DNA from: Synechococcus sp. UW69
GTDB lineage: Bacteria > Cyanobacteriota > Cyanobacteriia > PCC-6307 > Cyanobiaceae
NCBI RefSeq assembly: GCF_900474185.1
Contig: NZ_UCNW01000009.1
Location: 434,001 to 498,000, forward strand
Length of the DNA stretch: 64,000 nt
Direction: 5' to 3'
The translations under genes were made by a program, and so were the position numbers. Under the pieces are notes generated by a model. That model was not told the origin of the DNA. It searched no databases and saw only the letters and a program-made list of their open reading frames with translations. This document shows, one piece after another, positions 1-64,000 of this stretch. Position 1 is the stretch's first letter; each line of letters opens with the position of its first letter.

Positions 1-76
1 AGCGATCGTTCCGGAGGTGCAGCTCGAGGACGGCTGGCTGCTCATCACCCCGCCGCCGGGCCTGCTGGAGCTCTAA
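1..76 (+). CDS. C-terminal end of an unrecognised protein (partial)
   Basis: A frame open from the window edge (codons from base 2) ends at TAA 74-76. The last 24 residues are rich in leucine and proline and end in PPPGLLEL. This is too little to assign a family. It lies 76 bases upstream of the mannose-1-phosphate guanylyltransferase gene on the same strand, so the two could be cotranscribed. The reading frame is inferred only from the absence of stops over this short stretch. Confidence 0.45.
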   Translation, partial: AIVPEVQLEDGWLLITPPPGLLEL

Positions 77-152
77 CGCGAATCCATCACCTCCAGGGCA
101 TCGACAGAAGCCCCTGAGGCAAGCGAATCTGGGTCACCGCCTTCAGGACGAG

Positions 153-1613
153 ATGGCCGCCACACCGCTGATTCCTGTGATCCTCTGCGGAGGAACCGGC
201 ACGCGCCTGTGGCCGCTGTCGCGAGCGAGTTATCCCAAGCAGTACTGGCCGTTAAGTGGTGACGGCGAAGCGACGCTGCTGCAACAGACCCAGCAACGCC
301 TCAATGGTCTGGAGGCCCTCGCGGCTCCGCTGTTGCTCTGCAACGAAGATCACCGCTTCATCGTGGCCGAACAAATGCGGCAGATCGGGGTCGAGCCGAA
401 CGCGATCCTTCTGGAGCCGATGGGCCGCAACACCGCCCCCGCCGTGACGGTGGCTGCACTGCAGGCCACGGCCAACGGCGACGACCCCCTACTGCTGGTG
501 CTGGCGGCCGATCACCTGATCCGCGATGCCGCCCAATTCCGCCGGGCCATCGACGCTGGACGCAAACCGGCCGAGGAGGGGCGCCTAGTGACCTTCGGCA
601 TCGTGCCGACAGCACCAGAAACCGGCTATGGCTACATCGAGGCCAGCGAACCGTTCTCGCTCAATGGACCCGAGCATGTGCCGATCAAGCGGTTTGTGGA
701 GAAGCCCGACCAAGCAACGGCAGAACAATTCCTGGCCACCGGCCGCTTCACCTGGAACAGCGGCATGTTCCTGTTCCGGGCCAGCGCCATGCTGGCGGAA
801 CTGGAGCGGCTGGCCCCGGAAGTGGTGAGCTGCTGCCGGGCGGCTCTTGAGCAGGACACGGCTGACCTGGAATTCCATCGGCTGGAACGGGAGGCCTTTG
901 CCAAGTGCCCCAACGTGGCCATTGATGTAGCCGTGATGGAAAAAACGGAACTGGGCAGTGTGCTGCCGCTGGATGCGGGCTGGAGCGATGTCGGCAGCTG
1001 GAGTGCCCTTTGGGAAACCTCAGAACAACGTGATTCCCAAGGGAATGTGCTGCAGGGCCACGTGATCTCCGAAGGCAGCCGGAACTGTTACTTGCGCAGC
1101 GAACACCGCCTAGTGGTGGGGCTAGGGATCGAGAACCTGGTGGTGGTGGAAACCGACGACGCCGTTTTGATTGCTGATCGTTCCAAGGCCCAAGAGATCA
1201 AGACCGTGGTGAAGCAGCTGGAGGCCGAGGGCAGCCCGGAGGGCAAGGCCCACCGCAAGATCTATCGCCCCTGGGGCCACTACACGGGCGTCACCGAAGG
1301 GACCCGTTGGCAGGTGAAACGGATCTCAGTGAAACCCGGCGCCAGCCTCTCGCTGCAGATGCACCACCACCGAGCCGAGCACTGGGTTGTGGTCAAAGGC
1401 ACGGCCCTGGTGGAGCGCGACGGCACCGAACAGCTGGTGGGAGAAAACCAGAGCACCTACATCCCCATGGGCTGCAAACACCGCCTGTCCAACCCTGGTC
1501 GGATCCCGGTGGAGCTGATTGAGGTGCAAAGCGGGGAGTATCTCGGTGAAGACGACATCGTGCGCTTCCAGGACCGCTATGGCCGTAGCGATCTCAGCAT
1601 CGCTACCAGCTGA
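153..1613 (+). CDS. manC: Mannose-1-phosphate guanylyltransferase / mannose-6-phosphate isomerase
   Basis: A 486-residue bifunctional type II protein predicted to make GDP-mannose from mannose-1-phosphate and GTP, and to interconvert mannose-6-phosphate and fructose-6-phosphate. The nucleotidyltransferase signature GGTGTRLWPLSR starts at residue 13 and is followed by PKQ. The FVEKPD motif lies near residue 181 and GWSDVGSW near 274. The C-terminal cupin domain has a histidine cluster (HHHRAEHW) near residue 402, the usual metal site of the isomerase half. Length and domain order match full-length ManC/AlgA-type enzymes. GDP-mannose feeds GDP-fucose and mannose-containing surface glycans, which fits the many glycosyltransferases elsewhere in the window. 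It converges with glmS, whose stop lies 3 bases away. Confidence 0.95.
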   Translation: MAATPLIPVILCGGTGTRLWPLSRASYPKQYWPLSGDGEATLLQQTQQRLNGLEALAAPLLLCNEDHRFIVAEQMRQIGVEPNAILLEPMGRNTAPAVTVAALQATANGDDPLLLVLAADHLIRDAAQFRRAIDAGRKPAEEGRLVTFGIVPTAPETGYGYIEASEPFSLNGPEHVPIKRFVEKPDQATAEQFLATGRFTWNSGMFLFRASAMLAELERLAPEVVSCCRAALEQDTADLEFHRLEREAFAKCPNVAIDVAVMEKTELGSVLPLDAGWSDVGSWSALWETSEQRDSQGNVLQGHVISEGSRNCYLRSEHRLVVGLGIENLVVVETDDAVLIADRSKAQEIKTVVKQLEAEGSPEGKAHRKIYRPWGHYTGVTEGTRWQVKRISVKPGASLSLQMHHHRAEHWVVVKGTALVERDGTEQLVGENQSTYIPMGCKHRLSNPGRIPVELIEVQSGEYLGEDDIVRFQDRYGRSDLSIATS

Positions 1614-1616
1614 GGC

Positions 1617-3506
1617 TTATTCCACCGTGACGCTCTTGGCCAAATTGCGGGGTTGATCCACATCCAGGCCGCGATGGGCGGCGATGTGATAACTCAGCAA
1701 CTGCATCGGCACCACCGTGAGCAAAGGGCTGAGCCACTCGCTTACCGAAGGCACCGGCAGCAGTTCATCAAACAAATCGGTATCGGGCCCTTGGGGCGCC
1801 ACACCGATCAGCTGTGCATCGCGGGCCTTGGCTTCCTGAGCGTTGCTGAGCACCTTTTCGAACACCACACCGGGCACGGCGATCGACACCACCGGAACCC
1901 GGGAATCCAAAAGGGCGATCGGCCCATGCTTCATCTCACCCGCTGGGTAACCCTCGGCATGGATGTAGCTGATTTCCTTCAGTTTCAACGCTCCTTCCAG
2001 AGCAATCGGGTAGTTGATGCCCCGGCCAAGGAAAATCACATCCTGAGTGTCGGCAAAGCGGTGGGCCAGGGCCTCCGAGCGCTGATCATGCAGATCCACC
2101 AGCTGACGCAGCTGCTGAGGCAAGGTCCGCAATTCATCCGCCAACGCTTTGATCTCAGCCGCGGAGCGTGCGCCACGTCGGGCAGCAAACGCCATGGCCA
2201 AGCCATAGAACGCCAAGAGCTGGCCGAGGAAGGTCTTGGTGGCGGCCACGCCGACCTCGATACCGGCCCCGATGTCGAGAATGTGCGGCACCTGACGCGA
2301 CAGGGAGCTTTCCGGACGGTTGGTCACCCCCAGTTGGCGGGGGGCAAAGGCTGGATCCCCATGGGCCAGACGCCGCTCCGCCTCCATGGCCAAGGCGGCC
2401 AGGGTGTCTGCCGTTTCACCGGACTGGGTGACGCCAATGGTGAGGGTGTGGGGAGCCAGCGGCGGCGGGGCGTAACGGAATTCACTGGCGTAATGCACCG
2501 ATGTGGGTATTCCTGCGAACTGCTCCAGCAGGTAGGCCCCCACCATCGCGGCGTGGCGGCTGGTGCCGCAGGCCAGGATCTGAATCCGCTCGATCCCTTC
2601 GTAGAAGGCATCGTCCATCGGCAGCGCCACCGGCTGCTCAGTCGCCAGCCCCTGGGGCAGATGGCGGGTCACCCACAGCTCCGCGGTCTCCGGTTGCTCA
2701 TGGATTTCCTTGAGCATGAAGTGGCGGAACTCGCGTTTGTCCGCCACATGATCCACGCCGCTGAGCTGGGTGGGCATGCGTTGCTGGCGCACCCCTGCGG
2801 CGTCGTAAAGCTCAACGCCAAGGGGTGAGAGCAAGGCCACCTCGCCGTCTTCCATCGGCAAGATCGTGCGGGTGAAACCTGCTAAAGCCGGAGTGTCGCT
2901 GGCACAGAGGAATTCCCCTTCACCCAACCCGATCAAGAGGGGTGCCGCCTTGCGAGCCACCACAAGTGCACCCGGCGCCTGATTCCAGATCACCGCCAGG
3001 GCATAGGCCCCTTGCAACTTGGGCAGCACCCGCTGCAGAGCCTCCAGCAAAAGACCACCGCCTGGGGTGCCGCCCCCTGCTTGCAGCTGCTGAAGCTCCA
3101 CAGCAAGAAGATGAGGAATCACCTCGGTGTCCGTCTCCGACTGAAACACCACCCCTGAAGCCTGCAACTGCTCGCGCAGGGAACGGTGATTCTCAATGAT
3201 TCCGTTCTGCACCACGGCCACAGCCCCATCACTGCTGCGATGCGGATGGGCATTGCGCTCCTCCGGTTTGCCATGGGTGGCCCAGCGGGTATGGCCGATG
3301 CCGCATTGCCCGGGAGCCCCTTGAGCTTCCACCAAGGCGGTGAGGTTGCGCAGCTTGCCCTTGGCCCGAAGACAGGTCAGCACCCCTGGAGCGTCAACCG
3401 TCGCAATCCCGGCGGAGTCGTAACCGCGGTACTCCAGCTGACGAAGTCCCTCCAGAAGCTGGGGTGCCGCTTCTCGGGAGCCCACCAGGGCAACGATTCC
3501 GCACAT
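1617..3506 (-). CDS. glmS: Glutamine--fructose-6-phosphate aminotransferase (isomerizing)
   Basis: A 629-residue GlmS, which makes glucosamine-6-phosphate from fructose-6-phosphate and glutamine, the first step to UDP-GlcNAc and peptidoglycan. The start MCGIVALVG places the N-terminal nucleophile Cys2 right after the initiator Met, so the start codon is fixed by chemistry. The glutaminase motifs around residues 70-90 (GHTRWATHG, NAHPH) are present. Two SIS sugar-isomerase domains follow (LACGTSRHAAM near 311; GRGINYPIALEGALK in the second half), and the tail is the typical DQPRNLAKSVTVE. The gene follows psaC on the same strand. A terminator hairpin with a U-tract ends only two bases before its ATG, leaving no room for a normal ribosome binding site. 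Confidence 0.97.
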   Translation of the reverse strand: MCGIVALVGSREAAPQLLEGLRQLEYRGYDSAGIATVDAPGVLTCLRAKGKLRNLTALVEAQGAPGQCGIGHTRWATHGKPEERNAHPHRSSDGAVAVVQNGIIENHRSLREQLQASGVVFQSETDTEVIPHLLAVELQQLQAGGGTPGGGLLLEALQRVLPKLQGAYALAVIWNQAPGALVVARKAAPLLIGLGEGEFLCASDTPALAGFTRTILPMEDGEVALLSPLGVELYDAAGVRQQRMPTQLSGVDHVADKREFRHFMLKEIHEQPETAELWVTRHLPQGLATEQPVALPMDDAFYEGIERIQILACGTSRHAAMVGAYLLEQFAGIPTSVHYASEFRYAPPPLAPHTLTIGVTQSGETADTLAALAMEAERRLAHGDPAFAPRQLGVTNRPESSLSRQVPHILDIGAGIEVGVAATKTFLGQLLAFYGLAMAFAARRGARSAAEIKALADELRTLPQQLRQLVDLHDQRSEALAHRFADTQDVIFLGRGINYPIALEGALKLKEISYIHAEGYPAGEMKHGPIALLDSRVPVVSIAVPGVVFEKVLSNAQEAKARDAQLIGVAPQGPDTDLFDELLPVPSVSEWLSPLLTVVPMQLLSYHIAAHRGLDVDQPRNLAKSVTVE

Positions 3507-3508
3507 AC

Positions 3509-3533
3509 AAAAAAAGCCCGGCTGAAGCCGGGC
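3509..3533 (-). terminator. Rho-independent terminator between psaC and glmS
   Basis: Read on the minus strand, the inverted repeat GCCCGGCTTCAGCCGGGC (bases 3533-3516) is followed by seven T residues (3515-3509). This is a textbook intrinsic terminator downstream of psaC (stop at 3561). The T-tract ends two bases before the glmS ATG (3506-3504), so the same element occupies the place of the glmS leader. Confidence 0.85.
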
Positions 3534-3560
3534 AGAGCTTATGAGGTGAAACGGTTCAAA

Positions 3561-3815
<255 letters not shown>

Positions 3816-3954
3816 TCATACGAAGGCTTGAAGCAAACGTACCCCTCCCTGAGAAGTCCTTGGCCATGCCGTCACCGTTGTTAACGGCGGGGGCACTTCG
3901 CGAGGTGATCCCTGAGGGCGTGCCCGTAAGATGCAGCGTCCCGTTGCCACGGCT

Positions 3955-4197
3955 ATGTCCCAGGAAGCGATCCTCGAGAAGGTCCGTTCGATCGTTGCGG
4001 AGCAACTGAGTGTTGACTCCGGCGAAGTGAAGCCGGAATCCAACTTCCAGAACGATCTGGGTGCTGATTCTCTGGACACCGTGGAACTCGTGATGGCCCT
4101 GGAAGAGGCCTTCGACATCGAGATTCCCGACGAAGCTGCTGAAGGCATCACCACTGTTGGCGACGCCGTCAAATACATCGAAGACAAGCAAGCCTGA
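3955..4197 (+). CDS. acpP: Acyl carrier protein
   Basis: An 80-residue acidic acyl carrier protein of type II fatty acid synthesis. The phosphopantetheine attachment site is the DSL motif, with Ser39 in [18 protein letters not shown] chose the ATG at 3955 (MSQEAILEK) over the in-frame ATG at 3931, because ACPs normally begin a few residues before the first helix and the extra eight residues are not family-like. It lies 8 bases upstream of fabF, so carrier and condensing enzyme form an operon. A weak -10-like TAAGAT lies just upstream of 3931. Confidence 0.96.
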
Positions 4198-4205
4198 ACA
4201 ACGCA

Positions 4206-5453
4206 ATGGTGGATGGTCTCCATCGCGTCGTCATTACCGGCCTCGGCGCGGTCACACCGATCGGCAACACGGTTCAGGATTACTGGAACGGCCTCACCTC
4301 CGGCAGCAACGGAGTAGAGGCCATCACCCTGTTCGATGCATCTGAGCACGCCTGTCGCTTTGCGGCGGAGGTGAAGGATTTCGATCCGACAGGTTTCATC
4401 GAACCGAAGGAAGCCAAGCGCTGGGATCGGTTCTGCAAGTTCGGCGTGGTGGCAGCCAAGCAGGCTGTGGCCCATGCCGGCCTTGACATCAACGACGCGA
4501 ATGCGGATCGAATCGGCACGATCATCGGCTCCGGCGTCGGCGGACTGCTGACGATGGAAACCCAAGCCCACGTGCTCGAGGGCCGCGGTCCGGGACGGGT
4601 GAGCCCGTTCACGGTGCCGATGATGATCCCCAATATGGCCACAGGTTTAGCGGCGATTGCCCTGGGCACCAAAGGCCCCAGCTCTGCTGTGGCCACCGCC
4701 TGCGCCGCCGGCTCCAATGCTGTTGGTGATGCCTTCCGGTTGCTGCAGCTGGGCAAGGCGGACGCGATGGTTTGCGGTGGCGCCGAATCGGCGATCACTC
4801 CCCTAGGGGTTGCCGGCTTCGCCAGCGCCAAGGCCTTGTCGTTCCGCAATGACGATCCGGCCACGGCTAGTCGTCCATTTGACAAAGAGCGGGATGGCTT
4901 TGTGATCGGTGAAGGTGCTGGCGTGCTGGTGCTCGAAACCCTCGAGCATGCCCAAGCCCGTGGCGCCACGATCCTCGGCGAAGTGGTGGGCTACGGCATG
5001 ACCTGCGATGCCCACCACATCACCTCACCCACGCCCGGCGGCGTCGGGGGAGCTGAAGCGATGCGCCTGGCCCTGGCCGATGGCGGGATCGATGCTTCGG
5101 AAATCGACTATGTCAACGCCCACGGCACCAGCACCCCGGCGAACGACAAGAACGAGACCTCGGCGATCAAGAGCGCACTGGGCGACCGTGCGCTGCAGAT
5201 TCCCGTGAGCTCCACCAAATCGATGACCGGTCACCTGCTGGGTGGCTCCGGCGGCATCGAAGCCGTGGCCTGCGTGCTGGCGCTGCAACACGGCGTCGTG
5301 CCCCCCACGATCAACCACACCACACCGGATCCCGACTGTGATCTGGATGTCGTGCCGAATACGGCGCGAGATCAGACACTGGGAACCGTCTTGTCCAACT
5401 CCTTCGGCTTCGGCGGCCACAACGTCTGCCTGGCTTTCAAACGCGCCAGCTGA
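4206..5453 (+). CDS. fabF: 3-oxoacyl-[acyl-carrier-protein] synthase II
   Basis: A 415-residue KAS II that elongates acyl-ACP with malonyl-ACP. The thiolase-fold catalytic triad is complete: Cys166 in ATACAAGS, His306 in NAHGTSTPAND and His343 in MTGHLLGGSGG, a C-H-H set spaced as in KAS II enzymes. The start at 4206 follows the acpP stop by 8 bases and the two genes form an operon. The gene ends 54 bases before tkt with no visible terminator, so readthrough into tkt is possible. Confidence 0.97.
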   Translation: MVDGLHRVVITGLGAVTPIGNTVQDYWNGLTSGSNGVEAITLFDASEHACRFAAEVKDFDPTGFIEPKEAKRWDRFCKFGVVAAKQAVAHAGLDINDANADRIGTIIGSGVGGLLTMETQAHVLEGRGPGRVSPFTVPMMIPNMATGLAAIALGTKGPSSAVATACAAGSNAVGDAFRLLQLGKADAMVCGGAESAITPLGVAGFASAKALSFRNDDPATASRPFDKERDGFVIGEGAGVLVLETLEHAQARGATILGEVVGYGMTCDAHHITSPTPGGVGGAEAMRLALADGGIDASEIDYVNAHGTSTPANDKNETSAIKSALGDRALQIPVSSTKSMTGHLLGGSGGIEAVACVLALQHGVVPPTINHTTPDPDCDLDVVPNTARDQTLGTVLSNSFGFGGHNVCLAFKRAS

Positions 5454-5507
5454 GCCTTACCGCTCACGCCGTGCGTCAAAATCGCTCCAACTTTTCCTAC
5501 TAACACC

Positions 5508-7517
5508 ATGGTCGCTGCGCCCGCGTCACTCGACACGCTCTGCATCAACAGCATTCGGATGCTGGCTGTCGACGCCATCAACAAGTCCAACAGCGGCCAC
5601 CCCGGCCTGCCGATGGGCTGCGCACCCATGGGTTATGCCCTCTGGGACAAGTTTCTCAAGCACAACCCCAAGAACCCCAAGTGGTTCAACCGCGACCGCT
5701 TCGTGCTGTCTGCTGGCCACGGCTGCATGCTGCTCTACGCCCTGCTGCACCTCACCGGCTACGACTCGGTGACCATCGACGACATCAAGCAGTTCCGTCA
5801 GTGGGGCTCCAAAACCCCGGGTCACCCCGAAACCTTTGAAACCCCCGGCGTTGAAGTGACCACCGGCCCTCTGGGCGCCGGCATCTCCAACGCAGTGGGT
5901 CTGGCCATCGCTGAATCCCACCTGGCAGCCAAGTTCAACAAGGCTGACGCCACCGTGGTGGATCACTACACCTACGTGGTGATGGGTGACGGCTGTAACC
6001 AAGAAGGTGTCTCTTCCGAAGCTGCATCCCTGGCGGGCCACCTCAAGCTGGGCAAGCTGATCGCCCTCTACGACGACAACAGCATCACCATCGATGGCCG
6101 CACCGATGTGTCCTTCACCGAGGACGTGCTGAAGCGCTACGAGGCCTATGGCTGGCACGTACAGCACGTGGCCGAGGGCAACACCGATGTGGATGCCATT
6201 GCCAAAGCGATCGAAGCCGCCAAGGCAGTGACCGACAAGCCGTCGATCATCAAGGTGACCACCATCATTGGCTACGGCTCCCCCAACAAGGCCGACACCG
6301 CCGGCGTGCATGGTGCTGCTCTGGGTGAAGAGGAAGCAGCCCTGACCCGTCAGCAGCTGGGTTGGGACTACGCCCCCTTCGAAATCCCCCAGGACGCCTA
6401 CGACCAGTTCCGCCAGGCCATTGACCGTGGCGCCAGCCTCGAGGCCGAGTGGAACCAGACCCTGGCCACTTACCGCACCAAGTACCCCACGGAAGCCGCC
6501 GAGTTCGAGCGGATGCTGCGCGGAGAGCTACCCGAGGGTTGGGACAAGGACCTCCCCACTTACACCCCCGAAGATGGTGGATTGGCCACCCGGAAGCACT
6601 CCCAAATCTGCCTGGGTGCTCTGGGACCCAACCTGCCCGAGCTCATTGGCGGCTCCGCTGACCTCACCCACTCCAATTACACGGACATCAAGGGTGAAAC
6701 CGGCTCCTACCAGGCCAGCAGCCCTGAGAAGCGCTACCTGCACTTCGGTGTGCGCGAGCACGCCATGGCCGCCATCCTCAACGGCATCGCTTATCACAAC
6801 AGCGGTTTGATTCCCTACGGCGGCACCTTCCTGGTGTTCGCCGACTACATGCGCGGCTCCATGCGCCTATCTGCCCTGAGCATGCTGGGTGTGATCTACG
6901 TGCTCACCCACGACTCCATCGGCGTCGGCGAAGACGGCCCCACCCACCAGCCGATCGAAACCATCCCATCGCTCCGCGCGATGCCAGGGATGTTGGTGTT
7001 CCGCCCTGGCGACGGCAACGAAACCAGTGGTGCCTACAAGGTGGCGATCCAAAACCGCAATCGCCCCAGCTCCCTCTGCCTCAGCCGTCAGGGCATGGCC
7101 AACCAGGCCAATTCCTCCATCGACAAGGTGGCACTTGGTGGCTATGTGCTCGAAGACTGCGCGGGCACTCCCGATCTGATTTTGATCGGTACCGGTACCG
7201 AGCTCGACCTCTGCGTTCAGGCAGCCAAGCAACTCACCGGTGAAGGCAAGAAGGTGCGCGTGGTGTCCATGCCCTGCGTCGAACTGTTCGACGAGCAGAC
7301 CGATTCCTACAAGGAAGAGGTGCTCCCCAACGCCGTGCGCAAGCGCATCGTGGTTGAGGCCGCTGAATCCTTTGGCTGGCACCGTTTCATCGGCCTGGAT
7401 GGCGACAGCGTGACCATGAATCGTTTCGGTGCTTCCGCCCCCGGCGGCACCTGCCTCAAGGAATTCGGTTTCACCGTGGAGAACGTGGTCGCTAAATCAA
7501 AATCTCTGCTTGGGTAG
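5508..7517 (+). CDS. tkt: Transketolase
   Basis: A 669-residue transketolase of the Calvin-Benson and pentose phosphate pathways, moving two-carbon ketol units with thiamine diphosphate. The ThDP-binding motif [15 protein letters not shown] sits near residue 160, followed by LIALYDDN. The central pyrimidine domain has the GVREHAM motif, and the C-terminal domain is complete. High GC and length are as expected for a core cyanobacterial gene. A strong intrinsic terminator lies 30 bases after the stop. The thiamine biosynthesis gene thiC is a near neighbour on the other strand. Confidence 0.97.
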
Positions 7518-7547
7518 GTCACAGGCTTAATTTGTTCGTCTTAATTT

Positions 7548-7580
7548 TCTCCTCGTCCAATGGGCGAGGAGATTTTTTTT
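7548..7580 (+). terminator. Rho-independent terminator after transketolase
   Basis: The stem TCTCCTCG (7548-7555) pairs perfectly with CGAGGAGA (7565-7572) across a 9-base loop, and is followed by eight T residues (7573-7580). It ends tkt transcription and marks the left edge of an AT-rich two-gene islet. A TATAAG sequence at 7582-7587 could be a -10 box for the next gene, but no good -35 is seen. Confidence 0.85.
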
Positions 7581-7613
7581 GTATAAGATCTAAAAAATAG
7601 CTCGTACGTTGTA

Positions 7614-8696
7614 ATGGCTTTTAGTGAGAAGAAGAGTGCAATTTTTGCTTGGAACACCCGTGGTGTTAATGGTGATTTTACTAATCAGTTTTTCCGCGGG
7701 AAGCCTGCTCATGCCTCAACACGGCTGCAAATTTTGCCTGCTATTGATGCCGCTAGGCAGCTTGGTTGCTCGCCACGCGTGATTTCGTTAGCAGGTGATT
7801 CAGGATTCTTGAATCATGTTGGTCAGCCTGCTATTTGTGTGTTTTCCAAGATGACTGCAAATCGTGCTGAAGATCAAGATCGTGTAATCGCCAATTCTCT
7901 TGCTCTCTCTGCGCGAATGAAGGCACGAGGAGTACCTGTGGTGCTTTTGTACTGTGACCACCATGCAATGTCTTCGTCTCCGGTGGGTTTTCTTTATCAA
8001 GACCTGCTGCGGCTTGCCGATTTGGTCGTGTGTCCGTCTTCCAAAATGGCTGAACTCGCGGGTTCTATTTGTCCTGATGGCTCTTCTGTCAGTGTTGTTG
8101 AGGATGTTTGCGTAACTAAGCGACAGCCATTTCTAGATCTTGATCAAGAGAGCCGATGTCATTTGCTTTGGTTTGGAAGCGATACTAATGCATTTTTTTT
8201 GACTAATATATTGCCCAGTCTCCTTCTTCATTGTGAAGGTCATTCCGGTTTCGAATTGACCGTTATGGGGCGTGAATCTACTCTCGCAAAAGTGAGATCC
8301 GTATCCAGCAAGTTGAAATCAAAGCAGCCTTGGGAATTTCGATTTATCTTATGGGATCCGTCCCGGCAACCAGCTCAATTGGAGAATGAATTGGCCAGGG
8401 CTCATTTTGTTCTCATTCCTTCAGATCCTGAGAGTATTTGGAAGTTGGGTGTTAGCCACAATCGCTTGGTTGACGGTGTTCAGGGAGGTTGCGTAGTGAT
8501 AGCTAGTCCGATGCCCAGCTATATTGAGCTTTCAAAGATTTCGTTGGTTGGCGATGATTTTCCTTTTATGATTAATACTGCAATTGCTCAGTACTCGCGA
8601 TTATCTAGGAAATATGATTCCCTTAGAAATGAATTTCTATCTAGATTTATGCCTGCAAGTGTTCAAGCTCGTTGGCGTGAAGTTCTTTCGGTTTAA
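7614..8696 (+). CDS. GT-B-like glycosyltransferase candidate
   Basis: A 360-residue protein of unassigned family, clearly lower in GC than its neighbours. The N-terminal half resembles a Rossmann acceptor domain (LYCDHHAM, LADLVVCPSS). The C-terminal half has LLWFGSD, a feature of glycan-related GT-B proteins, and a late RLVDGVQGGCVVIASPMPSYIE segment resembling the donor-binding region of GT4-like enzymes (family-type reasoning, not a search result). No signal peptide or membrane segment is evident. Its TAA overlaps the ATG of the next gene by one base (TAATG), so the two are translationally coupled. Likely acts in cytoplasmic glycan assembly; the sugar specificity is unknown. Confidence 0.6.
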   Translation: MAFSEKKSAIFAWNTRGVNGDFTNQFFRGKPAHASTRLQILPAIDAARQLGCSPRVISLAGDSGFLNHVGQPAICVFSKMTANRAEDQDRVIANSLALSARMKARGVPVVLLYCDHHAMSSSPVGFLYQDLLRLADLVVCPSSKMAELAGSICPDGSSVSVVEDVCVTKRQPFLDLDQESRCHLLWFGSDTNAFFLTNILPSLLLHCEGHSGFELTVMGRESTLAKVRSVSSKLKSKQPWEFRFILWDPSRQPAQLENELARAHFVLIPSDPESIWKLGVSHNRLVDGVQGGCVVIASPMPSYIELSKISLVGDDFPFMINTAIAQYSRLSRKYDSLRNEFLSRFMPASVQARWREVLSV

Positions 8697-9475
8697 TGGC
8701 CTCGAGTTTAATAATTGTTAGCCATTATCCTGCAGCCCCTGGCACTTTTCGCTCACTATGTCGATTATTGGGCCAATTGGCAGCTGTCGAATCTGATGTA
8801 GTTGTTGTATGCAATGGATCACTTTCTGCGAAAAAATTCTCTTTTTTGAAGTGCGAGGCGCTTTGCAGTGAAGTTTTGGTAAGGCCTAATGAAGGTATGA
8901 ATATAGGGGCTTGGAGGTACGGCCTTCAGGCATGTCCTGGTTTTCAATATTATCACTTTTTTCAAGATGAGTCTATTCTTATTTCAAAAAATTTTTTGGG
9001 TGTTTATGAGACTTTTTTGGCTAGAAAAGATGTTGGTTTGGTCGGTGATTCGCTTAATTTGAAGTGGAATAAATCTTGGAATGATATGGCAAGATCTTCG
9101 CTTAATTTTAAAATCCTTGTAGAACCTGGAAACTATTTAGATCGATCTGCCGCAGATTCTTTGATATCAGAAAATTCAGTTGATCGCGTTACATACTATA
9201 GGCAAAAGCTGAAGCAATGGCGTTGCCCTGAGGGGAGCATCGCTACCCACATGCGTGCATTGAATTGGTCTTTGAGTTCAGAGGTGTTAAGTTCTATTGA
9301 TTTTCCGGTTGGGTTTTCTAAGCATGAATGCATTGCTTCGGAAATCTACGTTTCCCGCTTACTGGTTTCTCGAGGGTTGAAGGTTGTTCAGTCCTCGAGT
9401 CAGCCATTTTGTTATGTCGGGCATAGTGAATGGATGAATCCTCACGACCCTCAGAGAAAAATCGCTCTTAAATGA
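8696..9475 (+). CDS. GT2-like (GT-A fold) glycan protein candidate
   Basis: A 259-residue AT-rich gene directly coupled to the preceding one. The start LIIVSHYPAAPGTF and the VVVVCNGS segment near residue 37 resemble the nucleotide-binding strand of GT-A glycosyltransferases. NEGMNIGAWRYGL is like proteins of the rhamnan synthesis type, which share an N.G.D/N.GA.. pattern. A FFQDES segment could stand in for a metal-binding DXD but lacks the second Asp. It ends 3 bases before the convergent thiC stop. Function beyond a glycan-related role is not supported. Confidence 0.55.
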   Translation: MASSLIIVSHYPAAPGTFRSLCRLLGQLAAVESDVVVVCNGSLSAKKFSFLKCEALCSEVLVRPNEGMNIGAWRYGLQACPGFQYYHFFQDESILISKNFLGVYETFLARKDVGLVGDSLNLKWNKSWNDMARSSLNFKILVEPGNYLDRSAADSLISENSVDRVTYYRQKLKQWRCPEGSIATHMRALNWSLSSEVLSSIDFPVGFSKHECIASEIYVSRLLVSRGLKVVQSSSQPFCYVGHSEWMNPHDPQRKIALK

Positions 9476-9478
9476 GTT

Positions 9479-11030
<1,552 letters not shown>

Positions 11031-11064
11031 GTCTAAAAGCTAGCAACGTTCCTGAAAGCAAGGT

Positions 11065-11679
11065 TCAGCTTGATTGCAGGCCGTTTAGAACTGCTGCCAC
11101 GACACGGTGATCACCGTCCTGCTGCAGAGATTGCAACAAGCTTCTGGCCTGCAGGGCAATGGGATCGTTGCCCCCTTCCCGGACGATCCGACTCAGGATT
11201 TCAGCTCCACTGACCCGCACAATGCCATCGGCATCGGCAACGGCGAGAGTCGCCAATTCAAGCAACCAACCCAGATCAATGCCGGGCTGCTCCGCCAAGG
11301 CGGACAAAATGCTGCAGCGCACCAACCAGGCGTTGTCCGCCTCGAAAGCCGAGAGCAACAGAGGCCAGGCCCGCTCGACCCCATAACTGGCCAGAGAGTT
11401 AGCTGCTTCGGCCCGGACGTTGGGGTCCTCATCCGCAGTGATCAACTCACTGAGCACGGCCCAGCCCTGCTCAGTGCGCTTGTAGCCCAGGCCGCTGCAA
11501 CTCAACGAGCGCACCAAAAAGGGTTTTTGCTGTGTGCCCAGCACCAGCAACGGCACCGCCTCCGTATCCGAGCAATGGCGAAGCTGGGTGATCGCTGGCA
11601 TCGCCTTCACAGGGTCTCCGCTAGCGATGGCCAGGCGCACAGTGTCGAGATCAGGCTTCTGGGGTTCGGTCTCACTCAT
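11065..11679 (-). CDS. HEAT-repeat protein
   Basis: A 204-residue helical-repeat protein. From residue about 15 it shows successive two-helix repeats of HEAT/PBS-lyase type (AIASGDPVKAMPAITQL, DEDPNVRAEAANSLASYG, NAWLVRCSILSALAEQ, DADGIVRVSGAEILSRI). In cyanobacteria such proteins include phycobilisome lyases and scaffold proteins, but this one lacks enough signal to claim lyase activity. I chose the ATG at 11679 (MSETEPQKP) because the longer upstream frame overlaps the next genes and is low-complexity. That ATG overlaps the stop of the upstream small membrane protein by 4 bases (ATGA), so they form an operon. Confidence 0.82.
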   Translation of the reverse strand: MSETEPQKPDLDTVRLAIASGDPVKAMPAITQLRHCSDTEAVPLLVLGTQQKPFLVRSLSCSGLGYKRTEQGWAVLSELITADEDPNVRAEAANSLASYGVERAWPLLLSAFEADNAWLVRCSILSALAEQPGIDLGWLLELATLAVADADGIVRVSGAEILSRIVREGGNDPIALQARSLLQSLQQDGDHRVVAAVLNGLQSS

Positions 11680-11903
11680 GGGTTGCTGCCGGGGGTGCGC
11701 GCCCGCTGAAGATCGGCCAACAGCCTGGCGCGGCGACGCTGCCGACCGAGAGCGCTGCTGATCATCAGGCCCGAACCAACCAGCACCGCCGGAAGCACCT
11801 GCACTTGATCTTTCCCCTGACGCTGATGTGAGGCCAGCAGGGCCAGAAGGATCAGCAGTGGTGCCCCAAGGGAAACCCAAATCACAGCGCGGCGTTGATT
11901 CAT
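11676..11903 (-). CDS. Small hypothetical membrane protein
   Basis: A 75-residue protein beginning MNQRRAVIWVSLG at 11903. It has two hydrophobic segments (about residues 8-23 and 39-55) separated by a polar loop (SHQRQGKDQ), then an Arg-rich cytoplasmic tail (RQRRRARLLADLQRAR). The positive-inside pattern suggests both ends are cytoplasmic. Its start overlaps the M20 amidohydrolase stop by 4 bases and its stop overlaps the HEAT protein start by 4 bases, so it is embedded in a coupled operon. No known family is recognised. Confidence 0.75.
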   Translation of the reverse strand: MNQRRAVIWVSLGAPLLILLALLASHQRQGKDQVQVLPAVLVGSGLMISSALGRQRRRARLLADLQRARTPGSNP

Positions 11904-13111
11904 GACGAAGCGTTCTCCGCGATCCAAGCCAGCAAGGTGGCAGTGAGCACGGCAATACCAACACCGAGGGCATCCTCCTCCAGGGCGAAGGCCCCGTTAT
12001 GCAACGGTGCACACCCTTCAGGCCCAGCAACCCCAAGCCGCACCATCATTCCCGGCACATCCCGAAGCAACTCAGCAAAGTCTTCCGCCCCCAAGGAGGG
12101 TTGCTCCACCGGCAGCACCTTGTCGCGGCCCAAACAATCCACCGCACAGCGCTCGAGGAGATCCGTGAGCTGCGGATCGTTGTGCACCGGCGGCGCAATG
12201 CAGCGGTAGTTCACCACAGCCATGCCGCCTCCGCTAGCGCAAATCCCCTGCACCGTCTCTTCGATCCAAGCCGGCAACTGGGCGTGCTGCTGCAGATCCA
12301 GGCAGCGCACCGTGCCCAGCAAGCGCACTTGATCAGCAATCACGTTGAAGGCGCGACCGCCGTCCACCTTGCCGAAACTGATGACCACCGGCTGCAGAGC
12401 ATCCAAGCGGCGAGCGATCGTCTGTTGCAACTCCGTGATCACGCGGGCGGCAAGCCAAACAGCATCCACCGACTGATGGGGGCGGGCACCATGCCCCCCT
12501 TCCCCCTGCACCAGGATCTCCAGCTCGCCGGCCGCCGCGGTGAGACAGCCCCGTCTGATCCCGACCGTGCCCACCGGCAGATTCGGCACCACATGGAGCC
12601 CATACAAGGCAGCAAGGCCCTCTACAGCCCCCGCATCCCGCATCCACACCGCCCCCTGGGCCAACTCTTCAGCGGGTTGAAACAGCAGCCGCACCCGGCC
12701 GCCCAACCTCTGCTCCTGGGCCAACAACCGCGCTACCCCCAGGCCTGTGCAGGTGTGCAGGTCGTGGCCACAGGCATGCATCAGCCCCTGGCGGGTGGAG
12801 GCATAGGGAAGACCGGTGCGTTCCTCCACCGGAAGTGCATCCATATCGACTCGCAGCCCCACCGTGGGCCCTTGCTCCGGCCCCAGTTCGGCCACCACCC
12901 CCGTGCGACCGACCCCCTCGCGAACGCGCCAGCCCAACTGGCGCAACTCCCCCGCCACCAGGGCAGCCGTCTGGTGTTCCTGACCGCTGAGTTCAGGGTG
13001 AGCATGCAGATGCCGGCGCAGCTCCAGCAACTCAGGCAGCTCACGGCTGAGTCGATCGGAAAGAGCCGACGCCTCAGTCATCTCAGGCTGGCTCATCTCA
13101 GGCTGGCTCAT
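11900..13111 (-). CDS. M20-family amidohydrolase (N-acyl-amino-acid hydrolase type)
   Basis: A 403-residue metallopeptidase-fold hydrolase of the IAA-amino acid/hippurate hydrolase group, expected to split N-acyl amino acids. The signatures are HACGHDLHT near residue 115, FQPAEE near 148, GGHGARPHQSVD in the dimerisation domain and GAEDFAELL near the C-terminus. The extreme N-terminus is a tandem repeat, [11 protein letters not shown], which gives three in-frame ATG codons (13111, 13096, 13081). The family core starts after the third, so the true start is uncertain by ten residues. The substrate is unknown. It sits in a run of overlapping genes behind ruvB. Confidence 0.9.
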   Translation of the reverse strand: MSQPEMSQPEMTEASALSDRLSRELPELLELRRHLHAHPELSGQEHQTAALVAGELRQLGWRVREGVGRTGVVAELGPEQGPTVGLRVDMDALPVEERTGLPYASTRQGLMHACGHDLHTCTGLGVARLLAQEQRLGGRVRLLFQPAEELAQGAVWMRDAGAVEGLAALYGLHVVPNLPVGTVGIRRGCLTAAAGELEILVQGEGGHGARPHQSVDAVWLAARVITELQQTIARRLDALQPVVISFGKVDGGRAFNVIADQVRLLGTVRCLDLQQHAQLPAWIEETVQGICASGGGMAVVNYRCIAPPVHNDPQLTDLLERCAVDCLGRDKVLPVEQPSLGAEDFAELLRDVPGMMVRLGVAGPEGCAPLHNGAFALEEDALGVGIAVLTATLLAWIAENASS

Positions 13112-13117
13112 CTCAGG
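13081..13117. repeat. 15-bp tandem direct repeat over a start codon
   Basis: The unit TCTCAGGCTGGCTCA occurs at 13081-13095 and 13096-13110, with a partial third copy TCTCAGG at 13111-13117. On the minus strand each full copy encodes MSQPE, so the duplication multiplies in-frame start codons of the M20 hydrolase. It looks like a replication-slippage product. Confidence 0.9.
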
Positions 13118-13877
13118 AGGCCTCCAAGGCCAGGAATGCCATCAGATCCGCCGTCGGTTGAGGTGGCCAACGCCGTACCTGCTTCAGCCAGTCGGCCTGG
13201 CGGTAGCGCTGGTCCAAACCCGCTGCCGCAGCCCAGTGGCTTTCGGCTTCACCGCTTGATCCCTCACGCCAGAGCAGGCCACTGAGGGCTGCCCGGGCAT
13301 CGGCAAACAAGGGATAGCGACGAATCAGTTTGCGCAATTCCGCCTCCGCCCAAGCGAGATCTCCCGACTGCCAAGCCGCCAGGGCCTCGCTGGAACGGGC
13401 CATTGCAAAACCAGGACGGGCAAGGGCAGCCTGGCCGTAGAGCGAACGGGCCTGAGGCCAATCCCCCTGCGAGCCACGCACATTGGCCAGGTTGTAAAGG
13501 GCTGAGGCATCGTCTGGATACCGCTCCAGGATCCAGAGATAGTCGTCTGCCGCTGCGGACCACTCCTGAAGCGCCTCCTCCGCCGTGCCCCGGTTGAGGC
13601 GTGGGTCGCTTTCCTCCGGCGCCAAAACGATCGAGGCGCTCTGGTCTTCGATGGCCCCTGAAGCATCCCCAAGGGCAAGACGAACATTGCCGCGGTTGCT
13701 CAGTGCGGCTGCATCCTCTGGGGCCTGCTCCAGGAAGCGGTCCCAGAGGGGCAACGCCTCAGCAAAATCCCCCTGACGGCTCGCCGTCAGCGCCTGCTCA
13801 TAGAGCCCCTGAAGATCCAGGGCCTGCACCGGCAGCGCCAGCACCAGGCTCAGCAACAGCACCAGAAGCCGGTTCAT
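13113..13877 (-). CDS. Exported TPR-repeat protein
   Basis: A 254-residue protein with a signal peptide ([19 protein letters not shown]) and then several tetratricopeptide repeats (for example [28 protein letters not shown] and the [24 protein letters not shown] region). It is probably a periplasmic or thylakoid-lumen scaffold; the target is unknown. Its ATG overlaps the ruvB stop by 4 bases, and its stop lies one base before the first M20 ATG, whose ribosome binding site (GGAGG) is inside this gene's last codons. Confidence 0.85.
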
Positions 13878-14932
13878 GCCGCCTCCGCCAGATGGCTGCG
13901 GGCCGCATCCGTGACCATCCGGCCGCGGGGGGTGCGCATCAACAGCCCCTGCTGCAACAAAAACGGTTCCACCACGGTTTCCAAGGTGACGGGGTCATCT
14001 CCGAGGGCCGCCGCCAGGGTCTCCAGGCCCACAGGGCCACCTCCATGGTGGTCAATCAGCAGCTGCAATAGCCGACGGTCACTGGCATCAAGGCCGCGAT
14101 GGTCGACCCGGTGGAGGCTGAGGGCCTCTCCCACCAGAGCCTGATCAATGGTGCCATCGCTACCGCTCATGCCACCGCCGCGGACGCTGGCCACATCCCG
14201 CACCCGGCGCAGCAAACGATTAGCGATCCGCGGAGTGCCGCGACAAGAGGCCGCAATGCTGCTGCAGGCCTCCGGCGTCAGGGTCAACCCAATCAGCCCG
14301 GCGGTGCGGGACACAATCGCCTCCAAATCCGACTGGCCGTAGAACTCCAACCGCTGAATCAGGCCGAAGCGGTCCCGCAGCGGCGAGCTCAGCGATCCGG
14401 CGCGGGTGGTGGCCCCCACCAGGGTGAACGGCGGCAGGTCAAGGGAGCGGGTGCGCGCCGTGCTGCCCTTGCCCACGGTGAGATCCAAGCGACGGTCTTC
14501 CATCGCCGGATACAGCAACTCCTCCGCCACCCGGCTGAGGCGGTGAATCTCGTCAATAAACAGCAGATCGCGGGGCTGCAAGTTGACCAACAGGCCAACG
14601 ATGTCGCGCGGGCGTTCCAGGGCCGGCGCACTGGTGACCTTGCACTGCACCCCCATCTCCTCGGCCAACACCATGGCCATGGTGGTTTTGCCCAAACCCG
14701 GCGGGCCGTAGAGCAGCACATGGTCGAGGGCATCGCCGCGGCCGAGTGCCGCTTGCACCGCAATTCCCAGCACCTGCTTCAGCTCGCTCTGACCGATGTA
14801 ATCGGCCAAGCGCTGGGGCCGAAGCTTGTCTTCTGGCCGACTTACCGCCTCTTCAGGGGCCGGCTGGGGGTCCACCAGCGCTTCGGGACGGCGTGCTGGC
14901 TTGCGACCGGAACTGGAGGAGACAATCGCCAT
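13874..14932 (-). CDS. ruvB: Holliday junction branch migration helicase RuvB
   Basis: A 352-residue AAA+ ATPase that drives branch migration with RuvA. Walker A is GPPGLGKTT and Walker B is FIDEIHR; sensor 1 is VGATTRAG, the arginine-finger region is SPLRDRFG, and the C-terminal winged helix ends [12 protein letters not shown] chose the ATG at 14932 (MAIVSSSSG); a longer open frame upstream runs antisense into smpB and is not family-like. Divergent from smpB with 50 bases between starts, a common picocyanobacterial arrangement. Confidence 0.96.
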
Positions 14933-14982
14933 GCGGGCAGGGTACCCAGACCTGGATAGGGTCGGAAGACGCAGCCAGAGCC

Positions 14983-15483
14983 ATGGCCAAGGGAGGAGCG
15001 AAAAAAGCAGCAGCAGCAGCAGCACGGGCCGCTGCCAATCGGATGCTGGCCGACAACCGTCAGGCCCGACATCAATACGAGATCCTCGAGACCCTGGAAA
15101 CCGGCATCGAGCTCGTGGGCACCGAAGTGAAGTCAATCAGGAACGGCAAGGCCAACCTGCGCGATGGCTTCTGCCTGATCCGCAGTGGGGAACTGCAATT
15201 GCACAACGTGCACATCTCACCCCACACCCATGCCAGCAACTACTTCAACCACGACCCGCTGCGCACCCGCAAACTGCTGGCCCATCGCCGCGAGATCGAC
15301 AAGCTGCGCGGTTTGGTTGATCAGAAAGGTCTCACGCTGATTCCCCTCAACCTTCACCTCAAGGGGTCCTGGATCAAGCTCACCATCGGGCTGGTCAAAG
15401 GTCGCAAGTTGCACGACAAGCGGGCCGCCGAAAAGGAGAAGCAATCCAAGAAAGAAGTGAAGGCGGCGATAGCTCGCTACTGA
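14983..15483 (+). CDS. smpB: SsrA-binding protein SmpB
   Basis: A 166-residue partner of tmRNA in ribosome rescue. The core has the OB-like fold motifs [22 protein letters not shown] and GLTLIPL, and ends in a basic tail ([14 protein letters not shown]). An unusual Ala-rich N-terminal stretch ([15 protein letters not shown]) precedes the core. The start ATG at 14983 gives family-like length. Its last 7 bases overlap the stop end of the convergent kinase-like gene. No tmRNA gene is seen in this window. Confidence 0.95.
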
Positions 15484-17285
15484 TCGTTCGAATCCAGCTC
15501 CGGTGGCCTCACCAATTCCCCCGTGGCCGAATCGGGCAGCGGATCCAGGTCCACTGCCGGCAGGGGAGGACGAGGACGGTCTGCTCTACAGGACAAGGTG
15601 AACAGACCGGAGGAGACCCCCTCGTTGGTGATCAGCACCTGCAGGGGTGAACCCGCCTCAGCGGCAATCCTGGCCACCCGCAGCGGGCCGCGCTCCTCCA
15701 CCACCTGCCCATTCGCACCGAAAACCACCATCTGCATCAGCGGAGTGCCGTTGATGCCAAGGGCCAGGGCATCACCGTCCGGAACCTGCACCAGCACGAG
15801 GCGAGCGCCGCCGGCAGGAATGCGCAAAGACGTGTTGGTGGGTTCCAGGCGACGCGCCTTAAGTCGCACGATTTCGACGTCATCAAGACTCTCCATCGCC
15901 GCTGCGATCCAAAGCTGACGGAAGGGTTCCGCTGGTTTGCGGCCCTGCATCGTCCCCGGCAGCAGATCCTGAGCCGCGGCACTCACCAGATGCTCCACCA
16001 CCCTTGGATGAACACCCTGTTGCTGCAGCGCCAGACGCGGCTGCTCCCAGTCCCCATCCCGCAGACGCCCCAACCGGGCCCGGATCGCCGGCGGCAGCTG
16101 CTCGATCCGGGCCAACCATCCCTCCGCCAGCTCGGTCCAGACCTGTCGCAGCGGCGCATCGTCTAGCGATTCCGAACGGAGGCGGCCGCCGCGCTCAGGG
16201 AAACGGCTGGTCAGGCTGGCATCCACCAACTTGAGGAACCAATCGCGATCCACCTGAAGGGCCCGCAACCGGCTGAACAGCTGCTGCCGCTGATCCAGCT
16301 CCGCCGGCGGCAGGCTGAGAGCAGGCTGCTGAATCGCCCGATCTCGGCCTGTGCGGGGGCCCTTTTCTATCGGGGAAGTGCGTGGGAGCAGCAACCAGCC
16401 GATAGCGGAACCCACCAGGGCCGACAGGGCCAGAGCAAGAACCACGGGCCAGAGACGACCCTCCGCTCCCTGCTCGCGGGCCATAGCCCGGCTGGTTCGC
16501 GGCGACACGGTGGCCTCCGGGAGGCTGGGATCAGTCACTGATGGGGGCAACACAACCGAATCCAAAGCCTTGAGGACATCGGATGCTTCGCTGAAACGGC
16601 GCTCCGGTGCTTCAGAGAGAAGGCGCTCCAACACCTGGCGAAATCCCGGCTCAAGCGGAAGACCCTCCGGCCAGGACCCGTCCTCGCCATTGGTGGCCAT
16701 CAGGGCTGATGACTCCTTGCCGCTGAGCAACTCCAGAGCGGTGACCCCCAGGTCATGCAGATCCCTACAGGCAGCCTCCTTCGAGGTGGCGTCCTGCCGC
16801 TGCATCCGACCACCATCCAGCAGTACAGGCAGGCCATCACTGCCGCGACGCAACAGATGGCGGGGATTCACATCACCGTGAACAAGCCCGCAGCCATGGA
16901 ACATCTCCAGCAAAGGCAGGATCTGGCGCAGCAGCAACAGCACATCGCCGGCACCGAAACGCGTTTGCCGTCGCAGCACGTCGTAAGCGACGCCGTCCTG
17001 CCAGTCGCGTACGAGCCAAATCGCCTCATCCAACGCGAACAGCTCTCCGCAGCGGGGCAACTGGGGATGCGTTAGCGACTGCAACTGGGGCCAGATCCCC
17101 TGCAGTCGCTGCTGGGCTGCCGTGGTCTCCAGTTGGCGGATAGCCACTGGCACATCACCAGCCATCACATCCACCGCACGCCAAAGGGATCCCTGCACCG
17201 GATCGGGCCCGCTCAGCCGCTCCTCTAGGCGGTAACGCTCCACCAGCACAGTGCCGGAACCGCTCAAGTAAATCAGCCAATTCAA
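15477..17285 (-). CDS. Kinase-like membrane protein with degenerate catalytic motifs
   Basis: A 602-residue protein. Residues about 15-245 align by eye with a bacterial Ser/Thr kinase fold, but key motifs are changed: the VAIK lysine is Arg50, HRD is HGD (136-138), the catalytic-loop Asn is His143, and DFG is DGG (157-159). A single membrane segment lies at about 279-300, followed by a roughly 300-residue non-cytoplasmic domain of unknown family. This is the layout of PknB-type receptor kinases with a likely inactive or unusual kinase domain. The start could also be the GTG at codon 13 or 15. It is divergent from egtB (50 bases), so a shared promoter region is likely. Confidence 0.75.
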
Positions 17286-17335
17286 TGGGCTGATGGTACC
17301 GATGGTCTGCAGCAGCCCCTAGGGTCCGCAGAAGA

Positions 17336-18496
17336 TTGGCCGGACCCGTGCTGCTGGACACTCTGCTGGCGGTGCGGCGCCGCAGCGAAGCACTGATCGC
17401 ACCCCTGGAACCGGAAGACCTGATGATCCAAGGGATGGCGGATGCCAGCCCACCCAAATGGCATTTGGGCCACACCACATGGTTCTTCGACACCTTTGTG
17501 CTTCAGCCCCACGCACCTGGGCACAAGGCCTGCGACGCGCTCTGGAGCTATCAATTCAACTCCTATTACGAGGCCGTTGGAGACCGCCATCCTCGACCAC
17601 AACGAGGCTTGCTCAGCCGCCCGGCCATCGGCGCGGTGCTGGCCTGGCGCCAACGGGTGGATGCCGGGCTGGAAGATCTGCTGCAGAAGCCACCCGAAGA
17701 CTTAATAGCCCTGGTGGAGCTTGGGCTGCACCACGAACAGCAGCACCAGGAACTGCTGCTGATGGACCTATTGGATGGCTTCCACCGCCAGCCTCTGGAA
17801 CCCACCTACAACCCAGACGCCGAGCTGACCCTGCAGATGGAGCCAGACCAATGGCTCCCCTGTCCTGGCGGCCTGGTGGAGATCGGCCACCAGGGCGACG
17901 GCTTTCACTTCGACAACGAGACACCGCGGCACCGGGTGTGGCTGGAGCCGTTTGAGCTGAGCAGCACCCTGGTGAGCAACGGCGCTTACGCAGCCTTCAT
18001 CGCTGACGGGGGCTATCAGCGCGCCGAACTGTGGATGAGTGAAGGATGGGCCTTGATCCAACAGCACCAGTGGCGGGCTCCGCGCTACTGGGGCGGAGAC
18101 AACGACGAGTTCACCCTGGCGGGCCGCCGCCGCCGCGACCCCCAGGCACCCGTGCGGCATCTGAGCTGGTTCGAAGCGGATGCCTATGCCCGCTGGAGCG
18201 GTACCCGTCTCCCTACAGAAGCGGAATGGGAGCACGCTTATGGCGTACACGGCAGCGCCATGGAGCAGGCCCACCGGGTGCTTTGGCAGTGGACCTCCAG
18301 TGCCTACAGCCCTTATCCCGGCTTCCTCCCGGTAGAGGGGGCCATCGGCGAATACAACGGCAAATTCATGAGTTCACAGATGGTGCTGCGGGGCAGCAGC
18401 TGGCTCACCCCGCCAGGCCACGAGCGGGACACCTACCGCAATTTCTTCCAGCCGGCGAGCCGCTGGATGGCCGCGGGCATCCGTTTAGCCCGATGA
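17336..18496 (+). CDS. egtB: Ergothioneine biosynthesis protein EgtB (sulfoxide synthase)
   Basis: A 386-residue non-haem iron enzyme that joins trimethylhistidine (hercynine) to a cysteine-containing thiol with oxygen. The N-terminal DinB-like domain has WHLGH near residue 42 and the HX3HXE iron-binding motif in LHHEQQHQEL near 130. The C-terminal formylglycine-generating-enzyme/sulfatase-modifying fold is present (LVEIGHQGDGFHFDNETPRH, RLPTEAEWEHA, VLRGSSW). The start is TTG at 17336; the frame is open only from 17294 and no ATG precedes the conserved region. It overlaps egtD by 4 bases. At 386 residues it is on the short side for EgtB. Confidence 0.92.
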   Translation: MAGPVLLDTLLAVRRRSEALIAPLEPEDLMIQGMADASPPKWHLGHTTWFFDTFVLQPHAPGHKACDALWSYQFNSYYEAVGDRHPRPQRGLLSRPAIGAVLAWRQRVDAGLEDLLQKPPEDLIALVELGLHHEQQHQELLLMDLLDGFHRQPLEPTYNPDAELTLQMEPDQWLPCPGGLVEIGHQGDGFHFDNETPRHRVWLEPFELSSTLVSNGAYAAFIADGGYQRAELWMSEGWALIQQHQWRAPRYWGGDNDEFTLAGRRRRDPQAPVRHLSWFEADAYARWSGTRLPTEAEWEHAYGVHGSAMEQAHRVLWQWTSSAYSPYPGFLPVEGAIGEYNGKFMSSQMVLRGSSWLTPPGHERDTYRNFFQPASRWMAAGIRLAR

Positions 18497-19446
18497 ACAT
18501 CACCCTGCTCAACCTTCACCCACCCCCGGCGGATCTGGCGCGCCTGGTCGACGATGGTCTGCGGCGCAGCCCCCGCCAGTTACCAGCCTGGATGCTTTAC
18601 GACGCCGAGGGATCACGGCTGTTCGCCGAGATCTGCCGGCAGCCGGAATACACCCTCACCCAACGGGAAATCACCCTGTTGGAGGTCCATGCGCCCGCTA
18701 TCGCCGCCGCAACGGGAGCCGGGCTGGTGGTGGAGTGCGGCATCGGCAACGCTCGCAAAGTAGATCCGCTGCTCACGGCCCTCGGCAGCAGCGTCTTCGC
18801 CGCCTTGGACATCAGCCTCAGCGCCCTGGAGGAGGCCCTTTCCGGTCTCGCCGCCCGGCACCCGAAGACCGCCATGGTTGGCATCTGCTGTGATCACACC
18901 CGCCTTCAACAGCTACCGCCGCACCCCGCCCTAGAGAAACAACGGCGCATCGGCTTCTTCCCTGGCAGCTCCCTGGGCAACTTCACCCCGGAGGACGCCG
19001 TGCACTTCCTCCGCAATGCCCGGCAGCTGCTGGCTGGAGGCCCGCTGCTGCTGGGGTTGGATCAACCGCGAGAGCCAGCACTGATGGAAGCGGCCTACGA
19101 CGATGCAGCCGGCGTGTCCGCCAGCTTCGCCCGCAATCTGCTGCAGCGACTCAATCGCGACCTCCAGGGCGATGCCGATCCCGCGCAGTTCCGCTACCAG
19201 GCCAGCTGGCAACCGCAGCAGCAGCGGATCGAAATGGCCCTGATCAGTAGGCGGGATCAGACCGTGCACCTGGCCGGCAACGCCTGGTTCTTCCGCAACG
19301 GCGAGGCCTGGATCACAGAACACAGCGTCAAGTATTCGCCGGGGGCCGCAGCCGCCCTTGTGGCACGAGCTGGCTGGCGGATTGAGCGCCGCTGGGAGGA
19401 TCCACACCAGCAGATCGCTCTGCATCTGCTTTTGCCGGCAGACTGA
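18493..19446 (+). CDS. egtD: L-histidine N(alpha)-methyltransferase EgtD
   Basis: A 317-residue SAM-dependent enzyme that trimethylates histidine to hercynine, the first step of ergothioneine synthesis. Family signs are YDAEGSRLFAEIC near the N-terminus, YTLTQREITLL, the SAM-site region VVECGIGNARKVDPLL, ALDIS, and FFPGSSLGNFTPEDA. The ATG at 18493 overlaps the egtB TGA (ATGA); the longer upstream frame lies within egtB and is rejected. Together with egtB and the two following small genes it forms a four-gene operon. Confidence 0.95.
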   Translation: MNITLLNLHPPPADLARLVDDGLRRSPRQLPAWMLYDAEGSRLFAEICRQPEYTLTQREITLLEVHAPAIAAATGAGLVVECGIGNARKVDPLLTALGSSVFAALDISLSALEEALSGLAARHPKTAMVGICCDHTRLQQLPPHPALEKQRRIGFFPGSSLGNFTPEDAVHFLRNARQLLAGGPLLLGLDQPREPALMEAAYDDAAGVSASFARNLLQRLNRDLQGDADPAQFRYQASWQPQQQRIEMALISRRDQTVHLAGNAWFFRNGEAWITEHSVKYSPGAAAALVARAGWRIERRWEDPHQQIALHLLLPAD

Positions 19447-19466
19447 GCTCAAGAGCTCACGGCGGC

Positions 19467-19700
19467 ATGAAAAAAGACGAACGGCGTCAGGCGATCAAGC
19501 AGCAGCGCGAGCGGCTGATCAAGGAGCTGGAGGCGGTGTACTTGGCGGCCTTTGATCGCCTGGGGGAATTGGAAGGTGAAGTGGGCGAGGTCAAAGCGGC
19601 TCAACTCACCATGATGATTCTCAACTCCAAAACAGCCGCAATCGAGCCCCTGGAAAAAGAGATCGAAAAACCGGTGATCACCACCCCCGGCGAAGCATGA
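19467..19700 (+). CDS. Small coiled-coil protein linked to egtBD
   Basis: A 77-residue, highly charged, mostly helical protein (KKDERRQAIKQQRERLIKELEAVY, then LGELEGEVGEVK), with no cysteine or membrane segment. It lies 20 bases after egtD and overlaps the next gene by 4 bases. Cyanobacterial egtBD loci are known to carry conserved small proteins annotated as hercynine metabolism small protein, and this fits by size and position; that assignment is from memory of the family, not a search. Role unknown. Confidence 0.7.
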   Translation: MKKDERRQAIKQQRERLIKELEAVYLAAFDRLGELEGEVGEVKAAQLTMMILNSKTAAIEPLEKEIEKPVITTPGEA

Positions 19701-20176
19701 GCAGCTGGCTGGAGCAGTTGGAGCGGGAGCTGGACGCAAGACTCTCCGCCTTTCTTCGCAACAACCCCGTCCAAGACAACCTGTTCAGCGAACAGCACCT
19801 GAGGGATCGAGCCGGAGCCCTTCAACGGCAACGTCAGCAACTGCAAAGCGAAGCGAAGCAGCAACGCCAGCAGCTGCTCCGGCTTGCCGACGACGTGCGG
19901 GGTTGGCGCAGCCGGGTTGACCGCGCCAGGGCAGCTGGAGCAGACGATCTAGCCAAGCGGGCCGAACAGCACCTCAGCAGCCTGATGAACCAGGGACGAG
20001 CCCTCTGGGCCGACCTGGAAGACCTGGGACGCCGCTTCAATGAGGTTGAACGGCAGCTGGATGAGCTTGTCCAGCAACGGCAAACGCCCAGCCCCTCAAC
20101 ATTGGAGAAGGACTGGGCGTTGTTTGAAGCGGAGCAGGAATTGGAACAGCTGCGCCGCGACGCTGGACTGACTTAA
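19697..20176 (+). CDS. Coiled-coil protein linked to egtBD
   Basis: A 159-residue protein, mostly long amphipathic helices rich in Gln, Glu and Arg (for example DRAGALQRQRQQLQSEAKQQ and NEVERQLDELVQQRQ). No membrane segment and no catalytic motif is seen. The start overlaps the preceding stop (ATGA), so it is translationally coupled to the ergothioneine operon. Probably the second conserved egtBD-associated companion of cyanobacteria; it may form a hetero-coiled-coil with the 77-residue neighbour. Its stop lies one base from the convergent gene. Confidence 0.7.
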   Translation: MSSWLEQLERELDARLSAFLRNNPVQDNLFSEQHLRDRAGALQRQRQQLQSEAKQQRQQLLRLADDVRGWRSRVDRARAAGADDLAKRAEQHLSSLMNQGRALWADLEDLGRRFNEVERQLDELVQQRQTPSPSTLEKDWALFEAEQELEQLRRDAGLT

Positions 20177-20177
20177 C

Positions 20178-20441
20178 TCAGGCCTTGGGGGCGGGAGGCT
20201 CAAGGCTGACACCCTCGGGCGGAGGTGTGGGGTCGGGATCGGCGATCAACATGTGCTGCAGCACGATCTCCGGGCGCTCACTGTCGCGCCAGCGGATGCG
20301 ATAGGCGGGCATCTTGGTGCCGCGGCTGGTGGTCTGCTCGACCGGCTCCATCACCCATCCCCTGCGGGAACGGCCCTGGGGATTCCGCTTGACCACTGCA
20401 TCAGCGTGCTTGAAGCGAAACCCGACGCGTTCTCCACTCAT
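20178..20441 (-). CDS. Hypothetical protein, basic N-terminus
   Basis: An 87-residue protein. The N-terminus is basic (GFRFKHADAVVKRNPQGRSRRGW), the middle contains YRIRWRDSERPEIVLQHML, resembling small SH3-like barrels, and the tail is proline-rich (DPDPTPPPEG). No family name is recognised. It converges with the egt operon and lies 27 bases downstream of lysS on the same strand, so it may be cotranscribed with lysS in the opposite order (lysS ends at 20469; this gene starts at 20441). Confidence 0.65.
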   Translation of the reverse strand: MSGERVGFRFKHADAVVKRNPQGRSRRGWVMEPVEQTTSRGTKMPAYRIRWRDSERPEIVLQHMLIADPDPTPPPEGVSLEPPAPKA

Positions 20442-20468
20442 GAGGATTGGACTATGCCACTCCCTTCA

Positions 20469-21977
20469 TTATTCCACTGAGGGTGTGTCCTGCTTGCGAA
20501 CCTCCGGTTTCAAAAGTGGGAACGCGATCACATCGCGGATCGATGGACTGTCTGTAAGGAGCATCACCAGTCGGTCAATACCGATGCCCAAACCTCCCGT
20601 GGGGGGCATGCCCACCTCCAGGGCCGTAACGAAATCCTCGTCCAGGCCCTGGGCTTCAAGGTCGCCAGCCGCCTTGCGCTCCTGCTGGGCCTCCAGTCGC
20701 TGACGTTGATCCACAGGATCCGTGAGTTCACTAAAGGCATTGGCGTGCTCGCGCCCGACGATGAACAACTCGAAGCGTTCCACCAGTCCGGGCTTGCTGC
20801 GATGTGGCCGGGCCAGGGGCGAAATCTCCACTGGGTAATCGGTCACGAAGGTCGGCTGAATCAGGGTCGTCTCCACCGCTTGCTCGAAGGCCTCGTTGAG
20901 CAGACGGCCCACCGAATCGGCCAGTTCAGGCGCATGCAAGCCCTGAGCAGTCATCGCCGCGGCCGCCTCCTCCCGACTGCTGAAACTCGTGAAATCAAGC
21001 CCCGTCGCCTCCTGCACGAGGTCGTGCATCGTGGCTCTGCGCCACGGAGGCGCGAGATCGATCTCGGTGCCCTGATACGTGATGGTGGTTGTCCCGCAGA
21101 CCTCCTGACACACCGCGCTGACCATCTGCTCGGTGAGCTCCATCATCCCGATGTAATCGCTGTAGGCCTGATAGACCTCCACCGAGGTGAACTCGGGGTT
21201 GTGGCGGGTGCTGACCCCCTCATTGCGGAAGATCCGACCCAGCTCGTACACCCGCTCAAAGCCGCCCACCACCAAGCGCTTCAGGTGCAACTCCGTCGCA
21301 ATCCTCAGGGTGAGGGGGAGGTCGAGGGCGTTGTGATGGGTCTCGAACGGCCGTGCGTCGGCACCACCGGGCTCGCTCTGCAAGACGGGGGTCTCGATCT
21401 CAAGAAAATCCCGCTGATCGAGCCAACGACGGATGCCACTCACCAGACGGGCCCTGCGCCGGAAGGTCTCACGGCTGTCAGGGGAGACGACCAGGTCGAG
21501 GTAGCGCTGGCGATAGCGCTTTTCCACATCGGCCAGACCATGCCACTTATCCGGCAGCGGTTGCAGCGCCTTCGTGAGCATGCGCCAGTCGCTCACCTTC
21601 ACCGACAGTTCTCCGCGGTCGGTACGACGGAGGGTGCCAGTCACCCCCAGCCAGTCACCACTGTCCACCAGAGAGGTGATCTGTTTGAACCAACCCTCCT
21701 GCTGTGCCTCAAGACCCGCCTTCTCCAAAAACAACTGGATGGATCCCGTCTCATCGGCAAGGGTGAAAAAGGCCAGTTTTCCCATTACCCGGCGCGTCAT
21801 CACCCGTCCTGCCACGGAAACACTGACGTCCCGTTCTTCGCCCTTAGGCAGATCGGCATGGGTCTCCTGCAGCTCAGCCATGCGGTGGCTGGGGTTGAAG
21901 GTCAGGGCATAGGGCCCTTGCCCCAGCTCCTTTAATGCCCTCGCCTTTTCCAGACGGGTATCGCGCAGCTCAGACAC
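20469..21977 (-). CDS. lysS: Lysyl-tRNA synthetase (class II)
   Basis: A 502-residue class II enzyme charging tRNA-Lys. The N-terminal OB-fold anticodon-binding domain (about 55-150) is followed by the catalytic core with motif 1 (around [21 protein letters not shown]), motif 2 ([18 protein letters not shown]) and motif 3 ([14 protein letters not shown]). Length and motif order are complete. It lies 44 bases downstream of rpaB on the same strand, the order seen in marine picocyanobacteria. Confidence 0.97.
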
Positions 21978-22021
21978 AACAGCAGATCAGTCGGGCGCCA
22001 TCCTGCCCGGCCGCGGGTTGG

Positions 22022-22783
22022 TCAAACCGCTGCGGAGGCCTCGCCCATCCGCTGGGAGGAATAACCGATGCCGCGGACCGTGAGAATCAGCTCCGGATTA
22101 CGGGGGTCAGGCTCAAGCTTTCCTCGCAGGCGAGCGACGTAAACATCGACCACCCGAAGGTCAGCAGCGCGACGTGGGGGATAGCCCCAAAGTTGTTCGA
22201 GGATCTCCGCCCGAGGAACCACATGGCCTGGATCACGGAACAACAACTCAAGCAGGCTGAACTCTGTGTATGTGAGGTTGATGCGCTCCGAACCACGGGT
22301 GACTTGACGTCGATTGGTGTCGACGACCAGATCGCCGAGACGGAGCACACCTTGACCTGTGGGTAATTCGCGGCTTTCAACGACAGCGTTGCCCCGGCCC
22401 ACCCGGCGCAAAATTGTAGAAATACGCGCTTCTAATTCCTTTGGGCTGAAGGGTTTGGGCAAATAATCATCGGCGCCTAAATCAAGACCAGCGACCCTCT
22501 CTGAGATCGCCTCAACAGCCGAAAGGAAGATGATCGGCACACACGATTCAGCCCGAAGGCGACGACACACTGCAAAGCCATCCAGCTTGGGAAGCATCAC
22601 ATCGAGCACCACCAAGTCAGGAGACTCGTTGTGGAACATTTCCAGAGCCTGCTCACCGTCCTCGGCGCAGATGACGCGGTACCCAGACAACTGAAGGCGC
22701 ATGACCAAAACGCGCCGAACAGCCGCCTCGTCATCGACGACGAGAATGGTCGCTTTCGGTTGTGAGGGCAGGTTGCCCGTCAT
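22022..22783 (-). CDS. rpaB: OmpR-family response regulator RpaB
   Basis: A 253-residue response regulator. The receiver domain has the acidic pair in VVDDEAAVRR, the phosphoacceptor Asp in VVLDVMLPKLDG and the conserved Lys in LPKPF; the C-terminal winged helix has LTYTEFSLLELLFRDPG and VDVYVARLRGKLE. This matches cyanobacterial RpaB, the essential light/redox regulator of photosystem and high-light genes. I chose the ATG at 22783 (MTGNLPSQ) over a 9-residue upstream extension. The neighbourhood mreBCD-solute-binding protein-rpaB-lysS supports the name. Confidence 0.93.
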   Translation of the reverse strand: MTGNLPSQPKATILVVDDEAAVRRVLVMRLQLSGYRVICAEDGEQALEMFHNESPDLVVLDVMLPKLDGFAVCRRLRAESCVPIIFLSAVEAISERVAGLDLGADDYLPKPFSPKELEARISTILRRVGRGNAVVESRELPTGQGVLRLGDLVVDTNRRQVTRGSERINLTYTEFSLLELLFRDPGHVVPRAEILEQLWGYPPRRAADLRVVDVYVARLRGKLEPDPRNPELILTVRGIGYSSQRMGEASAAV

Positions 22784-22875
22784 CCGAATCAAACCCTTAA
22801 CGAGCCGCAACCATACCTGTCAGGAGATGGAGATCGACGCAAACGCCCTGTCGCACAGGTGGTTTACTGATTCTC

Positions 22876-24183
22876 TTAAGAATTGAGGCCAGTCTCTGGC
22901 CAGCGTGAACGGGCGTAACTGTTCCATTCCGACGCGGCATCTGTTAGCGCCTGATCAGGGCTGACCTGGGCCAACATCGCTCGCTGCATCTGGGTGTAGA
23001 TGATCTTCTGCAGGCGCTTGATGCCCGGCAACGCCGGCACTAACACACGGGCTCGATCCAGGGTGCTTGCAGATAACAGGCGGGCTTGTCGAATCTGACG
23101 TTCCAAAGCTGAAGCCGGCACCTCCTGCTCCAACTCCGCACGCACCAGGGCCAAAGCCTCAAGCGACGACGGCAACACCCGGGCCTCGGCCGCAAAGCGC
23201 GCCTGTTGATCTGCATTGGTCAGAAACAACGCCAAGTCCACGGCGTCCTGAGCACGCTGGCTCTGACGCGGGACAGCCAACGTCATCAAGGCCACATTGG
23301 CGGTGCCATCAACACCGGTCACCGGGGGATGGGGTTCCGTCACCGCCGCCACCCGTGGGGCGTTGGTCTGGATGCTGCGCAAAAACTCCGCCCCCGTGGC
23401 CGCAAGCGCCAGATCGCCGCTCTGGAACAACTCGATCGCCCGACGCTGGCCTTGACTCACCACCTCCCGCGGCAACAGCCCCTCCTTATACAGATCACTC
23501 CAGAAGCGGAAGGCCCGGCGACCCGCTGGGCTGTCAAAGGCGGCCCGGCGTTTGGAATCGAGCAGGGTCACCCCCATCTGCACAAGGGTTTCCAGGAGCT
23601 CCGCCGAGTCATCCGGAACGGTGGTGAGGAACAGGCCGTAACGGCCCGTGCGCTGCCGGATGCGACGCGCAAAAGCCGGCACCTGATCCCAGCGGGTCGG
23701 CGGTGCAGCGATCCCGGCTTGATCCAACAACGCACGGTTCACCAGACTCAACCGAACGGTCAGGTACCAAGGCACCGCGATCTGCCCGGCATCGGGATCG
23801 CGGCAGGCCTCCCATACCGCCGGCACATAACGGCCAGCAGCGTCAGCCGGCAGAAGGGGGGTCAAGTCCGCCAGCCCCCCCTTGCTGGCCAGATTGGCCG
23901 CGAACGGCGGATTGAGGTTCACCACATCCGGGGCCGTTCGTGCAAACACCGCCGCCAGCAACTTGCGTTCCACCGACCCCCACGGCAGATCGGTCCAACG
24001 CACAGGGGCGTCGGGATGAAGACGGGTCCATGCCCCGAGAACATCCGCAAAGTAGGGATTGAACTTCGGTGCCAACTGCAGGGTCCACAACTCCAAGTCC
24101 CTTGCCTGCGGCTTGCGTCGCCCACAGGCCGAGAGCCCTAGGGCCGCCGCCCCCAGCAGTAAATCCCGACGCGTCAGCCTCAT
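22876..24183 (-). CDS. Family 1 extracellular solute-binding protein (Tat-type lipoprotein)
   Basis: A 435-residue periplasmic sugar-binding protein of the MalE/UgpB type. The N-terminus MRLTRRDLLLGAAALGLSAC combines a twin-arginine-like motif with a lipobox (LSAC), so it is probably exported folded and lipid-anchored at Cys20. The family fold is visible in LELWTLQLAPKFNPYFADVL, APDVVNLNPPFAANLA, and the VPWYLTVRLSLVNRALLDQAG hinge region. No permease or ATPase gene is adjacent, so the transporter partner is elsewhere. The ATG at 24183 overlaps the mreD stop by 4 bases; a much longer upstream frame is rejected because it overlaps mreD. The ligand is unknown. Confidence 0.88.
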   Translation of the reverse strand: MRLTRRDLLLGAAALGLSACGRRKPQARDLELWTLQLAPKFNPYFADVLGAWTRLHPDAPVRWTDLPWGSVERKLLAAVFARTAPDVVNLNPPFAANLASKGGLADLTPLLPADAAGRYVPAVWEACRDPDAGQIAVPWYLTVRLSLVNRALLDQAGIAAPPTRWDQVPAFARRIRQRTGRYGLFLTTVPDDSAELLETLVQMGVTLLDSKRRAAFDSPAGRRAFRFWSDLYKEGLLPREVVSQGQRRAIELFQSGDLALAATGAEFLRSIQTNAPRVAAVTEPHPPVTGVDGTANVALMTLAVPRQSQRAQDAVDLALFLTNADQQARFAAEARVLPSSLEALALVRAELEQEVPASALERQIRQARLLSASTLDRARVLVPALPGIKRLQKIIYTQMQRAMLAQVSPDQALTDAASEWNSYARSRWPETGLNS

Positions 24184-24689
24184 GAGGGAACCCTCCTGCG
24201 CCAGAGCAGCAACTGCAACGACACCAACACTGGCGCCAGCAAACCCGTCACCAAGGCCTGACACCACAAGGTCTGCAGACCCCAGCTCTGGGTGAGGGGA
24301 TCCAAGACTCCGCCCTGACGCAGCCAGAGCTGCAGGATCAACGACAGACCGAGACCCACCGAACCGAGCCAGGCCAACAACCCCAGATTCAGGCTGCGTT
24401 GAATCGGTGCCGCACGCCGCCCCAGACGTCCCCACCACCAGCCCAACAGCAGCAGAGCCGGCACCTGACTCAAACCGCCGAGGTTGAGACCATCCAGCAC
24501 CAGCCCCAGAGCCACACCAGCCAACGCCCCCGATACAGGACCGTCCACGAGAGCCCAAGGCAACAGCCAAAGCACAGCCCAGGCGGGACCAACACCATCG
24601 ATGGCCAACCAGGCCGGCGATGCCAAGGCCAGCAACGGCACCAGCAGAGCCGAAGCCACACAGATCGGTTGGCGGTGCAGACGACTCAT
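24180..24689 (-). CDS. mreD: MreD-like rod-shape membrane protein
   Basis: A 169-residue, very hydrophobic protein with about five membrane segments. It follows mreC by 14 bases and overlaps the solute-binding lipoprotein start by 4 bases. MreD is poorly conserved, so the name rests on size, topology and its place behind mreB-mreC, where it belongs to the elongasome guiding lateral cell-wall synthesis. Coupling to a transport lipoprotein downstream is unusual for the family in general. Confidence 0.82.
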   Translation of the reverse strand: MSRLHRQPICVASALLVPLLALASPAWLAIDGVGPAWAVLWLLPWALVDGPVSGALAGVALGLVLDGLNLGGLSQVPALLLLGWWWGRLGRRAAPIQRSLNLGLLAWLGSVGLGLSLILQLWLRQGGVLDPLTQSWGLQTLWCQALVTGLLAPVLVSLQLLLWRRRVPS

Positions 24690-24703
24690 CTCAACAGCTC
24701 ATC

Positions 24704-25450
24704 TCAACGGGTCTGCACCTGCACCCAGTCGATTGCCTCCGGTGCTGCGATCAACTGAACAACCGCTGTGGGTGCGGGAACAGCCTGCTCATCCACCGAC
24801 TGAATCACCCCCACAGGCACATTGGGGGGCAACAGGGTGCTGGCTGGCGAGGTAGCCACCAGATCCCCAGGCCGCACATCCGGGTCCTTGTCGATGAAGC
24901 GCAGCGACAGGCGGCTGCTGCCGCGGCCCACCAGCAGCCCATGGCGACGGCTGCGGGGCAGCCAGACACCGATCTCGTGGCCTGGCGCGGTGAGCAACTT
25001 CACCCGCGCCGTGGCAGGGGTGACGCTGGCGATGCGTCCCACCAAGCCGCCAGGCCCCAGAACAGCGTCGCCCTGGCCCAGGCCCTGGAGCGAACCTTTA
25101 CCCAGCTCCAGTTGCTGCCACCATCCCCGCGGCGAACGGGAGATGACGGCGGCAGGCACCTCTCCCTCTGCCGCTCCCTGTTGCTGAAGCTCCAGCAGAC
25201 CCCGCAAGCGACGGTTGTCGTCTTCTAAAAGCTGCAGGCGGGAGCGGTCCTCCAGATCCGCAGCAGCCGTGACCCATTCCCGCTGGGCAGACCCAGGCCA
25301 AAAGGGACGGCTAACCAAGGCATAGGCGTCGCTGAAACCAGCGCCCTTGCTCAGACGCACCAGCAACAAGGCCACCACCAGGAGAAACCAGGGGGTGAGT
25401 TGCCCCAATCCACGCCAGCGGCTCTTGCCGGGACGGAGCGTTGGGGCCAT
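24704..25450 (-). CDS. mreC: Rod shape-determining protein MreC
   Basis: A 248-residue bitopic protein: a short cytoplasmic N-terminus, one membrane segment (about residues 18-33), a coiled coil (LEDRSRLQLLEDDNRRLRGLLELQQ) and a C-terminal beta-barrel with the AVISRSPRGWWQQLELGKGS and GLVGRIASVTPATARVKLL motifs typical of MreC. It bridges MreB filaments to the periplasmic wall machinery. It starts 5 bases after the mreB stop. Confidence 0.93.
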   Translation of the reverse strand: MAPTLRPGKSRWRGLGQLTPWFLLVVALLLVRLSKGAGFSDAYALVSRPFWPGSAQREWVTAAADLEDRSRLQLLEDDNRRLRGLLELQQQGAAEGEVPAAVISRSPRGWWQQLELGKGSLQGLGQGDAVLGPGGLVGRIASVTPATARVKLLTAPGHEIGVWLPRSRRHGLLVGRGSSRLSLRFIDKDPDVRPGDLVATSPASTLLPPNVPVGVIQSVDEQAVPAPTAVVQLIAAPEAIDWVQVQTR

Positions 25451-25454
25451 AGCT

Positions 25455-26522
25455 TCAGGCGCCTGCGGCGGAGCGGACGAATTCCGGGGTATCGACCACC
25501 CGCTGAAGGCGCTTCCAGTCCTCCAGCACCTGGCCGCAACCGTTCACCACACAGAGCAGCGGGTCTTCGGCGATGTGGACAAAGATGCCGGTCTCGTGGC
25601 TGATCAGATCGCTGATGCCCCGCACTAACGCGCCGCCTCCGGCAAGCATGATGCCGCGGTCGACGATGTCGGCCGCGAGCTCGGGAGGGGTGCGCTCCAG
25701 CGTGCGCTTCACCGCTTCAACGATCACGTTGAGAGGTTCTGCAATCGCTTCACGCAGATCACCAGCCTTGAGATTGATCGTGCGGGGCAGCCCAGAGAGC
25801 AAGTGCAGGCCCCTCACATCCATGGACTGCTGATCGAATTCATCGTCGGGGAAAGCAGAGCCGATGCGGATCTTGATGTCCTCGGCCGTGCGTTCACCCA
25901 CCACCATGTTGTGCACCTTTTTGAGATAGACGCCGATCGCGTCGCTGATCTCATCGCCCGCGACGCGCACGGATTCACTCAACACTGTTCCGCCAAGGCT
26001 CAACACCGCCACCTCGGTGGTGCCGCCCCCGATGTCGACGATCATCGTGCCGACAGGCTCGGTGACCGGAAGGCCCGCGCCAATCGCCGCCGCCACTGGC
26101 TCGTCAATCAAGTGCACCTCGCGGGCACCAGCCATACCGGCTTCCCGCACGGCACGACGCTCAACGCCTGTCACTCCACTGGGAATGCCCACCACCAGAC
26201 GGGGGGCCAAGATGCCGCGCCCCTCGTTGCCTTTGGTGATGAAGGTTTTGAGCATCTGCTCAGCGGCATCGAAATCCGCAATCACCCCGTCGCGCAGCGG
26301 ACGGACTGCCCGGATGTTTCCGGGGGTACGGCCAAGCATCAATTTGGCTTCATCGCCCACCGCCAGGGTGGCGCCACGCTCCAGGTCTAGAGCCACCACG
26401 GAAGGCTCCTGCAGCACAATGCCGCGACCAGAGACATAGATAAGAGTGTTGGCAGTGCCGAGGTCGATGCCGATGTCACGCGACAGCTGGAAACGACGAA
26501 AGAACACAGACACCGCAGTCAA
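25455..26522 (-). CDS. mreB: Rod shape-determining actin homologue MreB
   Basis: A 355-residue bacterial actin. Phosphate-binding loops are present: DIGIDLGTANTLIYV near residue 15 and IVDIGGGTTEVAVLSLGG near 165; the membrane-facing N-terminus MTAVSVFFRRFQL is short and hydrophobic, as in other MreB. It forms membrane-associated filaments that position wall synthesis. First gene of the mre operon, divergent from ssb with 127 bases between the starts. Confidence 0.97.
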   Translation of the reverse strand: MTAVSVFFRRFQLSRDIGIDLGTANTLIYVSGRGIVLQEPSVVALDLERGATLAVGDEAKLMLGRTPGNIRAVRPLRDGVIADFDAAEQMLKTFITKGNEGRGILAPRLVVGIPSGVTGVERRAVREAGMAGAREVHLIDEPVAAAIGAGLPVTEPVGTMIVDIGGGTTEVAVLSLGGTVLSESVRVAGDEISDAIGVYLKKVHNMVVGERTAEDIKIRIGSAFPDDEFDQQSMDVRGLHLLSGLPRTINLKAGDLREAIAEPLNVIVEAVKRTLERTPPELAADIVDRGIMLAGGGALVRGISDLISHETGIFVHIAEDPLLCVVNGCGQVLEDWKRLQRVVDTPEFVRSAAGA

Positions 26523-26649
26523 GACCGCCGGATCATAGGGGCGATCTTCACAGTTGCCTGTTACACCCGGCGGCCTTGGTGGAACTCCTTAAAAGCAGTC
26601 ACCCAACCGGTGCCGCATCATGAATCCAAATTCAGGAGATTATTTGTCT

Positions 26650-27027
26650 ATGGGCGTCAATTCCGTCACTCTCGTCGGCCGTGCCGGCCGCGATCCCGAA
26701 GTGCGCTACTTCGAATCCGGAAGCATGGTGGCCAACCTCACCATGGCGGTGAACCGTCGCAGCCGCGACGACGAACCCGACTGGTTCAACCTTGAGATCT
26801 GGGGCAAGCAGGCCCAGGTCGCCGCGGATTACGTGAAGAAGGGATCCCTACTCGGCATCATCGGCAGCTTCAAACTGGATCGCTGGACCGACCGTGCCAG
26901 CGGGGAAGAGCGCAGCAAGCCCGTGGTCCGTGTGGATCGGCTGGAACTGCTGGGCTCCAAACGCGACAACCAGGAAGCAAGCGGCAGCTTTGCTGGCCAG
27001 GCCTCCGATGAGGACATTCCCTTCTGA
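26650..27027 (+). CDS. ssb: Single-stranded DNA-binding protein
   Basis: A 125-residue SSB. The OB-fold covers about residues 1-105 (VNSVTLVGRAGRDPEVRYFESG, DWFNLEIWGKQAQVAADYVKKG) and the tail ends in the acidic DEDIPF, the protein-interaction tip used by repair and replication partners. I chose the ATG at 26650 (MGVNSVTLVG); an in-frame ATG at 26620 would add ten residues that are not family-like. A CAGGAG sequence 11 bases upstream is a usable ribosome binding site. Confidence 0.94.
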   Translation: MGVNSVTLVGRAGRDPEVRYFESGSMVANLTMAVNRRSRDDEPDWFNLEIWGKQAQVAADYVKKGSLLGIIGSFKLDRWTDRASGEERSKPVVRVDRLELLGSKRDNQEASGSFAGQASDEDIPF

Positions 27028-27057
27028 GCCTTCTGAGGAAGGGCCCAGCGCCGGTGC

Positions 27058-27717
27058 TCAGTCAGGCGACTGACGCCGGCGCCAGATGCGCAGTCCCAAC
27101 CAGATCGAGCCCGCCAAAACAGCCACCACCAGCAGCACCTTCACCGCCTTTGAGACCGGGTCAATCCACAGCTCGACGTTGCTGTAGCCCTCTCCCAACA
27201 CCATTCCGGCCACGGTGAGCAGAGCCGTCCAGATCAAGCTGCCGGCCGTGGTCCAGAGCAGGAACGGCGCCATCGGCATCATTTCAATGCCCGCTGGCAC
27301 CGAGATCAGTGTGCGAATCCCCGGCACAAGACGTCCCCAGAACACCAGGGCTGTGCCGTAACGGCTGAACCAGCGGCGGCTGCGGGCCAGCTCATCAGCA
27401 CTAATACCAATCCAACGTCCGTGGCGCTGCAACCAAGCTTCGATGCGTTCCTCGTTGATCAAGCGTCCGATCCCATACCAGGGCAGGGCACCGAGAACCG
27501 TGCCCAACAAACCAGCCAGCACCACCGGCACCAGATCCAGCTGACCCTGCTGCACATAAAAGCCCCCGAGGGGCATGATCAGTTCGGACGGAATCGGCGG
27601 GAAAAGATTCTCGAGAAACATCGCCGTGAAAATCGCGATGTAACCCAGCCACTGGTTCGCCTCCACCGCCTGGCCGATCAACTCCGGCAGTTGTGTGATC
27701 AGATCAGAAAGCCCCAT
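27058..27717 (-). CDS. DedA-family membrane protein
   Basis: A 219-residue integral membrane protein of the DedA/SNARE-associated family, linked in bacteria to lipid flipping and membrane homeostasis. The family signature is visible in FLENLFPPIPSELIMPLGGF near residue 34, and in FWGRLVPGIRTLISVPAGIE, followed by several membrane segments and a basic tail (RIWRRRQSPD). The start codon is buried in a long hairpin formed with the 5' leader. The gene lies 60 bases downstream of ahcY on the same strand. Confidence 0.9.
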   Translation of the reverse strand: MGLSDLITQLPELIGQAVEANQWLGYIAIFTAMFLENLFPPIPSELIMPLGGFYVQQGQLDLVPVVLAGLLGTVLGALPWYGIGRLINEERIEAWLQRHGRWIGISADELARSRRWFSRYGTALVFWGRLVPGIRTLISVPAGIEMMPMAPFLLWTTAGSLIWTALLTVAGMVLGEGYSNVELWIDPVSKAVKVLLVVAVLAGSIWLGLRIWRRRQSPD

Positions 27718-27754
27718 GGAGACTGCGCTCGATAGCGCAAGTCTTCCATGGGGC
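27711..27754 (-). other. Long hairpin covering the dedA leader and start codon
   Basis: On the plus strand GCCCCATGGAGACTGCGC (27711-27728) and GCGCAAGTCTTCCATGGGGC (27735-27754) are inverted repeats, pairing over nearly all positions with two one-base bulges around a 6-base loop. In dedA mRNA the 3' arm contains the AUG (27717-27715). There is no U-tract, so it is not a normal terminator of ahcY. It could restrict dedA translation or stabilise the ahcY 3' end. Confidence 0.75.
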
Positions 27755-27777
27755 CAAGACGATCAGCGTGATGGTGA

Positions 27778-29208
<1,431 letters not shown>

Positions 29209-29215
29209 GGTTTTA

Positions 29216-29731
29216 ATGCTCCCTAAAACAAACGTGGAGTTGAATCTCTGCAGAGACGCCGAGGCTTCGGGCTCGCTTGGGCCGGACTCTACAGGGCATG
29301 TCTGGCCCCTTGAGACCCTTGAGATAACAAGAGCCCTTGGCCGAATGCTGGCGAAGCAGCTTCCAAACGGAGCGATTCTTCTGCTGAGCGGCCCCCTGGG
29401 AGCCGGCAAAACATCTTTTGTTCAAGGTCTCGCGGAGGGCCTTGGGATCACCGAACCGATCACCAGCCCCACCTTTGCCCTGGCACAGCACTACCCCCAG
29501 GGAACACCGCAGCTGGTGCACCTCGATCTTTATCGCCTGGAGCAACCGGCTTCTGCCGATGAACTGTTTCTGCAAGAGGAAGAGGAAGCCCGCGCGGCAG
29601 GGGCATTAATGGCGGTGGAGTGGCCGGAACGGCTTGGCCTCGACCTACCGGAAGCCTGGTGGCTCAACCTGAGTCACCAGAACGAGGGCCGACTGGCTCA
29701 GCTCATCCCACCAAGAAACGTCTCTACCTGA
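29216..29731 (+). CDS. tsaE: tRNA threonylcarbamoyladenosine biosynthesis ATPase TsaE
   Basis: A P-loop ATPase of the t6A tRNA modification complex with TsaB and TsaD. Walker A is [10 protein letters not shown], followed by [20 protein letters not shown] and VEWPERLG, all typical of the TsaE/YjeE family. The start is uncertain: ATG at 29207 would sit on the same CCATGG as the ahcY start, so I used 29216; GTG 29234 or TTG 29240 are also possible. Its 3' end overlaps the convergent sugar kinase by 34 bases. Confidence 0.88.
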
Positions 29732-30657
29732 GCCTGCGTGGGCTGCGGATCTATCCCACCGGCACCACCACAGACCAACGCACCACAGGCGGCCGCAAAA
29801 CGGATGCGCTCATGGGGCGCTGCATCCCACCGGTGCAACAGACCGGCTGTAAAAGCATCGCCTGCACCGGTGGTGTCCACGACGGTGGGGGGCTGAAAGG
29901 CGGACTGCCGGCCTGAGTCGTCCCCCAATTGCCAACGAACCGGGGCCGCGCCATCAGTGACCACCACATCCGGCCGCTGGGGCAGGGCCTGCTGAATCGC
30001 GCCGGGATCATCAGTGTTGAAAAACCAAAGAGCTTCCTCCCGCGCCAGCTTGATCAGAGCCGCTTGATCCAGGAGGGATTGAATCTCCGCCTTCGCCGCT
30101 GCGGACGGCCCCGCCCCGGGATCGGCATTGGGATCCCAAAACGTGGGACGCCAGTTCACATCTAGAGCAATCTCCGTGCCCTGGCTCCTGGCCTGACGAA
30201 CGGCCGACAACAAAGCCGCGGCCGACGTTGATGCCGCCAATGACAGCGTGCCGATCAACAACCATCTGGCCTTGGGCAAAGCCGCGGGTTTTATAGCCTC
30301 ATCGGCGAACCCTAGCCCTTGGTCCCCGGCAAAGCCTTGAAACTGCCGTTCACCATCCCGAGAACGGCGCACCAGCACAATGCGAGTTGGGCGCTCTGCA
30401 TCTTGCTGCAACAGCGCGGTTTCTACACCCCGCTCTGCAAACAAGCTGATAAACGCCTCACCGATGGCGTCCTGTCCAAGGCGACCGGCAAAAGCCACGG
30501 GTGTGCCCAAACGTGCCAAGCCACAGGCCACATTTGCTGGAGCACCGCCCAGCCGATCGTCCACCGGTCGATCGACCGCCGGATCACCGCCGAGCGGACC
30601 CAGCCGATCGATCAAGGCTTCGCCAAAACAGAGCACGGTTCCGGGTTGAGAATTCAC
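29698..30657 (-). CDS. PfkB-family sugar kinase (fructokinase-like)
   Basis: A 319-residue ribokinase-fold enzyme. PfkB signatures are FGEALIDRLGP at the start, GGAPANVACGLARLG near 33 (substrate lid), and DTTGAGDAFTAGLL near 265, which holds the catalytic Asp and anion hole. Fructokinase is the most likely activity by similarity of the N-terminal motifs, but sugar specificity cannot be read by eye. It sits 8 bases downstream of an AT-rich sulfotransferase-like gene on the same strand, which in turn follows mutY. Confidence 0.88.
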   Translation of the reverse strand: MNSQPGTVLCFGEALIDRLGPLGGDPAVDRPVDDRLGGAPANVACGLARLGTPVAFAGRLGQDAIGEAFISLFAERGVETALLQQDAERPTRIVLVRRSRDGERQFQGFAGDQGLGFADEAIKPAALPKARWLLIGTLSLAASTSAAALLSAVRQARSQGTEIALDVNWRPTFWDPNADPGAGPSAAAKAEIQSLLDQAALIKLAREEALWFFNTDDPGAIQQALPQRPDVVVTDGAAPVRWQLGDDSGRQSAFQPPTVVDTTGAGDAFTAGLLHRWDAAPHERIRFAAACGALVCGGAGGIDPQPTQAQVETFLGGMS

Positions 30658-30664
30658 GGCGGTA

Positions 30665-31534
30665 CTAATGCTGCTGTTCTTTCAAAATGCCAAACCTGTG
30701 GCTTTTCAGAAATGGCTCGTTTGTTGTGCGGTCCACAGCATTGCAACGTTCAACCTGGCGCCGGTTGAGAGAAGGACGATTACGCAATGTCTGATTCAGT
30801 AGATCGCTTGTGTTTAGAAGGATTATTAGCAATATTTCGCGTAGGTGATCACTAAGAAGATTTAATCGGTTTAAGTAGTTGATTGCCCTGGCTATTCCGG
30901 CCAGCTCCATTCTTAATGATCGTCGTGGCGATAATCCTTCTGGTTTTCTAGTCTTTGTTCCCACAAGGTAATCCAATGGAATGCCGATTATTTTCTCTAA
31001 AGACGTGCTAAAGGCAAGAAGAAGATTTTTGCGACTATACTTAATCCAATGGGTTCTGCATCCAGCTGCTGAAAGTCTTGCGTCTAAGGCTGGAAAATTC
31101 ATGAGCTGTCCGCCAAGCTTTTTTTCTGGTGCTAAATCCGATATGATCTGACGGTCCAAGAAGTATTTAAATGATGTAATCCTGCGCGAGCTTCCCTTTA
31201 GGTTCTGGAGATAAAGGCTGGGATAAATTTCGCTAAGCGGCCGCGATACTAGTATTGCGTGGCAATTCCCTTTAAAAGGCTGAAGGATTTGCTGTAGCGA
31301 TTTTGGATTTGTCTGACAAAAAAATTCACTTGATAAAAGTATAATTTTGTTTTTGCTATTTTTTTCCCGGGAGATGGCTTTTTCCAGGTCATGTAATAAT
31401 GTTTTGGCGCGTATGTGGTAATAACTTATGCCTGAATTGAGTAGTTTTTTCTTGTTGATTTCAAGGGTGTCTTGGATGGCGGTTGAGCCAGTCTTCATGG
31501 GGCCACAGTGAAGAATCAATGTGCGAGTCATCAT
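30665..31534 (-). CDS. Sulfotransferase-like protein (AT-rich)
   Basis: A 289-residue protein with a P-loop-like PAPS-binding segment at the N-terminus, LILHCGPMKTGSTAIQDTLE, close to the 5'-phosphosulfate loop of sulfotransferases (GxxKxGTTxL-type). A second conserved-looking stretch, ILVSRPLSEIYPSLYLQ, occupies the place of the 3'-phosphate motif with the Arg-x-P-x-S pattern. GC is well below its neighbours. Its ATG overlaps the mutY stop by 4 bases, so an apparently acquired gene is translationally coupled to a DNA-repair gene. Acceptor unknown; a glycan is likely. Confidence 0.7.
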   Translation of the reverse strand: MMTRTLILHCGPMKTGSTAIQDTLEINKKKLLNSGISYYHIRAKTLLHDLEKAISREKNSKNKIILLSSEFFCQTNPKSLQQILQPFKGNCHAILVSRPLSEIYPSLYLQNLKGSSRRITSFKYFLDRQIISDLAPEKKLGGQLMNFPALDARLSAAGCRTHWIKYSRKNLLLAFSTSLEKIIGIPLDYLVGTKTRKPEGLSPRRSLRMELAGIARAINYLNRLNLLSDHLREILLIILLNTSDLLNQTLRNRPSLNRRQVERCNAVDRTTNEPFLKSHRFGILKEQQH

Positions 31535-32652
31535 TCCGCCTCAGTCAATTTGCTTAAAAGAGATTCAATGATCTTCGCGTTGGCGGCAGGGAAGGCGTAT
31601 TTCTCCAGGTCATCCGGTAACACCCAACGCACCTGCTGACTGGCGAGGGGCTGCGGCTTCCCTGACACCCAGGTGCAGAGATGCACCACGAAGCGAAGCT
31701 TCTTGTGGCTGTAGGCGTGATCAACGGTGATCAGTTCATCACCGACCGTCACAGCGATGCCGAGTTCCTCCTTCAGCTCGCGTGCGATGCAGGTTTCGAT
31801 TGTTTCACCAACCTCTTGCTTTCCGCCGGGAAACTCCCACATGCCCCCCAGCAGACCTTCCTCCAGCCGCTGGTCGATCAACACCTCCCCCGCCGCGTTA
31901 ACCACGACACCCACACCGATCACCTGGAAGGGCAGGGGCTTGGGGACGTCGGTCACGGGCCAGCGACGAGGATCGCCGGCAGCGTAGGCAGCACAGTGCA
32001 CCTGCCAGGGGCATCGATTACAAGATGGAGAGCGCGGCGTGCAAACCGTGGCCCCCAGATCCATCAACGCCTGGTTGACATCCCGTGGCCGCACCGAATC
32101 GAGCAAGGCCTCGCTCCAGTACCAGAACAGGGGATCGTCGCGGGCCGGCGGCTGCGGATGGGCCGTCAACCGCGCCATCACCCGTTTGACGTTGCCATCC
32201 AAGATCGGCAGCGGAGCATTAAAGGCACTGGAGAGGATGCTGCCGGCAGTGGTGCGACCGATGCCCGGCAACGCCATCCAGCCCTCCAAGGTGCGGGGCC
32301 AAGGCCCGCCCACCAGCAACTGCGCCGCCTCATGCAGCCGGCGGGCCCGCGAGTAGTAGCCGAGGCCTTGCCACTGCAGCCGCACCTCATCCAGCGACGC
32401 CGCGGCCAGGGCTTCCACTGTGGGGAACGCCGCCATCCATCGCGTCCAGTAGGGGAGCGCCACCGCCAACTGGGTCTGCTGCAGCATCACCTCGGCGATC
32501 CAGATGCCATAGGGATCGAGGTGCTGCTCCGGCGCAGGGCGGCAACCACCGGGCAAGAGCTTCCAAGGGATCCCGCTGCGACCATGACTCTCCCACCAAA
32601 TCAGCAAGGCTGTCGACAGGTCCGCAGCATCGGCCTCAATCAGCGCGCTCAT
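31531..32652 (-). CDS. mutY: A/G-specific adenine DNA glycosylase
   Basis: A 373-residue base-excision repair enzyme removing adenine mispaired with 8-oxoguanine. It has the helix-hairpin-helix core (LPGIGRTTAGSIL), the [4Fe-4S] ligands in CTPRSPSCNRCPWQVHC (CX6CX2CX5C), and a C-terminal Nudix-like domain (GGKQEVGETIETCIARELKEELG) that recognises 8-oxoG. I chose the ATG at 32652 (MSALIEADAAD); the longer frame upstream overlaps the start of the divergent efflux gene. Starts of the two genes are 82 bases apart. Confidence 0.94.
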   Translation of the reverse strand: MSALIEADAADLSTALLIWWESHGRSGIPWKLLPGGCRPAPEQHLDPYGIWIAEVMLQQTQLAVALPYWTRWMAAFPTVEALAAASLDEVRLQWQGLGYYSRARRLHEAAQLLVGGPWPRTLEGWMALPGIGRTTAGSILSSAFNAPLPILDGNVKRVMARLTAHPQPPARDDPLFWYWSEALLDSVRPRDVNQALMDLGATVCTPRSPSCNRCPWQVHCAAYAAGDPRRWPVTDVPKPLPFQVIGVGVVVNAAGEVLIDQRLEEGLLGGMWEFPGGKQEVGETIETCIARELKEELGIAVTVGDELITVDHAYSHKKLRFVVHLCTWVSGKPQPLASQQVRWVLPDDLEKYAFPAANAKIIESLLSKLTEAE

Positions 32653-32734
32653 GAGTTCGCGATTCGCGTCAAAACGCCGACATTCATCGCCGACATTCCT
32701 ACGTTCAGCAGGCTCCAGCTGTCCACTGCCCACC

Positions 32735-33874
32735 ATGGCCATGCGATCACCCACGAAGGCAGCGCTGCTCGTCGCCAGCGGTGTGGTGCTGAGCCTCAGC
32801 GGATGCGGGACAAAGCCAACCAAGCAGTTCCTCTCAATCCAAACCACCCGGATCGGCACGGCGACCTTCTCTCCCGGGATCGAAGCGATCAGCCCGCTGG
32901 AATCCACCAGCAATGTGGAGGTAAAGCCTCAAATTGATGGCACCGTGGTGCAGATCCTTGCCACCGCTGGCCAACCCGTCAAAGCGGGCCAGGTGATCCT
33001 GGTGCTCGACAACGTTCAGCAGAGTGCCGCGCTGGATGCGGCCCGCAGCGAAGCCCGCAAGGACAACCTCAATGCTGAACGCTACGAGTATCTCTACAAG
33101 CAAGGTGCCGTTTCAGTGAAGGAGCGGGATCGCTATGCCAACGAAGCGGTGAAGGCTGAGGACGAAGCCCGCTCGGATGCTGCGGAACTGGGCTACAAGT
33201 TCGTCCGCGCGCCAATCGACGGTGTGATCGGCGATCTGGATTCGGTGAAGCTCGGCGATTACGTCAAAACCGGGGAGACGATTACCGGCATCGTCGACAA
33301 CTCCACCCTGTGGACGCTGATGGAGATTCCCGCCTCCGAGGCTTCAGCAGTGCAGGTGGGCCAAACGGTAAAGCTGGTCTCCCAGACCACACCAGCGGTG
33401 AGCGGTGAAGGCAAGGTCACCTTTGTATCGCCTTACTACGGCATCAGCGGCAGCAACAACGCCCCGAACACCCTGATGGTGAAAGCGGAGTTCCCCAACC
33501 TCACCGGACAGCTCAAAACCGGCCAGTTCGTGGCCTCCGAAATCATCACTGGAAACCAATCCAGCCTGGCGGTGCCGGTGCAGGCCGTGATGATGCAGGC
33601 CCAGCAACCCTTCGTCTACAAGGTTGTTCCCCTGAACAAGGCACTGCCCAAGATCAAAGCTTCAGCCAATGCCTCGGAGCAAGTGGTGAAAAAGCTGGAA
33701 CGGCTGCCGGCCGACACTCCGATCGTGTTGCAGACCAAGGTGCAGCTCGGCGATTTGCAGGACAACGCCTACCCCGTGAAGGCCGGCCTGAACGCTGGTG
33801 ATCAGGTGGCCATCAGCAACACCAGCCGCCTGCGCAGTGGCATGCCGGTGCAGGTGAAGAGCGGAGCCAACTGA
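32735..33874 (+). CDS. RND efflux membrane-fusion lipoprotein
   Basis: A 379-residue AcrA/MexA-type adaptor. The signal peptide ends in a lipobox (VLSLSGCG), so the mature protein is anchored by Cys. Domains in order are the biotinyl/lipoyl half (VKPQIDGTVVQILATAGQPVKAGQ), a helical hairpin (SAALDAARSEARKDN region), the second lipoyl half (RAPIDGVIGD) and a beta-barrel. The start ATG at 32735 (MAMRSPTK) or 32741 precedes the signal peptide. It is followed 4 bases later by the RND pump gene, so the pair forms a tripartite exporter lacking a local TolC. Confidence 0.93.
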   Translation: MAMRSPTKAALLVASGVVLSLSGCGTKPTKQFLSIQTTRIGTATFSPGIEAISPLESTSNVEVKPQIDGTVVQILATAGQPVKAGQVILVLDNVQQSAALDAARSEARKDNLNAERYEYLYKQGAVSVKERDRYANEAVKAEDEARSDAAELGYKFVRAPIDGVIGDLDSVKLGDYVKTGETITGIVDNSTLWTLMEIPASEASAVQVGQTVKLVSQTTPAVSGEGKVTFVSPYYGISGSNNAPNTLMVKAEFPNLTGQLKTGQFVASEIITGNQSSLAVPVQAVMMQAQQPFVYKVVPLNKALPKIKASANASEQVVKKLERLPADTPIVLQTKVQLGDLQDNAYPVKAGLNAGDQVAISNTSRLRSGMPVQVKSGAN

Positions 33875-33878
33875 AGCG

Positions 33879-36800
33879 ATGTCTTTCTCCGACAACTTCA
33901 TCAAGAAGCCGGTTCTCACCACGGTCTGCAGCATCCTGATCGTGCTGGTGGGGCTGATTGCGATCCCCACGCTGCCGATCGCCAACCTGCCCAACATCGC
34001 CGATCCGCTAATCCAGGTGAGCGCGACGTATGCCGGTGCTAACGCCGAAGTCACCGAGCAAGCGGTGACCAACCCGATCGAGCAACAGATCAATGGGGTG
34101 CCCGGGGTGGCTTACATCGCCTCCACCAGCGACATGACGGGCTCCAGCTCGATCAACGTCTACTTCGATCAGACGACCGATATCGATATCGACCAGGTGA
34201 ACGTGCAGAACCGGGTCTCCCTGGCGTCGCCGCAACTGCCGGAGCAGGTCTCGGCCACCGGGGTCTCGGTGAAGCAGAGCAACCCCTCGATTCTGCTGGC
34301 CTACGAGATCAGTTCATCGGAGGGCCAGTACGACGCGGCCTACCTCAACGGCCTGGTCTACGAACAGCTCTATTACCCCCTATCGCGCGTTGAAGGCGTA
34401 GCCACGGTGAGCGTGATTGGTGGAGCCAACCCCGCCTTCTGGCTGTTCGTCGATCCCGACAAACTCGCCGCCAACCAGCTCACCGCAGAGGAGGTTCTCA
34501 ATGCTGTGGGATCCCAGAACAGCTTGGCGGTGGGGGGGCTGGTGGGAGGGCCTCCGGCATCCGGGGATCAGGCGTACACCTACCCGATCGTGGTGGAGAA
34601 CAACGGCAACCTCACCTCCCTAGAAGACTTCAACAACCTGATTGTCAACCGCTCCCCCTCGGGCAACCTGCTCAAACTCGAGGACGTGGGCGAGGTGCGC
34701 TACGGCACCAACAGTTTCGCCGTACAGGGCATCGACAAGAACGGCCATGAGGCGCTGACCCTGGCGATCTATCAAACCCCGGCCAGCAACGCCCTGGATG
34801 TGTCCAATGCGGTGATGGCACAACTCGATCAGTTCCGCAGCCTCGTTCCCCCCGGGGTGACGGTGAATCAGATCTATGACATCGGCCAGTTCATCGAGGC
34901 TTCGGTGGATGGGGTGATTGATGCCCTGGGTCTCGCCATCGTGCTGGTGCTGGTGATCCTGTTTCTGTTCCTGCAGAACTGGCGCGCCACGGTGGTGCCC
35001 AGCCTGGCCATCCCGATCTCGCTGATCGGCACCTTTGCCTTCCTGAAGGTGTTCGGCTTCTCGATCAACCAACTCACACTGCTGGGGTTGGTGTTGGCGA
35101 CGGGTCTGGTGGTGGACGACGCCATCGTGGTGATCGAGGCCGTGTCTACCAACATCGAGCAGGGGATGAAGCCCCGCGAGGCAGCCCTAGCCTGCATGGG
35201 CGAGTTGTTCGGTGCCCTGTTGGCGACCGCACTTGTGCTGATGGCGGTGTTTGTTCCCGTGGCCTTTTACCCCGGAGGTATCGGCATCATCTACAAGCAG
35301 TTCGCCCTGACGATCGCCTTCTCGATCGCCATTTCGGCCTTCAACGCCCTCAGCTTCTCGCCGATGCTCTCGGGTTTGATCCTGCCCCGGGAGAAACCCC
35401 CCGAACCGCGAGGTCGCGCCTGGATTGTTGTGGGTGTGATCGTGGGTCTGGCCTTCGGGCGGTTCAGTGCCGCGGCCTTCGGCAGCTGGACCTATCTGGC
35501 CGGCGTGGGCATCGGTGCGCTCGCCGGAGCCAACCTGCCGCGCATTTTCACGGCATTCAATGCCGGCTTTGACCGGCTACAGCGGGCCTACGCCGCCCTG
35601 CTCACCCGGGTGATCGCCCTACGCCAGCTGATCCTCGGCGGCTTGGCCGTAGGCATCGTGCTGACCGGCTTCGCCTTCACAGCCCTGCCCACCGCCTTCA
35701 TCCCCGATGAAGACCAGGGCTACGGCCTGGGCATCTTCCAACTCCAGAACGGCGCCTCTCTGGTGGAAACCAAAAAGCTCGGCATGCAAATCGCCAAGGT
35801 GCTCAGCGAGGAAGACGACGTGGCCAATGCCGGAATCATCAGCGGCTCCGGCTTCAACGGCTCCAGCCCTGATCAAGGCTTCTTCTTCTTCGGGTTGAGG
35901 CCCCTGGAGGAGCGCAAAGGAGCCAGCCACAGCTCCGACGCGATCATCAAGCGCTTGAACACCAAGTTGATTCAGCTAAGCGAAGGGCTGGCGGCGGCAT
36001 CAGGGCCGCCAGCGGTGCCGGGTTTCTCATCTCAAGGCGGTTTTTACTTCCAGTTCAACGACCTCAGCAACGGCCAGTACAGCCTCAATGAACTGTCGGA
36101 TCTGGCTGATCAACTGATCAAGGAGGGAAATGCCAGCGGTGATTTCTCCACGCTCTACACCCAGTTCAACCCCAGCTCTCCGGCCGTCGGCCTGTCGGTG
36201 AACCGCGATGTGATAGGGGCTTTGAACGTCGACTATCAGGAGGCGATGGACAGCATCGCCGCTCTCACTGGCGGCAACTACTCCGGGCTCACCTATGAGA
36301 GTGGTCAGGTGCGCAGCATCTACGTGCAGGGCACACCGGATCAACGCCAGACCATCGAAGACGTGCTGAGTTACTACGTGCGTGATCGCGATGGCGGGCT
36401 GGTGCAGGTGTCGCAGTTCGCCTCGGCTGAACTGAGCAGTGCGCCGCCGGTGATCAGCCACTACAACCTCAACCGCACCGTGCTGATCCAAGGAGCAGAA
36501 GCGATCGGCAAGAGCAGTGGTCAGGCCCTGGCCAAGATTCAGGCGCTGTTCAATGCTGCCGACTTCACCAACATCGGCTCCGCCTTCACCGGACTGGCAG
36601 AGCTGCAACTTTCCGCCGGTAACGCCAGCGTTTTGGTGTTCGGCCTGGGCGTGCTGATTGTGTACCTGGTGCTCTCCGCCCAGTACGAGAGCTACATCAC
36701 GCCCGTAATCATCCTGGCCACGGTGCCCCTGGCCATGCTCGGTGCCCTGGCCTTCCTGGCCATCCGTTCGATCGACCTGAACATTTATGCCCAGGTGGGC

Positions 36801-37157
36801 CTGGTGACCCTGATCGGCCTCGCGGCCAAGAACGGAATCCTGATCGTGGAGGTGGCAGAGCAGAAGCTGGAGCAGGGCATGAGCATCACCGAGGCGGCGG
36901 TGCAGTCGGCCGAATCACGGCTGCGACCGATCCTGATGACGGCCATTGCCGCCCTGGCGGGCTTCCTCCCCCTGGTGGTGGCCAATGGCGCCGGCGCCCA
37001 CAGCCAGCAATCCCTGGGCACCGTGATCTTCGGTGGTCTGGTGGTGGCCACCGTGCTGTCGCTTGGAGTTGTGCCGCCGGTGTATGTGCTGGTGAAAAAC
37101 CTCGAAGAGCGGCTGTTCACTCGCCAAGATGCACCGGCGCAGCAAGCCAAGGCGTGA
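33879..37157 (+). CDS. RND efflux pump, HAE1/AcrB family
   Basis: A 1092-residue inner-membrane proton-driven exporter. It shows the RND N-terminal IKKPVLTTVCSILIVLVGLIAIPTLPI, the long periplasmic loop after TM1, a TM4 segment with the paired Asp of the proton relay (LVLATGLVVDDAIVVIEA), the second periplasmic loop, and C-terminal TM segments (GLAAKNGILIVEVAEQKLEQG). Slightly longer than AcrB. The stop overlaps the GTG start of the alpha/beta hydrolase gene. Substrates are unknown; hydrophobic toxins or lipids are typical. Confidence 0.95.
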   Translation: MSFSDNFIKKPVLTTVCSILIVLVGLIAIPTLPIANLPNIADPLIQVSATYAGANAEVTEQAVTNPIEQQINGVPGVAYIASTSDMTGSSSINVYFDQTTDIDIDQVNVQNRVSLASPQLPEQVSATGVSVKQSNPSILLAYEISSSEGQYDAAYLNGLVYEQLYYPLSRVEGVATVSVIGGANPAFWLFVDPDKLAANQLTAEEVLNAVGSQNSLAVGGLVGGPPASGDQAYTYPIVVENNGNLTSLEDFNNLIVNRSPSGNLLKLEDVGEVRYGTNSFAVQGIDKNGHEALTLAIYQTPASNALDVSNAVMAQLDQFRSLVPPGVTVNQIYDIGQFIEASVDGVIDALGLAIVLVLVILFLFLQNWRATVVPSLAIPISLIGTFAFLKVFGFSINQLTLLGLVLATGLVVDDAIVVIEAVSTNIEQGMKPREAALACMGELFGALLATALVLMAVFVPVAFYPGGIGIIYKQFALTIAFSIAISAFNALSFSPMLSGLILPREKPPEPRGRAWIVVGVIVGLAFGRFSAAAFGSWTYLAGVGIGALAGANLPRIFTAFNAGFDRLQRAYAALLTRVIALRQLILGGLAVGIVLTGFAFTALPTAFIPDEDQGYGLGIFQLQNGASLVETKKLGMQIAKVLSEEDDVANAGIISGSGFNGSSPDQGFFFFGLRPLEERKGASHSSDAIIKRLNTKLIQLSEGLAAASGPPAVPGFSSQGGFYFQFNDLSNGQYSLNELSDLADQLIKEGNASGDFSTLYTQFNPSSPAVGLSVNRDVIGALNVDYQEAMDSIAALTGGNYSGLTYESGQVRSIYVQGTPDQRQTIEDVLSYYVRDRDGGLVQVSQFASAELSSAPPVISHYNLNRTVLIQGAEAIGKSSGQALAKIQALFNAADFTNIGSAFTGLAELQLSAGNASVLVFGLGVLIVYLVLSAQYESYITPVIILATVPLAMLGALAFLAIRSIDLNIYAQVGLVTLIGLAAKNGILIVEVAEQKLEQGMSITEAAVQSAESRLRPILMTAIAALAGFLPLVVANGAGAHSQQSLGTVIFGGLVVATVLSLGVVPPVYVLVKNLEERLFTRQDAPAQQAKA

Positions 37158-38050
37158 GCCCGAGCAACAACCTCTGGAGTTGGAACAGCCACAGCATCGG
37201 CTGGTCGCTGATGGGTGATCCCAACGCGGACGAGGCGGTGCTCCTGATCCATGGCTTCGGTGCCAACACCAACCACTGGCGCTTCAACCAACCGGTGCTG
37301 GCCCTACAGGCGCCCACCTATGCCATCGACCTGCTCGGGTTCGGCGCCAGCGACCAACCCCGGGCCCGCTTGAAGGATGAACCCGTCAGAGCGGATGCGG
37401 TTCATTACGGATTTGATCTATGGGGTGAGCAAGTCGCCGACTTCTGCCGTGAGGTAATCGAGCGACCGGTTCGACTGGTGGGTAATTCGATCGGGGGGGT
37501 AGTGGCCCTGCGGGCGGCGCAACTGCTTGGGGACCGATGCCGTGGCGTGGTGTTGATCGACTGCGCCCAACGCTTGATGGATGACAAGCAACTGGCCACG
37601 CAACCGGCTTGGATGGCTTGGTTCCGACCCCTCCTGAAAACCATGGTGCGGCAGCGCTGGCTGAGTACAGCGCTGTTCCGCAATGCCGCCCGCCCCGGCG
37701 TGATCTGCAGCGTGCTGAAGCAGGCTTATCCCAGTGGCGGCAACATCGACGACGCACTGATCCAACTTCTGTTTCAGCCCACCCAGCGTGAAGGTGCCGC
37801 CGAAGCCTTCCGCGGCTTCATCAACCTGTTCGACGACTATCTGGCCCCTCAACTGATGGAAGAGCTGAACCTTCCCGTGGATCTGATCTGGGGTGAGCAC
37901 GATCCTTGGGAGCCTTTACCGGAGGCACAACAGTGGAGCGAGACCATCGCCTGCGTGCGCTCGCTCACGGTGATTTCTGGAGCCGGGCACTGTCCCCATG
38001 ACGAAATGCCTGAGCTCACTAATAAAAATCTCTTGAAACTGTTGGCTTGA
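37154..38050 (+). CDS. Alpha/beta-fold hydrolase
   Basis: A 298-residue serine hydrolase-like protein. The nucleophile elbow is GNSIGG in RLVGNSIGGVVALRAAQ, the acid is probably the Asp in LIWGEHDPWEPL, and the histidine is in GAGHCPHDE. The oxyanion region is LLIHGFGANTNHWR. The start is GTG at 37154, overlapping the RND stop (GTGA), so the three genes are one transcriptional unit. Ester or haloalkane-type substrates are possible; nothing here decides. Confidence 0.88.
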   Translation: MSPSNNLWSWNSHSIGWSLMGDPNADEAVLLIHGFGANTNHWRFNQPVLALQAPTYAIDLLGFGASDQPRARLKDEPVRADAVHYGFDLWGEQVADFCREVIERPVRLVGNSIGGVVALRAAQLLGDRCRGVVLIDCAQRLMDDKQLATQPAWMAWFRPLLKTMVRQRWLSTALFRNAARPGVICSVLKQAYPSGGNIDDALIQLLFQPTQREGAAEAFRGFINLFDDYLAPQLMEELNLPVDLIWGEHDPWEPLPEAQQWSETIACVRSLTVISGAGHCPHDEMPELTNKNLLKLLA

Positions 38051-38176
38051 TTGCCGACACCTCAGCTGGCTTCAATCTTGAACTAGCAATCTTTGTCAGT
38101 ATTTCTTTTTCACTAGCCAGGCCTGTGACTGACGAGTGAATCCTGTCCCGATTCCCGGAAGGAGCTGGGTGAGATG

Positions 38177-39928
38177 TCAGCTGACGGGCCGCAGTAGCGG
38201 CTCTCTCTCATGAATACGACTTGTCAATTCATTTTTACGGGTCCATAAATCTCTGTACCAAGTCTCTTGTTTATGTACTAGGTCTGCTTGCATCCTGTTC
38301 TGAGCAACCCATTGCTGTCCTTTTTTGCCGAGCAAGCGGGCCTTATCTGGATCCTGTTGCCAAGCATGCATGATCTCAAGTAAATCACTTTCGTTATTGA
38401 AAAGTTCTGCCGGTAGTCCCTGAGCAACCGTCTCTGCATAAACCGTGGGACTAGCCAAAATTGCAACTCCAAGGCCAGCTGCTTCGATAGCCGAGAGGTC
38501 AGATTTGAATCGATTGAAAGATGTGTCAGCTAATGGCAGAAAAATAATGTCAGCTTTGTTGAGAACGTGTCGATATCTGGTGAGATTACATGTTGGAGTA
38601 AAGGTTTTCTGGTTACTTGGGAGATTGATTTTTTCATGAAAATGTTTGTCGTGAATTGTCAAGACCTCCCATGAATTGGGTGACTCTGTGAATACTTTGT
38701 TGAGAGCTGGTATCCATGGAGCCCAGTCGACTTGGCGATTTAAGGACCCAAAGAATAGCCGGAGACGCTCTCCATAGGCTTTTTTAGGCTTATTCATTCC
38801 AAGCGATTCAAGGTTGTTGGGTACTATGAAAATCTCGGGATTGTGGTTCTGGATTTCAGCTGCAATCTGGTGAGTTGAGGTCTGTATGGCATGCACGCTC
38901 CGGAAGGCAAAATAGTCTTGTTTGGACCACTCTTTGAGATTGGGGTCGTCATCAATATCTGCGATCACAACGTAACCCTGATTGACCAAGATTTTTAGAT
39001 TTTCAATATGAAATTCTTCATCTCTCTTTGGCGTTGGACGCTGCCACAAAATAATGCGTGGTGTTGTATTTTTTATTGGCAACAAGTCAATCTTGGGGCC
39101 TGATATCACTTTAATTTTGGGCACAGATGTAAGATTTTTTGAAGGGTTAATTAGTCGAACATCTGCGTGGCTGGGGAAGTTCTTTAGTGTTGTCAAGATA
39201 TTGATTCTTAAGGGCTCTCTTGGATATTTTCCTGCGCGGATAACGTATTGCATGGGCGATGAGCCTTGGAGGAAATCAGCTGGTTTGATGCCGAATGAGT
39301 CCAATGCAGGCTTGAGTCGGTTGGTGAACTCTTTGGCCTTATCGGCTTGAAAGATGCGTGGGTGCCAGTCGTGAAGGTGTAGTCCTGCGTCTTGGATCAT
39401 GGCTTCGATTCCCTTGCGCGTGAACCAGCGCAGGTGGGTGCGATCGAATAAGCCTTCATCCCGCAATGGCCAGTCTCCGTTCAAAAGCTCCAGCAGGACG
39501 CTCCAGTGTTGAACATTGGGAATGCAGGCCAGCAGCACGCCGTCGTCACTTAGTAATTGGCTTTGTCGCTTGAGGCATGTCCATGGATCTCGCAGATGCT
39601 CAAGAACATCGCCGTAAATCAGGCAATCCAGAGGCGCGCAGGCTGGGACATTCAGTGAAGGATCCTCAACATCACCTTGTACCACATGGTCAAGCACCTT
39701 CCTGGCTTCTGCTGCAGGTTGGACCATGGCTTCAATTCCGAGGTAGCACACCTTGGGTTGCCGCTTTTTGAATGCTGCTCCAAGCGCTCCACTGCCGCAG
39801 CCCACTTCAAGGACTGTTTTTGATGTCAAAGGGATACGGTCCAAAAGGTCCCGATTGACCCTCTGAAAATAGTTGAGCTTTTCCAAAATGAATTGAGAGA
39901 GGGCCTGACGGCTTTGCAAGGTTGCCAC
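38177..39928 (-). CDS. Methyltransferase-glycosyltransferase fusion protein
   Basis: A 583-residue AT-rich protein with two domains. Residues about 35-215 are a class I SAM methyltransferase: motif I VLEVGCGSGALGAAF, LIYGDVLEHLRDPW, and the IPNVQHWSVL, DRTHLRWFTRKG region seen in sugar or glycan methyltransferases. Residues about 240-560 look like a GT-B glycosyltransferase (RIILWQRPTPKRDEEF, LRLFFGSLNRQVDW, DLSAIEAAGLGVAILASPTVYAE). The gene lies alone between the alpha/beta hydrolase and a 405-base gap. Likely adds and methylates a surface sugar. Acquired by transfer, judging by base composition. Confidence 0.78.
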   Translation of the reverse strand: MATLQSRQALSQFILEKLNYFQRVNRDLLDRIPLTSKTVLEVGCGSGALGAAFKKRQPKVCYLGIEAMVQPAAEARKVLDHVVQGDVEDPSLNVPACAPLDCLIYGDVLEHLRDPWTCLKRQSQLLSDDGVLLACIPNVQHWSVLLELLNGDWPLRDEGLFDRTHLRWFTRKGIEAMIQDAGLHLHDWHPRIFQADKAKEFTNRLKPALDSFGIKPADFLQGSSPMQYVIRAGKYPREPLRINILTTLKNFPSHADVRLINPSKNLTSVPKIKVISGPKIDLLPIKNTTPRIILWQRPTPKRDEEFHIENLKILVNQGYVVIADIDDDPNLKEWSKQDYFAFRSVHAIQTSTHQIAAEIQNHNPEIFIVPNNLESLGMNKPKKAYGERLRLFFGSLNRQVDWAPWIPALNKVFTESPNSWEVLTIHDKHFHEKINLPSNQKTFTPTCNLTRYRHVLNKADIIFLPLADTSFNRFKSDLSAIEAAGLGVAILASPTVYAETVAQGLPAELFNNESDLLEIMHAWQQDPDKARLLGKKGQQWVAQNRMQADLVHKQETWYRDLWTRKNELTSRIHEREPLLRPVS

Positions 39929-40333
39929 AAGATTCAGAGATCCGGCTCATGAATGCATCAAGTGATCGATCGATACTGTTCCAGTGGCCCTCTATGAAGT
40001 AGCTGTCTCCTCAGAGAATTCTTCGATTATCTTTATAAATCTTTTGGATTGTACTAAGATTTATTGGGGTTAAGAAGAGCAAGTAATGGCTGATCGATTC
40101 CCCCTTTACTCTTGCTTGGCTGATTTTAATCACTGTGATTCTCTCTCTCTTGAAAGTGAGTAGATTTGCCAGATTCTTTCGATTAAGGTTTTGAATTCTA
40201 AAGTTAATGTCAATAGTTTAGTTGTTTCAGGCATTTATGGTCAGTCTGATCGCGCGACTGAGAGGCAGTTAGATAGTCAACACTTAGAAGGCGTATAAAA
40301 TATTGCCATGCCATACTTGATCTCAATAATCTT
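39929..40333. other. AT-rich intergenic region with a possible decayed small gene
   Basis: A 405-base stretch without a confident gene. On the plus strand an ATG at 40086 opens a frame of 25 codons (MADRFPLYSCLADFNHCD...) ending in a single in-frame TAG, after which the same frame stays open for about 46 more codons to TAA. This looks like a small gene interrupted by one stop, but no family is recognised. The region also must hold the promoter of the methyltransferase-glycosyltransferase gene. No RNA gene or clear terminator is seen. Confidence 0.4.
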
Positions 40334-41332
40334 TCAGGAGGCGACGTAGGCCTCCACCTGATCGCTGACCCGGCGCAGACCCGCTAAACCATCACGCTCG
40401 AGATTGCGAACACGGTCACGACTCATGCCAAGAATCCGGCCAATGCCGGTAAGGCTCATCGGGTCTTCCCCATCCATGCCGTAACGCATCCGCAGCACCT
40501 GCTCTTGAAGGTGGGGCAGCTGGCCCAGCAGGCTGCGCAGATCACCTTTCAAGCAATCCTCTTCCACCTGATCGCTGGGCAGATCACCATCGCCGGAGAG
40601 CAGTTCAAGCAGTTCGGTGTCGTCACCGTCGCCGACTTTCATCTCCAAGCTCACGGGCTGACGGGCGCGACACATCAGATCCTTGACGTCGTCTTCCGGC
40701 AGCTCGACGTACTCAGCCAGCTCGATGACGGTGGGGGTGCGACCCAGCTCTTGGCTCAGCTCCCGCTGCCCCTTCTTGAGCTTGTTCAGCATCTCAGTGA
40801 TGTGAATCGGTAGCCGAATCGTGCGGCTCTTTTCGGCGATGGCCCGCGTAATGCCCTGACGGATCCACCAGTAGGCATAGGTGGAGAACTTGTAGCCCCT
40901 GGTGGGATCAAACTTTTCAACCCCACGCACCAGGCCGATGGTTCCTTCCTGAATTAGATCCAGGAGCTCCATATTCCGCTTGGTGTATTTCTTAGCGACG
41001 CTCACCACCAGCCTTAGGTTGGCGGCCACCATGCGCTCTTTAGCGCGGCGGCCGTGCTGAAGCTTGCGCTTGAGCTGCACTGAGGAAAGCCCCGAGGCCT
41101 TCGCCAGCTGATCTCGACTGGGCTTCTCACCTTCCTTGCTCTCCAGCTCAGACTCGATGGTCTCGATGTCCATTAACTCCTGGACTTGACGCCCGAGAGT
41201 GATCTCCTGCTCATGGGTGAGAAGGGGGACCCGGCCGATGTCTCGCAAATAAGAGCGAACCAGGTCGACGTCTGCCGTGACGGTTTTCGCAGCAGTTTTT
41301 GGCCTGGGATTAGCGGTCGCTGCCGGAGACAT
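40334..41332 (-). CDS. Group 2 sigma-70 family RNA polymerase sigma factor
   Basis: A 332-residue sigma factor lacking region 1.1. Region 1.2 starts at DLVRSYLRDIGRVPLLTHEQE; region 2 has NLRLVVSVAKKYTKRNMELLDLIQEG and the -10 recognition segment STYAYWWIRQGITRAI; region 4 ends with the helix-turn-helix LTGIGRILGMSRDRVRNLERDGL. This is the layout of cyanobacterial SigB-E type alternative factors, which share near-consensus promoters with the housekeeping factor; which one it is cannot be fixed. ATG 41332 (MSPAATA) is preferred over a 24-residue extension into the gap before mgtE. Confidence 0.93.
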   Translation of the reverse strand: MSPAATANPRPKTAAKTVTADVDLVRSYLRDIGRVPLLTHEQEITLGRQVQELMDIETIESELESKEGEKPSRDQLAKASGLSSVQLKRKLQHGRRAKERMVAANLRLVVSVAKKYTKRNMELLDLIQEGTIGLVRGVEKFDPTRGYKFSTYAYWWIRQGITRAIAEKSRTIRLPIHITEMLNKLKKGQRELSQELGRTPTVIELAEYVELPEDDVKDLMCRARQPVSLEMKVGDGDDTELLELLSGDGDLPSDQVEEDCLKGDLRSLLGQLPHLQEQVLRMRYGMDGEDPMSLTGIGRILGMSRDRVRNLERDGLAGLRRVSDQVEAYVAS

Positions 41333-41384
41333 GTCGCTTCTTTGAGTTATGTAAAGAGTACTCCTAAGAAACGTAAACACACTC

Positions 41385-42842
41385 TCAGAAAACGCCCATA
41401 GCAAAGAATTGGGTAGAAATACCTGTGGCCTGAACCAGCTGCGGCAGGTGGACCAACAGCCACCCCGCCGTCTTCAAGTAGATCAGCGTGCCTGCCACAT
41501 CAGTACAGGTGGTGATGAAGGGCGTGGACATCAAGGCCGGATCCAGACCCATGCGATCGAACAGCAGTGGAAACGCCGCTCCGGCGGTAGCCGCCAAGGT
41601 GGTGATCGCCAGCAGGCTCATCCCCACCGACAGACCCACCAAAGCGCTTTCACCTCTCCACCAAGCAAAAGGAACCACCAACAACATCATCAAGACACCC
41701 AGCAACGCCCCCGCCATGGCTTCGCGGGTAATCGCCCGCAAGGGTCCGAGGCTGGTGATGCTCTGGGTGCTCAAGCCACGGATCACCACCGTGGAGCTCT
41801 GGGCCCCCACATTGCCGCCGGTGCCACCGAGCAAGGGGATGAACGCCGCCAGCAAAACCACCTTCTGCAGCACGTCTTCATTAGCGGCAATCACTTCCGA
41901 GGTGAAGAAGCTGGCGAGCACCAGCACCGCTAACCACACCACCCGGCGCCGAGCGACGGTGAACAGGTTGCTGCTGAAGTAGTCGTCGTCATCACCGGCC
42001 TGAACCGCCCCGGCGGCGTACAGATCGCGGGTGGCCTCCTGCTCGATCACATCGATCACGTCATCCACCGTGACGATGCCCACCAGACGCTGCTCCAGAT
42101 CCACCACAGGAACGGCGAGGAAGTCGTAACGCTGGATCGTGCGAGCCACCTTCTCCTGATCGGTGTCGGTGCTGACGCTGAGCACTTCCTCCGTCATCAC
42201 ATCGCCGATGCGAGCCTTGGGGTCTGCCGTCACCAGATCCCTGAGCGACAGGATGCCGGTGAGGCGGCGTTCCGCATCCGTTACATACAGGGAATAAATC
42301 GTTTCGGTGTCGCGGGCGCGGCGGCGCACCATTTCCAACGCCACAGCCGCCGTCTGGTTTTCCTTCAGGGCGATGTACTCGGTCGTCATCAAGCGACCGG
42401 CCGTCTCAGAGCGGTAACCCAGCAATTCAGCGGTCACCTTGCGCTCATCCGGGCTGAGTTCGCTGAGCAGCTGGCGCACCACCTTGGCCGGCAGTTCCTC
42501 AAACAAGCGGGCGCGATCATCCGGCGACATTTCCTCCACCACCTCCCGCATCTCACCGGAGCGCAGCAGGCTCAACAGGCTCTGCTGGGTGGCGGTGTCG
42601 AGGTACTCATAAACACTGATGGCTTCGTCTTTGCTGAGCAGCCGAAAGGCAATGGCCTGCAGGTTGGCTGGCAGCGCGCCGATCGCTTCAGCGATATCGA
42701 CCGGCTGAAGCGGTTCCAGCAGCAGTTTCACCGCGTCGTAGTTCCCCGCCTGAAGCATGGCGGTGAGTTCATGGGTGACTGCTTCGGCCAGCATCTCGTG
42801 CTCCACCGTCACGCCGCCGCTCAACCCCGATGCCTCCGTCAT
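41385..42842 (-). CDS. mgtE: Magnesium transporter MgtE
   Basis: A 485-residue Mg2+ channel. Order: cytoplasmic N domain of helical repeats (about 20-155, DIAEAIGALPANLQAIAF), two CBS domains (about 165-290), a connecting helix, then five membrane helices in the C-terminal third (GGTGGNVGAQSSTVVIRGLS is the conserved pore region; DPALMSTPFITTCTDVAG follows). The N and CBS domains sense cytoplasmic Mg2+. It starts divergently from the glutathione peroxidase gene (72 bases apart), and the sigma factor gene follows 52 bases downstream on the same strand. Confidence 0.95.
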   Translation of the reverse strand: MTEASGLSGGVTVEHEMLAEAVTHELTAMLQAGNYDAVKLLLEPLQPVDIAEAIGALPANLQAIAFRLLSKDEAISVYEYLDTATQQSLLSLLRSGEMREVVEEMSPDDRARLFEELPAKVVRQLLSELSPDERKVTAELLGYRSETAGRLMTTEYIALKENQTAAVALEMVRRRARDTETIYSLYVTDAERRLTGILSLRDLVTADPKARIGDVMTEEVLSVSTDTDQEKVARTIQRYDFLAVPVVDLEQRLVGIVTVDDVIDVIEQEATRDLYAAGAVQAGDDDDYFSSNLFTVARRRVVWLAVLVLASFFTSEVIAANEDVLQKVVLLAAFIPLLGGTGGNVGAQSSTVVIRGLSTQSITSLGPLRAITREAMAGALLGVLMMLLVVPFAWWRGESALVGLSVGMSLLAITTLAATAGAAFPLLFDRMGLDPALMSTPFITTCTDVAGTLIYLKTAGWLLVHLPQLVQATGISTQFFAMGVF

Positions 42843-42914
42843 GCCCCTCCGGCCGGGAGCCCAGTCTATGGCCGTTACATCCGGTTAACGTCAGCTCTCC
42901 ATCAGTGTTCAACC

Positions 42915-43388
42915 ATGGCGATCAGCGTCAGCTCTGTCTCCGTCACCACCCCCGACGGCAGCAGCAAATCCCTGGGCGACTACGCCGGCAAGGTGCTGCT
43001 GATCGTGAACGTGGCCAGCCGCTGTGGCTTCACCAAGCAGTACGCCGGCCTTCAGGCCCTGAACGAGGCCTACGCCGCAAAGGGTCTAGCCGTTCTGGGT
43101 TTCCCCTGCAACGACTTCGGCGCCCAGGAGCCCGGCAGCCTCGACGAGATCAAGAGCTTCTGCTCCACCACCTACGGCGCCGACTTCGAGCTGTTTGAGA
43201 AGGTGCACGCCAAGGGCAGCACCACAGAGCCCTACACCACCCTCAATCAGATGGATCCCGCCGGTGATGTGGAGTGGAACTTCGAGAAGTTCCTGGTGGG
43301 CAAAGACGGCACAGTGATCGCCCGCTTCAAGAGCGGCGTCACCCCCGAAGACCTCAAGTCGGCGATTGAGGCGGCTCTGGCGGCTTGA
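42915..43388 (+). CDS. Glutathione peroxidase family thiol peroxidase
   Basis: A 157-residue Cys-type glutathione peroxidase. The catalytic Cys lies in NVASRCGFTKQYAGL near residue 36 in place of selenocysteine; GFPCNDFGAQEPG supplies the Gln and a second Cys region, and WNFEKFLVGKDG the Trp/Asn pair of the active site. Such enzymes in cyanobacteria usually reduce lipid hydroperoxides with thioredoxin or NADPH-linked donors. ATG 42915 (MAISVSSVSV) gives normal length; a frame upstream overlaps mgtE. Its last 35 bases overlap the convergent glycosyltransferase gene. Confidence 0.94.
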   Translation: MAISVSSVSVTTPDGSSKSLGDYAGKVLLIVNVASRCGFTKQYAGLQALNEAYAAKGLAVLGFPCNDFGAQEPGSLDEIKSFCSTTYGADFELFEKVHAKGSTTEPYTTLNQMDPAGDVEWNFEKFLVGKDGTVIARFKSGVTPEDLKSAIEAALAA

Positions 43389-44238
43389 GTCTCTGTTGAT
43401 TCGCACACTCCCGCCAGGGGGTGTGCAGCAGCGATGACCAGAAGCTGAAACTGAGTGACGACTGATTCAGCCAGCCCTTGAGATCCAGGATCATCGGCTC
43501 ATGGCTCAGGAGCATTTTGTTGATCCATTCCCTGCGCTTCGGGTCCTGATCAAGACGGTTGGCTGGAACCAAAGGAAATGGCAGGGGTTTGTAGCTCTGA
43601 GAAAAAAAGCGGTTGAACAGTGACTGCTCTAAGAGATTTGCTTGCGGCATTGTTTTTCTTTTCCTCTCTGCCTCCTTGAGAAATGAATGTCGCCCCTGAA
43701 CGAAAGCATCATGGCGTCGTATCCGGTCCAGATTCATCAGGCACACACCCATTCGGAAATAACGTTCTCGTGAGGTTCTGAGCCAGTCGTAATAGGCCTG
43801 GGGATGAGGTTTTCCCCCCTGGAAGGCACTGAGGCAGCTTCGCCCGAGATCAAGTTTCCAAATCCGTCGGATGTCGAGGAGGACCTGCAGATCGCAGTCG
43901 AGCAAGATGCAGCGCCTGAGCTTGGGCAGGTAGTCAGGAATCCATGCTCGCCAAACAATTGCAGGAGAAAAATGACCGTCCAGTTGCATGGCCAGCTGAT
44001 GGGCTTCAGGGACAGCTTCAGCCGGATGAAACCGAAGTCGGTCGCCGGTCTGCATTGAGCGACGCAAGTGACGGCGAGTTTTGCGTGTGACCGACTCATC
44101 GGCGATGACATGAACGGTGATGCCAGCAGAGGTGCGCTGCCGTATTGAGCTGTACGTCGCAGCTAGTGCCATCGGATATGGGGATTGATCATCCCTTTGG
44201 AATAGGCAAAAGACCAGATGAATCCTCTCCAAGGTCAT
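43354..44238 (-). CDS. GT8-like glycosyltransferase
   Basis: A 294-residue GT-A protein. The N-terminus (IHLVFCLFQRDDQSPYPMALAATYSSI) and the metal-binding LLDCDLQVLLDI (DXD) near residue 115, preceded by ARAWIPDYLPKLRRCI-like sequence (WRAWIPDYLPKLRRC), match family 8 galactosyl/glucosyltransferases that build lipopolysaccharide cores. The ATG at 44238 (MTLERIHL) overlaps the crcB stop by 4 bases. GC is lower than its neighbours. Coupled at the tail of the gyrB operon, it is another surface-glycan gene attached to a housekeeping unit. Confidence 0.82.
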   Translation of the reverse strand: MTLERIHLVFCLFQRDDQSPYPMALAATYSSIRQRTSAGITVHVIADESVTRKTRRHLRRSMQTGDRLRFHPAEAVPEAHQLAMQLDGHFSPAIVWRAWIPDYLPKLRRCILLDCDLQVLLDIRRIWKLDLGRSCLSAFQGGKPHPQAYYDWLRTSRERYFRMGVCLMNLDRIRRHDAFVQGRHSFLKEAERKRKTMPQANLLEQSLFNRFFSQSYKPLPFPLVPANRLDQDPKRREWINKMLLSHEPMILDLKGWLNQSSLSFSFWSSLLHTPWRECANQQRLKPPEPPQSPT

Positions 44239-44609
44239 CGAGGCAAGCGTTGTCCGAGATAAAAGCCCGCTGCTGCGGCGCCAAGCCCCAGCCCAAGGGT
44301 CAGCCCGATCAAACCCAATGCGGCGGGCCAATCTCCGGAGCTCAGGTGCTTCATGGCCGCCAACATCCAACTGCTGAAGGTGGTGAGCGAGCCGCAGAAG
44401 CCAATGCCCAGCAGCAACTGCCGACGAGGGGCTGCGGGAAGCCCGGCCAGCATGCCCAACAACGCGGCCCCCAGGACGTTGACCAGCAGGTTCTGATCCC
44501 CCAGATGCAAGGCCAGCTGCCAGCGCAGCAAAGCTCCGGGCACAGCACCCACACCCACGAGCAGAAGCTCCTGCAGTTCCAGTTGCAGGCTGGGGCTGTT
44601 CTCAGGCAT
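44235..44609 (-). CDS. crcB: CrcB/Fluc fluoride exporter subunit 1
   Basis: A 124-residue protein with four membrane helices. The family motifs are [13 protein letters not shown] near the N-terminus, [12 protein letters not shown] and [14 protein letters not shown]. Fluc channels work as antiparallel dimers, and paired genes usually encode heterodimer partners. The ATG at 44609 (MPENSPSL) is inside the end of the second crcB gene (8-base overlap). No fluoride riboswitch was seen upstream. Confidence 0.9.
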
Positions 44610-44962
44610 GGGTCCCCAGTCCGTAACCAACGGCCGAGGCCAGCAAACCCGCACCGATCGAAGCCAGCGCAAGCACCAACGCCGTTAGAGCCTGCCCCGC
44701 CCGCAGCTCATTCAGCAGCTCCACGGCAAAGGTGGAAAAAGTGCTGAGGCTGCCGAAAAAACCGACACCGATCAGCAGCGCGATGCCGGTGCTGGCGTTG
44801 CAGGTTTCATTGAGGGCCAGCACCAACCCCAGGGCGAAACAGGCCACCACATTCACAAGAAAGGTGCCCCAGTGCTTCTTCGGCACCATGGGCTGAAAGT
44901 GGTTCACCACCTTTAAGCGCAGCCAGGCCCCGGGGATCGCCCCGAGACCAACCAACAGAGCC

Positions 44963-44982
<20 letters not shown>
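44602..44982 (-). CDS. crcB: CrcB/Fluc fluoride exporter subunit 2
   Basis: A protein of about 126 residues with four membrane helices and the same motifs as its neighbour ([39 protein letters not shown]). It is likely the partner of the adjacent crcB product in a fluoride-exporting dimer. I used the GTG at 44982 ([10 protein letters not shown]), which gives normal length and a 20-base overlap with the SH3-domain gene; the ATG at 45030 would add a cytoplasmic extension of 16 residues rich in Cys and Pro. The start is uncertain. Confidence 0.85.
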
Positions 44983-47250
<2,268 letters not shown>

Positions 47251-47402
47251 TCAGTAAGTCTCAAGCCAGGAAACCGGGTCATGGGCGGGCGCAACGGCTC
47301 TAAACCTCGACCTGACAATGCCAATCTACCACCGGCTGTCTATAGAGGCTTGCAGAGGCCTCTCAGCGGTCGTTCCAAGCCGGGCTGCACCCCCTAACGC
47401 TT

Positions 47403-48302
47403 TTGAATAGCTCCAATCCCTTGGTGATCGCCCTGCTCGGGCCCACTGCCAGCGGCAAGACCGCCCTGGCTTTGGACATCGCCGAACGGCTGGATCTGCC
47501 GGTGATCAACGTGGATTCCCGCCAGCTCTACCGGGAGATGAATGTTGGCACTGCCAAGCCGACGGCGGAGCAGCAAAAACGAGTACAGCACCATTTATTG
47601 GACCTGCGCGCACCGGACCAGCCGATCACCCTGCAGGAGTTTCAATCAGAAGCCAATCCCTGCATCAACCATGAGCTGGAGCAGCGTGGCGTGGCCCTCC
47701 TCGTGGGAGGCAGCGGCCTGTATCTCAAAGCCCTCACCTCCGGACTGCAACCTCCGGCCGTCGCCCCACAGCAGAAGCTGCGCCAACAACTGACGGCATT
47801 GGGCCAGGGCATCTGCCACCCCCTGCTGCAAGCCGCCGACCCAGACGCCGCCGCCAAAATCGCTCCAGCCGATGCCGTGCGCACCCAGCGCGCCCTGGAA
47901 GTGCTCTACGCATCCGGGCAACCGATGAGCCGACAAGCCACCGCCACACCGCCCCCCTGGAACGTTCTGGAACTGGGCCTCAATCCCGCCAATCTGCGCC
48001 AGCGGATCCAGCAACGCACCGAGCAGCTGTACCAGGACGGGCTGGTGGAGGAGACCCGGCGCCTGAGCGAGCGCTACGGCGCAGATCTGCCGCTGCTGCA
48101 GACCATCGGCTACGGCGAGGCGCTGCAGGTGATCAGCGGCAGGCTGACCAATGGAGACGCGGTGCGGATCACCAGCCAACGCACCCGCCAGTTCGCCAAA
48201 CGACAACGCACCTGGTTCCGGCGTCAGCACAACCCCCACTGGCTGCCCGACCAGACAACGTTGACGGATGCGATGACGTTGATCCAGCAGCAACTAATGT
48301 GA
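47403..48302 (+). CDS. miaA: tRNA dimethylallyltransferase
   Basis: A 299-residue enzyme that adds a dimethylallyl group to adenosine 37 of tRNAs reading UNN codons. Walker A is [13 protein letters not shown] near residue 11, followed by [34 protein letters not shown] and [16 protein letters not shown], all typical. The start is TTG at 47403 ([13 protein letters not shown]). No ATG lies before the P-loop. Divergent from gyrB, with 152 bases between starts. infC follows 57 bases later. Confidence 0.95.
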
Positions 48303-48306
48303 AGGA

Positions 48307-48338
48307 TGCAGACGTTATATCCCTCGAAATTGTCTGCA
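48307..48338 (+). other. Inverted repeat in the miaA-infC gap
   Basis: TGCAGAC at 48307-48313 and GTCTGCA at 48332-48338 form a perfect 7-base stem around an 18-base AT-rich loop, between the miaA stop and the infC start. No U-tract follows, so it is not a plain terminator. It may be part of the infC leader or an mRNA processing signal. Confidence 0.5.
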
Positions 48339-48359
48339 CCTGTCCCCGTCACCGCCTGA

Positions 48360-49013
48360 ATGCCCCCACGTCCCCGTTTTGACCGTCGTGCCCCGGTTCG
48401 GGAGCTGCCCAACATCAACGATCGGATCAACTACCCCCAATTGCGGGTGGTCGACTCAGACGGCGCTCAGCTGGGCGTGATCAGCCGGGAAGAAGCCCTC
48501 GACGTGGCCCGTGACCGGGAACTGGATCTGGTGCTGGTGAGCGAGAAGGCCGACCCGCCGGTCTGCCGAATCATGGACTACGGCAAGTTCAAGTTCGAAC
48601 AAGAAAAGAAAGCCAAAGAGGCCAAGAAAAAGTCGCACCAGACCGAAGTTAAAGAGGTCAAGATGCGCTACAAGATCGACCAGCACGATTACGACGTGCG
48701 AATCGGTCAGGCCCAGCGCTTCCTCAAGGCTGGCGACAAGGTGAAGTGCACGGTGATCTTCCGCGGCCGGGAGATTCAGCACACGGCCCTGGCGGAAACC
48801 CTCCTGCGGCGGATGGCCAAGGATCTGGAGGAGAAGGCCGAGATCCAGCAGGCGCCCAAACGGGAGGGCCGCAACATGATCATGTTCCTCACCCCGCGCA
48901 AAACACCGCTGGTGAAGAAGGAGGAAAAGGAGCAAGCCGCCAACAAGGCCGTGCGCACGATTCCGGCACCCCCACGCCCCACCGCCGCGAAGGTGGCGAG
49001 CCCTCAGGGCTAG
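48360..49013 (+). CDS. infC: Translation initiation factor IF-3
   Basis: A 217-residue IF-3. The N-terminal domain ([66 protein letters not shown]) is followed by the linker and the C-terminal domain ([34 protein letters not shown]). The start is ATG rather than the AUU of E. coli, so the classic autocontrol by a rare start is not expected. A basic, Ala/Pro-rich tail of about 30 residues extends beyond the usual end. It converges with a dienelactone hydrolase gene (4-base overlap). Confidence 0.96.
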
Positions 49014-49777
49014 AGGAGAGAGTCATCGTCCAGCAGCAAGCGCCATCCCTGGGCTGAGGCCTGGGGATCAAAACTGCTGCGGGCTTCGCACATGAAGCCG
49101 TGATCGGCGCCGTCATAGCTCAGACAACGCAAACGCTCGCCAGCGGGATCGGCCTTGCGCAGGGCCGACGCAATCGTCTCGCGATCCTCCGCAGGAATCA
49201 GCGGATCGGCCGTGCCGAACACACAGGTGAGCCGTGCCTGGATCTGCGGCAGCAGGGCCAGGGAGGGTTCACCACCGCCAGGCCGCATCCGGCTGACGCC
49301 GGCGCCATAGAAATCAAAGGCCGCCGCCACGCCAGGCAGGCTGGCCGCCAAAAACGCGGCATGTCCCCCGAAGCAGAAGCCCACCAGATGAACCTCTGCC
49401 TGCGGGTGTTGATCCTGCAGCCAGGCCAGGGCCGCAGCAACATCAGCGAGGATCTGATCGCTGGTGGTGGCGTCCTTGTGGCGACGACCTTGGGCCAGAT
49501 CGGACGTTTCATAGGCCAACTCCAGATTGGGGGCCGTTCGCGCAAACAAGGGCACCGCCAGGGCCGGATGGCCATGGGCGGCCAGCCGATCGGCCACGCT
49601 GCGCACCCAGGCATTCACACCGAACACCTCAGGCAGCACGATATAGACACGATGTATAGACGATTCTGTATCGATATCGTTTGCGGCAGTTTGCGGCTGT
49701 GCCCACCAGCAACGCAGTGACACATCCCCATTGGCGATCTGAAGCCAGCGGGATGACAGCGAGTTTGAAATTGTCAC
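49010..49777 (-). CDS. Dienelactone hydrolase family protein
   Basis: A 255-residue alpha/beta hydrolase of the dienelactone hydrolase type. The nucleophile is Cys in [10 protein letters not shown], the acid Asp in [12 protein letters not shown] and the base His in DGADHGFMC, which is the Cys-Asp-His triad of the family. [21 protein letters not shown] is the characteristic early region. The start is GTG at 49777 ([11 protein letters not shown]), where the predicted domain begins; the upstream frame overlaps the divergent regulator's control region. The substrate is unknown. Divergent from the GntR gene. Confidence 0.9.
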
Positions 49778-49807
49778 AGGTCCACAGGACACAGAAGCAA
49801 TTGTCAC
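49769..49807. promoter_or_regulatory. Direct repeat AATTGTCAC x2 and promoter between hydrolase and GntR gene
   Basis: AATTGTCAC occurs at 49769-49777 (overlapping the hydrolase start) and at 49799-49807, exactly 30 bases apart, about three helical turns. The second copy contains TTGTCA (49801-49806), a good -35 box for the GntR gene. A -10-like TATGGT follows at 49824-49829 with a 17-base spacer. The repeats could be operator half-sites for the GntR product, but this is inference. Confidence 0.5.
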
Positions 49808-49856
49808 CAAGGGAATCGCTCCGTATGGTGGCCGCATTCCGACCTGTCCCACCGGC

Positions 49857-50858
49857 GTGCGATTCCATATCCAACAGGAAAGCGACATTCCGGCATCGAC
49901 GCAGCTCTACAACCAGATCTGTTTCGCCATCGCAGCGCGGCATTACCCACCGGGGCATCGACTGCCGAGTACCCGACAACTGGCAATGCAGACCGGATTG
50001 CATCGCAACACGATCAGCAAGGTTTACCGACAGCTGGAAACCGATGGCGTCGTGGAAGCCATGGCCGGCTCTGGCATCTACGTGCGCGACCAGCAGAAAC
50101 CACGGGAAATCAAAACGCCACCGCACATCCGCAATCGGGGCGTCACCGATCTCGACCGTGAAGTGCGCAAGTGTGTGGATGGCCTGCTGAATGCGGGCTG
50201 CACCCTGCAGCAGACCCGGGAACTGCTGACCCGGGAGATCGACTGGCGCCTGCGCTGCGGCGCGCGCGTGCTGGTCAGCACGCCGCGGGAAGACATCGGC
50301 GCCTCGATGCTGATCGCCGAGGAACTGGAACCTTGCCTGGATGTGCCGGTGGAAGTGGTACCGCTGGAGGAACTGGAAAGCGTTCTGGAAAATTCCAGCA
50401 ATGGCACAGTGGTGACTAGCCGTTATTTCCTCCAACCGGTGGAGGAGCTGGCGAAGAAACAAAGTGTTCGGGCCGTGGCCGTTGACCTCAACGACTTCCG
50501 CCAGGAGCTGGCCATGCTCAAAGAGTTGCGCCCCGGCAGCTGTGTGGGCCTGGTGAGCATCAGCCCTGGCATCCTGCGGGCAGCGGAGGTGATTCTCCAC
50601 TCAATGCGGGGCAACGAATTGCTGCTGATGACCGCCACCCCAGACGTGGGCAGCCGCCTGCTGGCCCTACTGCGGGCCTCCAGTCACGTGCTCTGCGATC
50701 GCCCCAGCCTGCCTCTGGTGGAGCAGAGCCTTCGTCAGAACCGCTCCCAACTGATGCGCATGCCCCAGGTGCATTGCGCCGAGAGCTACCTCAGCACCGA
50801 TACGATCGATCTACTCCGTAAGGAGATTGGCCTGCAGACCCCGGCGGCCGCCAGCTAA
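49857..50858 (+). CDS. GntR-family transcriptional regulator
   Basis: A 333-residue regulator. Residues about 10-80 form the GntR winged helix-turn-helix (PASTQLYNQICFAIAARHYPPGHRLPSTRQLA with GLHRNTISKVYRQLE). The long C-terminal part (about 110-333) resembles a periplasmic-binding-like ligand domain of picocyanobacterial GntR members (GARVLVSTPREDIGASMLIAEELEPC), not the classic FadR helix bundle. The start is GTG at 49857 with a plausible promoter upstream. It lies 9 bases before cysE on the same strand and divergent from the hydrolase, so it may control either. Confidence 0.88.
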   Translation: MRFHIQQESDIPASTQLYNQICFAIAARHYPPGHRLPSTRQLAMQTGLHRNTISKVYRQLETDGVVEAMAGSGIYVRDQQKPREIKTPPHIRNRGVTDLDREVRKCVDGLLNAGCTLQQTRELLTREIDWRLRCGARVLVSTPREDIGASMLIAEELEPCLDVPVEVVPLEELESVLENSSNGTVVTSRYFLQPVEELAKKQSVRAVAVDLNDFRQELAMLKELRPGSCVGLVSISPGILRAAEVILHSMRGNELLLMTATPDVGSRLLALLRASSHVLCDRPSLPLVEQSLRQNRSQLMRMPQVHCAESYLSTDTIDLLRKEIGLQTPAAAS

Positions 50859-50867
50859 AACCCTGCG

Positions 50868-51620
50868 ATGTTTGATCACATCCGTGCCGACCTCGCGATC
50901 ATCCGCGAGCGTGATCCGGCTGCCCGTGGCTGGCTGGAAATTGTGTGCTGCTACCCCGGCTTCCAGGCGATCAGCCTGCATCGGATCAGCCATCGCCTCT
51001 GGAGCTGCCGTCTGCCCCTGAAGCTCGCCGCCCGCTGCCTCAGCCAGATCGGCCGTTCCCTCACCGGCATCGAAATCCACCCGGGTGCACGCATCGGCCA
51101 CAGCGTGTTCATCGACCACGGCATGGGGGTGGTGATCGGCGAAACCGCTGAAATCGGCCCCCGCTGCCTGCTGTACCAGGGGGTGACCCTGGGGGGCACA
51201 GGCAAGGAGCACGGCAAACGCCATCCCACCCTGGAGGAGAACGTTGTGGTCGGAGCTGGAGCCAAGGTGCTGGGTGCCATCACCATCGGCACCAACACCC
51301 GCATCGGCGCCGGATCGGTGGTGGTGCGCGATGTGGAAAGCGACTGCACCGTTGTGGGCATTCCAGGCCGCGTGATCCACCAGAGCGGCGTACGGATCAA
51401 CCCCCTGGCCCACTCCGCCCTACCGGATGCCGAAGCAAGCGTGATCCGCAACCTCATGGAGCGGATCGATGAACTGGAAAGCACCGTGGGCAACCTTCAG
51501 CGATGCTTGAGGGAAGTAGCGGAAGGCCGCGCATTGCGCGAAACATGTCGAGGTGAATCGCAAAACCTCAAAGACCGCGAGATCCTGGAATTCCTCGGAG
51601 ACACCTCCGGTGATCGTTGA
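50868..51620 (+). CDS. cysE: Serine O-acetyltransferase
   Basis: A 250-residue hexapeptide-repeat enzyme that makes O-acetylserine, the sulfide acceptor of cysteine synthesis. The left-handed beta-helix is visible (IEIHPGARIGHSVFIDHGMGVVIGETAEIGPR, GAGAKVLGAITIGTNTRIGAGSVVV), with HGKRHPTL and the active His in DHGMG. The C-terminal tail after about residue 185 is longer than usual. The GTG start of the next sulfotransferase gene lies inside its last codons (11-base overlap), which links sulfur assimilation to a sulfate-transfer gene. Confidence 0.95.
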   Translation: MFDHIRADLAIIRERDPAARGWLEIVCCYPGFQAISLHRISHRLWSCRLPLKLAARCLSQIGRSLTGIEIHPGARIGHSVFIDHGMGVVIGETAEIGPRCLLYQGVTLGGTGKEHGKRHPTLEENVVVGAGAKVLGAITIGTNTRIGAGSVVVRDVESDCTVVGIPGRVIHQSGVRINPLAHSALPDAEASVIRNLMERIDELESTVGNLQRCLREVAEGRALRETCRGESQNLKDREILEFLGDTSGDR

Positions 51621-52464
51621 TCACGATCTACAGCTGGTAGTTCTGCACGTCCCCAAGTGTGCGGGCACTGCACTGCGAAGAGCCTTTCTCGAGGACGGCG
51701 CTGACCGCCGAATGGAGAGCTGGTTCGACTTCAGCTATGACCCTGTACTAAAACGCCAAGTGGACCTGGCCCATCGCCCCTTGATGGATCTGCGCCACAC
51801 CCGACTGTGGCGCTGGCTGCGCCGCTACCAGGTGATTGCCTGCATCCGTCATCCCTACGACCGCCTGGCCTCCGCCTGTAGGGAAAACCTGCGCCAGAAA
51901 AGCCGCGCAACCGAGGTGCAAGTGCGCAGCCAGCCGCCCACCGAAGAACAACTTCTGCATTACCTGCGACGGCTACCAGCTGCCATGGACGCCCATGACC
52001 TGCGCTGGGTGCATGGCTTTCCGATCCACTGGTTCACTCACCTCGGCAAACGCCCGATGGTGGATCAGCTGATCCGCTGCGAGCAGTTCAGCAGCGATCT
52101 CGAAGCGCTGGGGGAGTCACTCTCTCTGCCCAAGAGCCTGCGGAAGCGACTGCGCGCCGTCGGAGAAGGCGCAGGACGCCGGGAGGCAGCAAATCTCACG
52201 GCGATCCGCAACCATCCCGATCTTCAGGCGTTGGCCAATCAGCTGCACCACGAAGACTTCCCCTGTTTTCAGTACAAGCAGCAGAAGGCGGAGTACAGGG
52301 ACACGGAGCTAAAACAACTGATCAATGCCTGCCTCACCATTGGCCCCTCCCATGACCTGCCGCTGACCAACCTCACGCCGGAGATGCACTGGTATTACGG
52401 ACGCGTCAGCCAACGCCCAGAGCTTCGACTCAAGCCCAAACGCACGGGGAGGACCAGACGATGA
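51610..52464 (+). CDS. Sulfotransferase family protein (Sulfotransfer_2-like)
   Basis: A 284-residue PAPS-dependent sulfotransferase candidate. The 5'-phosphosulfate loop is HVPKCAGTALRRAF near residue 15 and the 3'-phosphate motif is ACIRHPYDRLASACRENL near 78, with Arg-x-P-x-R-Ser in canonical spacing. These are the marks of carbohydrate sulfotransferases (2-O/HNK-1 related). GTG at 51610 is chosen since the core follows at once; the frame upstream is within cysE. It overlaps the next glycosyltransferase gene by 4 bases. It is high in GC, like its neighbours, so unlike the AT-rich sulfotransferases. Confidence 0.85.
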   Translation: MIVDHDLQLVVLHVPKCAGTALRRAFLEDGADRRMESWFDFSYDPVLKRQVDLAHRPLMDLRHTRLWRWLRRYQVIACIRHPYDRLASACRENLRQKSRATEVQVRSQPPTEEQLLHYLRRLPAAMDAHDLRWVHGFPIHWFTHLGKRPMVDQLIRCEQFSSDLEALGESLSLPKSLRKRLRAVGEGAGRREAANLTAIRNHPDLQALANQLHHEDFPCFQYKQQKAEYRDTELKQLINACLTIGPSHDLPLTNLTPEMHWYYGRVSQRPELRLKPKRTGRTRR

Positions 52465-53996
52465 TGCTGGTGCTCACACTGCTCTGCCGGGATGAAGCCG
52501 ACATCCTCGAGAGCATGTTGCGTTTCCATCTGGCCCAGGGGGTTGATCGGATCATCGCCACTGACAACGGCTCAATGGACGGCAGCCTGGAGATCCTGCA
52601 ACGGTTCCAACGACGCGGCCAGTTGACGCTGCTGCAGGAAGCGGAACAGACCCACGATCAAGCCGTGTGGGTGACCCGGATGGCGCGGATGGCAGCAGAG
52701 ATGGGGGCGGACTGGGTGATCAACAGCGATGCGGATGAGTTCTGGTGGCCGCAACAGGGCGACCTCAACTCCACCCTGGCCCAGCTCCCCGAAAGCGTTG
52801 AAGGCCTGCTGGTGGAACGCACCAACTTTCTGCCACCACCACGTAACGGCCAAGACCATCGACCCTTCTATCAGCGCCAGACCCTGCGCGAACGGATCTC
52901 CCGCAACAGCCTTGGCGTGCCCCTACCCCCCAAGCTGATTCACCGCGCCTTTCCAAGCGTCGAGATCAAGGACGGGAACCATGGCGCGAAGCTGAATGGC
53001 AGATCCATTGCGGGAATCAAGAGCACCGCGATAGAGGTCCTGCATGTGCCCATTCGCAGCTACCCACAACTCGAACGCAAAATCCGACAGGGAACGGAGG
53101 CTCTACAGCGCAACAAACGCGTTAGTGCGGGCATCGGCGACAGCTGGCGAAAGATCTACGCCAATCACCTGAGTCAGGGAACCCTGCCGGCCTATTACGA
53201 CAGCCTCCGGCTCAACCCTGCCGCGATCGCAGCCCAACTGGTTCGCGGTGAGCTGATCGACGATCGGCGGCTGCTGAAAGCCCTTGGCAATCCCTTGCCC
53301 CGAGTGGCCGTAATCACGCCCTATTACAAGGAGCCACTGGCCCAGCTGCGCCAGTGCCACGACAGCGTGCTGGCCCAGAGCGAGCCCTGCCTGCATGTTC
53401 TGGTGGCCGATGGATACCCTCGCCGACGGATCAACCACTGGCGTGCCGAACACGTGCGGCTACCGCGCAGCCATCGCGACATCGGATCGACACCGCGCTT
53501 GATCGGCAGCTATCACGCCATCGGCCTGGGGGTGGATGCCGTGGCCTTCCTCGATGCCGACAACTGGTATGGCCCCGACCATATCTCCAGCCTGCTGAAA
53601 GCGATGGACGACCACCAGGCTGATTTCATTTCATCCAGCCGCACCCTCTGCCGCCTGGACGGATCGGTGATGGGACCCTGCCCCCTCACCGACCCGGATC
53701 GCTTCATCGACACCAACGCAATGCTCTTGGGCCGAGGCGCTTTCCCCCTATTGCACCAATGGGTGCTGATGCCGCCCTATGGCCACCTGATCGGCGATCG
53801 AATCATGCTGCATCACATCAAGCAGTCCGGCTTGCAGCGCCAGCACCTCGACCAGGGCTCGGTCTTTTACCGCTGCGCCAAGGGAGGGCTCTACAGACAG
53901 CTCAGGGAAGAGATTCCTGCAGGGGTGCAGGAGAGACCGGATTACGAAGCTTCGTTCCGTCAGTGGGAAGCCGATGGCTATTCGCCACTGAAGTAA
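52461..53996 (+). CDS. Tandem two-domain glycosyltransferase
   Basis: A 511-residue protein with two GT-A modules. Residues about 1-260 form a GT2/GT92-like unit (LTLLCRDEADILESMLRFHLAQGVDRI, NGSMDGSLEIL, DWVINSDADEFW with a DXD-like pair). Residues about 275-500 form a second unit (VAVITPYYKEPLAQLRQCHDSVLAQ, VAFLDADNWYGPDHISSLL, again with DXD). The protein therefore probably adds two sugars or repeats of a disaccharide, as in bifunctional polysaccharide synthases; that is inference. It begins 4 bases inside the sulfotransferase gene, and its 3' end overlaps the convergent GT32-like gene by 19 bases. Confidence 0.82.
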   Translation: MMLVLTLLCRDEADILESMLRFHLAQGVDRIIATDNGSMDGSLEILQRFQRRGQLTLLQEAEQTHDQAVWVTRMARMAAEMGADWVINSDADEFWWPQQGDLNSTLAQLPESVEGLLVERTNFLPPPRNGQDHRPFYQRQTLRERISRNSLGVPLPPKLIHRAFPSVEIKDGNHGAKLNGRSIAGIKSTAIEVLHVPIRSYPQLERKIRQGTEALQRNKRVSAGIGDSWRKIYANHLSQGTLPAYYDSLRLNPAAIAAQLVRGELIDDRRLLKALGNPLPRVAVITPYYKEPLAQLRQCHDSVLAQSEPCLHVLVADGYPRRRINHWRAEHVRLPRSHRDIGSTPRLIGSYHAIGLGVDAVAFLDADNWYGPDHISSLLKAMDDHQADFISSSRTLCRLDGSVMGPCPLTDPDRFIDTNAMLLGRGAFPLLHQWVLMPPYGHLIGDRIMLHHIKQSGLQRQHLDQGSVFYRCAKGGLYRQLREEIPAGVQERPDYEASFRQWEADGYSPLK

Positions 53997-54631
53997 AGAG
54001 ATTCGCATTGTTGCCGCTGAGACCAGTGCTGCTCCGCAGGCAGCACCTTGGAACTGGAGCCAAAGCAGAGGTGGTCGCTGAGCTCCGTGACCGGTCGCAC
54101 GGTAAGGGTGAGATCCCAGGCACCGCTGGCCAGCAAATCCCTCAACAGTCCTGGGCCGAAGGAGCGATAGACCTTGGTGCCGGTGCGCGCCAGAAGGGAG
54201 GCCGCAATCGATTGCCAAGCAGCTGCCAGAAGTGGGTGATTCGGTGCTGCGGCATGGATCAGACCGGTGCAGACCTTGGGGTGTTCCTGATGGGGCTTGC
54301 GCAGCAGAAGCAACGGCGCCTGGAGGTCGATCCAGTCCTCGACAGGAGTGAGGCAGGTGGTGGCGGCGTCAATCCAGAGGCCTCCCTGGGCTAGCAGCAG
54401 GGCAATGCGGAGCACATCGGCCTGCATTGCTGGCAGACGGATGTCAAGAAAGGCCTGCGCGAGGGCTGGGCCGTGGTGTTCAGCGAGAAACGCGGCGGCG
54501 CTCTCGCGAGCGAAGCGCTGGTAGCGCCAAGACGGATGCTGCTGGCGCCAGCCCTGCATCCGCTCGGCGATGGCCTCAGGGGGATCCGGCTGATCCCAGT
54601 ACTGAATAAGCGACCGTCCGGCGGCCGTCAT
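53978..54631 (-). CDS. GT32-like glycosyltransferase
   Basis: A 217-residue protein related to the sugar-binding DXD glycosyltransferases (capsular and mannosyl transferase type). Family features: IQYWDQPDPPEAI at the start, RLPAMQADVLRIALLLAQGGLWIDAATTCL near residue 75. The usual YxDxD metal motif reads WIDAATT, so one metal-binding Asp is missing and activity is uncertain. The ATG at 54631 overlaps the next upstream gene's stop by 4 bases, giving a translationally coupled sulfotransferase-sulfotransferase-GT32 run behind secA. Confidence 0.75.
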   Translation of the reverse strand: MTAAGRSLIQYWDQPDPPEAIAERMQGWRQQHPSWRYQRFARESAAAFLAEHHGPALAQAFLDIRLPAMQADVLRIALLLAQGGLWIDAATTCLTPVEDWIDLQAPLLLLRKPHQEHPKVCTGLIHAAAPNHPLLAAAWQSIAASLLARTGTKVYRSFGPGLLRDLLASGAWDLTLTVRPVTELSDHLCFGSSSKVLPAEQHWSQRQQCESLYFSGE

Positions 54632-55299
54632 CTCTGCGCAGCCTCGGGCGCAAGGGGGTAATTGAAGCGGCGGAAGTCGTCCTCATAAAACGCCTGAATC
54701 TGGGCCAAGGCCTCGGCACTCAGCCCAGCCCCCTGGGGTGCTGACGGCTGGACTGGGCCGCTGCTGTTTCTGCGCTGCAGGAGAGCCGGATCCAGGGGCA
54801 CGCCGAGCTGCTCGAACAACAGCTGCAGATCAGCATCGAAGCGTTCCTGCCGTCCGGTGATCACCCGTTCCGCCAGCGGGTTGGGCAGGGCATCCAGCCA
54901 GTGCACCATCGGCTGGAAATGGGGCAACTCGGCCGCGATCTCCGGCAGCTTGAAGCAGCACTGCTCCAGGCTGGGGGCCAACTGCTGCAACAGCTGCTGG
55001 GCCGCCCGGTCGGCGGGGAACTGCTGCTCACCGGCCTGGGCGTTGAGGCCGCCGGCACTGAAATAGCGATAGCAACTGATCAACCGGTCCACTGGATGGC
55101 GCACCATTAAAAACGCGAGCGCATATGGAGCGAGCTCCTTTGGAGCAAAGCGGCGGCGCTCCACGCGCTGTCCGTCCTGAAAACGCAGAAGGGTGTGGTG
55201 GTGGATGCAAGCGAAGCTGTTGGCTGCGGAGGCCTTGAGGATGCGGCGCACGCTGGTGCCGCCGGTCTTGGCCAGATGCACAAACAGCAGCCCGTTCAT
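54628..55299 (-). CDS. Sulfotransferase family protein
   Basis: A 223-residue sulfotransferase candidate. The PAPS loop FVHLAKTGGTSVRRIL is at residue 6 and the 3'-phosphate motif FLMVRHPVDRLISCYRYF near residue 70; both match carbohydrate sulfotransferases of the 2-O/HNK-1 type. It is short, with the C-terminal end (QAFYEDDFRRFNYPL) typical of the family, where tail residues include a Tyr/Phe rich end. The start overlaps the following sulfotransferase's stop by 4 bases. Substrate unknown; the glycan made by adjacent glycosyltransferases is the best guess. Confidence 0.82.
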   Translation of the reverse strand: MNGLLFVHLAKTGGTSVRRILKASAANSFACIHHHTLLRFQDGQRVERRRFAPKELAPYALAFLMVRHPVDRLISCYRYFSAGGLNAQAGEQQFPADRAAQQLLQQLAPSLEQCCFKLPEIAAELPHFQPMVHWLDALPNPLAERVITGRQERFDADLQLLFEQLGVPLDPALLQRRNSSGPVQPSAPQGAGLSAEALAQIQAFYEDDFRRFNYPLAPEAAQR

Positions 55300-56063
55300 G
55301 CCGCCAACATCCAGGCAAAACGGGTGGGGGCCAGCAGGACTTCAATCTCAGCCCAGTTGCTGATCAACTGCGCCAGCGGCTCGGGGTTGATGCGCTGGAG
55401 CCGCACCTGAACAGGCTCAGGCTCCAAACCAAGGGCAGCACAGACCTGGCCATAGCCCAGCTGCGGGGAGGGCTCGATCGCGTCTTCGTAGATCAGCTCT
55501 AGCGGTGGAGGTTGCTGCTGGTCCTGGCACCACTGCTGCAACTCATCACGCAGCTGCTGGTGGGTGTGGTCGTAGCGCTCCAACCAACCCAGCAGGGAGT
55601 GGGTCTCAACCCCCTCATGGATCGCATTAGGATCAATAGTGAGTCTTCGGTTGGCGAGCTCAAGGGGTTGGGCGTCCTGCTTCTGCACGTAGACCCCACT
55701 CCGCTGGGCCATCAGGTGCGACACGAGTCGGCGCAGGCCATTGCGCCGATGAATCAACAGATGCCGCTCAAAGCCATGGCCCGCCGTCGCTGTCAGCCAG
55801 TCCTGAAACGAAGCCTGCGGGTACAGGGCGAAGTTTTGGGCCGAAAGGCATTTGATCTCGATGTTAAGCACCGGCTTCTGGGCGTTCCGCACCGCGGAAG
55901 CCAGCACCTCCTGCATCGGCGGGACCGGCCTGTCGCCCCAGCGCCGGGGCATGTAGCGAGAAAAGATCTCGTTCTGCGCCTGGATCCGACTGTGCTGGGT
56001 GAGCAACGAGCCAAGGACGCTGCTCCCGCAGCGCCCTTGGTGCCAGGTGGCCAATCCGATCAT
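55296..56063 (-). CDS. Stf0-like sulfotransferase
   Basis: A 255-residue protein of the Stf0 (trehalose 2-sulfotransferase) type by eye: [17 protein letters not shown] gives an R.GSS loop, and the region [22 protein letters not shown] resembles the Stf0 segment with R-R-x-x-x-R-x-S, where mycobacterial members carry hLRRxDkLRQAVS. It thus differs in type from the other two sulfotransferases in the block. The ATG at 56063 overlaps the secA stop by 4 bases, so it is coupled to secA. Confidence 0.75.
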
Positions 56064-58873
56064 GCCTGGGCTTTGGGCTGTGTCGGCTGGAACATGAACA
56101 TCGAATAGATCACGTTGCGGCGCATGTTCGTCATCATCTCAAGGAACATGTCGTAGCCCTCGTTCTTGTATTCGATCAGCGGGTCCTTCTGACCGTACCC
56201 CCGTAGGCCGACTGATTCGCGCAGGGCGTCCATGGCCTGCAGATGCTCACGCCAGAGCGTATCGATCTGCTGAAGGATGAAGAAGCGTTCTGCCTCCCGC
56301 ATCAGCCCCGGACGCTGTTGCTCGATCTGCCCCTCCTTGAGGTCGTAGGCATTGCGCAGCTGCTCCTGGAGAAATGCCTTGAGCTCCTCCGTGGCCAGAC
56401 CTTTCACCTGATCAGGGGTGAGATCTTCCAGCAGGTAAATGAATTCCTTCACTTTGCCCACCAATTGGTCAAGATCCCATTCCTCCGGAGGTAAATCGGG
56501 ATTGACATAAGCCTCCACGATTTCGTCCATGGTGCGCTCGCCATAGCCGATTACCTGCTTTTTGAGTGCTCGCCCGTCTAGTACCCGACGTCGCTCCGAA
56601 TACACCGCCCGACGCTGGTTGTTCATCACTTCGTCGTACTCAAACACTTGCTTGCGAATGTCGTAGTAGTAAGTCTCCACTTTTTTCTGTGCTCCCTCCA
56701 GGGAACGGGTGAGCATGCCGGATTCGATTGGCATGTCTTCCTCCACGCGGAAGGCATTCATCAGTCCTGCGACACGATCGCCACCGAAGATGCGCAGCAG
56801 GTTGTCGCCGAGAGACAGGAAGAAGCGGGTGGAGCCCGGGTCTCCCTGGCGGCCGGCACGGCCCCGAAGCTGGTTGTCCACCCGACGGGATTCATGCCGT
56901 TCCGTGCCGATCACGTGCAAGCCTCCGGCTTCGCGCACGTGACTTTCCTCCTGTTTGACCACCCCGTCGTATTCCCCCTTCACCAGGGTTATTGAAGAGC
57001 GCAACGCCTGGATCTGGGGATCCTCGGTGGGAGCCTTTTCTGCTGCGGTAGCGATGCGTTCCTCAAGGTCGATAACGGTGAGGGTCCTGTCGCCCCATGC
57101 CTTCACCAGATCCCGGGCCAATTGGCCTAGTGCTTGATCCGCAGTGTCTGACAACGGGCAGGGATAGAGGCTGTCGCTGCTGCGGGCCGGGGCGCTGGCC
57201 TTGGCCTCCGCAAAACCTGCGGCGGCCGTATTGCGTTGCAGCGGAACCGGCGGCCTGTGCTCCTCCTCGGGCTTCACCAGCCGGGGCATTAATACTTCCC
57301 GCAACTTGAGGCGAGCCATGTAATCACTGTTACCGCCTAGAATGATGTCGGTGCCACGCCCAGCCATGTTGGTTGCGATCGTGACGGCACCCGCACGGCC
57401 GGCCTGGGCCACGATTTCAGATTCGCGCTCAACGTTCTCTGGCTTGGCGTTGAGCAGGTTGTGCGGGATGTTTTGTTCCGCCAGTAGGGAGCTGAGTAGT
57501 TCGCTTTTCTCAACGGACGTTGTTCCCACCAACACCGGCCGACCTTGTTTGTGTATTTCGGCAGTTTCATTGGCAACGGCCCGCCACTTAGCGACCTCGG
57601 TTTTGTATACCTGGTCCGCCCAGTCCTGACGAGCACGAACTCGGTTTGTAGGAACGATTGTTGTTTCGAGTTTGTAGGTTTTTTCGAATTCCACCTCTTC
57701 CGTCTTCGCTGTACCGGTCATACCCGCCAAGCGCGGATAGAGGAGAAAGAAGTTTTGGTAAGTGATCGAGGCTAGGGTCTGGGTCTCGGCCTGAATCTGA
57801 AGCGATTCCTTGGATTCGATCGCCTGGTGTTGTCCGTCACTCCAACGGCGCCCTGGCATTACGCGGCCAGTGAATTCATCCACGATCACTGCTTCGCCAT
57901 CGCGCACGATGTAGTTGACGTCTTTGACGAACAGCTCTTTGGCCTTTAGAGCATTAGTAATGTAGTGAGCCCATGGGTCCTGGGGATCGAACAGGTCCTG
58001 CACCCCAAGCATCTGTTCCGCTTTGGCAAAGCCTTCATCAGTGAGGGTGCAGCTGCGCTGCTTTTCATCCACTTCATAGTCGCCATCTGGATCAATGCCG
58101 TCCTTGCCCAGTTCAGCAGCACGCTCCAAAGCTTCAGCCACTTGCCTTGCCTGCTGGTACTTCTCCTGAGGCCGCTCAACCTGCCCCGAGATGATCAGTG
58201 GTGTGCGGGCCTCGTCGATCAGTATCGAATCCACCTCGTCGATGACGCAGTACTGGAACTCGCGTTGAACGACTTCACTAATGTCAGCGGCCATGTTGTC
58301 CCGCAGGTAATCGAAGCCCAGCTCTGAATTGGTGGCGTAGGTGATGTCACAGCCATAGTTGCGCCGTCGTTCCTCAGGCCGCATGTCCTGCTGGATCAGA
58401 CCTACCGACAGGCCGAGGAAACGGTGCACCTGGCCCATCCACTCCGCATCTCGTCGGGCGAGGTAATCGTTCACAGTGACCACGTGAACACCACGGCCGG
58501 TGAGAGCGTTGAGGTAACTGGGAAGGGTGGCTACCAAAGTCTTGCCTTCACCGGTCTTCATCTCGGCAATCTGGCCCTCATGTAGCACCATGCCGCCGAT
58601 AAGCTGGACATCGAAGTGGCGCATGCCCAGAACTCGCTTGCTGGCTTCGCGCACCACTGCAAAGGCCTCTGGGAGTATTTCATTAAGGATGGGTTGCTGG
58701 TTCTTAAGCTCGCCGGCGTTACTCAATCGTTCTTTGAATGCAGCAGTGCGACAACGTAGGGATTCGTCGCTGAGATGACCAATATCTTGTTCTAGCAAAT
58801 TGATATCGGATAAAATAGGCTGATACCGCTTTAGCTTGCGGGCATTGGGGTCACCCAGCAGGAGCTTGAGCAT
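56060..58873 (-). CDS. secA: Preprotein translocase ATPase SecA
   Basis: A 937-residue SecA, motor of the Sec export channel (also feeds the thylakoid in cyanobacteria). Walker A is [14 protein letters not shown] near residue 106; the DEAD-type motif [19 protein letters not shown], the [10 protein letters not shown] and [14 protein letters not shown] motifs, and the C-terminal helical wing are present. The C-terminus ends [12 protein letters not shown] and lacks the Cys-rich zinc motif found in many proteobacterial SecA proteins. It lies 44 bases from the divergent AT-rich sulfotransferase gene. Sulfotransferase and GT genes are attached directly downstream. Confidence 0.97.
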
Positions 58874-58917
58874 GGTTGCGACGGCTATCCGAGTTGCGCA
58901 TATATCCTACTTAACCA

Positions 58918-59724
58918 ATGGAGCCAATCATGGAATCAATTCATCAGAAAATGCTTTTACCAACATTCCTTTGTGTTGGAGCTCAGAAAGCTGGTACCAC
59001 AACGTTGCACCAGCTTTTGTCGAGACATCCACAAATATTTCTTCCTGACAAAAAAGAACTGCACTACTTTAGTTTAAATTTCGATAAAAATCTGAAGTGG
59101 TATGAAAAGTGGTTCTATGGATCGGAGCAGTGTATTCAGGTTGGAGAAATAACGCCTTACTATATTTTTCATCCATATGCGGCGAAAAGAATAATAGAAT
59201 CTTTGGGTAGAATCAAAATAATAATATTGCTCAGAGATCCAATTAAAAGATCCATCTCACACTATTTGCATTCGTTTAAATTGGGCCATGAGACATTATC
59301 GATAGAGGGCGCTTTTGCTGCTGAGAAAGAGAGACTTGCAGAAGCTGAAATCGAGCTGAAGTCCATTTGTGGGCGTCATGTCTTCCACCAAGAATGCAGT
59401 TATATTAGTAGAAGTTTGTATAAATCTCAGGTAGAGAGATATTTGGATTTCTTTGGCGCAAGCAATGTTTTAATTATTCCAAGTGAATTCTTTTTTTCAC
59501 AACCTGAAATTTATCTGGCTAAGATATTAAGCTTTCTGGGTGTTGAGCAAATTCCTATTTTAGAAAAGAGTTTATTGCATGTACATGCTAATGCCGCAAA
59601 AATTGATTTAAATGGCGAGCTGAGTAGCAAGTTTATGCGCAAGATGCGTCAGGCATTAGACGAAAGCTATTCATATGCTCAAAATAGCCTCAATTTCAAA
59701 AATGAATTGAACTGGAATTGGTGA
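58918..59724 (+). CDS. Heparan-type sulfotransferase family protein (AT-rich)
   Basis: A 268-residue protein of the Sulfotransfer_1 (NDST/3-O) group. The PAPS loop is FLCVGAQKAGTTTLHQLLSRHPQ near residue 18, followed by KELHYFS; the 3'-phosphate motif is IIILLRDPIKRSISHYLHSFKLG near 100. It is AT-rich and starts a distinct-composition island next to secA. The first ATG is at 58918 and a second in-frame one at 58930. Divergent from secA across 44 bases, so promoters overlap. Acceptor unknown; bacterial members modify oligosaccharides such as Nod factors. Confidence 0.85.
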   Translation: MEPIMESIHQKMLLPTFLCVGAQKAGTTTLHQLLSRHPQIFLPDKKELHYFSLNFDKNLKWYEKWFYGSEQCIQVGEITPYYIFHPYAAKRIIESLGRIKIIILLRDPIKRSISHYLHSFKLGHETLSIEGAFAAEKERLAEAEIELKSICGRHVFHQECSYISRSLYKSQVERYLDFFGASNVLIIPSEFFFSQPEIYLAKILSFLGVEQIPILEKSLLHVHANAAKIDLNGELSSKFMRKMRQALDESYSYAQNSLNFKNELNWNW

Positions 59725-60015
59725 CTTAAATGCTAAAGTATTAAACATCTATTGCTTCTAAGGCTTTTTCTGCCAATTAATCGGAGAAATAAAAGACTTT
59801 CATTAACTAAAGCTTGAATTTCTTGGAATGATTTAGCTAATTGCGTAATTGGCATTCAAGATTGTTTATTTGTATTTAATCTTATGCATTGATAAGTCTA
59901 GAGAATCCGAAAATATTTGCGGCTTAAATTAATTTTCAACTCTTTCAATAGTTTAACCAGTGCTATTGGCCTAGGACCCACAAGATGTTATATTAAGCTT
60001 AATTGGCTTTAATTC
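59725..60015. other. AT-rich intergenic region with HlyD promoter
   Basis: A 291-base stretch with no credible gene on either strand. Near its right end TTGGCC (59966-59971), a 17-base spacer and TATATT (59989-59994) give a fair sigma-70 promoter for the downstream secretion adaptor gene, with a leader of about 15 bases. No terminator hairpin with a U-tract is clear after the sulfotransferase gene. Confidence 0.45.
59966..59994 (+). promoter_or_regulatory. Putative sigma-70 promoter of the HlyD-like gene
   Basis: The -35 box TTGGCC (four of six to TTGACA) and the -10 box TATATT (five of six) are separated by 17 bases; transcription would start near 60001, about 15 bases before the ATG at 60016. 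Seen directly; function is inference. Confidence 0.4.
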
Positions 60016-61107
60016 ATGCGAAGGCAACTTGCCGACGTTACATCCGAGTTTGTTGGCAAAAGGCACTCTCTTACATTACGCCAAACTCCTAAGTGGGCTC
60101 AGAGTCTCGTTTTGATTCTTTTGGCTTTTGGTGGATCTGCTTTAGTTGCCAGCTTTATCATCAAGATCGATGAGGTGATAACTGTTGCTGGCTCATTACG
60201 CCCGTTGGAAGGGACTACAGATGTTTTAGCACCTGTTACTGCTACTGTCGAGGAGTTAAAAGTCAAGGAAGGAGATTCTGTTGAAAAGGGTGATATAATA
60301 CTTTTGTATGATGTTGAAGATGCAAAAATTAAAAAACGTGATTTAATTGAAAATATTACATCTACTCAAATGTATCTACAGAAAAACTTAGAATTAAGAA
60401 AGATCAAGCTGGATGCGTTAAAGCGAAGTTATTTGTTTTCGAGTGAAATTGCTCAACGTTACGAATATCTTTCTGAGCAGGGGGCTGCCTCAGAACTCTC
60501 TCAATTATCCCAAGAACAAAAATTAGAGGATATTAAATCTCAGATATTGCAAATTGAACAAGAGACAGAACAATTAAAACTTCAATTTAATCAGAAGATT
60601 AGATCAATGCGTTCAGATTTAGAAAGATCTCAACTGCTAATCGACAATAGTATTATCAAATCGACTCTTTCGGGAGTTGTCTTTGATTTAAATACCTCTG
60701 CTAAACAAGTTACCCCGCTTGGAAAGCCACTTATGCAATTAATCCCAAATGATGTAGCAAAGGCTGAAGTTTTTGTTAGTAATAGAGATATTGGATTTGT
60801 AGCTCTTGGTCAACCCTCTGAAGTAAAAGTGGATGCCTATCCTTTTACGAAATTTGGAGGCCTTGATGGTAATGTTACCCATATTGGAGCTGATGCACTG
60901 GAACCTGATAATACCAACCCAAGCTATAGATTCCCTGTAACTATTACTTTAGACTCATCTGTATTAATTTCCCAAGGTCGCGAGCTGCCCCTAAAGCCTG
61001 GCATGTCTGTACAAGCAAACTTGATGCTCAGACAAAAGAAATTGATTAGTCTTATAACAGATATGTTTACTAAAAATGTTGAAGGACTTAAGAGCTTGAG
61101 GGATTAA
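60016..61107 (+). CDS. HlyD-family type I secretion adaptor
   Basis: A 363-residue membrane-fusion protein. A cytoplasmic N-terminus is followed by a membrane helix (LVLILLAFGGSALVASFIIKI, near residue 33), a lipoyl half (VLAPVTATVEELKVKEGDSVEKGDIILLYD), a long coiled coil (about 120-220), the second lipoyl half (IKSTLSGVVFDL) and a beta-barrel domain. These links inner-membrane ABC exporters to a TolC-like channel. No ABC exporter is seen within this window; it may lie past the right edge or elsewhere. AT-rich, like its island neighbours, and 10 bases before a GT4 gene. Confidence 0.88.
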   Translation: MRRQLADVTSEFVGKRHSLTLRQTPKWAQSLVLILLAFGGSALVASFIIKIDEVITVAGSLRPLEGTTDVLAPVTATVEELKVKEGDSVEKGDIILLYDVEDAKIKKRDLIENITSTQMYLQKNLELRKIKLDALKRSYLFSSEIAQRYEYLSEQGAASELSQLSQEQKLEDIKSQILQIEQETEQLKLQFNQKIRSMRSDLERSQLLIDNSIIKSTLSGVVFDLNTSAKQVTPLGKPLMQLIPNDVAKAEVFVSNRDIGFVALGQPSEVKVDAYPFTKFGGLDGNVTHIGADALEPDNTNPSYRFPVTITLDSSVLISQGRELPLKPGMSVQANLMLRQKKLISLITDMFTKNVEGLKSLRD

Positions 61108-61117
61108 AAGAATTCTG

Positions 61118-62344
61118 ATGAATAGCAATCAAGTACTTTTTCTCCACACCAATTATCCTGCACAATTCAGGTTTATTCTTAAGGAATACTTGGCCTTGAA
61201 TTGGGATGTATACTTTGCATCTCATACTCAAAAAAATAAACCTCTATCATCCATTAATTATATCAAGCTACATTCTCCCAAAAGGAAAGGATCAAAAATT
61301 GATCATCAACAGAATATTTCAATTGCATGCTTTTACAATCTTTTAGCAGAGAAGCGCAAAGGATTAAATCCTCGTAGAATTTACGTTCATACGGGCTGGG
61401 GACTTGGTCAATTTCTTAGAGATCTATTCCCAAATTCTAAAATTATCGCCTACAATGAGTGGTGGTTTAATTTGAATTCTCATGATTATCAATTTGACTG
61501 TACTAATCAATATATAAATCATACTCTTGAAAATCGTTTACATAGTGTGCTGAGAAATCAGTCTTTCTCATTAGAATTACAACGTGCTGATGCCATTGTT
61601 TCCCCAACTTTATGGCAAAAAAAACAGCTTCCACTGTCATTACAAAGTAAATGCCACGTAATATTTGATGGCATTGATTGTAATATGTTTACTAGTGGTA
61701 AGCCAATAATTAATGATAAGAGCCTCTTGTCATCTTTGGATAAATCTAAATCCATATTAACTTATGCCACTAGAGGTTTAGAGCCGTATAGAGGTTTTCC
61801 TGAATTCGTCAGTGCTTCAGCTCTTTTTCTGAAAAAAAATATTGATTGGCAAGTGGTGATAGCTGGGAAAGATCATGTAAATTATTTTAAAAGTAAAAAT
61901 GCTCCCACTGAAGGGTTTGGTGCCTTTGCGCTTGAGCAATACAAAGAAGCCAATGTTAGCGACCGTGTCAAACTATTGGGTACATTGCCGTTTATAGAGT
62001 ACCGTAACTTGCTTCAGTTAAGCGATTTGCACTGTTACTTTACGCGTCCATTTGTTTTGAGTTGGAGTTTATTAGAGTCAGCATTAGTTGGTTGCCCACT
62101 ATTTGCCTCAAAAACTTCTCCAGTTATTGAATTTCTAAATAATGATAAATATACAAATTTTGTAGATCATACAATGGATTCTGAATTGCTTGCTGAAGAA
62201 CTAAATGGAGCGGCACTAAAAGTTAAGAGAAGTTATCCGTCAAAAGACACGATTTCTAAGTATAGAATGAATAACCTTTTAAATCGCGTCGAACGTTCTA
62301 CATGTATATCTAAGCATATGAAGCTAGCTGACTCTATCGATTGA
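61118..62344 (+). CDS. GT4-family glycosyltransferase
   Basis: A 408-residue GT-B enzyme. The N-terminal segment VLFLHTNYPAQFRFILKEYL is typical of the Glyco_trans_4_3 subset; the acceptor domain continues to about residue 190, and the C-terminal donor domain has ILTYATRGLEPYRGFPEF, VKLLGTLPFIEYRNLLQLSDLHCYFTRPF and WSLLESALVGCPLFASKTSPVIEFL, the E-x7-E-like donor site. AT-rich. It follows the HlyD gene by 10 bases, so both are cotranscribed. Acts on the cytoplasmic face; the sugar is unknown. Confidence 0.88.
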   Translation: MNSNQVLFLHTNYPAQFRFILKEYLALNWDVYFASHTQKNKPLSSINYIKLHSPKRKGSKIDHQQNISIACFYNLLAEKRKGLNPRRIYVHTGWGLGQFLRDLFPNSKIIAYNEWWFNLNSHDYQFDCTNQYINHTLENRLHSVLRNQSFSLELQRADAIVSPTLWQKKQLPLSLQSKCHVIFDGIDCNMFTSGKPIINDKSLLSSLDKSKSILTYATRGLEPYRGFPEFVSASALFLKKNIDWQVVIAGKDHVNYFKSKNAPTEGFGAFALEQYKEANVSDRVKLLGTLPFIEYRNLLQLSDLHCYFTRPFVLSWSLLESALVGCPLFASKTSPVIEFLNNDKYTNFVDHTMDSELLAEELNGAALKVKRSYPSKDTISKYRMNNLLNRVERSTCISKHMKLADSID

Positions 62345-62346
62345 AA

Positions 62347-62994
62347 TTATTTAACAGTTAGATAGCCACCCTTTGTATAGAATGGAAATTTACTGATTTT
62401 TGATAGCATAGACCAAACGATTGCAGAATATTTATGATTGTGGCAAGCGACTATTCCGATTTTTTGTAATGCGCCTGATTCATGATAGATAGGATAACTT
62501 CCTTGCACAGTAAATATCGAAGAAACTTGACTTACCCACCAATCGTGTGGCGCAAGCATGATATGTGCGTTTCTGCCCGAGGAAAGACGTTTAACAGCAG
62601 GTTGTAAGTCAATTTGCAGATAAATTACTTTCGTGGAAAAACTTTTTATCTCTTCCAATACAGATGAAACTGATGGGCGTTCAACATGTTCTAACACATC
62701 AAAACAAGTTACTAAATCAAAAGCTTGCTTAGGTTTTTTAGAGAACTTCTCAACTGCAGGATCATAAGCCCCAACCTTTAAGTCTGGCAAAGCTTTTTTA
62801 AGATTTTTTGGGAAGGCACCTTTTCCTGTCCCGTAATCAAGAACACTAGTGATCTGCTTCAGTTCCTGATACCTAGATATGATTTGTATAATAGATTTGT
62901 TACCAGCCCCGCCCCGGCTTCCGAAATCTGGACGGGTTGCATGTAGTTCTTGGTTGAGACGTTTTTGTTCTTCGGAAATAGTGTTTGAGGGCAT
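62347..62994 (-). CDS. Class I SAM-dependent methyltransferase
   Basis: A 215-residue methyltransferase. Motif I is SVLDYGTGKGAFPKNL near residue 45, followed by KVGAYDPAVEKF and FDLVTCFDVLEHVERPSV near 88; the later segment LAPHDWWVSQVSSIF is like methyltransferases that act on glycan chains or small molecules. AT-rich. It converges with the GT4 gene (2-base gap) and lies 36 bases downstream of the TPR gene on the same strand. Substrate unknown. Confidence 0.85.
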   Translation of the reverse strand: MPSNTISEEQKRLNQELHATRPDFGSRGGAGNKSIIQIISRYQELKQITSVLDYGTGKGAFPKNLKKALPDLKVGAYDPAVEKFSKKPKQAFDLVTCFDVLEHVERPSVSSVLEEIKSFSTKVIYLQIDLQPAVKRLSSGRNAHIMLAPHDWWVSQVSSIFTVQGSYPIYHESGALQKIGIVACHNHKYSAIVWSMLSKISKFPFYTKGGYLTVK

Positions 62995-63030
62995 GATGAA
63001 TAGAAATGATGGTTTGTAAAAGTTCTTAGA

Positions 63031-63993
63031 TTAAAAAATAGGTTCAGGCTTGTGATTAGGCTGTGACTCCATTTTATCGACTAATTCAAGATTTCTATAA
63101 GAAGCTTGATGCTTTTTATTTATCTGTAAGGCTTTCATTAGAAATATCCTAGCCAAAGGCCCGTTTCTTTTTCTTGCTAGGATAGCTCCTAGGTTTGATA
63201 AAGTACTAGTATCCTGATCGCCTAAAATTAGACCGTACAGAAAAAGCTTTTCTGCATCTTCAAAATTGTCTTGAGCAATTAACAATTCTCCCGCTAACTT
63301 ATATGCTGCAGCCATATCTGGCTGTGCTTCAAGAGCTTTTCGAGCAAAAATCAAAGACTCATTGAAATTCTTTTCTCTTTGTGTAGTTGCTGCTAAATTA
63401 AGCCAATCTGCAGCAGCTTGTGGATCAGATTTATTAATTGTACTAATTCTCTCGAAATTTGAATCATCGGGGGTTGATTTACGATGTGAAGAATTTAGTG
63501 CGTCTTGCTTTAAGTCTCCAATACTGTTGCTCAGTCTATTCATGTTTTGAATAGCATCTTTGTGACCCGGGCTTAAAGTCAAAGCTTTCTCTAGTGCCGC
63601 TCTGGCTTGAGTAAATTGCCCCATATCAATTAATAGATTTGCATAATTACTGAGGAGCGCAGGCTCCTCAGGTTTAATTTCCAGACCTCTTTCATAAACT
63701 TCTTTGGCTTTCGACAGATTTCTCTCTCTCCTTAATGCTACTCCAAAGACATTGAGGAATTCAGGATCATCTCCAAAACTTCCTTCAATTTGTTCGAAAA
63801 TTAATCTGGCTTCCGCATTTTCACCTAAAAGAAGACAGGCATAGGCTTTCAGCCTATATAAATTAGGATATTCTGAGAGATCTTCGCTAGCCCTATTTAA
63901 CTCGTCGATGGCAGCTTGCAGCTTCCCTGACTGAAGAAGAGATTCCGCTCGGGTTTGAATCTCACTTAGTTGTTCCTGCTTAATTTGAGACAC
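63031..63993 (-). CDS. TPR-repeat protein (5' end may extend past the window)
   Basis: A TPR-rich protein of at least 320 residues with several repeats (EYPNLYRLKAYACLLLGENAEARL, PEFLNVFGVALRRERNLSKAKEVYERGL, EPALLSNYANLLIDMGQFTQAR). There is no membrane segment. In picocyanobacteria such proteins often accompany glycosyltransferase, sulfotransferase and methyltransferase genes and may act in glycan or protein modification assemblies. The GTG at 63993 is a possible start, but the frame is open to the window edge, so the true start may lie outside. AT-rich, and 36 bases before the methyltransferase gene. Confidence 0.8.
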   Translation of the reverse strand: MSQIKQEQLSEIQTRAESLLQSGKLQAAIDELNRASEDLSEYPNLYRLKAYACLLLGENAEARLIFEQIEGSFGDDPEFLNVFGVALRRERNLSKAKEVYERGLEIKPEEPALLSNYANLLIDMGQFTQARAALEKALTLSPGHKDAIQNMNRLSNSIGDLKQDALNSSHRKSTPDDSNFERISTINKSDPQAAADWLNLAATTQREKNFNESLIFARKALEAQPDMAAAYKLAGELLIAQDNFEDAEKLFLYGLILGDQDTSTLSNLGAILARKRNGPLARIFLMKALQINKKHQASYRNLELVDKMESQPNHKPEPIF

Positions 63994-64000
63994 GTCGAAC

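Follow-up and report, generated by a model that had tools for sequence, protein, structure and literature searches.

A sulfotransferase- and glycosyltransferase-rich block between cysE and secA in Synechococcus sp. UW69: one allele of a variable junction and a candidate sulfoglycan cassette

The window analyzed here is a 64,000-nucleotide stretch of the genome of Synechococcus sp. UW69. Within it, cysE (50868-51620, plus strand; Hexapep and SATase_N in Pfam), which is syntenic in nearly all relatives, and secA (56060-58873, minus strand), recognized by synteny and ~90% identical across the genus, form the left and right core flanks of a block of five genes. These genes are arranged as two convergent runs: ST2a and GT2x2 follow cysE on the plus strand, while an Stf0-like sulfotransferase gene, ST2b and GT32 follow secA on the minus strand. 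ST2a overlaps cysE by 11 bp, overlaps of 4 bp join ST2a to GT2x2, GT32 to ST2b, ST2b to the Stf0-like gene and the latter to the secA stop codon, and the two runs meet in a 19-bp tail-to-tail overlap between GT2x2 and GT32. Because the genes overlap in this way, the arrangement suggests that expression of the cassette is tied to that of the housekeeping genes cysE and secA. An earlier note on this DNA had described the same genes and strands and had read them as two convergent, coupled runs; our ORF check agreed with the former, and the overlaps of 4-11 bp within the runs, together with the 19 bp between them, bear out the latter.

Pfam profile searches, which the earlier note had proposed, returned sulfotransferase and glycosyltransferase families for all five proteins. 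Its assignment of two HNK-1/2-O-like and one Stf0-like sulfotransferase corresponds to two Sulfotransfer_2 matches and one marginal Stf0 match, and its two-module glycosyltransferase and GT32-like protein correspond to Glyco_tranf_2_4/Glycos_transf_2 and Gly_transf_sug/Caps_synth matches. ST2a (51610-52464, plus strand) and ST2b (54628-55299, minus strand) scored 35.9 and 43.0 bits, respectively, both above the curated Sulfotransfer_2 (PF03567) cut-off of 22 bits. The ST2a open reading frame spans 51553-52464, and alignment with orthologues indicated a GTG at 51610 as the best start; the motifs PKCAGT and RHPY.RLASAC were invariant in the alignment of 8 orthologues. ST2a and ST2b are predicted to be PAPS-dependent sulfotransferases, with a glycan as the predicted acceptor. 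GT2x2 (52461-53996, plus strand) consists of a GT92-like module (PF13704 Glyco_tranf_2_4, 56.6 bits) with a conserved NSDADEF motif and a GT2 module (PF00535 Glycos_transf_2, 63.4 bits) with a conserved FLDxDNW motif. GT32, a Gly_transf_sug/Caps_synth-type glycosyltransferase (53978-54631, minus strand; PF04488, 36.4 bits; PF05704, 34.4 bits), carries a conserved [LV]W[IV]DAAT motif rather than the classical DXD.

The Stf0-like protein (55296-56063, minus strand) has the weakest family assignment of the five, a marginal PF09037 score of 22.5 bits against a cut-off of 22, and a homologue in one relative (L033) had as its sole Pfam match Sulfotransfer_3, at 26.9 bits against a cut-off of 27. The assignment is backed by the PAPS-type motifs GRCGSSVLG and RRNGLRRxVSH, which were conserved in the alignment, and by the fold of a moderate-confidence model (pLDDT 61), for which the two best PDB matches were the sulfotransferase 3rnl (E 6e-4) and Stf0, 1tex (E 1.6e-3). 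For the ST2a model, sulfotransferases topped the fold matches, none of which was significant. Sequence comparison with solved structures gave no meaningful match for ST2a, the Stf0-like protein, GT2x2 or a fused ST2b-GT32 protein described below, and NCBIfam gave no useful names for the cassette proteins. No transmembrane-like stretch was found in any of the five proteins; therefore, they are expected to act in the cytoplasm.

A fourth sulfotransferase gene, absent from the earlier note, lies 44 bp past the secA start (Sulfotransfer_1; 58918-59724, plus strand; PF00685, 46.5 bits; G+C 0.37) and has counterparts to the right of secA in several relatives. It opens an AT-rich island, mostly of G+C 0.34-0.41, that occupies 58918-64000 of the window and continues beyond it (L158:918-16523). 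Besides this sulfotransferase, the island encodes an HlyD protein (60016-61107), a GT4 glycosyltransferase, a methyltransferase and TPR proteins and, beyond the window end, an RTX-like repeat protein and a type I secretion (T1SS) ABC protein with a cyclic-nucleotide-binding domain. A further AT-rich patch, ~28 kb past the window end (L159:13529-16917), holds a gene for a GT2/GT1 two-domain protein that is convergent with another Sulfotransfer_2 gene. The source genome of 2.37 Mb has 11 sulfotransferases by Pfam, four of which fall within 8.1 kb at cysE-secA. Such clustering is not attributable to chance, since only 4.5e-5 of the random placements in a simulation reached it.

To place the block in context, we compared it with the secA region from 23 other genomes of the genus and 17 other members of the family. 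Outside the genus, the gap between cysE and secA was -2 to 52 bp in 15 of the 17 genomes. Inside the genus, it was 217-7739 bp, with a median of 2654, in the 20 genomes (window included) in which cysE and secA are both in place; in L041, L047 and L048 no cysE was found within the stretch examined beside secA. Neighbouring junctions in the same genus genomes, used as a control, measured 7-12 bp (GntR-cysE), 56-57 bp (miaA-infC) and 152-175 bp (gyrB-miaA). The infC-GntR junction, which in the window holds a dienelactone hydrolase gene (49010-49888), was also variable in the genus (511-2478 bp), and this gene seems broken or divergent in several relatives.

The cysE-secA junction was filled in 17 of the 20 genomes and empty in L034, L035 and L037, and in L038 it holds an apparent remnant of ST2a. 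By a hand tally on ORF-based gene calls, to which related genomes do not contribute independent cassettes, the 17 filled genomes carry 53 cargo genes, 43 of which encode sulfotransferases or glycosyltransferases by family or homology evidence; four others have weak evidence of this kind, one encodes a sulfatase, and the rest match nothing. The families represented are Sulfotransfer_1, 2 and 3, Stf0, GT2, GT92-like, GT6, GT9 and GT32/Caps_synth, and the set differs between most genomes of the genus. The two exceptions outside the genus were L065, with a Wzm/Wzt-type polysaccharide exporter in the gap (L065:9736-12020; ABC2_membrane, and ABC_tran with Wzt_C), and L064, with two small ORFs that by eye resemble a toxin-antitoxin pair. 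Thus, the UW69 junction has the features by which variable surface islands of picocyanobacteria are recognized, namely content rich in carbohydrate enzymes that differs among close relatives at a conserved site. Beyond the reach of the earlier note, the comparison of relatives indicates that the block represents one allele of a junction that varies across the genus, rather than a fixed set. Sulfatase-family proteins are encoded a few kb from secA, at or near sulfotransferase cargo, in three relatives (L039:2407-3813, L050:317-1216 and L055:3793-4623), and these could be trimming enzymes or unrelated hydrolases.

We next considered how the cassettes might move. Tycheposon-type mobile elements of picocyanobacteria integrate at a tRNA and carry a tyrosine recombinase. 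We found no tRNA in window positions 44000-64000 and no integrase or transposase among the cargo proteins scanned in the genus genomes, and rejected a tRNA-borne element of this type. A phage origin was likewise rejected, as searches of 50,697 phage records and of viral contigs gave no relative of ST2a and, for GT2x2, only ~30% matches over its first half. Base composition was rejected as proof of recent import, because the G+C of the block (0.61-0.65) is near that of cysE (0.65) and higher than the window mean of 0.58. The Stf0 copies of relatives have a G+C of 0.44-0.54. We propose that strains gain, lose and swap cassettes, probably through homologous recombination in the conserved cysE and secA flanks, a route supported only by the absence of mobility genes and by one tree conflict (L052; weakly based, on incomplete data).

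Conservation and recurrent pairing of the genes bear on whether they work together. ST2a and GT2x2 were found together in the window and in L033, L039, L043, L044, L049, L052 and L055, while in L050 GT2x2 lies at a contig end. This paired state requires at least 7 changes on the core-gene tree. Relative to the window copy, dN/dS was 0.11-0.22 for ST2a and 0.12-0.17 for GT2x2, so that both genes are kept by selection. Furthermore, GT2x2 relatives at other sites outside the genus also adjoin sulfotransferases: one follows a gene of 530 residues with ST3-like and Stf0-like parts (L078), one follows an Stf0-like fragment at a contig end (L077), one follows an ST3-like gene (L080), and one, in a Cyanobium, lies beside ST1 and ST2a (L081). 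The L077, L078 and L080 arrangements are alike and may represent one event. Recurrence of the pairing at different sites is good evidence that GT2x2 and sulfotransferases share a product.

Fusions point in the same direction for the minus-strand genes. ST2b and GT32, two genes with a 4-bp overlap in the window, form one open frame in L043 (430 aa) and in L052 (444 aa), and the alignment runs unbroken across the fusion junction. A GT2-Sulfotransfer_3 fusion is present in L046, and in L051 a GT2 gene adjoins an ST3-like gene in the same order. Since ST2b and GT32 are fused in two relatives, sulfation and sugar transfer are physically linked; most simply, the glycosyltransferase would add a sugar, and the sulfotransferase would sulfate that sugar or its neighbour.

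Altogether, we think it reasonably probable that the block is an exchangeable "sulfoglycan cassette", in which soluble PAPS-dependent enzymes would build and sulfate an oligosaccharide bound for the cell surface. The five enzymes would act in the cytoplasm, where GT2x2 and GT32 would add sugars to the oligosaccharide and ST2a, ST2b and the Stf0-like protein would sulfate it with PAPS supplied through the single APS kinase of the genome, the gene for which lies ~445 kb from the cassette on the same contig; ST2b and GT32 would work as a pair on one glycan. The finished oligosaccharide, probably carried on a lipid as a repeat unit or side chain, would then be exported by machinery encoded elsewhere and end on the cell surface. 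The earlier proposal of a sulfated-glycan system is supported as to joint synthesis, by the sulfotransferase and glycosyltransferase content, the purifying selection, the fusions of the two enzyme classes and the pairing of GT2x2 with sulfotransferases elsewhere. The block is not self-contained, as no flippase, polymerase, exporter, PAPS-synthesis or sugar-nucleotide gene is among the five. The effects on phage, grazer or adhesion interactions suggested in the earlier note would be possible consequences of such a glycan.

Against the sulfoglycan proposal, no direct link from the cassette to any export system was found; the marginal Stf0 match and the lack of a significant fold match for the ST2a model also weigh against it. 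Candidate routes in the genome include an OPX protein encoded near KpsC/KpsS-type proteins on another contig, and two Wzy_C proteins, one of which could be related to bicarbonate transporters, a confusion known for this family; no Wzt_C was found in the source genome. The OPX and KpsC/KpsS-type genes belong to a capsule locus (L165:8123-19000 and L166:1-6185; G000:C4:188123-205185) that also encodes a cytidylyltransferase, NeuB and DUF6716 glycosyltransferase-like proteins. In this locus, three consecutive genes are sulfotransferase-like; the first of them (L166:3653-4570) has no Pfam match and was called by eye. The Sulfotransfer_2 gene of the locus scored 129.7 bits and has counterparts at 112-136 bits in most genomes of the genus. 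This could be the genus's core locus for a sulfated capsule.

Enzymes of both classes may have other substrates as well, such as lipids, proteins or small molecules. One alternative is that the cassette enzymes glycosylate and sulfate not a polysaccharide or a lipid-linked glycan but a secreted surface protein, e.g. the RTX-like protein encoded in the type I secretion island. The HlyD, T1SS ABC, RTX-like, ST1 and GT4 genes do lie together in the island past secA, and T1SS genes are also found to the right of secA in L033, L041, L047 and L048. However, they were not found near secA, within the ~5 kb examined on that side, in most of the genomes with a filled junction, and the G+C of the island (0.35-0.38) differs from that of the cassette, which argues that the two have different histories. 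We regard modification of a secreted protein as unlikely.

Alternatively, the sulfotransferases might act on glycolipids or on small molecules, a compatible solute for instance, with the glycosyltransferases making the acceptor. Mycobacterial Stf0 sulfates trehalose, and its structure solved with trehalose, 1tex, is a fold neighbour of the Stf0-like protein; the lack of transmembrane-like stretches in all five proteins also speaks for this reading. This would be an improbable outcome, however, as the allelic variety and the many glycosyltransferase families are more easily reconciled with a surface glycan that varies than with a fixed solute, and the same site holds exporter genes in L065. That the cargo is simply neutral or decaying DNA gathering where two convergent genes leave a permissive gap seems very improbable. 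Its patchy distribution, with ST2a-GT2x2 changing state repeatedly along the core tree, the empty sites, the apparent ST2a remnant and a possibly broken GT2x2 in L044 are what such a process would leave, but dN/dS of both genes is low between species, their motifs are invariant, the overlapping frames are intact, and the cargo is largely limited to two enzyme classes.

The sulfoglycan proposal can be extended, as a speculation that we hold only tentatively, to the junction as a whole: cysE-secA may be a serotype-switch site, at which cassettes of sulfotransferases and glycosyltransferases, including fused enzymes, are swapped by core-gene recombination and determine how the outer glycan is sulfated and, through this, its recognition by phages or grazers. 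Strain-variable surface molecules of marine Synechococcus may decide which phages and grazers succeed, and the large size and poor annotation of the variable islands make these molecules hard to study. The cysE-secA site is small and sharply bounded by two conserved genes, and empty, remnant and filled forms of it occur naturally in close relatives, so that its alleles can be compared directly and deleted. Its variability suggests that the cell exchanges its outer sugar coat here and that sulfation is among the traits that vary in marine Synechococcus; the fused proteins, in turn, suggest which sulfotransferase matches which sugar transferase.

Our search of the open-access literature found no paper naming the cysE-secA junction, and several known systems share parts of its content. 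The Stf0 of Mycobacterium smegmatis resembles the Stf0-like protein in its Pfam match just above cut-off and as a fold neighbour of the model, but identity in the fold alignment is ~12%, and the UW69 protein sits in a predicted glycan cassette. Sulfotransferase genes are present in many cyanobacterial polysaccharide clusters (PMC8205485), and the xss cluster of Synechocystis PCC 6803 makes the sulfated exopolysaccharide synechan (Maeda et al. 2021, PMC8205485). As in xss, sulfotransferases of different subfamilies stand together with glycosyltransferases in the UW69 block, whereas the Wzx, Wzy, PCP and regulators of xss have no equivalent among the five genes. The sulfated capsule loci of the marine bacteria Vibrio KMM 8419 and Cobetia marina KMM 1449 (PMC11641403, PMC11766843) likewise have laterally varied sulfotransferases adjoining glycosyltransferases, but span ~70-80 genes, among them genes for ABC export and for PAPS synthesis, functions that are not encoded in the five-gene block. 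Finally, marine Synechococcus genomes contain glycosyltransferase-rich variable islands, laterally acquired and suggested to help avoid grazers or phages (Dufresne et al. 2008, PMC2441476), in a text that does not mention sulfotransferases. These islands and the UW69 site have in common their variable sets of carbohydrate enzymes; the UW69 site differs in that it is short, bounded by cysE and secA, and rich in sulfotransferases, and overlaps both core genes. We conclude that it is a putative variable surface-glycan site of an unusual kind, with no mobility genes detected, in which a short, sulfotransferase-rich cassette overlaps two core genes.
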